DNA of 64,000 nucleotides from Owenia fusiformis (Eukaryota; Annelida; Polychaeta; Sabellida; Oweniidae): NCBI GenBank assembly GCA_903813345.2, contig CAIIXF020000010.1:7927169-7991168 (forward strand). The letters are read 5' to 3'. The first letter of the stretch is position 1, and each line of letters begins with the position of its first letter. Below are positions 1 to 64,000 of the stretch, piece after piece. The notes under the pieces were generated by a model. That model saw nothing but the letters and a program-made list of their open reading frames with translations. It did not search any database and had not been told where the DNA came from. The translations under genes were made by a program, and so were the position numbers.

Positions 1-782
1 ATTGTATTGATTCATAGCGTGGTGAAAACGATGGTTGAAAAGTGAGAAAATATTCCGGAAGAGAAGGTCACATGATCAGTTGACTAGTCGCCATATTGGA
101 AAAAACAATTCCATTCGACTTTCAATACTTCCATGCCAATCTTACCGCACTACAAACTGCATCATCGATGCAACAACGGAATAAAAGTATTCATCATCAA
201 ATTACATCATAGAGTTACGTTGAAAACCAACAAATAACCGAGCAGTAGACCAAAGAAGAAGCGTCGCTATTATCTAGGTCACTCTGTTCAGTGGTCCGAA
301 AGCAAATCTATAGTACTCGTTTCCGAATTTTGTTGTTCATTGTACAATCTTTTATTGATTAAACTCGGTATACAGACTATTAAAGCAATGACAAAGAAGA
401 ATACTTTCGATGTTGTCATTGTTTTATTTAGCGTGCGGGTGTAAAAACAAAATTGCGTAATTAGTTTGATTTAGAACTTTCGGGTCACGCAAATAGCTAC
501 GCGAAATGCATAGTGAGAAAATATAAACCAATCAAATTTTGTCCTTTTTGAGTGCTTTTTCAGTGCATATTTGCGAACGTTCTGATTCAAAGAGCGAATC
601 GCGAAAGGAAGAATTCACATTGTTCCTACCTAACAGGGTCTCTAGACCCAGTGGAAAGCAACGATGTAGAGTATGTGAATGAGGTATTAGTATCTACCTG
701 TGTATAGAAGATATTTATTAGCCTCTCATGCAAAACACTATAGTAATTTACCATGTCAAAATCATTTGGTTTATGTCAGTGT
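1..782. other. Gene-free stretch
   Basis: I see no exon-like reading frame, splice-flanked coding block or recognisable repeat here. Short AT-rich sequence only. It ends at the left copy of a 9-bp target-site duplication (783-791). Confidence 0.5.
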
Positions 783-1976
783 ATTAGATATGGGGTCAAC
801 CCAGTTGTCCGAAACCCAGTTCTCCGAAACCCAGTTGTCCGAAACCCAGTTGTCCGAAACCCAGTTGTCCGAAACCCAGTTGTCCGAAACCCAGTTCTCC
901 GAAACCCAGTTCTCCGAAACCCAGTTCTCCGAAAATTAAAAAATTAAATGTCTTAGCGGTAACGAATCTTGTCGCAACTTCGCGAATCAGGACAGCATAA
1001 CATTGGTATCACGTTGACATCGGTTAGCCCGGTCAATAATGGGTCCGAAAGTTCACGATCATATATATTCTTACTAAATTCTCGGCACATAGACTTATAT
1101 GGACATTCTACAAATTTTGAACCGCATTGTCCAGCACGAATCGCACTCCTTCTTGGTGAAAATTCAAGACTGCCGCCAACATTTTAGACAATCATCACAG
1201 TCGAAGAGAATATTCTGGCGAAAGGAATATCTATCTCATTCGAATAACGTATGGACGTCCGTGACAATTATATATATTCATTTGATAATTTTTTCATTCC
1301 CTTTTCTCAATAAAATATGGTTAATTATGTTTTCCAATATCAATTGATAATATTTCTACCCTGAAAAATATCTAAAAAGAAGATTTTGGTTGTTCAGTAC
1401 CACCCATTGTTAAGATTTCGTCCAAATTTTCGATAAATCAATAAAATATGCTCATTTCGTATAACTTATATATGTGGCATATATACATATCAGATGTCTA
1501 TCCTTTTTTCATCATAATATAAGAGGTTTGTATGTTTTAGTAGAAACGTATTCCTTTCCAAACATTTAGATTTAAGAATTTCTCCCATTGGTGATATTGT
1601 TCAAAATCAAAACTGTGTTTTTGCGATATATTGAACTGTTGAAGTAAGTGTGTAATAGTTTGTAGTAGAGCCAAGATTTGATCTGTATCATGTACGTACC
1701 CTGCATAAAAAAATTCGTTTTTAGTGTGCCATAGATGTCAACCATTAACTATTGCGGAATCATTGAAAAAGTTTTGTGAAAATTTAGGATAATGTTTCAA
1801 AATTATACACCGGACAATAAATAACTATACTCAATGCAGACAGGGAGTTTTAATTGCCCAAAAACTGAGTATCAAAATGCATTTGTATCTCTTTAGTATC
1901 TTGCATGACTCGTTCATATGAATTCTTTATTTCTACCTCGTTCCCAATACATTCTGAGACAGTTCAACCTTTGCCC

Positions 1977-2381
1977 CACGCGGTCCTAACTTCGACCGTT
2001 AATTTGAATTTTTGACCTACCGGATATTTGAAAATCAATTACGAGTCTCATACTGCACCGTTTTTCTTCAAACTTGTTCCATTCAAAGCATGACAAAAAT
2101 CTCTTTCTGATGGTACGTTATTATCTTAAACAGAGTTCCTACTTCCAGCGTAATTTTGGTCCCCAGCTGTAAGAAGGCCTTCTAACAGCTGGGGAGTGGG
2201 GACCAAAATGCTGCTAGAACGAGAGACTCTTTACAATAAAGTAATGCACTGACAGAAGTGCAATTTTGTTTTGCTTTTAATGGTATAATGGAAGAAAAAC
2301 GGTGCAGTATCAGACTCGCAATCCTTGATTTTCAAGCATCTGGTAGGTCAAAAATTCCAATTAACGGTCGAAGACCGCGTG
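1977..2381. mobile_element. Palindromic MITE, copy A
   Basis: Nearly full-length inverted repeat: starts CACGCGGTCC and ends with its complement GACCGCGTG, with the arms pairing across a centre near 2180 (CAGCTGTAAGAAGGCCTTCTAACAGCTG region). A second copy of the same family lies at 42874-43282. It sits inside the larger foldback element. No coding capacity. Confidence 0.85.
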
Positions 2382-3142
2382 ATTGCAGAAAGTGATGACC
2401 ACGTGGAAATTTTGGAACTACCCTTTCGAGTAGACAAGTAGACCCCATACGGTTCTAAGTACTTCCAATCCGTCCACACAGTTTAAGCCCGTTCTCAAGA
2501 GCGTAGTGAGAACTAGTTTGGTGTGATAATAGGGTCAGATACTGAAAGTGTAAGCATGGACGACCTCCCACCGTCCAATGAATACAGTGGGTTCAGAATC
2601 AGAAGGCGTTTCAGACGGCGTTCTGAAACAGCTCACTATAGCTTATTCCTTAAATTTTGGCCTGAATGCTTTGTACGTTGAGAGACGGGACGGGACACGA
2701 GCAGTGTGACAGCGCCATTAGCATTAGGCGCACGATGGGCACATTTTAACTTAGTATGAGTAGGGGATAATTTATGAGGATCAATAGGACTTCCCACGGC
2801 AGCCGCATGGTGAATTTTAAATTTCTGTTGATAAATAATACTTTTTTCATTTTATTTACATCAGGGCAATTTATAAATGTTACTCATAGTGCTAGGATGT
2901 AATATCAAATGAAAAGTGATCGTGAAACATTGACAAATAATGATTCAATCTTGTTGAGCCAGTTGATTTCTACGGGACCTCAGAAATGAACAAATATTAT
3001 AACTCCGAGTTATAATTTCTATACGGCGACCCTGCGGCGTGTGAAAAACTGGATACGCCGTACGGAGTCCCCAAGGCAAGCGTAGTTTTCCTACGCACAG
3101 GCACTGTAGCCCCTTTAAACATTATCCTCCGTCAATAGAAGA

Positions 3143-3946
3143 TACACTCACCTCCATAAGTTGAATTTTTATTTACTTAACCGGCGATGAAATAACTATA
3201 ATATTGATGGAAACGTAACTTGACTTTATTTCCAATACCTTCAAATTTTATCAATTTTTTCCAATTTTTTTCCTAGGTCGAAAATTGATGATAAATTTGA
3301 TGACTTTTTGAAAATCGTCATTCCCATGTCATCCAATGGGAAATGGTAGATTTACCGCACGTCATATGACAGAATATCCATCCATCCAAGTCCTTGCAAA
3401 ATATGAGTAAGGCAGGCAATTGAATTTGCTAACTTTATTTAACAAAGAATTGATATGTTTCTTCAGGTTCAACAAAGTTACAGGGCTTTAAAGTCAAAAT
3501 TGGTTTTCAAGAAAACTCTCCCATTGAAATATAAGTCGAAAAATTATTTTCAAAAATGACTTTGAAGCGCTATAAATTTAGTATTCATCAAATAAATTAA
3601 AACTTAGTGAACAAAAAAGTCAGACAATTCAATTTTTTATACCCAAAAAAATTTGCTGAATCTTTTACTGAAAAGATTCTGATTTGCCCCGAACTCTCTA
3701 TTTCCCCTTGGATTATACGGGAATGACGATTTTAAAAAATTCATCAAATTTATCGGTTCAATTTTCGATCTCTTGTTATGGAGGAAAAAAATCTAGAAAA
3801 TTAGGAGGTATTGGAAATAAAGTAAAGTTACGTTTCCATCAATATTATACGCTATTTCATCGTAAATAAAATTTCAAACGTAAAGAGGCTTTAACACGTA
3901 GTTCAATGGGGGAGCTAAGGTTGCCAAACTTATGGAGGGGAGTGTA
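3143..3946. repeat. Long imperfect inverted repeat
   Basis: The block around 3186-3252 (contains ATTGATGGAAACGTAACTT) reappears inverted at 3792-3862, and GATGACTTTTTGAAAATCGT near 3299 reappears inverted near 3720-3750. Outer ends TACACTCACCTCCATAAG (3143) and its inverted match (to 3946). Centre near 3520. Probably an old foldback MITE nested in the 792-4746 element. Confidence 0.7.
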
Positions 3947-5434
3947 TAAATACAACTACCGGCTTTTCACGCAAATGAGCCTACTGGGCGTTTATTTAGT
4001 AAAGTTGACGTCGTGTACATCTTTTGAAACCAAAAATTATTCTTCATTTAGGTACTCTGTTCGAGAAATAGAGATTAAATTCAAAAAGATGAAGTGAGTA
4101 CATGGCGAAAATGAAACTTCTTGCGAATTGGAGAACATCCAATTTGATACGAGGACAGCCTGTCTTCGTTTCCAGTTAATCCCAAGTGATTACGTTTAGA
4201 ATGTTTTGTTCTTTTACATTTTACGATTTGATAAGAGACAGAGACTAAGAAATTAAATGCGACGAAACATTTTGACAACGTAATATGTGTACTGTTTATT
4301 CTTAAAGTTTTATGCGTTAACTTATTTTATCGGTTTCAAAATGTTTCATTTTATTTTGCCTATATAAAATATATTGAATAAGATAAGATCAACTGTTCCG
4401 TAATATATATTGTGTTTTGATGACCTTTTTTAGAATCACAATGTAAAATAAATCCCCCGTTCCTGTCATTCTGGTAACGCCGTGTAATGGATGCAATTCA
4501 AAGTGAGAGAGAGAGATCTATACATCAGAATGCATCCATGCCATTAATTTTGCCAAATACATGACATGAAACTGGCTTGAGGTGCGTCCCCCTTTATCTG
4601 GTAAAGTATGACTAAATTTTTCGGACAACTGGGTTTCGGAGAACTGGGTTTCGGAAAAATGGGTTTCGGAGAACTGGGTTTCGGACAACTGGGTTTCGGA
4701 CAACTGGGTTTCGGACAACTGGGTTTCGGACAACTGGGGTGCACCCATTAGATATACTAACTAGAGTGATAATAATGAATAGAAAAAGCATAGCTATTAC
4801 GTATATTGTATGTGTTTCGGTGGTAATTTACATTATAGCTATAGATAGAAATAGTCCATTACTACCCCATTGATTTTGCTAAGTTCTATTGTTGCCCTAT
4901 CCAAAAACTGATTGTGAACATGAAGTAAATCTAATGCATTTGGTTTGTTCATATATAAATGATTTTGTTTGTCAATACAGGTAATTTGCATCTAATATAC
5001 AGGTATACATGTACAGGTATATAGAAATATGATGCCCAGGGGAACTAACTTAAAGAGACACAGGGGGATGATTCGTACTATATCATAATGCTACCATGCA
5101 ATCCTCACTGTGTATTAATGATTAATTAGTTTGTGGTAGATATCTGGTTGATCTGTTTGCCTGTTTTATCTGTTTTGTTTTTTCTATGGAGATGTTCCAT
5201 GCAGGGTCCAGAGCCTTCATTTTGGTATTGTATATAGTACCTAATATCAAACAGAGATTGTAAAAAATGATTATACATCAACTGGTGATCCACTCGATTA
5301 CGCTGATTACCGTAACGGTTCATTACCAAAACGGTTCAAAATGTCGGAACGCCTAAGGTATAATTTTTTTTTTCCTTATTTCATGAGTTGTAGGTAGAAT
5401 TCCCACGACATTTTTATCACAAACGTGAATCAGT

Positions 5435-5665
5435 ATCATATGTTTAAGAAAATGTATATGTTTGCGAACAAATAGTTCAGAAGATAACAGAATCGTTCAT
5501 TTAATTCCTCACTTAAGTTATATAAACGGAATTTCGAAAAAGAGTTAAGATTTGCACTTTTAACCCATTCTGGTTTATGTAACTTAAGTGAGGTATTAAA
5601 TCGACGATTCTGTTGTCTTCTGAGCTATTTCTTCGAAAACATATACATTTTCTTAAACATATGAT
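5435..5665. mobile_element. Palindromic MITE
   Basis: About 105-bp arms pair almost throughout: ATCATATGTTTAAGAAAATG at the left end is matched by CATTTTCTTAAACATATGAT at the right end, and CTCACTTAAGTTA near the centre is matched by TAACTTAAGTGAG. Flanked by TA on both sides, compatible with a Tc1/mariner-type insertion. Confidence 0.8.
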
Positions 5666-6590
5666 AATTACTTAATATATTACTCACATGATTTAATTAC
5701 GTAGTCCAAAATGTCGCAGGCTAATAGGACTTCTGCTCAAGAAAAAATTTCTAATATGACTGCTCAATATCAAAATGGGATTTGCTACTCTGGGGAATTG
5801 CTGTTTTTTGAGTGAATATTAAAATTAGAGTGGATATATGTAATACATTGGATATTAGGTCTGTTACAGCATTCGTGTACAAATTAATCAAAATACTGCT
5901 GGCCTGGTAGATCAATATGAAATATTCCACCAGCTTTTGCAATTATATTCACAGTTAAGGAAATAATGAATTTTACAATGCGTGAATATATTTCCGTGCC
6001 AACCATGAGCAACCTTGTTAGAGCGAATCCTTATCTTCTTCCTAATTTTCACTTTACGAATATTAATGGAAATGTCAAACTTTGAGCCTTTAATGAAAAG
6101 TTATAAATTGAAAGATGTAAAATAATATCATTTGGATGTTAGTCATCAGTGCGTGAAATAGGACTCCCTATCTAGGACACAACAGTAATACTATCTAGCT
6201 TCTGATTTATTGAAAAAAGAGCAAATATTTTATTTGGGTTCATTGACAGCAATTCTTCCCAAATATTTGCTATTTTTGTGTCAAACATGTAGGAATTGTA
6301 TTTTTGTCTTAATTCAAATGGTGACATTTTATCAATGTAAGTATTTTGAGCAATTAATCAACATGGTACACAACATGATCATCTCTCGTGAAACCTTATT
6401 AGGTTTAACTTTCAATAGAAAGATTTATTTCTTCGTAGATTGCCTCAACAGTTACCATAGTAACTGTTTTGTGCATTTCCTCATTTATTTAATTAATGGA
6501 TTTTTACATGGAAATTGCCACAGTTCAGTCAAGAATTGCTCCATGTTGTAAGCCTCTTCTATGAGATTTTCAGAAAACTAGTCTCAGACG

Positions 6591-6760
6591 AGGCTTATGG
6601 TTAGATAAGGCTTATAATCAGACAAGGCTTATGGTCAGAGAAGGCTTATGGTCAGAGAAGGCTTATGGTCAGATAAGACTTATGGTCAGAGAATGTTTAT
6701 GATCAGATAAGGCTTATGGTCAGAGATTGTTTATGGTCAGACAAGGCTTATGGCCAACTA
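6591..6760. repeat. 17-bp minisatellite, ~10 units
   Basis: Tandem array with consensus AGGCTTATGGTCAGAGA. Individual units differ by one to four bases; a partial unit follows the last full one. Confidence 0.85.
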
Positions 6761-7846
6761 AGGCTCACAGAATGATTCATTCAGATTTACATGTAAAAGA
6801 TGTAAAGAGATAGTAAAAAGCTAATGTAGAATACTTATTGTATGGGTTATACCACCTGAGGCATCTTGAGATCACCTCTAATGACCTCTCAGATATTCCA
6901 TAGAAAACATAATAAGCTTATCAATTTTGCAATTTCCGTATATTGTTGCTTCACCCATGAAGCACATTGAAATTAAATGAATAATGAGCAAAATGATCTC
7001 AAGTAATCTAATCTTAGATATTGAGACTGATTATACAAATAGTGTAAGACACACCTGGACTTATATATCAATAAATGAAGATTGGGAGCCATCTTTGTCA
7101 AAGTCATGTATAGATAGGTAAACAGATATTTGAGACCATTTATATTAACAGTATGTTATAATATGTACACTGTACAATACATGGAGAATTTTGGGAGCTA
7201 TCCATTTTTGTTAGTCTATAGATAAACCGATGGCGATTATAGATTCAATAGATAGAAAGTGTTCATCATTAAAAAGATGTCTCTGTAGTAGGTCTCTAGC
7301 TATTTACTTATTTTGTTCATCATTAGGAAAATAAATTACACAATTACAATTTGAAGGAGGTAGGCCCATACAAGTTGATTGTCTGGTCAGCGGGAATTAT
7401 TTATGAAAAACTGGATGACTAGGTTTTCTTATTTAATTTCCTTAAAAATGGGAAAATTGAATGAACATAGAAAATCCGAATGAACATAGAAGGCCAGGGT
7501 TACATAAAGGTTTCATCAGGGTAAACAGATATTTATTGTTATAGCCTTATTTCAATTAATAACTAAAAAGTTTTATCTTTATTGAGTGAAACTTAGTTCA
7601 TTATAAAGTCTGTCATCAAGATAAAAAGATGTTCAACATGTCAGGTAATGTAATTTTTATATCAAAGCAATTAACAATGAATAAAATAAAATATATGCAC
7701 ATAGATTTCAACCAGATATGGACAGAGATATGGGCAACTATATTTGAAGGTGTTTTTCAACTTAAAAATGTCTTCATTGAATAGATAGCATTGTTAAAAT
7801 AACACAATCTTTTACAATATGGTATATTGTAATAAAATACAAACCC

Positions 7847-7880
7847 ACACTACACTACACTACACTACACTACACTACAC
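7847..7880. repeat. (ACACT)n microsatellite
   Basis: Six to seven perfect ACACT units. Confidence 0.9.
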
Positions 7881-8597
7881 ATATTAAACAGGAACAGATA
7901 ATTAACAGGTAGAGTGTAATGATTTATCCAGTAAAGAAAATTAAGAATTCACTTTAGTATTCTTGACAAAATTTCCTGCAACCAGTTTGCAACTGGCCAT
8001 ACATATTTCATCGATTTAGATTTAGTGCATTCATGATTATGATTCTCAGTGAAAGTGGACATATTGATAAGTGCTATTATTGTACATACCCAGTTGAAAT
8101 ACCAATTAGAAAGTTACACTTAATTTAAGAGGCTTTTTCTCAAAACTTATTGATTTTTTTATTGTTATTGATATTTATTCATGCAATTATTTTATAAAGT
8201 ATATCTCCAATTGCAAAAGCATTGTAGGAGAAAATACAGGAGGTCTGTTGCAGGTTTGTGAGGGGGTGGGGTTGGGGCCAGACTGTGATGAAAGATAAAT
8301 ATGTGATTTAAGGGCTAATGGCTGTTTGTAATGATATATTATGCTACTAAGATTAGGATTTTACTCTTGATTTCAGATGAGACCACATTTTCACCAAATT
8401 TGAGTATAGATAGCATTTCTTCTTGGTTTTTCCTTGACGGCAATCGAAGGAGCTAGCTCAGTTAAATTAGAGTACTCAATTGAGTGGATTTAACATTTTG
8501 TTAACCTTTTCAAATATATCTCCAAATGCATTGAGTGATCAAGGTAAGAGTCAAAGTGAAAATAAAAGTGAGTTTTCTCTTTCAATCAATTTGTCAT

Positions 8598-8876
8598 TTA
8601 AGAGGGAAGTATTAATATTTGAATTTCTTGTTCTGTTGCTATGGAAATCATCTCAGAGCTTTTTTCTGGTTTGAATTGAGGTTTCCATTCTCTTGACCTG
8701 TTTTCGATTGCATTCAAGCTAGTTTTTACATTTCTTTCAATAGTATTCAGATATTTAGGATCAAAGGAAAAATGAAGAAAGGTATCATCCGCATATATCC
8801 TACATAGTACATCGATTAATTCATCCGGAAGGTCATTGATATATAGTATAAATAGGATCACCTTGGTCAATGGCAA
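8598..8876 (-). pseudogene. Non-LTR retrotransposon reverse transcriptase fragment
   Basis: The minus-strand reading frame contains LFILYINDLP followed about 20 residues later by IYADDT. This matches the reverse-transcriptase core of LINE-type elements (the LYINDLP block and the catalytic YADD box). The usual upstream PQG(S) block is out of frame, and the fragment ends abruptly, so it is a dead 5'- and 3'-truncated relic. No other open part of the element is seen. Confidence 0.75.
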
Positions 8877-9983
8877 ATTCAGTGTTATAACTAGATATGC
8901 AAGGGAACATAAGTTACAATAAGTGATATTTATAAGGACGTCATAGGTTATGCAAAATTATTCATAAACATGAACAATTATCGTCTAAAAATTGGTAGTT
9001 AATGCGTTATTGATTGATGGATATTGATTCTAATTCGCACTCCACTTCTGGCATTATTGGAAAATTTAATTGATTTTGTATGTGAGGGTTTATATAGAGT
9101 ACTGTGTTCAACCCATACAATTAATCGTAATTATGGGCATTTTACTAAGTTTCTCTAAAATTCTGAACAAAATTTTGGTTTACTAGACTTTGTGAATCTA
9201 ATGATATTCTACTAGATATTTCCTGTGCATGTACTTTCTATCAAATGCCTTTCTTGGATGTTGCTTTTCCATTAGATGCCCGATATTTCCCAAAAGGGTT
9301 ATGTTGAAAGTGTTAATGATTTTTTGAGTTTCCAAATACATTAAGAAGTTGGAGTAAGTATTCCTACCATGTAGGTAAGAGCTTTGAACCCTGGTAGATC
9401 TTACAGAACTGAACAGAACAAATGTTTGCACCGAATGTGGGATAGTTAGAAATGATAGAGAATGTTCATCATTCAAAAGGCAATAGGCAATAGATCAAAA
9501 TAATAGGAAACAGGGACTTGATCTATTATTAAAGGATACTGTAGTGACTATGAATTGAATTTCATTCATTATGATATTGTTATCGTTGGTAGAAAGTTAA
9601 AACATGGAATACTACATTCTAAAGATGACAATTGGAGTTTGAAAACATTTTGAACTAACAGCTGGATGGATGATAATAATCTAACATAACGTTTGGAATC
9701 TCTCTTATGACTCGAAGAACATAATAATTTAAAAAACATTTTCATGCTGGAATGTATTCAGATATCAACTAAAGTAAAATATTTACATGTATCAAATAAA
9801 GAAACTGCTCAACAACTACAATAGAGTGGAATTTTAATTAGCATGTGATAAAAACCTCAATTTGAATGGATTAATTGACAGTGAGTTAAAGGATAAGATC
9901 ATCAAGAATAGACATCTGTTGATAAAGATAACGAAAAACAATAGATTTAGTTAATTTTGCTGCAAAGTTAAAAAAGAAACGAT

Positions 9984-12900
9984 ATGGGTAATGAGGTATC
10001 CAGAAACCAGGTTTCCCGAGCCAAAAATGAAGTAGTCTCACGATTAGAAACACGTCTGGATGACTTACTCAGTCACTTACCCGGACAGTCACAAGGGCTG
10101 AATAATAACCAAGGAGTGAATGACCCACAGACAAATAAACAGAATCATGGTATGAAACAATAATATTTGAGTATTCTAAGATAACTTGCATGGAGGGGGT
10201 TGGGGGAGAGATGAGTTGTATTCTCACACATCAGGTCCATCAAAGGACCCGCAAATCAATAAAGAGAATCATGATGTTGAAAATAATTTTAGAGTATCCT
10301 TCCAAATTATGTGGAAGAGGGGATATATTCTTATCTTACAAATGTCAGATACATTATGGTTTGGGGATTTCTAAAACATATAAATAGAGTAATTTCATTT
10401 GGTATAGATTTATCCTGTTTGGAAAATGTCTCTGTCGTGTCAGTGTGTGAAGCATAAAATAAAATGGATTAGAATGAAATCTGGAAAAAATGAATTAAAA
10501 AGCCATCTAGACACTAAATTGTGTGAAATTGACAATCATAAATTCAGGCAGTCCATTCAAATTATAGAGAGAAATGGATGAAATAGCAACAGCCACTTTG
10601 TATTCTCATTGGGAACAGCCAATGTATAAGATCAATAACAATGGCCTTTTAACACTGGTGATTTCACGTGGGACTGATACAGGCACTGCTGTTATTAGTG
10701 AAATACGGATCAATGATACCAAAAAACACCAAAATAGTTGCAGACATGATGTCAATTATCCTTCCCATAAAACACTGTTTTTGCCTGTGTAGAAAATGAC
10801 ACAATGGCATGACTAGTTTTTTTGTTTGCTGTTGAATACAAATATATGTTTTATTTGGATCAGATATACAAACTTTTAAAAATAAATACCTGAAATGACA
10901 ACTTCTAAGGAGAGGAATACTACGTATGGATAGGAATGAATTAATAATTGGTGTATGAAAAAAGAGTCTAAAATTCAATCTTCTTTCGTAGAATGAACAT
11001 CTGAACTTAAGTAATGAAATGCTGTCCTTTGTTAAGATACTCAAATCAACTCTGCCTAGTAGAGAATGTACAATTTAAAGGACTGACATGAATCTGTGAC
11101 CCCACGAAATGTCGTTTGTGGTTCCTTATAATAAATAATGAGTTTTAGATCATGTTAATAAGACCTGTTATTGGTTATGGAAGCAGAATCATATCCCAGA
11201 AAGATCAATGCAGATTAGATCAAATCAGAGAGAATGGGATAAGATTATGTTCCAAATTCCCACAGAGGTTCATTAATCCCAGAATTCTATTATACGTTAC
11301 TTGGTTCATGTGTTCATATATTTGATAATGGTTTGGCTTAATGTAGATGGGATTGTTTTACCTTCTCTTGGTATTATTAGTGAAAATAGGCTTGCTGGAT
11401 GGGTGGATGTGTTTTATTTCAATTTTGCCTAGTAATATTCTGTAATACTCTTTAATAGACTTGAATATGGATTGTTAAAGTAACTGTATATTATCTAGCA
11501 TATGCATTTACTGATTCTTGATTTGATTTGCGCATTTTCTCGATTTGCGCTTTGAAGAGTAAACAGCTTCATCATTATAGAGTTGTCATTTGTCATCATT
11601 GTCACTCCTTCCCATCATTATAGAGTGACTTCTTATCATCAATGAAGTCACCATGTATCTTCATTATAATCTTTGCATCATCTGAACACAGGGTTCCAGA
11701 CATCATCCACTAAGTTTCTTCCTTCTTCCAGAAGAAGGAGGTACGAGTTCTGGAGGCCTGTGTTCCGAGAATGTAATTGTTGTAGAGCTAATGTAGAATT
11801 TTGTGATAAGACCCACCCCAGATGAATCTCATGTTTTAATGTGTTGGATCTCTCAAAAATAATAGTTGATTATTTGTGTGATTTCAGAATCTGGCACAGA
11901 TCCTGCCCAACATGGGGCTCAAATGGAAGATAGATTCTACAACAACAAATCTTTCCAGGTAAATGCCACATGTTCATACATAAACTTTTGTATGAAAAAT
12001 AGAGAAAAAAATTTGGGCCCCTTTTTGGAAATTTTGACCTAAAAAATGAGGCCTAAAAGAGGTGAGCTTTACGCCCAAAGTGAGGGAACTGTGTTGGGTC
12101 ACTTTTACATGCTACTTACTGTGAAATAAATGGACTTGAGTTTCTGACCCTAATATAGTCAATAAAGGAAAGACTAAAATAAATAGCATGAAGAATTGAT
12201 TTCATTAAATGAGGAAAATGCATTAAATAAAACACTTCATAAAAATATTACATGGCAATTATTATTATATTTTCGTATAATTTAGTCACAGATGATTTGA
12301 AATATTAAAGTATCATTGCAGCCTTAAAAGCAATATGCCAAAATGATCCAAATATTATTACAGCGATCTGGAAAGATCAGTCTTATCAATATTACATTAC
12401 ACTATCCTCTTAAGGTATTAGTCTTGGTGGCTTCCTAAGTCTGCAATCAATACATACATTTCTACTGAAAATCATATGGAAGTGCATGACTTTTAGCAAT
12501 AATCAAAGGAATATTGTTATTATATTGAACATGCTTTTGAGTTTTAGCTCTGGGAGTTCAGCTGTTAACTTGTAACTTAATTGTTAATCAATTTCAGTGT
12601 TCTCAGTATGTCATTCAACAAATATAGCATCACACCTTACAGATCTTTCTAATGAAAATTATGTTAAGAAATCTCATGAGATCCCAGATCTGACTCAGAA
12701 AATAATTCCTCCTGTGGAGGTGATTTCCCAGCTGTCATCAGTACATCACATGACTGAAATTATTCTCAGTATGTCATTCAACAAATATAGCATCACACCT
12801 TACAGATCTTTCTAATGAAAATTATGTTAAGAAATCTCATGAGATCCCAGGTCTGACTCAGAAAATAATTTCTCCTGTGGAGGTGATTTCCCAGCTGTCA

Positions 12901-15900
12901 TCAGTGCATCGCATGACTGAAATTACCCAATTATATATACTAGAATCAAGTGGAGAACAATGAGAATTATTGATTGTATACAAACAAGATCAATCTTCAA
13001 CAGATTTTCTCTCCTAAATAATTGAAATGCCATCCATCCATGTATTTACCCAAATTCTATAATATGAACATTTTGTATATTTTCTCCTTTTAGTGGCAAA
13101 AAGGATGAGGAGTGTCAACGTGCTAGAAGTAATTTTCAATTTTGTCAGTATACTGTCACAAAATATCTGAAAAGATTTGAGATTACTGGAAGCTATTATA
13201 TATTCAAAAAGCATAAAATATGTCCAAAATTAATTTGAATTAAAAAAAGCATTGTTGCTACATCAGCCTGGAATATCAAAGCATTTTATAAATTACAGTC
13301 AAAACTCTTATATTTTTCAGAAAAAAATAATGACTGAGAATCCTGTAAACAAACATTTTGATAAAATTTTCAAATTTCTTATCTTCATCCTTTACTACAT
13401 GTACTTTAAACAGAGTAAATTGGAAATATATATCCCAATGCAAAGTAGAAGTCACATTAATGATTGTATATGGATTTTCATTCTGTTACTAAAACATTGA
13501 TGATACGTTTGTTTGTATTGCGATCTTAGAGGTTTAAAACTGCGTCACAATTCTGAATGATGTCAGTCAATTTATAAATAAATTTCAGTTTAGATCTGGA
13601 GGCTATGAAAGTGCTTCTTTTGTTTATCTTCTAGATAGGCTTCAAAGTGACAGTTTAATATATAAGTTAGTTTATGGGTTCATTTCAGTTTGACGTCAAT
13701 TAGATATAAGTACATAGTAAATATAGTATGAAATACTATTCCCAAATGAGGGTTATCAGAAGATTTGAAATCTATATCAGTGTGTATACATGTATTTTAG
13801 AGGTTAGGATGCTATTTATAAACATATAATGCGTGCCATAAACAATATACAATAAATAATGTACATGTATGCCATAAATATTGAAGACCTTAAAATGATA
13901 AGTTGACGTTAATACTGTTGCCTTCACACCTCTCTCTAAATCATATGAGGGGAAGGGGTTGTAACATTGATCATTTTAAATGTCTAACAAAACAATATCA
14001 AAATCCTAGTGGATACAATCAAGATATTACATGGTGTACAATCCTCGAAGGAAGAAAATGTGCACATTGAAAACTCAGCTTGACATGTTCTTCACTTTAT
14101 TGTCATTTTGGTGATATGGATCGGAACTTATGGTTCATATCCATTTAACTAAGCCACAAAAAGTATGTCGATAGTAACTTGTATAATCGTATAAATATTA
14201 TAAATATTCTTCCTTTAAATTATGCACTTGCTTCCATCTTAGAAATTTAAATATGATTTCTATGTTACTATAGCAACCCGATGTTGACCCCAGTGACCCT
14301 GAGCAACAGGCAGCAGCATTGAAAATCCAGACCAAATATAGGCAACACAATGCAAAACAACAGGTCGAGCAAGTGCGTCAAGAAAAAGCTGCCACAAAGA
14401 TTCAGTCAGGATTTAGAGGTCATAGAGATCGTGAAAAGGTTAAGGAACTCAAGTAAGTGAATTAAATTATTAATTCTCTATCTCATATTACGATATCTCA
14501 GCTAACCAGGTTTCTTTAAATGATTTCCCTTTTCTATACGCAATCATACATTGACTTTAGATTTCTGTATCACTTCCTAAATTAAAAGAAAATATCATTC
14601 TAGTGTCATCTTCTTTCAAGTAGCCTGACAAATGATATAATCTTGATAGAGTAGCCGCATGATTAGAGATTTCATTATGGATTCTACTAGGAACATTGAG
14701 ATTTCATTCATTTTCTCTCAATGCTATGTGATATGTCGGACTTTCTTACATTTCACCCAAGTTTAGATCTTAATTTTAAATATGTTCACTTCATTTCTTG
14801 CCAGTTTCCCTTACCTTAAATAACAATAGACTTCATTTATTGATTACCAAACTTCATTCAAGGGTCTAAAGCTGGGAAGAACACAAACTAATCAAACTTT
14901 GTCAAATAAATAACCTATGCTCATTTTCTGGATATATTTGATGAATGTAATACTTGGATTTGCTTGCTGTAATATTTTCCAATTCATTTACTTTCAGAGC
15001 CAGCTCAGAATCAGAAGTAAGTTTTTACAAAATTAGATTTTCTTTTATATCAAATAGTATTTCTTTAATTTTAGTCATTAATTGAGTCACATTTTATCGT
15101 AATTTTAAAGATGTCATTTTAAAAGCAAAAAAGGCTCCAAAACGTAATAAAATATGTAGTTTGGATGTTCATTTATGTCTGTGGATTATATTTTATACCA
15201 CAAACACTTATAAATACCTGAAATTTGCAATAAAAGTGCCCAAAAATTGTTGTTTCGAAATTCCCCATTTTTCCTGTATCGCGCTAGTCACGTGACCCTT
15301 ACGCGTAGCAGGCAATGCCTAGTATTACAGATATTACAGTACATATTTCAACATGTTCAATATGGCAAACATCAGCGATTCTGACTCCCGGGTTCTGGGA
15401 AATGGCTATATATAAATCGGCGAGAGGGTGTTATTTAAGGAGGACAATTTAAGGAGGGGAAATATGTCCAAGTATGCCAGTAAAAGAGCAGATATGGACT
15501 TTAGACAAGTACTATGACGGAGAATCAACTAAAAAAATGTGCGTTCTGGAATGAAGACCCGTTGCCATTGACTGAGAATCCCAGCGATCCTATAATCCTA
15601 CTCAGTTTGAATTTAGACGCGGAAAACAGGTTATGAAAACGGGCTCTCTGCAAAGTTATCAAATTTAGAAAATATGGATCTTGTTTTTGAGTGGCTTAAC
15701 AAGCATTCGGATACAAGACTTGGCGCTATCTCTTGTCAAATACACGCAGACTTGCAGTAAATTGGCCATTGCAAATTGCAAAATCAGATCGTCAAATTAA
15801 TCGCTTCGTTTTTAAACGTATGCTTCATATCTTCATCCAAAACTTTAGGATTCGATAGAGATAAGTTAAAACTTGTACAGGAAGAAATGGGAGATCCTAC

Positions 15901-18900
15901 CTTAATTTAGAATCGCTGATTTCTCTGGACAAATTCCGAGAAGAAATTGTTCAACATCGCGATCAGCTCAGACTAAACTTACATGTCGTGCATGTCACTC
16001 TGAACTCACGTGATAAAATACGGCATTTTGATTGGTTACTACTCGTGTTGTCATGACGCGAAAAACAATAGTAAACACTGAATATGTTAATGAACTGTCA
16101 TATATGGAGCAATTGTCTTTCTGATTGGTTAACTTTACACGCCTCCTAAATGAATATAGTAGTCGTAGTAAATGATTCATTGATAACTCTGAAAGTGGGC
16201 GTGACCAGCTTCATTTTGACACCAAATTCAAGATGTTTCAAATAAAAATAGCCTCGCAAGACGAGGTTGAAATATCGGCAGTTTGATACTGATATGGTCT
16301 ACGATAGATCAAAATTGACTGCCCCGCGTCATATGTCACGTGAGCCTATATTTGTTGAAAAATGAAAGAGATAGTGACACTTTTTAATCTTAAGTTAATA
16401 CCAATATTACAAACACATATCTATTTTTTTCATTAAATATTTATTTCTTCATTATACATACATTTGTTTTACACTGCATTGATTTATTTTTGCAAAACCT
16501 TTGCTATTAGATCTTTAATAAACAATTTTTGAAAAAATATGAATCTCTTATTAACTTTAAATGAGATTAATTTTACTTTTTACATAAAATATCAGAGTTA
16601 AATCTGAATTTTCTGCATGATTGGTTCAGATTAGTTCAAAATACTACAAACTGATTATTCAGGTTTGTGATTTAAAAATATCTTGATCCATTCATGGTAG
16701 AAAGTCTGATCTTATCTCTCAGTACTTAGTTGTAAACATTTAAGTTTAGATAACACATTTATGATATATTCAATCTTGAGAAATTTTGAGTATGTCATTA
16801 ATAACTGTAGTATCTAGTGATACTTTTACTTCTTATACTCTAAATGTACAGTTTGCTATAATCTTCATATTACAAATGCAGTAAAACCTGTAAAATTAAA
16901 AAAATATAATTATTCTTACATGTTTTACTGTATTGTAACTCTGAACATATATTAGAAAATGTTGTTTTTACTCTCAGTGAATAGTGCATACACATTATAT
17001 TGGAAATACCCATATTAGATTTAACTACAACCTCCATGCATATTTTAAAAGGGTAAGATGGGGTTTCATCTGAGAAATGTTAATCATCAAATTGAAAATC
17101 AGCAATGAAGATAATAATACAATAGCTTTGTCTCAAACCATAAGTACGAGGGCTCTGAAAAATGTCAATAACTTTAAGTATTCTTTTGTTGTTCTTTGAA
17201 GTCAACGTTTAAGGAAGTTGTTTTAACTTCTAAATATGGGACCTTGCACATTTTGTGATATACAGTAGTAACTATAGCAACATATTGTATCGTGTGACTT
17301 TCTTCTACATGTCGTTGTAGAGTAGTATGTTGCACTGTCTACACATTGTTTTTAGAGTATAAAAGAGGAGGCTAAACCCGAAACACAGGAAGAGGAGGTA
17401 GATATAGATTTAAATGACCCAGAAGTTGGAGCTGCTGCCACCAAAATACAGGCAGGTTGGCGGGGCTCACAAGCTAGGAAAGAAGTAAAAGCTAAAAAAG
17501 TAAGTTGATATTGTTTTGTGGGATTTTGATGGTTGCCATGACAACCGTGCAGCTTGTGAAGTAGATGATCATCTCAAAATTAGACTGATTTAAAGGTAGT
17601 TATTCAAAATCCTGAGATGATGTATTGACTTCTTGAGCTGGACTGGTACATTGGATTTGATGATCAACATGCACAAGAATAACATGCCGTTGGAAATTTT
17701 GTATCATTTCTCTGATGGATTTATTTCATTCATTCGTAGAAGTCCTTATATGACCAGAGAATGAATAATTCATTTTTATAGAAATACACACTATATATGC
17801 AATGGTGATTAGTGTGCATCTTTATAGAAGCTGACCATAGGTCCCATGGGATCGACCCAATTATGTTCAGCAAGAGGAGAGGGGTCATATAATTGTTACT
17901 ATTGTTTCTAGTGACTGTGGTGGTGTGTGGCTTTATATTGTTATTAAAGAGCATGTATGTACAAACTTAAACTTTCTCCCTCCCTCTACTAATCAGTCTA
18001 AAACATTGCTCCAGGCCAAGTAATGTTCCAGTAGCTTGAGATGGCCTATTAATATATAGAATATTTATAAATGTATATGGTCAGTCTTAAAGTGTCTTTC
18101 TAAGACTTAGAAGGAGAAATGTGAGATTTGAGCCATATGTCTCAAGAAAATGCTCTTACCTTTCTAGTAGGATGAGTTCAGGTGCCAAAAACAGCTGATC
18201 AAAGGATATATATCATTTTCTAATTGAAAATTTTTGTTGAGCCCTGCATTTTTAACACTGTTTTGACAGGAAGTCATACCCAAAATGAAAACTGAATAAA
18301 ACAACATTTATCCTAAATGTAGATTAAAATACTTACTCAGACATGCAAATGTTATTATTAGTAGTAATGCTGATCATTTTTAAGAAATTTAAGCATATAA
18401 ATAAGACTTTTTTCGTCCATGATTATATAGATAAAGAATTTCTTCCTTCAAGAAGCTTTATCAGTTTGGTGTAGTGGTTAGAGCTTTGGGCTCGAATATA
18501 ATAGACTTTTATTCCAAAAGATCTGGGTTCAAATCCCTCTGGTGGAACATGTTTTTATTCTTTATTTTTGTTTTTTTCATTTTGATCCACAATATTTCTA
18601 AAATAAATTTTTATATATGGGACTTAAACCATATTTAGTATTTCCAAGGGTTTTAATTTTTAGATGAAATCATAGAAAGTTACTTTAAGCCAAACCTCAA
18701 GAAATTCCTATATGGCTTAGTTAAATTGTGACATCCCCTTTCTTGTCAAGGGAGAGATGTGTTTTATATCAGAATGGCCTATTTTATTGATTTTGCCATA
18801 TTTTTTTGGTCATGAGCTAGACTGTTGGGTCTGTAGTTGAAGACTTTATCCCACTGTTGGCAGCATTTCAAGACAAGATGCTTAATGAATTGTCCAAATG

Positions 18901-21900
18901 TTTGCCAAAATCCTAAGTTTGTACATAAATGTTTGAAGTTAATTGTTGCATTTAGATATTCAAGCATAACAATCTGCTGTGTGTGCAATTTATAATGTGA
19001 TTTGGTATTTGTCTCTGTAACGTCACAACGTCTCATTTGAAGCACAATGTTCATGACACACCACATGTTATTTAGGAAGATGAAGAACCACCACAAGAAG
19101 AAGAAGAAATAGATATAGATTTGGAAGACCCTGAAGTTGAAAAGGCAGCCTTGAAAATCCAAGGCACATTTAAAGGCTTCAAGGCTAGAAAAGAAGTTAA
19201 AGCAATGAAAGACAAGCAATCAAAAGAGGTGATTTGGTCTACCCATAATGCACCTTGTCTGTATTCTCTTTTCACTAACATTTTTCATTAGATATCTGTT
19301 TTAGATTTAGAGTATTTTATTCCTGAAAATTTCTCAAAAACCAATGGTAGTATTGAGAAATTTTTAGATTATATTTTGTTTTTGCCAAATTCACAGTGTA
19401 CTTGTCTGTTCCCTCTCCCATTATCATAACCCATCCTTTTATAATTTGATTACAATATGCAACGTTTTCAATCAATAAATGTCAGATTTGACGAGTATGA
19501 AAAAGTGAGGATAATATCAACTTTGATTTTCTTACTGGGTTGAGTAACAGATAGAATTTTATGAAATGGCAAAAACATTATTTTAGTACATGTGGATTAT
19601 TTTTATTTCACAAATGTTCTTGGATTTACTTCACACGTTAGGATTTTACTTCATCAATGTATTTCTCAGATATACCTTTTAGGATTTACAGCACACATAA
19701 ATGTATAGGAAGCACATTTTCTTGGATTGTTTTTGTTGTTATTCCATTATAATGTTTTCCTTGTGTTTCATCAGATTTAGATAACTATTTATTTTAGTTC
19801 ATGCATCATACTACCTTTTAATGATTTTTGAAATATTTTTAATTTTAGGTGAATTTATCATAGTTGCAGTTCTTAATCTTATGTATTTGCCCTTAAATTC
19901 GATGGCACAATACAGTCTAGTCACTATATAGATTATAACACCATAGTGATTATGTAGATTACATCACAGTGATTGTGTAGATGACATCATAATGATTATG
20001 TAGATGACATCATAGCGATCATCTAGATGACATCATTGTAATCATGTAGATGGCATGACTTGTTTTTATGTGTAATGGCAATCACAATTGGATAAGTTGT
20101 TGAATTTTTGGTGTTTTTCCACTTATCTATTTATGGTTAAATTCATTTATCTAGATGATGATTTTACACAATTTTATTTTATTTATTTTTTATAATTTTT
20201 TTTTTATTTATAAGGAGATGTGTCTCTATTAAAAGTATAATATTTACAATACATCATCATGCTGTATAAACTGACCCAATCCGGTGTCTGTCTTTTGCCC
20301 CTGCCCTTATATTCCACTCTTTAATATTGTTCAGTTTTTAGACATTGATTTTATTTCATTTATTTTTACTCACCAATTTGTTGTCAGCAAAGTTATACTC
20401 TCATTTTATTAATAAGAAAATTATACTCACATTATGTACTTTATATTTATCTTATAGTATACTATCTGACATTGTTCTTTGTATGACTTTCTATATAGAT
20501 TTAATTTACCTATATATTTAACTGATACTACATACTTTTCTGAATTTGTTTTAAATTCCTGTGTGCAGTTTTGGTTTTATGAAATATTCTTCATTTAACA
20601 GTTTTACCTTTCTCAAAAAGGAAACCTGAAGTATTCTTCTGGATTAAAAATATAACAACTACAATGTGTTTTCTCAAAGTGATAATTGAAAAGTAAATCT
20701 GTAATCATTTCCTCTTAGCACTTATCTCATTTATAATCATTATCATGATTTAACTTAAAATAGTGACTTTGCTTCAGGACGCTGACAAGATCGAGGAAAG
20801 GAGCTCTTCAAAATTGGAAGAGGAGGAAGAAATTGACATTGACCTTGAAGATCCAGAGGTTGAAGCTGCTGCTTTGAAAATTCAGGGTCAATTTAAAGGC
20901 TTCAAAGCTCGAAAACAAGTCAAAGCAATGAAGGAGGAAACAAATAAGGACACTGAATCTGAAGAAAAAGTTGTTGAAAATAATGAAAATGCTGAAGAAG
21001 AAATAGACATTGATCTAAATGACCCAGAGGTTGAGCAAGCTGCCTTGAAAATACAAGGACAATTTAAAGGTTTTAAAGCTAGAAAACAGGTTAAGACTAT
21101 GAAAGAGGAACAACAAACTGTGCAAGATAATGCAATTAAAGATGAAGAGGAACCAAAGATTGTGGAGGATGAAGAAGAAGTAGATATTGACCTCGAAGAT
21201 CCGGAGGTTGAAAAAGCAGCCTTGAAAATTCAAGGACAATTCAAAGGCTTCAAGGCAAGAAAACAAGTCAAGGCAATGAAGGAAGAAGAAAAACCCATTG
21301 AAAATGAAACTCCAAAAGATGAGGTTAAACCTAAAGATGAAGAAGAAGAAGTTGATATTGACCTTGAAGATCCAGAAGTAGAAAAGGCAGCTTTGAAGAT
21401 TCAAGGCACATTTAAAGGTTTCAAAGCTCGACAAGAAATTAAAGCAAAAATAGAAGAACAATCAAAAGATGACAAAGTTACAAATGATGATAATACTACT
21501 CTACCTCAAGATCAGGATGAAGAGGAAATTGACATTGACCTTAATGACCCTGAAGTTGAAAAAGCAGCTCTAAAGATTCAAGGTCAATTCAAAGGGTTCA
21601 AGGCCAGGAAGTCTAAGAAGGATGAGCCCAAGGTCAACCAGGATTGACTACTAAACATTAATAGAGTACTGCATGATTTTCACTATCACTTTTGCATGTT
21701 TTAGGATTTAGATTTGTGTTAAACAAACCATGAGAATCACAAGTTATTTCGACCTATGCTAAGGTTGCTCTGCACTTTTAGAAAAAGTTTTGGGTAAATG
21801 TCAAATCAATTCCATTTAATCAACATTTTTTGATTTTGAACTATTATTCTAAAAGAATGTGTAAATATATTATATCCACAGTACATAAAAAATGAACCAT

Positions 21901-24900
21901 TATATAAATCATTGGTAATTGTAATCAGGAAAATTACAATTATCATTTTCGCAGATCTACCTTGACTTATCTTGACTAATAACTTGTGCCAGTATTTTTA
22001 TGGTAAAAATTGAGAATTGAAGTTGCCAAAATAGCTCATATTTTTACTAATTGGATAGTTATGGCTTCTTCAATTCTTCAAGATTTAGAAATATTTTCAT
22101 GATTATCCTTTGTGCAGTAATAGTATGTTGTATTCCCATATGCAGTTCTGTGTTTTCCATATAAACATTCATTTTATTTACACAGGCTTTCACTTAGCAG
22201 TGGAGTAGGCACAGGCATTTTGAACATTTACATTTTCATCCCACAACTACTTTTTGTTGTTTCAGGCATAATTGTGTCTTGTGTAAATGCTTAGCTTCAT
22301 TTAAATCTCAACTTGATTTTACATATGATTACAATAAATATGGATATTGATGTTCATCCTAATATGATCTGGAGCATGAAATTATAAGCAGTGTTTATTT
22401 TTGAGCAGGAAGCATTGACAGCGGAAGAAGAAGAAAAGGCATTTGTGACAAACAAACAAAATCCAATTCATGACCAATCAGACGCAGATCCTCAGAATGA
22501 GGCTGAATCCCAAAATGAGGCTGAAAATGTCAAATCAGCACCAGATTTTGCTGAACTTGATAATAATGACCCAAATAGAGAAAAAGCAGCCATTACCCTT
22601 CAATCTGGGATGAGGGACTATAGAGATAGACAGAGGGTTAAAGAAATTAGAGCCAGTATGGCTGGTGAACAATCCCAGCAAACTGAGAGTGAACCAAAGG
22701 TGAAAATAATCACTGACAGGCTCCCCTAGTAGAGAAACATAATGCCACATGGGATTCCATGACCTCTCTTGTAAATATGGGTTCACATGAAAATCATGTT
22801 ACCTCAGAAGTGTTTACATGAAAATAAATAATAATATCACATGATAAATCAAATTTTCACCATGAGGTCACCTGAAAGATTATGTGTTCACCTGATAAAA
22901 ATCATGTGTTTAGCAGAAAGGTCATGCAATGTTCCAATGGTTTATATTGTGTTTTAATAGCTACCTAACATATGTGCTTTAGACCTGATAGAGCTTCTAG
23001 CTGATCTCAGGAAACATTAGAGCCCTGAAATCACCATTTCTGACAATAATATAATCTTACACCACCTGCTTAGTTAGAAGCAAGAACATAGACAAGATCT
23101 ACTTTATAGACATAACCCATAAAATAACACTCCAGGACAACATATTAAGCCATCGTTTAAGTGGTGGTGGTAATTCCTTTCTGTCTACTTCACAATTTTG
23201 CCTCTACTGGGTTATAAAATGCATTAGATTTCCATTCTCTCATGGCACAGTCGTGTCTTCTAGCTGCACCTCTGCGGTATACAAACAGAGAGTAATGTAG
23301 AGAAATACACGCATTTGAAGACTCTATACATTTAATGCCTGCTGAATGCTGACTCTCATTCTATCAAACTTCTTTAACCTTTATTCACAAAGGGACTTGA
23401 TAGTTTTGATATATCATTTTAAAACTCAGCTTTAAAATGTATAACTATTTCATTGCCTGCTTCATTGTTTTCAACAATAAATTGCCTTGAGGTACAAATA
23501 TAAGTAGAATATAATAGTGCTTTTAACATTACTTTAATATTATGCTTAACTAATGCCTCAATTTTAATTTACTTTTCAGAACTGTATTTACCAATAATGC
23601 TATCTTTATGCAGCAAGCTTTCCAGTGGTAATTTCATGAGGAAAATGAGATCATATCAAATGAAAGAATATCTCCAACAATTTTCCAAACAATTTTTTAT
23701 TTTCTGTAAAGGTTCTTGTTTTTAATACATGGACCACACAAAATTAGTGGTCAAATCCCAGTTTCCCTGGACCTCAATTTATTCTGTTTTTTTGCATTGG
23801 ACATTAGCTTAACCAATTGGACAAATCCTCATCTTTCTTCATTAAAAAATACTAAACAAATTTAATTGTTTTATAGATATGAAGTAAATGCTTGCTTTTA
23901 AAAACTACTGCTTCTTGTTATATATTTGATCATAGTTCTGTTTATTTCAGGATTTTGACAATTTAAAACATTTAAATGTTATTGATTGGTAGGAGTAAAA
24001 AGAAAATGAATTTTGATTTTTGATAAAGTTTCATAATGCATATGTTATTGATATTGCTAGCTGTTGAACAGATGTGCCCATAGTTTGTTAGATTGTGCCT
24101 ATTCTTTCTGTTAGATTGTGCTGAATAGAATGTAGTAGAATTTATAATAATAATAATATATTTTAATAAAACATTATTCTTGCATGAAATATTTCAGATC
24201 TACTAGCCAAAATTAATATAATTATAATTATGGGCAAGTTGCCTTAACAGCTTAACTGAAACTTACAGATAATTCAATTTACTTATTTATTAAAAGTATG
24301 AAAAATATATATAATTTTTAATTGAATGATAAATAAAACATTACAGGAACATAGAGCTATTGTTTCTGGAAGCATAATTAAACAGAATTGTCATTGAATA
24401 TTTCATTTTGTTTGTTTTAGGAACAATTAGACCCAGAAGAGGAAAAACCCGCAGAAGCAGAACAGGTAAGAAATTTATATTTTTTAAACTGCATGTATAT
24501 TTGTTTTATTCTGTTCATTGAGTTCTACATTACTACATGAGCAAAATATTTAACACATTTGAACCAATTTATTACCAATAGAATGCCATCATGAGATCAA
24601 CCACCCTTCAGTTTTCATGGTTGGTTACCCACCTGATTCATACTTGACTGAATGCCCTTAAGCAATAAAATCTTCGATTATTGAGTAAAATGTCAAATAT
24701 TTTTCCAGGAGGCTGTGAAAGAAGAAACTTCAAAAGAAGAAGAAGTAGATATAGATTTAAATGACCCTGAAGTTGGAGCCGCAGCTACAAAAATACAAGC
24801 AGGTTGGAGAGGTGCCCAAGGACGCAAAGAAGCCAAGGAAAAAGCAGCATCTAAAGCAGATGAACAATCTGCTGCAGTAGAAGAGAATCAACCTGAGACA

Positions 24901-25383
24901 CAAGATAAACAACCCGAGACACGAGAGGAACAACCTGAGACACAAGAGGAACAAAAACAAGAAACTGCAGCAGTTGAAGATAAAAAGCCCGAAGAGGAGG
25001 AAGTAGACATTGACTTGAATGACCCTGAGGTTGAACAGGCAGCTATTAAGATTCAAGCTGGTATGCGTGGTATGCAAGCAAGGAAAAAGGTACAAGAGAA
25101 GAAAGAAGCCACATCTGAAACTAAATCTGATGAGCCTGCAGCTACTGAAGAAGCTAAACCTGAGGAGGCTAAACCAGAAGAGCCTAAAGCCGAAGAGCCT
25201 AAAGCAGAGGAAACTAAAGAGGAGGAAGTTGACATTGATTTAAATGATCCAGAAGTGGCTGATGCTGCTGCTAAGATTCAAGCTGGATTTAGAGGACACA
25301 TAGTGCGTAAAGAACTTAAGGAAAAGAAGGAGGCTCAGACCGCAGATGCAACTCAGGATAAACCAGAGGAGAGTGCAGAGTAA
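9984..25383 (+). CDS. Multi-IQ-motif, neuromodulin/igloo-like calmodulin-binding protein
   Basis: Coding exons: 9984-10149, 11888-11958, 14274-14452, 14998-15016, 17356-17499, 19076-19228, then alternative 3' parts 20778-21647 (stop), 22409-22699 (or to a stop at 22729), 24421-24465 and 24709-25383 (stop). All have AG/GT borders, phases agree, and from 15016 onward every junction is phase 0. The start MGNEVS fits the N-myristoylation rule (Gly2, Ser6). The exon at 14274 has two IQ motifs (ALKIQTKYR; TKIQSGFRGHRDR). Later exons repeat a module of acidic residues, DIDL(N/E)DPEV, and an IQ motif such as KIQAGWRG or KIQGQFKGFKAR; 13 IQ motifs in total. The KIQ..FRG..AR core resembles neuromodulin (GAP-43), Sp17 and insect igloo, which bind calmodulin in low calcium. 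Predicted isoforms are 533, 350 and 580 aa. A membrane-anchored calmodulin-binding role is inference. Which isoforms exist needs transcripts. Confidence 0.85.
11152..11325 (+). pseudogene. Possible retrotransposon (reverse transcriptase C-terminal) relic
   Basis: A 57-residue frame starts MLIRPVIGYGSRI and continues with RLDQIRENGIRLC. It recalls the 'LVRP.LEYG...LE.VQRRATRL' region after the catalytic core in LINE-type reverse transcriptases. The similarity is partial and no flanking blocks are intact. Lies in an intron of the IQ gene. Confidence 0.35.
12600..12925. repeat. Tandem duplication, two 163-bp copies
   Basis: Positions 12600-12762 are repeated at 12763-12925 with a handful of base differences (for example CCCAGATCT/CCCAGGTCT). 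The first copy has a CAG acceptor-like sequence just before it and an open frame. The unit length is not a multiple of three, so both copies cannot be read in one frame. Splicing from 11958 straight to 14274 already keeps phase, so I do not call it an exon. Confidence 0.8.
15228..16340. repeat. Higher-GC intronic insertion, probably a degenerate mobile element
   Basis: This block in the IQ-gene intron is less AT-rich than its surroundings, holds CACGTGA near both ends (about 15288 and 16337) and has no intact reading frame. I cannot define terminal repeats, so the element nature is inference. Confidence 0.3.
16877..16932. mobile_element. Very short palindromic MITE (TACAGTAAAACC-type)
   Basis: TGCAGTAAAACCTGTAA is matched by the inverted TTACATGTTTTACTGTA within 56 bp. 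The same terminal motif is found at 40216-40416 and 42101-42597. Confidence 0.55.
18467..18540 (+). repeat. tRNA-like sequence, probably SINE head or tRNA relic
   Basis: A-box-like TGGTGTAGTGG at 18467-18477 is followed by B-box-like GGTTCAAATCC at 18526-18536, the internal RNA polymerase III promoter pair of tRNA genes. The presumed acceptor stem ends do not pair, so it is not a normal tRNA gene. A T-rich tract follows at 18550-18580. Likely a tRNA-derived SINE fragment in an IQ-gene intron. Confidence 0.55.
19925..20055. repeat. ~23-bp imperfect tandem repeat
   Basis: Five to six units around AGTGATTATGTAGATGACATCATA, with drift between units. Intronic, IQ gene. Confidence 0.7.
20778..21647 (+). 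CDS. Alternative terminal exon with five IQ modules
   Basis: Begins after a CTTCAG acceptor and ends at TGA 21645-21647, in frame (phase 0) with the exon ending 19228. It encodes 289 residues: five copies of an acidic stretch, DIDL(E/N)DPEVE, AALKIQG(Q/T)FKGFKAR and a basic/acidic spacer, period about 170 bp. The central arginine of the classical IQ motif is lysine (FKG) in all five. A possible weak internal donor (AAG/GTC at 21632/21633) would let it join the downstream exons instead of stopping. A candidate poly(A) signal AATAAA is at 22333-22338. Confidence 0.8.
   Translation, partial: DADKIEERSSSKLEEEEEIDIDLEDPEVEAAALKIQGQFKGFKARKQVKAMKEETNKDTESEEKVVENNENAEEEIDIDLNDPEVEQAALKIQGQFKGFKARKQVKTMKEEQQTVQDNAIKDEEEPKIVEDEEEVDIDLEDPEVEKAALKIQGQFKGFKARKQVKAMKEEEKPIENETPKDEVKPKDEEEEVDIDLEDPEVEKAALKIQGTFKGFKARQEIKAKIEEQSKDDKVTNDDNTTLPQDQDEEEIDIDLNDPEVEKAALKIQGQFKGFKARKSKKDEPKVNQD
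22409..22729 (+). CDS. IQ-gene exon, internal or alternative terminal
   Basis: Acceptor GAGCAG precedes 22409. The reading frame has acidic, Asn/Gln-rich sequence and one IQ-like motif (AAITLQSGMRDYRDRQRV). It can be spliced at 22699 (AAG/GTGAAA, phase 0) to the exon at 24421, or be read through to TAG 22727-22729, with a poly(A) signal AATAAA at 22823-22828 close behind. Both choices keep frame. Confidence 0.65.
   Translation, partial: EALTAEEEEKAFVTNKQNPIHDQSDADPQNEAESQNEAENVKSAPDFAELDNNDPNREKAAITLQSGMRDYRDRQRVKEIRASMAGEQSQQTESEPKVKIITDRLP
22823..22828 (+). terminator. Candidate poly(A) signal, short IQ isoform
   Basis: AATAAA 94 bases after the TAG at 22727-22729; fits cleavage for the isoform ending in that exon. 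Confidence 0.45.
24709..25383 (+). CDS. Distal terminal exon with three IQ modules
   Basis: Begins after TTTTCCAG and ends at TAA 25381-25383; 224 residues. The first module is nearly the same as exon 17356-17499 (VDIDLNDPEVGAAATKIQAG then WRG), so these are sister copies. The second and third modules read KIQAGMRGMQARKK and KIQAGFRGHIVRKE. Between modules are low-complexity repeats (QPET..., KPEEA/KAEEP) rich in Glu, Pro and Lys. A small upstream exon, 24421-24465 (15 codons), is also phase 0 on both sides. Confidence 0.85.
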   Translation, partial: EAVKEETSKEEEVDIDLNDPEVGAAATKIQAGWRGAQGRKEAKEKAASKADEQSAAVEENQPETQDKQPETREEQPETQEEQKQETAAVEDKKPEEEEVDIDLNDPEVEQAAIKIQAGMRGMQARKKVQEKKEATSETKSDEPAATEEAKPEEAKPEEPKAEEPKAEETKEEEVDIDLNDPEVADAAAKIQAGFRGHIVRKELKEKKEAQTADATQDKPEESAE

Positions 25384-26319
25384 ATCTTTACATTATCTAT
25401 TTCATCCAGTGTTTCTGCATTATAAATATGACCTATATGAGAATAATAATTTGATGTTAATCTTAATGTGGAGAATCTCATTAAATCCTGGCAAATGAGG
25501 TTACATTCAAGCAGACTAAATATTTATGTTACATTAACAGTTTTAATGTAATGACCCACCTTAAAATGTAGAGCAGAAACTAGCTTGAAATTATTGTTCA
25601 TAATGTTTAAAACTACCCAAGTATACTTTCACTAAGATAGTCAATGTGTAATTAAGCTTGCCGTTCAATATATATTTCATGTTATATGGTGGAGTTGCCA
25701 GGGATGTGATAGAATTCATGCCATAATATACTAGAAACCTTAATATACCATTTAAACTAAGAGAGTTTGTCTCAAATATTCTAACTTCCATTACCTACTC
25801 TATTCTATTACATTATAAGTATTTGTTCCAATCTTCCTTAACTTTGCCCTCTTTAATACATGTATTATACAAAAATCAACAAGTATATTTATTTTATCAC
25901 TTTTGTAGTGAGCCCAATACATGTGGAGATTTGAATATACTATGTAAAGTCATAATTTTGCTGCTTTATCCTGTGATATGAGGGAAGGAGCATAATAATG
26001 TCTCCGATCCTCTAATCCAAACGCCTCTTGGACCATCTAAACATGTTTGGATTGGCAGGGGTTCATATTAGAAAGGTGTTTGGATATACAGGTTCTACTG
26101 TACTGCATTTGCTATTTTGTACCACTTTTACCAGATATTTGTCAATTTACATGTACTTGTAGTTTTCACAATTTTCTGAAAGCTTATATCTGAACATGCT
26201 TCTTACATTGTACATAGCACATTATGTATACAAACACTATATAAGGAATAATTCTTTATGCAAACACAAGTGGATTATTAATACGTTAAAATGTTATTTA
26301 CAAATCTCTCATAGATAAA

Positions 26320-26658
26320 CTGTAGATACACTTATTTTGACGCTACTTAATTTGACGGATTTCCTCAATTTCAAATATTTTTGGCTATTTAATTTGGCAG
26401 ATTCAGGTCTAAAGTTTAATTTTTGCCTATGATTATGTCATTAGGACAGGTATTTACTAAGATATTTTCTGTATTTCCTTTGGAATAATGTAGAATTGAT
26501 GACATGTTGACAGGAAAAAGGGTCCCCGGAAGTTAAATTTCTGGAGTGCATTGGACAAAAATTCCAAACTGAAATTTGACGGATTTTTAATTTGGCAGAT
26601 TTTCTGAATTCGCCAATCCGTCAAATTAAAACGGGAGCCAAATTTAGTGTATCTACAG
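26320..26658. mobile_element. MITE with CTGTAGATACACT termini
   Basis: Left end CTGTAGATACACT followed by TTAATTTGACGGATTT is matched by inverted AATCCGTCAAATTAA ... AGTGTATCTACAG at the right. About 50-bp arms, 339 bp in all, non-coding. Confidence 0.8.
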
Positions 26659-26854
26659 TATTTTGGGAAAGAAACAGAAGTACATGTATTATATTTATGC
26701 GAGAACATTTTATAACTATATATATATATTAGAGTTTGTCATTGAGGCTTAATCGTGCAGTAATACTACAGTTGTAGACCAGATTGATGTTACATACTCT
26801 CAGCTGCATCAAATTAGAAAAGTCAAAGTTCTTTTCATACTTTTCATAAATGGG

Positions 26855-26935
26855 AATAGGTGAGGCAAATTTAAATAGGCGAGGCAATGTTAATAGTGAG
26901 GCAAATTTAAATAGGTGAGGAAAATATAAACAGGT
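26855..26935. repeat. ~22-bp tandem repeat, about 4 units
   Basis: Units resemble TAGGTGAGGCAAATTTAAA with changes (gaggcaatgttaa, gaggaaaatataaa). Confidence 0.6.
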
Positions 26936-27968
26936 TAAAGGACATTTGAATTGAATTGAAAATGTTTTGTATTTTTTGTTGAGGCACTTGTCTCACCTGC
27001 CCCTTGCCTCACCATTCTCTTTCAGAAGAGATGATAGAATAAGATGATAAATTGTAAATTTCATGGTGCAGTTTGGAGATTGATGAACAGTGTAAAATAG
27101 ATGATGTTATCAGCAGGGGTAAAATAATAACTACCCTTTGCATTCGTTAGACTTTACTTCTTAAAAGAGAGCTTCGTCTGTAGTTTAACTAGACTCTGCA
27201 CGCAGGGTAAATAATAACTGGCAAAATGATTGAAAATTACAGTCATAAGAATTTATAGTGCAGATTGTTGCTACGGGCAATTTTAGTTAAAACAATTGAT
27301 GATATCCTTCACCTGTTGCTATAGAAACCCCTGATTTGTTTATTTTAGTGGAACCTTTTGCTCATGTTGGTTTCTGTATTTATATATAGATGTATACATA
27401 AGAGAGGATATAATTCAATCTTTACTGTATAATCCATATCAGGGTACTTACCTTTATGCAGCTAAGTCATATCAGAAGGTTTTCATGTTTAGCAGGGTGT
27501 CTTTTTGCAATTTTAACTGCAATGTGGAACGTTTTATGAAAAAGGCTCTAACATTAACAAGCTGTCAAGTAGTTATGAAGCATGTCAGCATTTAACAATA
27601 GTAGTCTCAAATCATGGAAGGAACTGCTTTCATATCACATGTATAATCTTGGAACCCTTTAATTGTTAATTGATATATCCTCACTGTTTCCTTCATTTCT
27701 TCTAAATCTTGTGAACTAATCGAGAAAAGAATCGTTACTTGAAGGGTTTTGTTTCCAATCAAGAGACAAGACATTTTGTAATATTCATTGTTATAAACAG
27801 AATGTAAATATTTCAATGTAAATGTGGATCATGCAAATACAGGTATATATTGTGTAACATATATACAGGATATAATGTACATATTTTTTATAATTCGAAG
27901 GAGTCAATAAAACTGTTTAAATTATGGAAATTATTTGTTGTGTAACTTTCCTTGTCATGTCTATTTTT

Positions 27969-28991
27969 ATGTCACCACCAGAGTGGTGACATATTGTTAT
28001 GGTCTCCATTTTTTTGACAGCGGTTGGTGGTTGGCGTCTGTAACAAATTCTTACAACTCTTAATAACTTAACAAATACTGTTTAGACTGACTTCAATTTT
28101 TTCAGAATCATAGGGGTCCAATTCGACCATATTTATTGGCAAATCGGGAAATTATGTCAGCTTTGTTTGCACCCAGTTGTTTTGATGACTGTGTCCTGAT
28201 TGCAAGGACGATATATCAGATGTACCAAGAGAGAATTAAGTTTCTAACCCTGTAAATAATCAACACTAAAAGTGTATATTTTATTTTAATTTTCTTACAT
28301 CACATTGTATTAAATAATTATGTATGATGATCAGAATTGGTCGCAATAAAGAAATATATATATATCTACAAGTTTTCAGAAGTTCAAATCTGACTTTATA
28401 TTTAAGATTTGACCTTTTCAAGGTCAAAAAAGGTATTTTTTCAACTTCAAATTGACCAATTTTTTGACAGCGGTTGGAATCTGTATCAAATGGTGTCTAT
28501 AACAAATGGTGTCTGTAACAAATTCTTACAACTCCCAATAACTTAACAAATACTGTTTAGACTGACTTCAATTTTTTCAGAAGTTAAAATCTGACTTTAT
28601 ATTTAAGATTTGACCTTTTCAAGGTCAAAAAAGGTATTTTTTCAACTTCAAATTGACCAATTTTTTGACAGCGGTTGGAATCTGTAACAAATGGCGTCTA
28701 TAACAAATGGCGTCTGTAACAAATTCTTACAACTCCCAATAACTTAACAAATACTGTTTAGACTGACTTCAATTTTTCAAAATCATCTTCAAGTTTTTAG
28801 AAGTTCAAATCCGACTTAAGATTTGAGATTTGACCTTCAATGACCTTCTCAAGGTCAAAAAAGTTCAAAAAGGTCTTTTTTGAAGTTGCTTGAAATTGAC
28901 CTATTTTTTCAAAATCATCTACAAGTTCTCAGAAATTCAAATCTTACTTAAGATTGAACTCATAATATTGTGAGCAGCGAGGTGGTGACAT
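27969..28991. mobile_element. Tandem-repeat-bearing element with ATGTCACCACC ends
   Basis: Begins ATGTCACCACCAGAGTGGTG (itself a hairpin) and ends GAGGTGGTGACAT, so the ends are inverted. The interior has a ~200-bp unit repeated at about 28043, 28515 and 28718 (shared ACTGTTTAGACTGACTTCAA) plus repeated 'GACCTT..CAAGGTCAAAAAAGG' pieces. Non-coding. End structure is similar to the element at 37609-39068. Confidence 0.65.
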
Positions 28992-30839
28992 TTTGTCATT
29001 TTAATGCCTTGTCTCAATATTGTCAGAGAATCATTAATTTGAGGAAACTTTAGATTTTTGCAATTATAATGCATTCATTTGTCTATAAAATGGTTACCAT
29101 TTTTATTCAAGAGAATCTAAACATTTTCCCCCAATTTTGGCACTTTGAATCCTTAAGAATTTCACCAATTCATAACCCTGATCTTTTGTTTTTTAATTTT
29201 TGAATACTTTTTGTCAAATCAACCAAAATTTCATTTGTATAATTGTTACTATGAACATTGAAGAAAAGCTGCAAAAGTCTAATAACTGGCTCCAATTTAC
29301 TCCCTTAGAGTGAAGAAATTCAGGACATTACAGGACTCCCTTCACAAAGGTCTTTACGATATGGGTGCCAAAAAACAATGGGATTAAGCCTTGGCATTTA
29401 CTGAAATAGTGTGAATAGAAACTAATAAAAATGCTATTCAGAGTTCAAATATTTTTTACATTTCACAAAATTGCTGTTTATCACATGTCTGGGTGGAGAT
29501 ATGCAAAACATTTTGACATATTGCTATTTATTGACAATGTGGCGTTTTAAAAGCGTGACACTTTTCGTCTTTAAATGTGTGTCTAATAAAAGTGAAAATG
29601 GATACTTTCCATTGCTTCATAACAGTATGTTCATGTACATTGTTCCATCTGAATGTTTGTAGTTATTTACTTAAATTAGATGCATCTTCCTCGAGTGAAA
29701 AGAAAAAAATAAAGTACTGATTGAATGGTTGTGATTGAAATGGAAACCATTTATTTTAATAATCTTCAGCAACAAATCATTCATTACATTTCTCTCTCTT
29801 TTATTAATACTGCAGATATATTTGTAACAATGAAGTAGGATAATAACATAGTCCATAAATATTGAATATTCATTAAAAGCTTTTTTTGGCGAAATGTATA
29901 CATATTCTGATAAATACTCGTATTCACATTCATACAATACAATTATAAAACATCCACATATAAGGAAATACAAGAGAGTACATAACAGAAACACATGATA
30001 TGTTGATACATATAAAGTTAGAGTCCAAGGATTGCTATTTCCGACCCTTGTTCCTCATCCTCAATCCCTCTCAATAAAAGGAATTGATAAATATCCTCAA
30101 TATTCTTGTAATAATATCACCCCCAATTGCTTCCTCACACAGAACAAGTATGAGCAGAGAATACATGCCACTTTTCCTCACTTGTTAGGTTTTCAATTGT
30201 TTCAATCTGTATAGTAATGCATTCTCTCCCTATTTAAACTATTTTTTGCTTCCTACACAGCTTCATATCATATGTAACGATACCCCTATTTCTGACACAT
30301 ATGTTCATTAAAAATTTGTGCATTTATATAATAAGCAGTTTTACAATATTTTCACAACATTTTCAGGGAAGTTAGGGATCATCTCATTGTGCCTAAGTGA
30401 TGCCTAACCCTTATCCTGAAAATAGACATTTCAGTATACATGTTATACACCCATTCTCACTTCAAATTCCATTCTCAGTGAAATCAAATACTTTTACAAC
30501 GTTGTCTTGTCTAATATCTCCACACATATAATATTTAAACAATAAATAGCACCATATATCACTGTATCTCAAATAAGCAATTCTAATGAAAGACTTCACA
30601 GCTATTCCAAGAATCACATATATCAATGCTGAAAATCAGATCAATATCTTAATCTGACTTTGCTGACATCTTCAAGTGTCAAAGCTGACATCAATAAGAT
30701 GGAATGTAAATGATGACTGTCCATTTACACCGACTCTTTTTTAATTTCAATGTAGTCTAATGCTGAGTCCCAAAATAAGTTCAAACTGACTACTGTATGT
30801 AATCTTGTCACTATGCATTAGACTAAATAGGAAAGAATA

Positions 30840-30918
30840 TACATGGTGTCCATAAAATCCCTTTACAATTTCAATACAAAGTCTGTGTAAAGAGTAGGGA
30901 AATTATGGACACCCTGTA
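30840..30918. mobile_element. 79-bp MITE (TACAGGGTGTCCATAA family)
   Basis: TACATGGTGTCCATAAA at the left is inverted as TTATGGACACCCTGTA at the right. A larger copy of the same family, split by another element, lies at 37551-39115. Confidence 0.75.
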
Positions 30919-31225
30919 CATTTGGTATACTATAAATGTGTAATGTATATTATAAGCAATGTTACAGTCAGAACCACTGTCAGTCCATGGACATACTAGG
31001 AACAGGAAGGCTATCTCATGTTTCCAATGTTGAGTTCCTTGGTGACTACAGCTGGACAGTACTTTGTAAACATCATATGTTCAGTTTGATGAATCACCAG
31101 ATATAGCCAGACATGAGGCAGCCATGCATGAAATAGCCAAAAATGATGAGGCAGATAACAGCCAAATAATGCTCAGAGGAAAGCAGACAACTGCTCCATT
31201 CAATTAGCTATTTGGTCTGTTTTCA

Positions 31226-34200
31226 TCAAGATTTACTGGAAGATCGTTTTTGATGTTTATGACCACTTGTATGTCTTTGTCTTGTTTTGGTTACAGAGTG
31301 ACGGAATATAGAGTTTGTTAATGAGATGACTGGCGAGAATAACTGCAACGGGAACTCACTGGAAATATGCAAATAGAAACATATATATATAAATGATTTT
31401 TTATACAAATCTCAACCAACAACCTTTTGAATGATAATCATACATACACTAAGAATGGCATCTGACCAAATAGCAAACTAACTTAAGATATATCATCAAA
31501 AATACATGCTATGAAAGGATCTAAACTAAAGTAAACTATTATGCTAAATGTATATATTCTATATTTTATATATAAGCATTTGTACTATATATAAATATAT
31601 ATTTAATACCACACCGATTCTGATTTTATACAGTAAAATCTCTGAAGTTGAACACAGACTTAAGATTAAAAGAGTGTTTATCTTGAGGTGTGTTACATTC
31701 AATGCACTTTACATATTCATGATGAATAACATTGCTTTTATCAGATGTTATACATACATACACTACATAGACTGCAGGGGCGTAGCCAGCTTTGAGTCAG
31801 GGGTGGTGCAATCGCCAAAAAAATTTCAGTTTTCAGATTGCACCCATCGCACCCCCCTGGCTACGCCTATGGACTGTGTGGTAAAATATCACTTGTCTAG
31901 CAATGAATGGTAAGAAGTTATGATGGCTATAGTAACAAGAGCCATGAACACTTCATACTCACAATGTTTCCCTGATTGGCTCAGCTTCGTTAGCACTAAT
32001 GATGAATAGTGGGAATAAGATAGAGAACACACAGCCACTGAAAAATCAGATATATGTTATGAAATATCAACCTTCACTACCCAAAATTACATTTTACTGT
32101 CATTGTGGCAACCTATGGATGCCATCTTTAAAAACTCTTAAAAGTAATCTCAGACAATTGGCAACTCATACTTAGCATCTAGCATCTTAGAGTTTCTGAA
32201 GATAGTGTATGTAGATTTTCAAGTGAAGGACTCCATTATAGTCCTGCTGAAACACTTCTATTTGAATACAGTTTGAAAAATAGGCCTAAAATGGTCCAAA
32301 TATGTGACATTTGTCATGATTTTTCTCAATTTCAAATGAATTTCCAGGTGGGCACGTGCACCAGCCTTAAATAACCCCCCCCCAGCTGGGGAAATCACTG
32401 CTAAAGTATTTACCTAACTATGTATGATGAAGGCCAAGATGTCAGGAGGGCTAGTGGTAGACCAAAGCCAAAGAAATATGGCCAGTTGCTCTCTATGTAG
32501 GAAAGTCTCTGTTGCACTGGCCAGCCTGGTAGAACAATAACAAAATATAATGAAACAATGGTTTATATTTGAAAATTAATTAAAATCTAAGAATTGAGAC
32601 ATTTCCTTTTGCTTAATCCTCTGGTTGATCAAATTTTTCTACATATTAAAAGAAAAGAATGTCTTAGGGGTTTTCTGTTGAACGAAGCCATTTCGATGAA
32701 AAAATGACATTAAGTGTGATAATGAGCACAACTCATGAAGTCATATACAGGGTGGGCCAAAAAAACAATACTCAAATTTAAGGATGAATATCATATGATA
32801 TAACATTAAACCATGCCATGTATTGTATATCATTTTAAATATTAATAATTTCCTAACAATATGGCACCATCTGATTGAATTGATTTTTGATTTTTGGTCG
32901 CTCATGGCACCCCTGGTGTCAATTTTAGTCTCTAACTTCATGAGAAAACAAAGATTTTCAATTGGATGGTGTCATTTTGTTAGGAAATGATTTATCTTTA
33001 AAATGATATACATGACATGACATGGTTTAACATATATCATATGAATCATTCATCTTTAAACTTGGGTATTGGTTTTTTGGCCCACCCTGTAGTTTTGATG
33101 TAACCTCAGATTTTCAATTGATATTGGCATATGGGTGCTTTATACTAAAGAACTATATATACCGAACAAAGCTAGACCTACCCATGTTAAACCACTTGTA
33201 CTCAAAGGCATAGAGTGAATAGAGAAGACACATGTGCAGGAGAGCTACTATATACCCTATGGCAGGAATTGGCAGTAAACTAGCTAGCATACCCTGAAAC
33301 ATATTATAATACAATCAATAATCTTAGTATTTCAAATGTTCCAATTTTACACATAAAGGATTGGTGTCGATATGGTGAACTTTTTGAACACATGCTTCTC
33401 TTAAACCAATCATCAAGAAATTCTAAAAATTTTACACATCGTCAATTTAATGGTCATCTTTTGAATGGTAACAATAAAATTTGAGAAAAAAAAATATACT
33501 TTTCTCTATATTGTTTTAGAAAACACATCAGACACTTTTTTGTTCTTGGTATCATATGTTCAGAATGAAACGAAACATCTATCCTAACCCCATTTGAACA
33601 AAACGACATAAACACAACATGTTTAGGTCTCTCAATAATGTAACTGTACAAAGGAAAGTTTGGTTGATTCTAAATATCTTGTTAATGAAATAAAAGGTTT
33701 ATCTTAATTTTCATATATTTTGTTTTATTTGTTTTAATCTTTTGAATACTTTTTGTTAAATCAACCAAATTTTCCTTTGCATAACTATAATATTGAGAGG
33801 TCGAGAAAAATGTTGTATATGCTTTTTTGTTCCAACAAGGTTCATTCTCAAGAATTGGTAGAAAGGAACAAAAAACAATTGCACTAAAAAACAAAAAATG
33901 TTAACAAACACAGTTAAATAAAATATATATAAATAATTTTCACATTAAATTGTTGTCAATCAGTCAACATTACATAAAGGACCATGTTTTTTACAGAATG
34001 TTTTCAATAATTGGTTTAAGAGAAAAACATTGTTGAATTCAGTTCATCATATCGATACATATCCTTTGAAAAATTAAAAAGATTATGTAAAACATCATGA
34101 GTTCCATAATTTCTTGTAAATATTTTAAAGATTCAAAGGAAGACTCTAAACTGTTGAAATAATAACATTGATAAATCCATAAATATATAGACAAGTCTAC

Positions 34201-37200
34201 AATACAGATGAAACAAGAAAAAATAATTCCAAATAAGTTTGATAAAAATTTTCATTCAGGTGGTTCCTGTATATGGACTCCTTCTGTAAAACATATCTTA
34301 TTATGCTGGAGTCCGATTTTGAACTTTTCCATATCGTAAATTCAATTGTTGATTTACGGGTTTGTTGTATATCTATGATAAAGCGAATTCTGAACATTTC
34401 CGTAGGCTATATTTTTTAAATGTCGTACTACAGAAATTTACGGAAAAGTTCAGAATCAGACTCCTGTGTACCAACCTGTATAAGAAACAAACTCTGAAGC
34501 AGGAGACTGAACAGGATGTCTGCTATAACCTTGCTAAAACTTGGCAGCATCTGTGGTCTTCCACGTGCCTTTTTATAGGCTGCATCAGCAATGTCCTAAA
34601 ATCAAAAAAAGTTTATTTGTACAGAAATAATGAAATCTTTTTTAAGATGAAATAAACTTATGCTATAGAATCTAATAACATGAATAAATGTGATTCATAT
34701 TTCAAAATATTGTCAAAATCTAAATATTAGGTTATTTAATCTTAAATAATGATGAGTGTGTGTAAATGCAATATATCTAGAAACTACTGATTATCTTGCT
34801 GATTACTAAAAACTATATCTGGAGAGAGCTATTGATTCTTTTGTTGATAACAAATAAACCATCTAATCTGGAACCAGAGACTGTTAAACTATCTTTTTCC
34901 CTTTTCGCCCGATTTGTTAATTACAAATAAACCATCTCACCTTGTATATATACAAGAGACTGTTAAGAGTATTTTGCTGTTTACAAATAAACCATCTCAC
35001 CTTGTATATATACGAGAGACTGTTAAGAGTATTTTGCTGTTTACAAATTAAACCTTCTGACTTGGAACAAGAGATTGTTGACAATTTTTTGATTACAAAT
35101 AAACCATCTCACCTGGAACCAGAGACTGTTGACTATTTTACTGATTACAAATAAAGGTAGAATCCAGAGAGCACTAAATATCCAGGACAGTAGGGGGCCC
35201 ATCCAGCTCCAGACAAAATTCTGCTTTGAGGATCCACCTGAATTACAAAAGTGAATTGATGCATTATTGAAATGGGTCAGGAATTATTGTTTTGGGGATT
35301 TAGCCTAACCTTTTCAGAAAACTGTAAACTACTGAAAAATTGACTAAAAGAAAATAGTTGTGTAAATCAAAGTTATTTTTCAAAGAAAATTACACACAAA
35401 TATTCTGTATGTCACTAAATATGCCATTAAAAAGAAGAATCCCAGTTTACAAAAAGTCATAATTAATGTTGTACTTAGGTAACTAATATCATTTTAACAA
35501 AAGTCAATAAAATACAGATATTACATTATAGATTGTATATATTATACAAGTATTATATTACACACTATATCCTTTTATATCAAATAATATTGCTGTGCAT
35601 GTTAATAAAATATAAACATTGAAACATTTTTTCAAAATTTTAACAAATTACAAAACGTTTCCTAATATGTGAAAGTCATTCTTTATATCTTATGTACAAT
35701 AATAGTAATTCATATGTATCGCTTGTTCTTTATTGAACACTATTTATTTTTGCTTTCCTCTGGTATTGACCCTTGTGTATGAAATTCATAAATTCTCTTC
35801 AATGAACTTTACAATGGGGCCCTGACCATCCAGGATAGCATTTACAGCCATAGTCCTCCATATTCCATAAATAATTGATCCCTCGAACAAAATAATCAGT
35901 CCCTCTAGGTGAGGTGTTCTGCAGAACACATCTCCCCTTGCCATTACAATTTAACTGGCTGCATTTTGATGCAAATGAATTAATGGATTTAACATATGGA
36001 CCCAATGTTGAATTGAGGTACACTTCAAGTTCTTTACAACCAGATGATGTGTTAACATTATCTCGAGCACCCCACAGTATCACACCATTGGCCCCCATGT
36101 TGAAAATCTCCCCAATGCTGGCTTCTAGGTCATCCTGAAACAGAAAATACGTCTGAATGATGGAAAAAAGGATGATACAAACAACAAACAAAATCCTTTT
36201 TCAAAAATTGAATCATGACCAGCAGAGGACTGTAAAACATGGCCCAAAATAAAGCATATACATGTACATGTATATTCAAAATATATTTACATGATACCAT
36301 TTATAATTTCAATCTATAATGATCATGTATATTGATTTTGCATGGTTATTCATCTAAACTTATAGTAACATACTCACAATTTTATATAATGACTGATCAT
36401 TAGCAAATCTGTATCTGGCATACACAAACACAGGCTTATCTCCTTGTTTAGTTCCTTTAGCTACTCTCTGTGCTTCCTGTATTTGTCCATGTACAAAGTT
36501 CTGTTTCAGTGTTTTTGTTTTAAGCTTAGAAGGTAAATAGACAGATGGGAATAGAGCTGTGCTAGCAGAAAACAACCAGCTTAATCTGAAAAACATGCTC
36601 CAAATTTTATAAAATGGCAAAGAACTATCAATTTGAAGTTGAACAGGTAAGTGGCTTTCTTGAAATTTTGAAAACAATATGTGATGTGGTGCCTGCACAA
36701 CCAGACAAACTTATGCATGCCCACCAGACAAGATGACAACAATATAGCAATTTAAAAAAGTGTGATAAAAATATTGTAAATGTTTTACTTTCTGGTAAGA
36801 GCAAAAACTGTAAAATATCAAATATAAACAAAATCACTGATAATGGGGCACCAATCACATTAGAGCTCAATTATAAAATAGAGAATACCTACTTATCATT
36901 CTGTTGCTTTGTCTTCGTTGAACACTGACGAGTCCCAGCATAGTTGTAACACTCTGGAAAAAGATAGTATCCCCAGTATCCACCAGGTCTAGTTTCATTG
37001 GATATCTTGACTGTCTGCTCCATCATGTCCCTATTTAGAAACACATTATATATCATATTGCTTTGAGCCATATAATTTTTATCAACACATTGCAAACAAC
37101 ATCGTCAAATCATATGATCTTGCAAATATGTTAGGTTGAATTTCATCATCAGTGTGGTTTCAGAAATTCTACAGATTTTCTTACATAAAAAATGAATACT

Positions 37201-40200
37201 AAAGCAACTCTTATTTTACCTCGCTGCTTTTTCAAATTCACTTTTTGCAACATTCTGGATTTGACTGTGGTTCCAAGATGGATGTTTTCGAGAAACATCA
37301 GCTTCAGAAAGCTTATGGTATATTGTTTTGCTGTTATAGTTTCGGCCCCATGTAGGCACCCAGCTTTCCCAATCTATCACACCAATACCTTGAAAATTCT
37401 GATCAGGAATGACTCTTATTATGTCAGATTTCACTTTGTTTAGATGAGATGTCAGGTTCACATGCTGAAAATATGATATGAAAAAGAACTCAAGAAAAAA
37501 TATGATGCTCTTTGGAAGCTATTTTAATTCCTTCACAAAGGATTGATATATACACTATGTCCATAAAGTCTCTTTACAATTATAAACAAGAACACAAATG
37601 TGTACAAAATGTCCCCACCAAGTGGTGATCCCGTGAAATGGTTATCCTGAAAATGAGTAGACAAGACTTTACCAACACAATTTGAGGACGGAAAATCCAA
37701 AGTGGCCAACTTAAAATTTACCCAGAATGCCCAAAATTTAGTCAGTTCTAGATTTTCATACTAAGAACCACCCCTGAAAATTTGAAATTGATCCGTCATA
37801 CAGTTAACCAGAAAACATGTAAACAAGACTTTACAGACAAGATTTCAAGATGGAAAATCCAAAATGGCTGCCTTGACCCAGAATGTCAAAAAACTAATCT
37901 GTTTGTAGATTTTCATACTAAGAATCATCCCTGAAAATATGAAATTGATCTACCAAACGGTTCACCTGAAAACGGGTAGACAAGACTTTACAGACAAGAT
38001 TTTAGGACAGAAAATCCAAAATGGCTGCCTTAACATTTACGCAGAATGCAAAAAAAGTAATCAGATGTAGATTTTCATACAAAGAATCATCCCTGAAAAT
38101 TTGAAATTGATCTATCAAACCGTTCTCCTAAAAACGCGTAGACAAGACTTTACAGGCAAGATTTTAAGACGGAAAATCCAAAATGGCTGCCTTGACATTT
38201 ACCCAGAATGCAAAAAAACTAATCAGTTCTAGATTTTCATACTAAGAATCATTCCTGAAAATTTGAAATTGATCTACGAAACGGTTCACCTGAAAACGAG
38301 TAGACAAGACTTTACAGACAAGATTTTAGGACGGAAAATCCAAAATGGCTGCCTTGACATTTACCCAGAATGCCAAAAAACTAATGAGATCTAGATTTTT
38401 ATACTAAGAATCATCCCTGAAAATTTGAAATTGATCCACCAAACGGTTCACCTGAAAACGCGCAGACAAGACTTCACAGACAAGATTTTAGGACCGAAAA
38501 ATCCAAAATGGTCGACATTAAAAAAGTCCTTATGAGTTTTTGCTGATTTCTTTTTACAAAATTATCACATATAACTACTGTTAACAATAAAGTAGACTTT
38601 TACAGCAAAGTACATCTGAAATTATTTATAAAGCTACTAAATAGTTAAAGTATGAAAACTCAAAAACACCATTCAATATGATACAAAGTATTATCGTGCG
38701 CTAACTTTTCTTAAGACATTCAAAATGGCTGACATGACTGAGCTAGCAGGTCCAAAACCTAATCAGATCTAGAATGAAGTGAGCTGAACAAGATGTTAAA
38801 GTTTTAAAAGCAACTGTGAAGCAGTTTTTCTTAAAGTTTGCAGACAAGGATTTTAGCATTTGACTTCAAAATGGCCGACAGGAAGTAGGTATCGAGTTAA
38901 TTTTTTTTCATCCACATCTGTATGCACTCATAAGTTATCCCTGAAAATTTGAAGGTGATATCTGTAGCGGTTTTGGAGAAAACTGCCGGACGTACGGACA
39001 GACAGACGGACAGACAGACGGACGCGCCTAGGCCGACAATATGGCCCCACACTATGTGGTGGGGACATAAAGAAAGTCTGTGTAAAGAGTAAAATCACTT
39101 TGTAGACACCCTGTATGATCAAATACAGAAGTTATTGAAGGTTTAAGGATGCAAATATGTCCTCATTCAAATTGAAATAGGGGATGTCCCATTTTAACAT
39201 TCACAGGTATACATCCTGAAATAAAGCCAAAATTGTTTGAACTTTTCAGAAAATAGGCATGGAGCGTAATTTTGAGAACAAGATTTATCAGTTTATCCCT
39301 TCTAATCACTTAAATAATCAAAACAAACATGGTTTATCTCACCTGAGGAATTCCTCCATTATGCTGGTTGCCTTGCTTGTCTACATATGGATAAGTCCCA
39401 AGTTGAGAAGAATAAAATATTGTCATAAATTCTCCAGTATATTTCTGGTCCTCATTCACAACCACATCAAATGCTGTTAAGTTTAAATTGACTCCAAACT
39501 TTTTACATTCTGCCGATGGGGTGTTCCAAATGATAAGGAATGGATCCTTAGGTAGTGGCTGTTTATCATGTATGTGTCCATGTAGATCTTTAATGTGATT
39601 AATGTTAGTCAATGTAGAACATTCCATACACATTACATGTGTAAAAATAATTGCTAGAGTTATCATTAAACCTTTTGGACTCATTTTGATCTTAAATTTG
39701 AGGCTCTAACAGTAAAGCAGTGTTAACCTTTTCTTTTCAACTCAAGTTTAAATGTATGCCTGAATGACACTATAGAACTGTGTTTACAAATAGAAATAAA
39801 GATATGTTATTTGAGTCATAGTGACCTTCTATGGTCTTATGATCAAGAAATAGTCATAAAACTTGAGAGCTAATAAAGAGTTTATTCAAACAAACTGTAA
39901 ACTGCATTGATTTATTTCCTGTTTTATTCAGAGGTCAAGATAAAGAAAAACATTGCAGACCTACCATTTATCACTGTAGTCAACCAAATTGAGACTAGAA
40001 AATTTAAACTATTAAAAATTGTTTAATGGTAGAAGAAAATTTAAACTCCTAATATACAATCCTTATTGATTTCTACAGTGTCTCGAATTTACATATAATC
40101 CCTAGATTATCAAGCACACTTCTGCAATCTTAAAATACATGAAAGGATTTCTAGATATAATTTTCATATCTGAGACTCCATTTTACATATCTATCCACTG

Positions 40201-43200
40201 GAAAAATATTTCTGATACAATGAAACCTGTCTTAGTGAACACCTCTCTGTCACAGTGTCATGTGTCACAGTGAACACATGTGTCTAGTGAACACCCATTT
40301 TCAGCACATACAGCACTAACCTCTGTATAAAATGACCTCTCTATAGTGAACACCTACCTACAATGAACACATTTTTGTGGCTACATAGGTGTTCACTATA
40401 CACAGGTTTTACTGTACGTAAAACTTGACTTCTCAAGAGGATTTTTTTTAAATATCCCTTTTCCCTCAGGAGAACTTACATCACTGTTACATAATTTTTC
40501 TCAAAAAGCATTACTGCTATCTTATTTACAATAACAGTATTGTATTGTTGGTTTGATGTTTTATTTTGGCACCATCCCAAATTGCTTCCTAAATATCCAT
40601 TATTGATTCTGCTTAATGAACTTTACACTGTGGCCCTGACCATCCAGGATAGCATTTACAGTCATAGTGCTCCATATTCCAAAGATGATTGGTCCCATGA
40701 ACATGATATTCAGTCCCTCTAGGTGAGGTATTCTGCAGAACACATCTCCCCTTGCCATTACAATTTAACTGGCTGCATTTTGATGCAAATGAATTAATGG
40801 ATTTAACATATGGACCCAATGTTGAATTGAGGTACACTTCAAGTTCTTTACATTTAGATGCTGTTTTAACATTTTCACTAGAGCCCCACAGTATCACACA
40901 ATTAGCCCCCATGTTGAATATCTCCCCTATGCTGGCTTCTAGGTCATCCTAAAATCAAAACATATTTTAATGGCCAAGGAACTAATGATACAAACTGCAA
41001 ACAATGGACAGAAAATAGGCTACACAAAATCAACCAACTATCCTGCAGGCTGGGATTTTAGAAAAGGGCAAGGCAAATTAAGGTCAATGATGAAATTCTA
41101 ACTCCATATTCAGGTTCATTCAAAAATTTCAAGAAAGCTGTGAGGGGGGTTTTCAGAAAATTCTAGTGATGCAGTTGTTTATGACTATGAATATCCTCTG
41201 GTAAATGTTGGTAGTATATGTTTACCTTTTTATAAAATGACTGATCATTAGCAAATCTGTATCTGGCATACACAAACACAGGCTTATCTCCTTGTTTAGT
41301 TCCTTTAGCTACTCTCTGTGCTTCCTGTACTTGTCCATGTACAAAGTTCTGTTTCAGTGTTTTTGTTTTAAGCTTAGAATGTAAATAGACAGATGGGAAT
41401 AGAGCTGTGCTAGCAGAAAATAACCAGTTTAATCTGTAAACAAAGTAAACAAACTTTGTGTGGATTGTGGATATGGACAATAAGGGAAAGGTCTTGTGAT
41501 TAAGGAAATAATCTCCAAATATTTCGAAAATTAAAAAATAATCGAAGTTCCATTCGTTTCTGCTATAAATGTTTGGATTTGAGCAAAGTAGTCTGATAAT
41601 TTATAGATAAACATTGACCCCTGTTACACAGGCCAGTTGAAATGCTTCGTTACGAAGCAATTTGACAAAAAGCTTCGTAACGAAGCAATTTTGGGCCTGT
41701 GTAACACCTCCGCCTTCGTTGGAAAAGCTTAGTTGATAACGAAGCAATTGAGTAGAAAATCCAACGAAGGTTAGCTCCCAACGAAGCTTTTTTGGCCTGT
41801 GTAACAGGTAGCTTCGTTAGAAAATGCTTAGTTGGCGGTTTGCGCATGCGCGTAATAAAGAGCACATTCATCATTTTGTATTAAACGAGAGGAATCGCGA
41901 GGAAAGAACATGTTTTTAAGTACGTATTATTATAATGCTACGTTTTGAATAAAATAATTACCTATTTGCGTCACTGATTGACGCTAACTCAACCCCCAAA
42001 CGCCACGTACAAATGTGATTTACCGTCTTTCGTAGCATTTCATTCGATTCCCTGCCTTTGCTCGCATTGATATGACAAAAAGTATTAAATCTAAAAAACA
42101 CAGGTTTTACCGTATATGTATACGGTAGTTTTGAAACGTTTATCTGATCTATTAGAGAATAAACCTAGTATTTAAATGTCCCTCTCCTTTCGGAAAACTC
42201 CGTCTCAAGTGTGGAAGGGTAAACTTTTGAAATTACATAAGATATGCTTACTAAATAGAAAGTTGTGGCATACATGTTTAATATTAATTTTTTCTTGCGC
42301 CTCGAATAATTATACCTTGAATGTAATTCTAAAGGTGTTAATACCATGATACTGATACAAGTGCTTCCCGGTGAATCACATCAGGGAATATTGCCGATTC
42401 GATTGATTCGAAAATGTCTCTCTTCAAAAATCGTATTCAACTGGCTATCGCCCCATTGCAATACATGTACTTGTACTAGTCGTTCCATTATTTTATTCTT
42501 CGACGATTTTAAATTGTAATTGAATTTAAACTCCATGTTTAAATATATTGAATTAATTACGTTTCAAAACTTCCGTATACAAATACGGTAAAACCTGCGG
42601 ACAAGGAACGGTGGCCAAAATTGTTTCTTGTCGACAGATATTTGCCACAGAGAGGCTGCATGTCGTAGGCCAGCCCCAAACAATATTGATGTGTCGTAAG
42701 ACGATGCTTACAACTGATATTCAAGTTTCTTCCTATTTGCGCCATTTTCGAATTCAGCGGACGGCTGATGGATTAACATACTAATTCATGTCAAACTCAC
42801 TCAAATATGCATGGAGTATTGGCGAGACGGGTAATAATCATATTAAAATGAATTGGTCATGAAATAGTAGTTACACGCGGTCCGAACTTCGACCGTTAAT
42901 CTGAATTTTTGACCTACCGGATGTTTGAAAATCAAGGATTACGAGTCTCATACTGCACCGTTTTCTTCAAACTTGTTCCATTCAAAGCATAACAAATATC
43001 CCTTTCTGATGGTACATTATTCTCTTAAACAGAGTCCCTACTTCCAGCGGCATTTTGGTCCATAGCTGTAAGAAGGCCTTCTAACAGCTTGGGACCAAAA
43101 CGCTGCTAGAACGAGGGACTCTTTACAATAAAGTAATGCACCGACAGAAAGGCATTTTTGTTTTGCTTTTAATGGTATAGGTTTGAAGTAAAACGGTGCA

Positions 43201-46200
43201 GTATGAGACAATCGCAATCCTTGATTTTCAAGCATCTGGTAGGTCGAAAATTCAAATTAACGATCGAAGTTAGGACCGCGTGAGTTAAACCACCAGCCGA
43301 ACACCGAGATATTTTAGTAATGGCTACACCATTTGAAATATAGCTGAGAAGTCCATTTGGAAATTGAACGTTTTTATACGATTTTACATACTAGTTGTCT
43401 GTATAAACCCAAAATCCAATTCCTCCTAGTAATTAACATAGGCCTATTTTTATTCCATATGTTCCAAAGGAAATGATAGAAAATGAAAACAATACTTGTA
43501 ATCGTATTGACAGCTGAAATATATAAAAATCGAAATGATAGGAAAAATGTATGGACATGTGTACGGAATTATCACATTCATCTTGTTTTATTTTCCCGAG
43601 AATTTTGAACTAGTCTTTTTCTGTGCTGATTTGTTAAAATAAACATTAAAAATTAGATTTTTGAGTTTGATCAATGGTTTATATCAAAAGAATAAAAATA
43701 TTAATCATAATAAGTAGGTGGGGCAGATGAGTAATGCGCACGCGCAACGAAGCATTTTAAGTGCAGTGTAACACCAAATAATTGCTTCGTTAGGGTTGAA
43801 TGAAGCCAGTGTGGACACAATTTTTTCGCTAACCTTCGTTACAAAAATGCTTCGTTAGACTCAACCCAGCAGTGTAACAGGTACCATCATCTGACTATTT
43901 TACAGAAATCTATCTCCTTCGCAAATCAATTAAGATTACAGATTGCTATAAGTATAATAATATAATAAAAAGTCTCAATGAAAACAGAAAATGCTTACTT
44001 ATCATTTTGTTGTTTTGTCTTAGTTGAACACTCTGGAGAGCCTGCATAGTTGTAACATTCTGGAAACTCATAGTATCCCCAGTATCCACCAGGTCTAGTA
44101 TCATTGGATACCCGGACTGTCTGCTCCATCATATCCCTTTATGACACATGAACAAATTAACAATGATGAAACAATGACAAACATTTTCGATATTCTAGAT
44201 GTATTCATATGGTTATCACGAGTCTTTATTTTAGTTTTAAGTTGCTGAGATGAACAGTTCAGTTAAATGGCCTGATATTATGTGGGATATGATGACTTTG
44301 AAAAAATGGATGTTATCAAATCTACTACGAAGTAACTTGGTTACACTTAGCTATAAAATTAACAAAATAGAAAAATGACTAAACAATGAAAAATAATCCA
44401 GAAATTTTCGTAATCTTTTTTATTTTCAAAAGTGAGTCTCGTTTTATAAGCTTTTTGAAAAAAGGTATAAATTTTTGATGAAATGGTTCCAAATTTTCAA
44501 AATAGGACCCATCTATTTCTGTCATATTTTTCCCCATTTTTGTAAATTTCCAGATCTGTCCCTGCAGTATGATACCTCAAATTGAATATCAGAATATTTT
44601 TCTATTTATACAGATTTATTCATACCTTGCAGCTTGTTCAAATTCACTCTTTGCATAAATCTGTATTTGAGTGTGATTCCAAGATGGATGTCTTTGAAAA
44701 ACATCAGCTTCAGAGAGGTTCTGATAGATGATCTTGCTGTCATAGTTACGCTCCCATGTGGGTCTCCAATTCTCCCAATCTATCACACCAACACCTTGAA
44801 AATTCTGGTCAGGAATGGCTCTTTTGATATCAGATTTCACTTTGTTTAGATGAGATGTCAGATTGACATGCTGTAAATAAGATATGGTATTGTATACCTC
44901 TGAGGTTTTTCACCTTTAGCTTTTTACCACCGAGACTTTGCTTGCAATACTTTTGTAGCTTCTATTTACTGAAATGCAGCCATAAACTTTTTCCTTGTAG
45001 CCCTTTAAAACCAAACTTACAGCAAATGTAAAACTATTTTTAACAGTTTTATTCATTCAAATACTTACATTTATTATTCACCTTATTACTATTTACTCAT
45101 TTACTTATTTCAATAACATATTGTTCACAATCAATCCTACAGAACTACAGGATGTTCAGGAAATAAAGATAATAATGTCGTAACTTTTTTATTTATTCAT
45201 GGATTGCATTGAAAGTTTCAGAGATCATAGTTTTAACTAATTTTAATTTATCGCTGGAGTTTCAGCTTCAGGCGATTTGATTGATTGATTCTGTGGTTGT
45301 CATAGCGACTCGAGTAGCTCTAAGGCGGGGCAGTTGGAATAACTGAAGTATATTTGTATGTTTTAAATGTTTTCAAAAGAGATTCTATCATGTTTATGAC
45401 TTAAAATGGATGCTTAAACATAGTTATAACTATAAGCCTGAAATTCTTTGCCAATTTATCAATTTATTCTACATAATTTCCTCCATTCTAGACACAAACT
45501 CTTTGCCTCTTGAACCTTTTTAAAATACTTCACAGAATTCTTCTTGACTCATTTCCTGGAGTCTGTGTTACACATGTGAATGTATGGCGTGAGTATTCTC
45601 AAATGCATGTCTTCTTAAATCTGGTTTTGATTCAGCAAAGAAGTATAAATCATTTGGCGCTAGGTTGGGTGAATAAGGTGGATGCTTGAGTTGCTCTAAT
45701 CTCAGCTGCTTATTTTTTTAGTGATTATGGTAGCAGTATGGGAGGGGGAATTGTCCAAGTGGAAGAGAAATTGCATCCCGGGTCGCTTTCGATGTAATGC
45801 CTGTATTTAGTCATAAAAATCCCTTTGAATATCATTAAAAAAGCATTTATTTGACTTTTATATCATAAAAGAAAACAATAGAAGAATTTTATCATGGAGA
45901 TGCACCAAGGAAGCTTTAAATATGGAGTCAAAATCGGTTTGCCATGCTAAATGTTACACAGAAACTACTGCAGTTATTCCATGTGCCCCGCCTCAGCGCT
46001 AATCGCATTGCTATGCCAACCACAGAAATGACAAATCAAATCGCTTGAAGCTGAAACTCCAAAAGTAATTTTAAATATGTCTAATCTATAATCCCTGCAA
46101 ATTTTATTGAAATTCATGAATAAATAAAAAAGTTATGACATTATTATCTTTATTTCCTGAACACCCTGTATATATACAGTAATACAGTTGTATCTATGTT

Positions 46201-49200
46201 AAAGGCAGAATCAGATCTAGCAATTACTTTGATTACATTGGTGCTTCATCTTGATGAAAATTGTTTCAATTTTAGAATATTTTGGGCTCATATCATTCCA
46301 TGTCATATCTATTTTCTAAAAATACCCCTAGTATAAACTTTATTTGAGGAAAACTAAAGGATTTTTACAAATTTGACAACATTTGTCTGGAAGAATGGTT
46401 ACCATATTTATCATTTGGGAGAATGTAAATATTTTTCCCCTATTTTTGCACTTTGAATCGTAAATAACTTCACCAATTTCTTGCAATTTTGTCACTTCCG
46501 ATAGATCTGATTTTGTCTTTATTAATTACATGTACATCAACATACATCTCAAGTGTATTTTTTTGTAACAATTGTGCTTTAACTGCAAACTTAAAGTTTG
46601 AGAATTCTAACAAACTGCAAAAAGAGGTTTATCTCACCTGAGGAATTCCTCCATTATGGATGCCATCCTTGTCTACATATGGATAAGTCCCAAGTTGAGG
46701 AGTATAAAATATTGTCACAAAATCGCCAGTAAATTTCTGGTCCTTATTCACGACCACATCAAATGCTGTTAAGTTCAAATTGACTCCAAATCCTTTGCAT
46801 CCTTCTGATGGGGTGTTCCAAATGATAAGGAATGGATCCTTAGGTAGTGGCTGTTTATCATGAATATGTTCATGTAAATCATTAAGAAAATCGCGCTGGA
46901 TGTGATTTCTAGTAGTTGATCTAAAGCATCCGACACACATTGAAAATGATGCTAAAATTGTTATTAAACCTTTTGGTCCCATTTTGATTTCAAATCATTG
47001 AGATAAATATAGTATGGTATAGATGCCTGTGCTTTATATTGACCTTATCTGAACTTTAAGTTGTGTCTGAATTATAAGCCACTAAACTCTGTTAACAGAG
47101 TAGATAAGCTGTTTGGGTCACAAAGACCTGTAAAGTCATATGATCAAGAAATACACCACAAATCCTGTCATATGATAAAGTTTAACTTTATCATAACTAA
47201 TGATAACAACAACACCAAGGCGGCACAGAAAATCCCATCGAACACCTAATGAGTGTCAGATATCATTGCTAGAAATCATGTCTCAAAATGGTTCAACCCA
47301 AAATGTATATTACATAAAAAGGTGCCATTTACAAAATGGTAACCTACAGCCAGATTGTTATTAGAGAGTGGAATAGGCTTCCAAGTATTCACATATAAAA
47401 TTTCAACAAAATTGCTCCATAGCAAAAAAACATATAAACATTTAAAAACACCTAAAATGGCCATGATAGTCAAAGTGTCATAAGACAGTGTGCCATGCTT
47501 TCAATATTCACATATCAAATATGAACAAAATAAATCTCAAAATAGCTTGTCAACACTTTTAAATATGACAGCAACATTTCGTTTTTAAAGAAAAATTTAA
47601 ACTAAATCAATATCCTTTATTTTTGGGCATTTAAATCATCTATAATACAGTTCTATATATCATTATTATATTGTTACTAAAATACTATAAAATAGATGGA
47701 AGCCATTTTGTAACCGATGACCATTTTCAAAATTGGTTTTCAAGTAGAACTGGTACTCACATAGGGCATACTTGTGTATAAGATATAAACAAATGTGGGC
47801 CAACGGTATCTGAGTTATTGCATGGACAGATGGACAGATGGTTGGATGGACAGACGAATGGACGGGGAAGTTCTTTAGATAAACATTTACAAATTAAATT
47901 CATAAAATGTGGAGCTGATATGGATGATGTGAATACAAATGCTTGTAAAATGATATTTTGAAACCAAGGTTTCATGTCAGACAAAAATGATCTTTTTACA
48001 AGATTTATTTTTTGCCAACTCACCAGCATACCCAGCAGCACAAGATGATGACAATATAAAAACTTTAATTGAAAGCCCATGGTCCAATAAAAACAAGAAG
48101 TTTTTTGTAATTTTTCAATACCATAATTTTACATTCTTCACATACAAAATCACCCCAGTTTATGAAAACATACCACAGACTTGAGAGATTTTAATTTTTT
48201 GTGTAACTTGAGATGTCCTCTCTACCCAAGTACATTGTAATATGTTTCTTTTTTTCTTTATTGTAACTGCATGTATTTAAATTCTGTATTTATATTTGTA
48301 TCGTGTAATTGAGAAGCATTTAAATTAGCAACTATGCTATTTTGCTAATCTGAATAAATATAGTATTATAAACAAAACAGACTTGTAATTAAATAGATGT
48401 ATTACTATTTTGTCATCTATATCAAACATATGCATATCAAGGTATTATCTTGACTGGTCTTATAATTATAAAGTATACTCATACCTTATGTAAGGCTTTT
48501 TGGTAATTTACTTTTTTAAAAAAATGCTTTTAAATATGATTTATTTAATGTTACTTAGCTAAAGCAGAGTATATAAGCACAGTCCAATAAGTTTAATTAA
48601 TCATTTTAATAAAATGTGATTTTCTAAAATGAGGAATAACTGCCATGCCATCTATAAATATTTATGGTGCAAGTTTTTTTTCAATCTTTGGTATATTTTA
48701 GGACCAGAAATATCTAATGAAGTTTTGATCATGCATGGTACTTTGAAAATATGGGGCTAAACCATACAAGTACAAGTTAAGTGAAAAGCACTGCATGCAA
48801 ATTATAATATTCTGTCTATTCTTATACATTGTGTTATGCACAAACCCAAAAAATTCCCACTGAGATTAAGGTCAGGGTGCACTTTGATGAAATTTCATGA
48901 CCATAAACATAACTCATTCCACACATCATCTAAATCTTTCATTCTTGCACAAATGATGCGTTAATGTACTTAGATTATTAATTGAGGGTTGATAATTCTT
49001 CAAAATGTTTGAATAACTGGAATATTCAGTTGTTTACTTTTCAAAATTGCAAATGTTTACTTACTGTATACAAAGTAAAGAAGGAATCTAATACAGGGTA
49101 GTAACAATCCATTGAAGGCGATTATGGAAAGCTGCAAACAGAAGAATATTTCTATTAAAAAGATGGTAATAATAGTTGAATGTATTGCAAAAGTGTACTT

Positions 49201-50613
49201 TCTGAAAACATAAATTGAGGAAATATTTGCTTTTCAAAATGAGGTTTAAGGATCTGACCATGAAGAGTAAGCAGCATCTCGATCTCAATATTAACAAATA
49301 TTTTGTCATGTGACCTGTGGTTCAACCAATTACAAAATAAGAAACATGATGGTGAGATAATTATACATTTTTTTACACATTCTAAGTAAACTGAGTGTTA
49401 TATTTGTATTACAATAACATTAAATGAGTTCATAGTCTGGTAATATTTTTTTACAAAAGAAAATTGTAATAAAGTCTGTGACAATGAACACTAATAAATG
49501 GATATATTTGTATTTCCCAAAATATTATAAATTACATACCCAGAATAAGGGAAGTGTTCAATGTTTCCCATTCATAAAATATGCAAATGAGAAATGAGAT
49601 ATATACCTGTCCATTTTGGTAAATACATTTAGGTAAGTACAACAAGGAAAAGAATATTTGGTATACATTTTAGGGGTATATACAAATTGGAATGGCATAG
49701 GCTTGTTTGCTCAAATATTATATCTTATACCCTCAGATATTACAAATTACATACCCAGAATATTCCTCCATTCCATGCACAGCATAAGAAGATTCTATGT
49801 AGGACTTTAGGCTCACTAGAAAAAATATAAGCCCCTTATCACTGAAGGAAATAGCACATACAAATGAACAATTATTTGTGATGAATACTGATTGAAAAAG
49901 ATAACCATCTTTCAATTCTCTTTGTACATATACCAATGGCATATGGCCCTACTCTCAAAATTTAGAGAAAAGTTGATTTTTTATATTGAATTGCCCCACA
50001 CTATAAAAATACTGGATATTCTGAAAAATGGCCAATAATTTACATTTTATTAATAGTCCATATTTATATTTCAAAATGCCCCAAAACACTTCAAATGCAA
50101 TCTCATTTTCAAATTTTATTGGGGGCAAAACCCCCATCAAATCTCTTTCGCTTCACTCACTCGTAGGGTACACTTACAAAATACCCACTACCCGCTACGC
50201 CACTGTATATATGTCTTACGAATTCTTATGAATAAGTAAAAATAGCATGAGATCAGTGTACTATTATTGCACTGTTGTACATGTATTTCAAATGCAACAG
50301 GATACAAATCTTTAACTGATTTCAAACAGCAACCGTAGAACAATGGCTGTAGCATAATATCACAACTCATGACATAATGAATAAAGTAATGGAATTCAAA
50401 AACATACCTCTCTACTTTCTTTTCTCTAGTTTTATGCTGATCTCTCTCTGCTCTTCTCTGCGCCAAAACACTCAGTTGCTCCTGGGCCTTTACTGATCCA
50501 GCGCTCCTTTTAGATACTTCTTCATCCAATTTGTGAATTTTCAATGTTCCTAATATGGCATCTCGCATACCAGATATAATATCAAATAAAGTTCTTTTTA
50601 TAGTGTTTGTCAT
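31226..50613 (-). CDS. EI24: EI24 / EPG-4 ER membrane autophagy protein, complete
   Basis: Nine exons on the minus strand: 50613-50408, 49815-49755, 49131-49065, 35237-35113, 34595-34476, 33293-33182, 32525-32414, 32037-31963, 31358-31226. All junctions are AG/GT and phases agree, giving 336 residues (human protein 340). Conserved blocks: [11 protein letters not shown] in exon 1, [10 protein letters not shown] (exon 2), [17 protein letters not shown] (exon 4), DIADAAYKK...[13 protein letters not shown] (exon 5), [19 protein letters not shown] (exon 6), [13 protein letters not shown] (exon 7), [17 protein letters not shown] (exon 8). These are hallmarks of EI24, a multi-pass ER protein needed for autophagosome maturation and linked to p53-induced death in vertebrates. 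A basic, polar first exon precedes the membrane segments; the C-terminal tail is basic and Ser/Lys-rich. Intron 3 is 13.8 kb and contains two hyaluronidase genes. Poly(A) candidates on the minus strand lie near 29750-29755. Confidence 0.95.
31775..31871. mobile_element. Short hAT-like MITE (CAGGGGCGTAGCCAG ends)
   Basis: CAGGGGCGTAGCCAG and GGTGGTGCAAT are matched by inverted ATTGCACCCATCGCACC and CTGGCTACGCC. The last bases of the right end are mutated. GACTG occurs on both sides, but a clean 8-bp duplication is not visible. Lies in EI24 intron 8. Confidence 0.7.
32746..33091. mobile_element. MITE with TACAGGGTGGGCC termini
   Basis: Left TACAGGGTGGGCCAAAAAA and right TTTTTTGGCCCACCCTGTA are exact inverted ends; the arms keep pairing inward for over 100 bp (GATATACATGACATGACATG versus CATGCCATGTATTGTATATC). 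TA at the borders suggests Tc1/mariner mobilisation. In EI24 intron 6. Confidence 0.85.
33355..34067. mobile_element. Foldback element in EI24 intron 5
   Basis: Left end AAAGGAT...GTCGATATGGTGAAC is inverted at the right as GTTCATCATATCGATACAT...ATCCTTT. Further inside, CTCTTAAACCAATCATC pairs with AATTGGTTTAAGAG, and CAAAGGAAAGTTTGGTTGAT pairs with ATCAACCAAATTTTCCTTTG. Centre near 33712. Part of the right arm (GAATACTTTTTGT..AAATCAACCAAA) also occurs at 29203-29235. Confidence 0.75.
34846..35155. repeat. 50-75-bp tandem repeats derived from an EI24 exon-intron border
   Basis: Five units begin (T)TACAAATAAACCATCT at about 34846, 34921, 34981, 35041 and 35093. The unit containing 35113 is the real 3' end of EI24 exon 4 plus its splice donor; the other copies lie downstream in the intron on the minus strand. 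Two middle units (34921, 34981) are exactly 60 bp and differ at one base. Confidence 0.75.
35799..39684 (-). CDS. Hyaluronidase (GH56), distal copy
   Basis: Five exons: 39684-39343, 37464-37220, 37030-36893, 36585-36378, 36134-35799; 422 residues, within the usual range for hyaluronidases. Exon 1 has a hydrophobic signal-like N-terminus (residues 5-20) and [13 protein letters not shown]. Exon 2 carries the catalytic motif GVIDWESW, with Asp145 and Glu147 matching the acid-pair of GH56 (DxE). Exon 3 has [15 protein letters not shown]; exon 4 [19 protein letters not shown]; exon 5 begins DDLEASIGE and ends in a Cys-rich EGF-like module ([12 protein letters not shown] ... [12 protein letters not shown]). 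GH56 enzymes hydrolyse hyaluronan or chondroitin and are secreted or lysosomal. All key residues are present, so it should be active. Intron 1 holds a nested repeat insertion (37551-39115). Lies wholly inside EI24 intron 3. TTTATT (minus-strand AATAAA) is at 35743-35748. Confidence 0.93.
37551..39115. mobile_element. MITE split by a second, tandem-repeat element
   Basis: Outer ends TACACTATGTCCATAAAGTC (37551) and GTAGACACCCTGTA (to 39115), with AAAGTCTGTGTAAAGAGTA just inside the right end, match the intact 79-bp MITE at 30840-30918. The inner insertion spans 37609-39068. Lies in intron 1 of the distal hyaluronidase gene. Confidence 0.75.
37609..39068. mobile_element. Element with ATGTCCCCACCA ends and ~160-bp tandem repeats
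   Basis: Starts ATGTCCCCACCAAGTGGTGA and ends TATGTGGTGGGGACAT. Six units of ~160 bp run from about 37640 to 38530, each with TAGACAAGACTTTACAGAC, ATCCAAAATGGCTGCCTTGA and AAATTTGAAATTGATC. Near the right end is a GGACAGACAGACGGAC tract. Non-coding. Confidence 0.75.
39811..39852 (-). promoter_or_regulatory. Upstream block conserved between the two hyaluronidase genes
   Basis: On the minus strand, TATTTCTTGATCATAAGAC lies ~130-170 bases before the distal-copy ATG and has a counterpart upstream of the other copy (47111-47153). Followed in both by a GGTC...GTGAC(C/T)CAAA-like stretch. A shared promoter element or simply residual homology from the duplication. Confidence 0.4.
40216..40416. mobile_element. 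MITE (TACAGTAAAACCTGT family)
   Basis: TACAATGAAACCTGTCTTAG and TAGTGAACACC at the left; inverted GGTGTTCACTATA and ACAGGTTTTACTGTA at the right. Several GTGAACAC repeats inside. Lies between the two hyaluronidase genes. Confidence 0.75.
40613..46982 (-). CDS. Hyaluronidase (GH56), proximal copy
   Basis: Five exons: 46982-46638, 44870-44626, 44136-43999, 41433-41226, 40948-40613; 423 residues, with the same intron positions and phases as the distal copy (exons 2-5 identical in length). Catalytic GVIDWENW is intact (Asp146, Glu148). Also [15 protein letters not shown] in exon 3 and an EGF-like C-terminus ending [13 protein letters not shown]. Protein identity to the neighbour is about 79% in exon 2 but about 93% in exon 4, with a 46-residue identical run in exon 5. 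One extra cysteine (GANCVILWG instead of GANGVILWG) is odd. Intron 3 contains a nested transposon stack (41620-43881) and intron 1 a mariner relic (45146-46170). A TATA-like TTTATA (TATAAA on the minus strand) at 47033-47038 lies about 55 bases before the ATG. Confidence 0.93.
42101..42597. mobile_element. Nested MITE with CAGGTTTTACCGTA ends
   Basis: CAGGTTTTACCGTAT...AGTTTTGAAACG at 42101-42139 is inverted at 42560-42597 (CGTTTCAAAACT...ATACGGTAAAACCTG). About 38-bp arms. Confidence 0.75.
42874..43282. mobile_element. Palindromic MITE, copy B
   Basis: Same family as 1977-2381: CACGCGGTCCGAACTTCGA at the left, inverted TCGAAGTTAGGACCGCGTG at the right, and a shared centre with AGCTGTAAGAAGGCCTTCTA. 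AGTTA occurs directly on both sides (42869-42873 and 43283-43287), a possible 5-bp target duplication. Confidence 0.88.
45146..46170. mobile_element. Defective mariner-type element
   Basis: Inverted ends TACAGGATGTTCAGGAAAT and ATTTCCTGAACACCCTGTA, pairing inward through AAAGATAATAATGTC and beyond, flanked by TA. An internal minus-strand relic of transposase is described separately. The ~1-kb length and stop codons show it cannot move by itself. In intron 1 of the proximal hyaluronidase gene. Confidence 0.88.
45568..45693 (-). pseudogene. Mariner transposase C-terminal relic
   Basis: Reads [17 protein letters not shown], the C-terminal catalytic block of mariner transposases (usually HPPYSPDLAPSD..LF). 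The frame runs 41 residues and then stops; no upstream catalytic aspartates are seen. Confidence 0.85.
47111..47153 (-). promoter_or_regulatory. Upstream block conserved between the two hyaluronidase genes
   Basis: Minus strand TATTTCTTGATCATATGAC, 130-170 bases before the ATG at 46982. Counterpart of 39811-39852 at about the same distance. Confidence 0.4.
47250..49064. other. EI24 intron 3, part upstream of the nested genes
   Basis: No exon or clear repeat found. A stretch at 47825-47870 has GGACAGATGG-type short repeats similar to those in the 37609-39068 element. Confidence 0.4.
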
Positions 50614-50943
50614 GATGCAAAATTGAGTATGTGAAATAGGCAGTTATTTAGTCAGACATCACTGTTGATCATTTACAGATTGAGTTTGGCACTTTTTAAG
50701 ACTTTAAAATATCTTGAAACGTATATCTGAAAAATAAATAGTAACAATTAAATTATTATAATTATATAATTCAAAAGGACTTTCATCAGGCTAGCTATAA
50801 GCCCTTGTCAACCCCCCCCCCCCCCACCATCCCCACTACACATCCCTGAATGAGGAAATTTGTAGTCAAGTACACCCACAGGGTCAAACACACACGGTTT
50901 TGAAATAAATGAGGTACTTTAATGATGAACAGAGACTGGAAAG

Positions 50944-51829
50944 TAGAGGTGTCAAGTATTAACCGGTTAACCGGTTTACCGCCGATAATGCCTTGACCGG
51001 TCTGTGTTTTTATGGGTGGTTAGTTGACCGTGTATAATCCTGTTATTTCCCGCGCTAATATTGCATGCTAATCTGTTTGGTTTTAAAGTGTCACTTTCAA
51101 GTAAGCTACTCATACATGTCATAAGTTCGATAACTCCTTACAAACATCCAATCAGCAACTTTAATCCCTGCCACATTGCTTTCCCGCGCTTACTTTGCAT
51201 GTTAATCTCTTTGTTTTTCAAGTGTCAGTTTCATGTGAGCTACTCATACATGTGATAGGTCCGATAACTCCTTACAAACATCCAATCAGCAACTTTAATC
51301 CCTGCCACATTGCTTTCCCGTGCTTACTTTGCATGTTAATCTGTTTGTTTTTCAAGTGTCAGCCATGTGTAATCAACTCATATTGCAAAACAATTTCATA
51401 AATAAATTATATGCATTTTTTAATTCGTCAGTTTTGTTATTATTGTTGTCTATCAACGTCGCCAAAATGTCAAAGGTCAAAGTCTCGCTTTGGTAGTGAG
51501 AAAATTAAAATTAAAATAAACACTAATCAGTAATCAGCTGCAATTCTCAGTTGTTATGGTGCGTTCGTGGAGATTCCAAGGGTAAACCAGTGTGGTAATT
51601 TAGAGGTACCGGTAGTCAGGTAGTGTATGAATAGAACAGAGTAAAGCTTGACGAACGTAAAAAAATAAACGCCGATATATCATTTTTCCAATTTTTTTCA
51701 ACTTTCAAGATCGAAGATGAAGATTTCATTTGAAATTATCAGTTCAAATTTCCCGCCGGTTAACCGACTTTAACCGGTAAAAACATCCGGTTAACCGGTT
51801 AATGCTCAAGCAGTTAATTGACACCACTA
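50944..51829. mobile_element. Non-autonomous hAT transposon with 8-bp TSD
   Basis: Termini TAGAGGTGTCAA and TTGACACCACTA, each with an ACCGGTTAACCGG-type palindrome a few bases inside. Flanked by a perfect direct repeat CTGGAAAG at 50936-50943 and 51830-51837, the 8-bp duplication typical of hAT. The interior (about 51050-51390) is a 134-bp tandem repeat, about 2.5 copies (shared AACATCCAATCAGCAACTTT at offset 134). No transposase. Confidence 0.9.
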
Positions 51830-53098
51830 CTGGAAAGAGATCATGTAATAGCAAGTCCGCCATCTTGAAAAGTGATGGAATCTCTCTCGATGACAAAAGA
51901 AAAAATGTTCCCGTTCTGCCAATATACTAAGATGATTGTGGATTCAACTAAACAAAAAGAATGCTAAAATACCCAGGAATCTATTGAAGTAGGTATCTTA
52001 AGTGTAAGAGGCGTAGAAAATTCTCCCATGTTGTAATCTTACAGGCAAAAGATTGAGACATTCTCAGGACTATAGTCCTGGCACAGGATAAATTTGGACA
52101 CACATTTGCCGTATTAAAAGTCAAATTACTGCGTCCATAGGTTATTTACTTGAACCAAACAAGTAGAAATAGAAGGACGAAGATCTCAGCTATAAACTAA
52201 GTACAAAATCTGTCACGGAGAAGCAGGTAACATTTTGTATATAAGTAACATTTTGAAAGGCGGACTAAACTGCGGACTAAACACGAACCTGTCGGAATCG
52301 TCTAACAGGAAATTATATAATGCCTTTTGTAGTTACATAAGGCAAACCAGGAGATTCTAATGAGCACATTATAAAACTGTATATAGAAGTACATGTATAA
52401 GTGATTTTAGACTATGAATATATAAGCACAAGTGAGAAGCACAAGCGTAAGCACAGGTGTAAAACAAGCAACACGGGACCATTTAGCGGCATTAGCGCAT
52501 AAAAGGATACAAACAAACAAACAAACGGTGGTCACTTTTTTGAAATTTTCCAGTTTGGTGAAGCATCTCCTGAATTATTGTTTGAGCCTATGAGATCCTA
52601 CTACAAAACGATCTGGCCAACATCTGAGGGTCTACTCTAGGCTAATGAATGATAATTGATTCATCATGATCATTCAATTCATCCATGTAAAAAATTTATC
52701 TAAAAAACATTTACTCGGTACCTCAGCTTTTTCCCAACAATTTAATTAATATCTAAGTAGCACTTACCTTCAGAACTGTATATACAGATATATATGCTAA
52801 TATTTAGGCAATAGTTTGGTGCAAACTAGAGATATTAGTAAAAATTAATCGGAAATCGCAGCAGACAATTTTTTTTCCAAAAGTAATGCGCACTTTAACT
52901 GCGCATGTTCCTGCAAACATTAACAAATAGATTAGGATGTAAATTGTTAGTTATTGAAGAAGTAATATTTAGCTATATTTTCCTGAGTGAATCTATGTAT
53001 TAAACAAAATCAAATTATAATGAAACATTACCCTTATATTGCCTGATATTGTGTTTATTAATGTTTCTACGGGTTCAACTTTTTGAGAACACGAAATT

Positions 53099-53111
53099 CT
53101 TTCTTTCTTCC
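53099..53111 (+). promoter_or_regulatory. 5'TOP-like pyrimidine tract
   Basis: CTTTCTTTCTTCC lies 25 bases before the RPS25 ATG. Ribosomal protein mRNAs characteristically begin with a C followed by a pyrimidine run (TOP), giving mTOR-dependent translation. The transcription start is inferred to be in this tract. Confidence 0.6.
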
Positions 53112-53123
53112 GGTTTGTTCAGC

Positions 53124-56109
53124 ATGGTGAGAATATTAAAATGTTCCTTCGTGACTCGAAGTTATCTGTTTTCGTTGTCTTTGAACGGAACATAAATGTC
53201 ATGCGGAGAAAGCATAATGATGTTTTCTGCCATTTAAACACATTTATTTCTCTTTTGATAGTCCAGATTTGTCATAAATGATATCGAAATGGAGATGTGA
53301 AAAAAATTTCAATTTTTTAAATTTTTTGTGCCATTTCTTACAACAAGTGTTAAACATAGAGTTACAGCAACCAATTGAAAAACCAGCACAGAGAGACTAA
53401 AACATGTCATAAGATAACCAACAGTGATAACCATTTGTTTTCCCATGCCATCGTTTCTTGTTGATTGTATTGCTAAGTAGGGGTTCGCTGAAAGCATTTT
53501 TGCTCAGTCCAGAATTTTATGTATGTGCGAAACCTTGAAAACTGTAGCCCTATATTTGAAATGTACTGTATTAATACTATAAAAACATCATTTTCAGCCA
53601 CCCAAAGGCAAACAACAGCAACCATCCAAAACCCCCGCCAAGAAGAAGGAGGGAGGTGGAGGAGGCAAGGCCAAAAAGAAGGTAACCTAAATATACCTCT
53701 AAGTCTACTATATAGAAAATGTCCAATACTTTATTATCCCACCAAACAAAGTTCGAGGGGGATATAGAAAAGCTGTCCGTCTGTTCGTGTGTACGGGCAA
53801 TAACTGAAATACTGGTTTACGGATTTCATTCAAATTTTATAGGCTTATGGTTTAAGGCTTATGCTGATTGGAGTTTATAGAAACTGTCCAATACTTTACG
53901 AAGTTCAAGGGGATATAGAAAAGCCGTTCCTCCATACATACGTCCGTATGTATGTCCGTCTGTCTGGGCAATAACTCAAATACCGCTGGCCCGATTTTGT
54001 TCATATTTTGTACACATATATCCAATGGGGATAAAAGTTCTGCTCGAAAACCGATTTTCAAAAAGGCCGCTCAAAAAAAATTGGCGTCCATTTTAGAGCC
54101 GATTTTCCAGTAATTTAGGTACTGCATATAAAACTGTAATAGCAATGTTTTAAATGTAAAAAAGTTATATAAAACAATGTTTAGGTGCTATGAAAGTTAA
54201 CAGGAAACGACAAAACAGGAAGTGACAACATTTTTTTGCATTTTTAGACATTTTTTGAACAAAGATAACAGAGTACTGTTTTGACCTCCAGTCAATTCAA
54301 CTAGTTCCAAATACCATTTACAGGTCCAGGATCACAATGTTCATGGTCAGAATGACCCTAAATATGATGAAATAACCTTTTCAGCCCTTTGAAAATGTGA
54401 CTGAAAAATAGCTAAAAGTAGGAGGTAGGAAACGTCACTGAACAGAATCTTTTGAAGGCAGCTTGAATTAGTGGTCGGAGGTAATACCGCATTACCGGCA
54501 ACGGCACTAATTTGACCTAATGCCGGCATCAAAATCTTCCTACCGGCAATGGACGGCATTCAGCTGAATTAGATTCCCGGGCGGAATCAGTCAAATTCCT
54601 TCATCAGTATGATCTCTAGTTTCTTTTCTCACTGATTAACTAAACTGTTATGTATAGAAACCGATTTGTGTACATAACTAAGTAAAATAAACAGAATTAA
54701 ACCATTTTTCTGACGTTGAAGTTTCACTTTACCTATTATGGCCCGATTTGAAGTTCAGAACGAGGCTGATAATACAACCAACCACTTTTCATTACCGGTC
54801 CGAGCACTAGCTTGAATTGAGTAAGATAGGAGGTGCAAATTACTGTAAATAGTAGATATAAGTTTCATTGTATACTAGTAAGGTACATACTATATGTAAT
54901 GTAACTATGAATATCACCAAATTGAATAGATATGAGATTCACCTACTAGAAAACAGCCAAAAGTGAAATTATAAACGCAAAAAATAATATAGTAGATAGA
55001 CATCAATATCCCAAAAGTTGCAATGAAGTAGCTCCAAATTAAAGATGAATACAGTTACCTTATGTCAAACAATTAAATTTGTTTAAGTGTGTTTGCTCTT
55101 TTATTTGCAGAAGTGGTCTAAAGGAAAAGTCAGGGATAAGCTGAACAACTTGGTCCTTTTCGATAAGGAAACATATGCTAAATTGTACAAGGAGGTGCCT
55201 AGCTACAAACTAATCACTCCATCTGTTGTATCTGAACGATTGAAGATTAGAGGATCTCTTGCAAGATTCGCCCTAGAAGAATTATCTGGGAAGGGTAAGT
55301 ATTGGCAGCTTGCGGATTATGTTGGGGCAGAAAGGGGAATCTTCAAGTTTATTAATAAACCTGATTTTCTCAAGATTTTTTAATAATTTCCTGATAAATT
55401 TTACCTCAATTTGATGGAAATTTTGACTGTTTTTCCCACAGAATTTTCCTTGATTTTTTATATTTATTTGAAAAACTGCCCAGATATTGTATTTTTTGGA
55501 TTACACTTTTTTCCAAGCTTATATGAATATCTTGTGACAGACTTCTCCGACTCCAGTTACATTGCTGCAGCAGTGATTACATTCTGGTACTCTTCACATC
55601 TTTCTGCCTTAAACTATTAATTTTGGGATTTTGTTGGTTACAATTTGTGATCTGATATCATCAGAGAGGAGGAGTAAAACATTCTAAGTGGGATGTTTAT
55701 CATGTATTTTAGTATTTATGAATATTAAATCTTGCAGAATGAAAATGTGAATATAACAGTTGAAACGATTCACATACCTTTATATTATGATAACATACCA
55801 GAGCAAATTGTGATTGTAATAAATAATTCTATAAGTGTGTTTCAGCAATTTTCTCAGGTCTCATAATTTTTAATGGTTTCCGTGTTTACTATTCCAGTTT
55901 CATTCCCCTGTTGTCAGAAATGGTCATAAATTCTAATATGAAATCCCCGTTAACCACCAAATTATTTTTTATTATCTCCAGGTCTGATCAAGCTTGTAGA
56001 GAAGCACAGTTCTCAGGTGATCTACACAAGAACCACCAAGGCAGCAGAAGAAGCAGAGGCCGCAGCCCTGGCTGAACCAGTCAAAAAGGGAAAGAAGGAC
56101 AAGAAATAG
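53124..56109 (+). CDS. RPS25: 40S ribosomal protein S25 (eS25), complete
   Basis: Four coding exons: 53124-53126 (ATG only, followed by GTGAGA), 53598-53681, 55111-55294, 55982-56109; 132 residues. Exon 2 begins [11 protein letters not shown] and is a Lys/Gly-rich basic tail. Exon 3 carries the conserved core [39 protein letters not shown] and IRGSLAR. Exon 4 gives [17 protein letters not shown] and a Lys-rich C-terminus ending in KKGKKDKK. This matches eS25, a 40S head protein needed for several IRES and ribosome-shunt events in other systems. The residue after IRGSLAR is Phe where vertebrates have Ala. AATAAA at 56138-56143, 29 bases past the stop, is a clear poly(A) signal. Confidence 0.96.
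53724..54015. repeat. Duplicated dispersed repeat with GTCCGTCTGT tract
   Basis: The unit 'ACTTTA...AGTTCGAGGGGGATATAGAAAAGC ... GGGCAATAACT.AAATACTG' at 53724 recurs at 53891. In RPS25 intron 2. Related (CGTCCGT)-rich repeats occur elsewhere in the window. Confidence 0.6.
54469..54809. mobile_element. hAT MITE with 8-bp TSD
   Basis: Ends TAGTGGTCGGAGGTAAT and ATTACCGGTCCGAGCACTA. Perfect direct repeat GCTTGAAT at 54461-54468 and 54810-54817. Interior has further TACCGGCA palindromes. In RPS25 intron 2; no coding capacity. Confidence 0.9.
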
Positions 56110-56137
56110 ATTCTTTGCTCTGTACAGAATATGTAAA

Positions 56138-56143
56138 AATAAA
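56138..56143 (+). terminator. RPS25 poly(A) signal
   Basis: AATAAA 29 bases after the stop codon; typical short 3' UTR of a ribosomal protein gene. Confidence 0.75.
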
Positions 56144-58750
56144 AAAAACTCAAAATACCAAATATGTTTGAACTTTTGTTCAATGGAACCTGGAATGGAT
56201 TATGTGGATTTTTGCCTCATATGGTTGATGAGTTTATGCTTGCACTCAGTTTTCGAACACATGAAAATTCCTCATAATTATGATCCATACTCTTAAGAAA
56301 TGGTAATGAATATAAGGAATCACCATGTGAACCCACTGGATGGTGCCATTATTACTGTCCTGCAATTTGTGTATATGGTTCCAGGAGCCAGGTTAAAATT
56401 GGTGGTTCTTCCCTGACAAAAGATAAGGATGAAGGATACCAGGTTATGCACCTTTGCACTGTATTCATCATAAAATTATGCCAAGAGGAGTCGAAATCAA
56501 AAAGCAATTCTAAATACTGATGTAGAAAGTGGATTTACAATCACTCTTGCATACTTTCAAGTGATAAAAAATTATTTAATGATTTCGGTGAAGACAATAT
56601 TCTGATTTTTGTGAAATGCCCAATATGCTGTATATTTTACCAACACTGTATGTGGTAGGATATGAGTCTAGTCATCCTCAACTCTGCGTTTACTAACGAT
56701 TGGCTCACTTCACAAAGACAAGTCAAGACAGAATCACCCACTCATTTCCTATTAATATTGTATCGTAAAAACAAATACCTGTTATTGTACGATTTGCAGT
56801 TTAACACCAATTATAAATAGCCATTTTCAGTCAAGTCAGAAAAAATGAACTTAATGCACATTCAACAACATTAAAGAATATAGTAAACCGTCTGAGGCAG
56901 TGAAATGTCTATCAAACCTACTAAAAATAAGCCATCAAAGGATCAGTGCAATAGCCTATTACAAGGAAAAAACATTCATTTTTTTTCAATGCTTTAAGTT
57001 TGCATATTTTGGATTGCTATACTATATTCATAATTGACGGTTTTTTAAAACATTATTTTCGAAAAGTAGATTTATCAAAATTACAATCGCATTTATCCCG
57101 ATTTTAAGGAAGTTATCCCGATTTTTTTCATAAAATATCTCGATTTTGTGTTCAAAACTTTTTCAGTAAAAACACCCGATTTCTAAATCATTTAAATGGT
57201 ACCCTCCCGATTTTCGTTCAAAACTCCCGATTTATTAATAAGATGCCCTCTCAAAAAATGAAAGTATACGGCAGGTTTTGTGATAAAACAAAATACAGTA
57301 GCTAAGTAACTACACATACAAAATACACTTGTAAAGCTCTTTCATCTTCTTTTACTACAGTATTCCAGACCAGAAATAAATCGAACGTTCTGGGACTGAA
57401 AAATTTCAACCAATTGAAACGCATATAGGAGACATTACAATGAAAGTTGGAACGTAGTGAAAACAAATATGCAAAAGCATTTTTGTGATAAAACGAAATA
57501 GCTTACTAAATATACCGTTTGCTTATTTAATCTTCTTTAAACTATTTGAAACCAGAATTTAACTTTCGACTGAAAAGGGGATGCGTTTTCGAGAAAATAT
57601 AGGTGGCGCGGAAACTACTTACGTGGCCCCGGCGCCCCCCCCCCTTCAATCCTTTCAAGAAATTAAGAAAAAAAAGAATCTTAAAGGGTTCCGATAAGCA
57701 TCCCGTATAAAAACAATATGGCGGCCAAGGCGAATCAACTGGATCAGTCCATTTTTAAGAGATAAGGGGAGTTCTGTAAATTCAGTTTATTGAAATAGGA
57801 TAGTTTCTAAATAGCAGAAAAATCAATGAAATATCGTGCTGCCATCTTTTATTCAGCTTTTAACTCGGGCTAGAGCTCCATTCATTTACATGCTAAAATC
57901 TTGGAAAAGTGGCTTAATTTCATGATTTATCAAAGTGTGTTTGTTGAATCTGTATACAACTTGAATGATATACCACATGATGACCCTGTTTATGTACATG
58001 ATGTGATTAAACATGCAAATGTTGATTGACATACAAATAATCCACGGATTTAAATAATTTTAGCATTGCATCTATGGACATTTGGCCCAAGTTTTTTTAA
58101 ATTGTTATAGAAAATTATTCAAATTACATAACTGTGTAAATCAAAGCTATTAAAGGAGAAAACATTTCACTGAATTCAAATATGCCATTTAAAAGAAGGT
58201 AATGTAAGTCATTAGAGGTCTAATATGCAAGTCTCTTAAAATCTCACGAAAAACGAGATTTAGCGAGATTTCAAAAGCTATATGGAAACTATACTATTGT
58301 CTTTGAGATAAAGTAATCCGTTTATAATGATTTTGAAAACATTATCCAAAGAGTGATTGCGTTCAAAGAATACATGTACAACTGTAGAACTGCTTTGTTT
58401 CATTTGTAGGATATTTCATATGCCAAGCTGTGTGCTATTACGTTATGGGGAAATTTAGATGCCAATTTTGCCTTATTATACACAAATATTAGATCCTGAA
58501 ATTACACCCATAAATGTGGAATTGATTTGTCAAAATAAAAATCACCCTTTTATAAATGTGTGACGATCTATAATATATTTATGCTATATAACAGTTAGAG
58601 GTGTTGACACAACGACCTCGAGCCTGTGAACCCTTGAGTATTATTCCGGGATCGGGCCTTTTATACTAAACGGTGAACAACACCAGAAACGAGCGTTCGA
58701 TTTGCTAAACGATATGCGTCACCCTTTAATGTAGCTATCTATTATGCCTT
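56144..58750. other. Gene-free stretch
   Basis: No exon recognised. Around 57070-57230 are scattered TCCCGATTTT / AAAACTCCCG pieces reminiscent of the repeat that fills 58880-60354. A C-run lies at about 57638. Confidence 0.4.
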
Positions 58751-58878
58751 GGTCACATATGCGCCGATTTTCACTACGGCGCCCGGCCGATTGAGTATTT
58801 TGTTCAGAATTGAATACAATATTGAGCAAAACACTCAATCGGCCGGGCGCCGGCCGATGGATTGGAGCAAATGTGACC
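58751..58878. mobile_element. Hairpin MITE with GGTCACAT ends
   Basis: GGTCACATATGCGCC is inverted at the right end (GGAGCAAATGTGACC), and GGCGCCCGGCCGATTGAGT pairs with ACTCAATCGGCCGGGCGCC. The 58880 element abuts its right end within one base, as if inserted there. Confidence 0.75.
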
Positions 58879-58879
58879 C

Positions 58880-60354
58880 CAGACTTGCCAACCTAAAGTG
58901 AAAATTTTTCGGGATATTTAAAAAAAATTGCGGTACTTTTACGGGAGTTTTTGCGGTAGTTTTTTGAAAAAAAGCGGGAGTTTTTACGGGAGATTTTTGA
59001 AAAAAACGGTAGTTTTTACGGGAGATTTAAAAAAAACGGGAGTTTTTGCGGTAAATTTTGAAAAAAATGTATTTCTTGCGGTAAATTAAAAAAAACGTGA
59101 TTTTTTACGGAAGATTTCAGAAAAAAACGGGAGTTTTTGCGGTAGGTTCTGAAAAACGGGAGTTTTTACGGTGGGTTTTGAAAAAACGGGAGTTTTTTCG
59201 GTAGATTTAAAAAAAAAACGGGAGTTTTTACGGTAGATTTCTAAAAAAAACGGGAGTTTTTACGGTAGATTTCGGAAAAAACGGGAGTTTTTAAGGTTGA
59301 TTTTGAAAAAACGGGAGTTTATACGGTAGATTTTGGAAAAAACGGGAGTTTTTACTTTAATTTTTGAAAAAACGATTTAATTGGTAGATTTTGAAAGAAC
59401 GGGAGTTTTTACGGTAGATTTCGGATTGATTACGGTTGATTTTGAAAAAACGGGAGTTTATACGGTAGATTTCGGAAAAAATGGGAGTTTTTACTTTAAA
59501 TTTTGAAAAAACGATTTAATTGGTAGATTTTGAAAGAACGGGAGTTTTTACGGTAGATTTCGGAAAAACGGGAGTTTTTACGGTAGGTTTCTGAAAAAAC
59601 GATTTAATTGGTTGAAATTATTATGACGCATGCGCAGTTAATAAATTAATTAGAACTTATAATCTAAGATAGATTTCACTTACGTTCATTATTTCACAGC
59701 AGTCCCTACCCATAATGCGCCTTATATTGCGGGAATATTTTGTTAAGCGCCATATAAAAACAAAATGTATTCTCCCGACAGAAGTATGACAGAATATGAA
59801 CTGGCCCCCGTTTGTGGACATTTGGTGTGCAAACTTATACCGAACTGATCGCAGAAAAGCAATTTGAATCATGGGAATGAAGTACTTTTAAGTTATTTAT
59901 GAAAGTATCGATAGTGAACCATGGGAGCCAATCCTTCTTGGAGTAAAAGAAAGAAGCGTGCCTGCAATAATCAAGGTCACAAATTTGTCAAATTCCTTTT
60001 GAATACGGTAGATTTCGACAGCAAAAAACGGAGATTTTACGGGAGTTATACCAAGAATTCGGGAGATTTTACGAGAGTTATACCAGAAAACGGGAGATTT
60101 TACGGGAGTTATACCAAGAATACGGGAGATTTTACGGGAGTTATACCAGAATACGGGACATTTTACGGGAGATTTCAGCAAAAATACGGGAGATTTTACG
60201 GCAATATTTTTGGAAAAAATTACGGGAGATTTTAGTAGAAATACGGTACGGGAGTTTTTACGGGAGAAAACGGTACGGGAGTTTGGTATTTTTTACGGAA
60301 AAACAATAAATTTACGGGAGATTCCCGTAAAAAAACGGGAGGTTGGCAAGTCTG
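58880..60354. mobile_element. Element with CAGACTTGCCAACC ends filled with CGGGAG tandem repeats
   Basis: Inverted termini CAGACTTGCCAACCT (58880) and AGGTTGGCAAGTCTG (to 60354). The left half (58910-59610) is about two dozen ~29-bp units, ACGGGAGTTTTTACGGTAGA plus TTTNGAAAAA; the right part (60003-60330) is a related set, ACGGGAGATTTTACGGGAG. A non-repetitive core of ~400 bp lies between (59610-60000). No transposase seen. Short TIRs of this kind suggest hAT, but no exact 8-bp duplication is visible. Confidence 0.75.
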
Positions 60355-60746
60355 GTGATCCAGACATTACTATTTATTTAAAAATATCCACGCCCTGTGA
60401 TCGGAAAAAATGAACGGAGTGGGGCGTAGGGCGAGAAAGTAGCCGATTTCTGCTAGAAAATTCAAAACTGCAGTATTTATTTTTTCAAGAGCACGTTTAC
60501 AAATACCATCACTTAATAGGGAGTTTACGCTTGCAATGTTTTTCACAACCTAAAAGTGAACGGAAAATATTTATGCGATGCATTTGTATGGGCGATTACG
60601 TATAGGTTGACGTTTCGATTTTATATGCAAGCTTTAACTCCCTAATGTATAGGTACATGGACCTGTATGTTGAAAGGTCCATGTGCAGTATGGCAAGTGA
60701 GTTTAGACAGTCATATCATTCAACATGAGTACTTCCTGGCCATAAA

Positions 60747-61358
60747 TACAGGGTGGGCAAAAAACGCCACTTTTTTTCAAAATGCTGTAACTTTATTAAT
60801 TTTCGATCCAAAATTATAATTTGCATACCAAACGAAACTTGAAGATGCAATCTAGCCATGTATTATGAATTGTACACTTATACTTGAATAAAATATGTCA
60901 CCAGCGTCTCACTAAAATATGTGGTGCGCCATTAGATATGAACAGAATTTGCATAATGTACCTAAACTGATACGGCCTCATGACCACCGAGCTAATAGTC
61001 CTGATGTAAACTCCAGGGAGTACAGGGTACAAGAAGGTCTCCAGGAGATGGTATATAGGTACCCAATCTCAAAAATTGCTCAACTAAACCTGGCAACTAA
61101 GACAGGTTGAAAGAAACTTAGTCGCCATACTGATATTGGGGTATCAATGAAGTTAATGTTGGCTAAGACTAAGAAGGCTATCATCAAAGAGGGTGGCGGA
61201 CCAATTGAACTCCTCTTTTAGATCAAATACAATCCAAGTTTAGGGACTTGTTACATTATTTTATTACTTATATTAGGACCCCTGGCACTATATAATTTGG
61301 TTGGAAAATGAAAAAGTTATAGTATCTTGAAAAAAGTGGCTTTTTGGCCCACCCTGTA
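60747..61358. mobile_element. Tc1/mariner relic with TACAGGGTGGGC ends
   Basis: Left TACAGGGTGGGCAAAAAACG, right TTTTTGGCCCACCCTGTA; GCCACTTTTTTTCAA is inverted as TTGAAAAAAGTGGC. Inside, on the plus strand (about 60990-61220), NSPDVN, MVYRYPISKIAQL, KKLSRH and KEGGGPIELLF look like the C-terminal part of a Tc1/mariner transposase (SPDLNPIE region onward) with frame breaks. Confidence 0.7.
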
Positions 61359-61359
61359 C

Positions 61360-62830
61360 AATGGTTTTTATCATGTTTTCTTTCAAGTGAAGTCCCCATG
61401 ATAGTAAAATATCAATCCAACTCTCTGAAAAATTATGGATTAGGGCCCCACCTTGGCACTTTTTAAAAAATGTTAGGTTTAATTTCTAAAATAGGATCTT
61501 GTTTTTCTCAATTTAAACATATCGAAAGTTTCTTTTAGCAATTTCTGAAAAGGAGATGCGTATTGAAATGCAATAAAGTTAAAAACCACATATCCCATGT
61601 TATTTTCCCATAGGAAAAACTCGTGCTATCCATTGTTTTCAGCATCATTTTGGTCATCGAAAATTGATATCTTCAAAACGAGACTTTCAATAACATTCTA
61701 CTTTTGAAGATGTTTTAGACCTTTGTTGAATAATCTTTTCATGTAATAAAAATCAGAAAGAGAAGATCCTCTTTTGAGCAAATAAGTTCAACATTTTGAA
61801 AAAATTGTTGACGTGTCATGATTTATAATTTTTGGATTGTTTGATTTATATTTTTATCATCGTAGGGACTTAACTTGAAAGAAAACATATTGTTTTAATA
61901 AAAACCACTGTATTTATATCCAGAAAGTACTCATGGTGAAAGACATGACCATCTAAAATCACTTGCCATGCTGCACGTGGTATTTTTAAAATTTTATTAT
62001 TTTTTACGAATACACGATTGGTGTAAGGTGTGAGATCTATTAAAAAGGCACAACGCAACAAACGTGCAAAAGTCAATGTTTTTGCATGGTATCTAAAACT
62101 ATAGAGAACAGAAGTCCGCACCGTATTTGAAAAAGGGTGTTGTGCGTTTTCCAAAAAATATAGACAGATAGATGGCTTGGCAAGTGGTTGCGTGGAAGAC
62201 CCTGAATCTGGGGGTCCGGGGGCATGCTCCCCGTGGAAATTTTTTGTAACAGAAGACGTTATTTGGTGCAATCTGGGCGTTTTTAAGTAGTTGTTTTCTG
62301 ATATGAAATAGCATATTTTCTGAAGGTTCACAGGAATCTTGGTCAGCTTCAGAGTCTCTGACGCCCATGCGACATATCGCAGAGAGCCAACTGAATTACC
62401 TAATTTCCATGGTGGACCCAGTCTAAATGGTGCGTCAAATCTCCATCAGATGGTACTCCATTGGATTAAATTAGGTAATAGAAATCAAAGTGGGTATTAA
62501 AAAGTATATCCTCTTAGATTTATGAGTTGGACATTATCCATTGGTGGGTTATTGCCTTCTCGACAAGCTTGGGGTGTTTTTTCTCAACGCATTTTGTAGG
62601 TCATATATGAGCAAAACTAACACATAAAATATGATGATTGAGTCACATATAACATTATTGTGCTATATAACAGGAGTTTTCTGAATTCAAGAACAGTATA
62701 AGAAATATCACCAATACAATTGATTAAAACAGTTAATTTTCTGGTTTAAAAATAAATAATAGTACAACATGTACAATGAACGCACATAAATCATGTATAC
62801 ATTGCTATGGCTACCATTTACATACCATTA
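61360..62830. other. Gene-free stretch
   Basis: No exon recognised. Around 62190-62260 a GC-rich palindromic patch (GGGGGTCCGGGGGCATGCTCC) has the look of a mobile-element fragment. Confidence 0.4.
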
Positions 62831-63595
62831 TACAGGGTGAGTTAAAAAGGTAACCTAAACAAATGTTAATCAATCAGTCATCCAGCATGAGTTAACGTCA
62901 TATTTGATAAAATAACATTGACCAAAGATCAATTGAGCCAAATATGAGGTCAAACTTATATTACCAAATGAAGCTTATGATCCTCAATTTTAGTGAATTT
63001 CATATTAGGCTTTTTATTTAAAAAGGGTTTAATTTTCAAAACTGTATGATTATTCAATCTACTGTGCTGAATCGAGATGCATTAATCTGTGTATGTCTTA
63101 TACAGATCTAACATTTATTTGTCCAGTTATTAAATAAGGCCAGAATTGCAAACTTTGCTATTTTTCAAAATGGTGAAATTGAAATGCTCTAAAATCGCTT
63201 TTTTATTTGCTGGATAATTCAAGGAAGTCGTCTAAAAGCTTTCACTAAATTTTCACATTTAGAGTACATCTTTGGCTTTATGTGTCATTTTATGTATCAT
63301 TCAATTTGGAACCAGAGAGTGAACCATCATCCACGACCACAGTAACACTGTTGTGTGTTGAGCTGAAGTTACGATCCCTGAGACTAAAATCATCATTGCT
63401 CATGCTTTGATTTAATAAAATGAAACAGAATTCCATTTAGCAAATCCCTGTATTGAAAAGTAAATTTAAAAATGTAACCCTTAAAAGTCACATACGTGGG
63501 TACGAGTTTTTTATACAAAGCCTTCATATAATGTTGTGTTCAAATCATATTTTAAGAACAGAATTACAATGGGAATTAAAATGGGACACCCTGTA
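62831..63595. mobile_element. Candidate Tc1/mariner-type element
   Basis: TACAGGGTG at the left and CACCCTGTA at the right are inverted ends of the same kind as other elements in the window; inner similarity is weak (AAAAAGG versus CCCATTTTAA). Non-coding. Confidence 0.45.
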
Positions 63596-63765
63596 GCAGC
63601 ATCAATATGACATCATTACAATGCTTATCAACAATTATCACCTCAAGAAAAATATTTTATAAAGAGGAGCAAAGAACAAGATAGACATAATCTGTTCTTA
63701 AAGTGATAAGAAATTTGCAACTGACAAAATAAAGGCATTTGGGCACAGAAAACTAAAATTCGGAT

Positions 63766-63931
63766 ATGTCGAGAAGAGTGCGTAATGGTGTGAAAGAGTA
63801 CAAGGTTGCCATCCTAGGAGCTGGGGGAGTAGGGAAAACGTCAATTGTGACTCGTTTTATGAACGATACATTCAGCAACGTTTACATTCCGACTGTTGGC
63901 AACCATTACACACAACTCATGAAAATTACTG
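63766..63931 (+). CDS. Ras-like small GTPase, first coding exon (gene runs past the window)
   Basis: Starts MSRRVRNGVKEYKVAILGAG. The P-loop GAGGVGKT (GxxxxGKT) is complete, followed by IVTRFMNDTF and a switch I region YIPTVGNHYTQ with the conserved threonine. The exon ends at 63931 with donor G/GTGAGT, phase 1, after 55 codons. This is the beginning of a Ras-superfamily GTPase, most like Ras/Rap/Di-Ras members by YIPTV; the usual E-D after PTV is replaced by G-N. The rest, including DxxG and NKxD boxes, lies outside. Extended basic N-terminus before the core. I cannot assign the subfamily. Confidence 0.88.
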
Positions 63932-64000
63932 GTGAGTTGTTATTATCATATTTTGCTGCTCTGATTATCTTCAATTAAATGAATGAAACTTTTATTTTCC

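What the first reader, a model, noticed from the sequence alone, without database searches (positions are those of the whole stretch)
35237..49065. Two tandem hyaluronidase genes nested in one intron of EI24, same strand
EI24 exons 3 (49131-49065) and 4 (35237-35113) are 13.8 kb apart, and both complete five-exon GH56 genes lie between them in the same orientation as the host. Same-strand nesting of a duplicated multi-exon gene pair is uncommon, because the host transcript must splice past ten competing exons and two internal poly(A) sites.
Basis: partly seen in the sequence, partly recalled or inferred. Interest (0 to 1): 0.85.

Follow-up and report, generated by a model that had tools for sequence, protein, structure and literature searches.

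The report
Two hyaluronidase genes inside EI24 intron
Two neighbouring copies of a sugar-cutting enzyme gene sit, in the same reading direction, inside one intron of an unrelated autophagy gene in what looks like an invertebrate genome; the arrangement is somewhat unusual but of a known type, and the two copies may have been overwriting each other's exons.

Summary
Minus-strand exons at 50613-31226 splice in frame into a complete 336-aa EI24. Its third coding intron (49064-35238, 13,827 nt, phase 1) contains two complete five-coding-exon GH56 genes on the same strand, HYAL-B (46982-40613, 423 aa) and HYAL-A (39684-35799, 422 aa). All 10 GH56 matches found in the 498-Mb genome are these ten exons, and EI24 was found once, so the whole detected hyaluronidase repertoire sits in one intron. 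The weakest link, that exons 1-3 belong to EI24, rests on frame, position and human EI24 recalled from memory; Pfam alone does not recognise them. Same-strand nesting is a minority type, not a rarity: 76 of 296 simple human nested pairs (PMC8467205). Three dispersed repeats make up 35% of the host intron. Transcription is untested. New member of a known kind; modest interest.

The parts
50408..50613 (-). EI24 coding exon 1 (ATG)
   Evidence: (recalled human EI24)
49755..49815 (-). EI24 coding exon 2 ([22 protein letters not shown] with the split codon)
49065..49131 (-). EI24 coding exon 3, last exon before the host intron, ends phase 1
35238..49064 (-). host intron, 13,827 nt, phase 1
35113..35237 (-). 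EI24 coding exon 4, first exon after the host intron
34476..34595 (-). EI24 coding exon 5
33182..33293 (-). EI24 coding exon 6
32414..32525 (-). EI24 coding exon 7
31963..32037 (-). EI24 coding exon 8
31226..31358 (-). EI24 coding exon 9 with stop
46638..46982 (-). HYAL-B exon 1
44626..44870 (-). HYAL-B exon 2 (catalytic DWE)
43999..44136 (-). HYAL-B exon 3
41226..41433 (-). HYAL-B exon 4, near-identical to HYAL-A exon 4 (silent divergence 0.02)
40613..40948 (-). HYAL-B exon 5 with stop
39343..39684 (-). HYAL-A exon 1
37220..37464 (-). HYAL-A exon 2 (catalytic DWE; V at 37357-37359 where HYAL-B and four solved relatives have R)
36893..37030 (-). HYAL-A exon 3
36378..36585 (-). HYAL-A exon 4
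35799..36134 (-). HYAL-A exon 5 with stop
40560..40565 (-). AATAAA 48 nt past the HYAL-B stop (possible poly(A) signal)
35729..35748 (-). two AATAAA, 51 and 65 nt past the HYAL-A stop (possible poly(A) signals)
37585..39071 (.). dispersed repeat in HYAL-A intron 1; 39 other places at 98-99% identity (40 candidates scored of 2892, itself included); carries the 162-bp tandem repeats
41612..43886 (.). about 2.28-kb dispersed repeat in HYAL-B intron 3; 23 other near-full-length copies at 94-99% identity (40 candidates scored of 1849, itself included)
45146..46170 (.). about 1.03-kb dispersed repeat in HYAL-B intron 1 with 205-nt inverted ends that begin and end in TA; near-full-length copies at 87-93% (40 candidates scored of 2331)

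Best explanation
A GH56 gene came to lie inside the third coding intron of EI24, in the host's orientation, and was tandemly duplicated (in place, or before it arrived). Each copy is an independent secreted-enzyme gene with its own start, stop and probably its own promoter and poly(A) site; EI24 is made by splicing exon 3 to exon 4 across the whole 13.8 kb. Since the duplication the introns of the two copies have diverged almost beyond recognition, helped by insertions of dispersed repeats, while short exon patches (most of exon 4, the middle of exon 5, possibly the end of exon 1) have been re-homogenised by gene conversion that stops where intron homology ends. Shown: gene models, phases, nesting of the coding exons, copy number as far as the searches reach, the silent-divergence pattern and the dispersed repeats. 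Inferred: secretion, independent promoters, host splicing, conversion as the cause of the pattern, and enzyme activity (probably on chondroitin as much as, or more than, hyaluronan).
For: In-frame complete models with GT-AG introns and phase 1 on both sides of the host intron. PF07264 at 71.2 bits over residues 71-263, one stretch that crosses the intron position at residue 112; PF01630 at 395.6 and 397.6 bits. EI24 exons found once, 9 of 11 matches here, one per exon, E 9.5e-6 or better; the 2 others have E 0.5-0.6. Exons 1-3 align with recalled human EI24 at 84 bits, against at most 18.1 bits in 30 shuffles. 10 of 10 GH56 matches lie here. No EI24-like exon inside the host intron at E up to 1. 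Silent divergence per exon 0.29, 0.60, 0.45, 0.02, 0.14; longest identical run 122 nt, reached in 0 of 10,000 codon shuffles. Exon 4 against exons 2+3 p = 2e-6 (exons grouped after seeing the data). Longest run of 67 silently identical codons reached in 24 of 20,000 within-amino-acid permutations, the two longest runs together in 1 of 20,000. Introns 1-3 score no better than the best of 40 shuffles.
Against: No RNA evidence. Pfam does not recognise exons 1-3 alone, and they raise the EI24 score only from 67.7 to 71.2 bits. The host donor is not specially strong: -7.2 kcal/mol against U1, with 8 of the other 15 donors stronger, among them exon 1 of both nested genes at -11.1. Not all non-coding sequence has diverged: intron 4 (score 30, shuffle maximum 25), the 700 nt upstream of the ATGs (45 against 35) and the 450 nt downstream of the stops (35 against 28) keep short similar stretches. 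Conversion is read from two sequences without an outgroup; silent-site constraint or polishing error could mimic it.
Confidence: 0.8

Rival explanations
1. Exons 1-3 and exons 4-9 belong to two different genes or are joined by misassembly, so the hyaluronidases lie between genes rather than inside one.
For: Pfam alone does not identify exons 1-3; no transcript data; dispersed repeats lie on both flanks of the pair, where assemblies can break.
Against: Frame and phase fit exactly; exons 2-3 are 50% identical over 36 residues to recalled human EI24; exons 4-9 alone would lack the N-terminus, and no second copy of either half was found; no N in the window.
Confidence: 0.06
2. The hyaluronidases are not independent: they start from the EI24 promoter as alternative 3' ends of its transcript, through a non-coding or host first exon.
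For: 22 of 53 same-strand human nested genes were judged most likely splice variants of the host (PMC3192792 passages). A TTTACTGTTAG acceptor-like string lies just upstream of the HYAL-A ATG (sequence), so a 5' untranslated exon is possible.
Against: Each copy encodes a complete protein with its own ATG; the host intron is phase 1 while the nested introns are phases 0,2,2,0, so no single splice from host exon 3 into nested exons 2-5, or from nested exons 1-4 into host exon 4, keeps the frame. The two copies share phases, so this is only four independent cases and may be chance.
Confidence: 0.1
3. The low silent divergence of exons 4 and 5 reflects selection on silent sites (splicing or RNA signals) rather than gene conversion.
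For: The similar blocks stop close to exon ends, as exon-bound constraint would.
Against: Exons 2 and 3 of the same genes have silent divergence 0.60 and 0.45; within exons 1 and 5 the level changes sharply, as conversion patches do.
Confidence: 0.15
4. The exon 4 and 5 identity is an artefact: short-read polishing copied one paralogue's exons over the other.
For: Mis-mapped reads act on exactly such near-identical, isolated exons (inference). 5 of the 7 exon 4 differences lie within about 15 nt of its ends (sequences), where reads are anchored by unique introns.
Against: Two interior differences remain in exon 4, and exons 2 and 3, of similar or smaller size, were not homogenised. How this assembly was made is unknown. 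I raised this odds from 0.08 to 0.12, and lowered the best explanation from 0.82 to 0.80, on re-reading where the differences lie.
Confidence: 0.12

Closest known systems
Same-strand nested protein-coding genes of animals (human parallel nested pairs; PMC8467205 and PMC2330155, passages read)
   Same: Complete internal gene inside one intron of an unrelated host, same orientation, expected transcriptional interference.
   Different: Two multi-exon paralogues in one intron; internal genes are described as typically short and intronless (PMC8467205).
Tandem same-strand nested genes with transcriptional interference, e.g. KTI12 in TXNDC12 (PMC3192792, passages read)
   Same: Same-strand protein-coding gene in a host intron; predicts host exonisation, intron retention and premature poly(A). 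Hosts with two or three nested genes were seen there too (23 of 74, mostly non-coding nested genes).
   Different: The passages I read describe no multi-exon paralogue pair in one intron; here ten coding exons would compete with host splicing.
GH56 hyaluronidases: HYAL1, PH-20 and two further solved enzymes (1fcq, 2atm; bee and wasp venom enzymes by recall)
   Same: Full GH56 domain, catalytic DxE; HYAL1-like cysteine-containing C-terminal part.
   Different: HYAL-A has V where HYAL-B and all four solved relatives have R in the W-R-P motif after the catalytic pair.
EI24 / EPG-4 autophagy protein (PF07264; EPG-4 and the autophagy role are recalled)
   Same: 336 aa, EI24 domain, 53% identity over 315 aa to recalled human EI24.
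   Different: Third coding intron carries two genes; the C-terminal tail does not align well with recalled human EI24.

Membership tests
Nested gene pair | Internal gene lies wholly inside one intron of another protein-coding gene | tested here: met
   Coding exons 46982-35799 within intron 49064-35238; untranslated exons not testable, and see the EI24 upstream-exon row
Nested gene pair | Host transcript spliced across the intron | not testable with these tools
   No RNA data; only phase and splice sites fit
Nested gene pair | Internal genes transcribed independently of the host | not testable with these tools
   No transcript 5' ends; AATAAA near both stops is weak
EI24 (PF07264) | Domain above the curated cut-off | tested here: met
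   71.2 bits against 32; 67.7 bits for exons 4-9 alone
EI24 (PF07264) | Exons upstream of the intron are part of EI24 | tested here: inconclusive
   Pfam: no match for exons 1-3 alone at E up to 1; match of 84 bits to human EI24, but that sequence is recalled
GH56 (PF01630) | Near full-length domain above the cut-off in both copies | tested here: met
   395.6 and 397.6 bits against 23.2
GH56 (PF01630) | Catalytic D-x-E | tested here: met
   VIDWE in both, aligned with VIDWE of HYAL1; D129 and E131 of HYAL1 named as catalytic-centre residues in PMC4667920
GH56 (PF01630) | Hydrolysis of hyaluronan | not testable with these tools
   The C. elegans relative prefers chondroitin (PMC4667920 passages)
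Interparalogue gene conversion | Patches of low silent divergence against a diverged background | tested here: met
Interparalogue gene conversion | Patch groups paralogues together against orthologues of another species | not testable with these tools
   No related genome held

The most novel reading that the evidence does not exclude
The animal's entire GH56 repertoire has been kept for tens of millions of years inside an autophagy gene's intron, with exon-only gene conversion keeping the two enzymes' shared parts alike while the active-site exon diverges. HYAL-A, with V in place of the conserved R, may be an enzyme of changed specificity, and its expression may be tied to EI24 transcription.
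Probability: 0.1. Interest if true: 0.6.

Novelty: new member of a known kind. Interest (0 to 1): 0.36.

Why it matters
Same-strand nesting is thought to be purged because transcripts interfere (PMC8467205). A pair of intact multi-exon paralogues in one intron is a natural test of how a host transcript ignores ten foreign exons, and the paralogues may show conversion confined to exons after intron homology was lost. If an ordinary RNA-seq set joins 49065 to 35237, the case is useful but not surprising.

Tried and rejected
Strong host donor as the reason splicing works: rejected; 8 of the other 15 donors pair better with U1.

Insertion scar around the nested pair: no repeat of 24 nt or more shared by the two flanks was reported; both flanks carry dispersed repeats (the families were not compared with each other except through), so no mechanism of arrival is visible.

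EI24 exons acquired later across a neighbouring gene: unlikely if exons 1-3 encode the usual N-terminus, but that rests on a recalled sequence, since Pfam is silent.

cDNA-mediated conversion: not supported, not excluded. Differences sit at the end of exon 4 (L/F and I/K) and silent changes reappear between codons 318 and 338 in exon 5, though the first 20 nt of exon 5 are identical and the 67-codon silent run reaches 6 codons into exon 5.

Structured RNA in the window: none at gathering threshold. Pfam on ten other long open frames of the window: IQ motifs in two; weak matches only, or none, in the rest. Solved structure related to EI24: none at E up to 1.

Papers (listings only unless said): EI24 with hyaluronidase and intron, 0. 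Hyaluronidase with nested, 'intron of' and tandem duplication, 1, by title and abstract a cancer-vaccine review. Gene conversion with nested gene, exons, introns and tandem, 6, none by title about such a pair. Nested genes with at least three of the four terms, none by title about such a pair. One search (184 papers, 8 listed) gave general gene-conversion papers that I did not read.
Full report
CHECK OF THE OBSERVATION. On the minus strand, nine coding exons from 50613 to 31226 splice in frame into a 336-residue protein that matches EI24 (PF07264) with 71.2 bits against a cut-off of 32, residues 71-263 in one stretch. Exon 3 (49131-49065) ends in phase 1 and exon 4 (35237-35113) begins in phase 1; the intron is 13,827 nt and the codon across it is serine 112. 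Inside it, on the same strand, are HYAL-B (46982-40613, 423 aa) and HYAL-A (39684-35799, 422 aa), each with five coding exons and PF01630 scores of 395.6 and 397.6 bits. Distances from the coordinates: 2,082 nt from host exon 3 to the HYAL-B ATG, 928 nt between the genes, 561 nt from the HYAL-A stop to host exon 4. All 16 introns of the three models have GT-AG ends; the boundaries were placed by eye.

COPY NUMBER. In the 498-Mb own genome 10 of 10 PF01630 matches are the ten exons here, as are 10 of 10 matches of the HYAL-B protein. EI24 gives 11 matches: 9 here, one per exon, E 9.5e-6 or better, and 2 elsewhere with E 0.5-0.6. Withheld stretches and weakly matching exons could hide others.

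THE WEAK LINK. Exons 1-3 alone have no Pfam match at E up to 1, and exons 4-9 alone score 67.7 bits, so Pfam adds little for the upstream part. No solved structure matches EI24 at E up to 1. Together with phase, position and single copy, I take the gene as one.

THE TWO HYALURONIDASES. Both keep the VIDWE motif and a HYAL1-like cysteine-containing C-terminal part. HYAL-A reads WVP where HYAL-B and all four solved relatives (HYAL1, PH-20, and 1fcq and 2atm, bee and wasp enzymes by recall) read WRP. A spider-enzyme paper (PMC4667920, passages read) reports that hyaluronan is supposed absent from flies and worms and that the C. elegans relative prefers chondroitin; so 'hyaluronidase' may be a misnomer here.

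EXON-CONFINED SIMILARITY. Silent divergence between the copies is 0.29, 0.60, 0.45, 0.02 and 0.14 for exons 1-5; the longest identical run is 122 nt, reached in 0 of 10,000 codon shuffles. Exon 4 differs from exons 2+3 with p = 2e-6, exon 5 with p = 6e-4; exon 1 does not (p = 0.11) (rounded counts, groups chosen after seeing the data). Of 331 conserved degenerate codons, 43 differ silently: 11/80, 17/61, 7/36, 1/63 and 7/91 by exon; the longest silent-identical run, 67 codons, was reached in 24 of 20,000 permutations and the two longest together in 1 of 20,000. Introns 1-3 align no better than the best of 40 shuffles. Against a clean exon/non-exon split, intron 4 scores 30 (shuffle maximum 25) through a 20-nt stretch near its 3' end, the 700 nt upstream of the two ATGs score 45 (maximum 35) and the 450 nt downstream of the stops 35 (maximum 28); the upstream similarity fits a duplication that included promoter-near DNA. 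The simplest reading is gene conversion in short exon patches after the introns had diverged. Silent-site constraint and polishing error remain rivals: 5 of the 7 differences in exon 4 lie near its ends (sequences), which both conversion and polishing would give. The less similar exons suggest a duplication tens of millions of years old, if invertebrate silent rates recalled from general knowledge apply.

DISPERSED REPEATS. Three elements fill 4,787 of 13,827 nt: 37585-39071 (39 other places at 98-99%; 40 candidates scored of 2892), 41612-43886 (23 other near-full-length copies at 94-99%; 40 scored of 1849) and 45146-46170 (inverted ends of 205 nt; near-full-length copies at 87-93%; 40 scored of 2331). 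That they are transposons is inferred from copy number and, for the third, inverted ends. Without them HYAL-A intron 1 would be 391 nt and HYAL-B introns 1 and 3 would be 742 and 290 nt. The host intron is thus large partly because of insertions inside the nested genes' own introns, two of them with close copies and so probably recent.

HOW IT PROBABLY WORKS. The host intron is phase 1 and the nested introns are phases 0,2,2,0 in both copies, so any single mis-splice between host exon 3 or 4 and a nested coding exon's inner splice site shifts the frame; with four independent cases this could be chance. The host donor is average (-7.2 kcal/mol; 8 of 15 others stronger), so nothing special marks the host junction. 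Independent promoters and occasional interference are expected by analogy with PMC3192792 (passages). None of this is shown.

CONTEXT. Same-strand pairs were 76 of 296 simple nested pairs in human (PMC8467205, passages) and 75 nested parallel against 152 nested antiparallel in another human count (PMC2330155, passages). So the arrangement is a minority form of a known kind. The 498.3-Mb genome, whose hits fall mainly on contigs C1-C12, resembles the 505.8-Mb, 12-scaffold assembly of the annelid Owenia fusiformis (PMC9977687, passages); this is a guess, not an identification.

Noticed in passing
34823-35156 (minus strand): An array of about 60-bp units begins inside EI24 exon 4: the exon's 3' end and donor region recur five more times in the next intron at 79-89% identity (E 2e-4 or better), giving possible decoy donor sites; read-through soon meets a stop.
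   Followed up: partly
37585-39071: A dispersed repeat with internal 162-bp tandem units, 98-99% identical at 39 other places; resembles tandem-core non-autonomous elements known from molluscs (recalled).
   Followed up: partly
37357-37359 (HYAL-A exon 2): V replaces the R of the WRP motif next to the catalytic pair in HYAL-A only; possible change of activity.
   Followed up: partly
798-934 and 4619-4738: The same 15-bp minisatellite unit (AACCCAGTTGTCCGA) occurs as two arrays in opposite orientation.
   Followed up: no
20754-21644 and 24685-25380 (+): Two open frames with repeated IQ calmodulin-binding motifs (5 and 3 stretches) on the other strand, presumably a neighbouring gene.
   Followed up: no
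58941-60284: Long tangle of 12-139-bp tandem repeats, many built on ACGGGAGTTTTTACGG.
   Followed up: no
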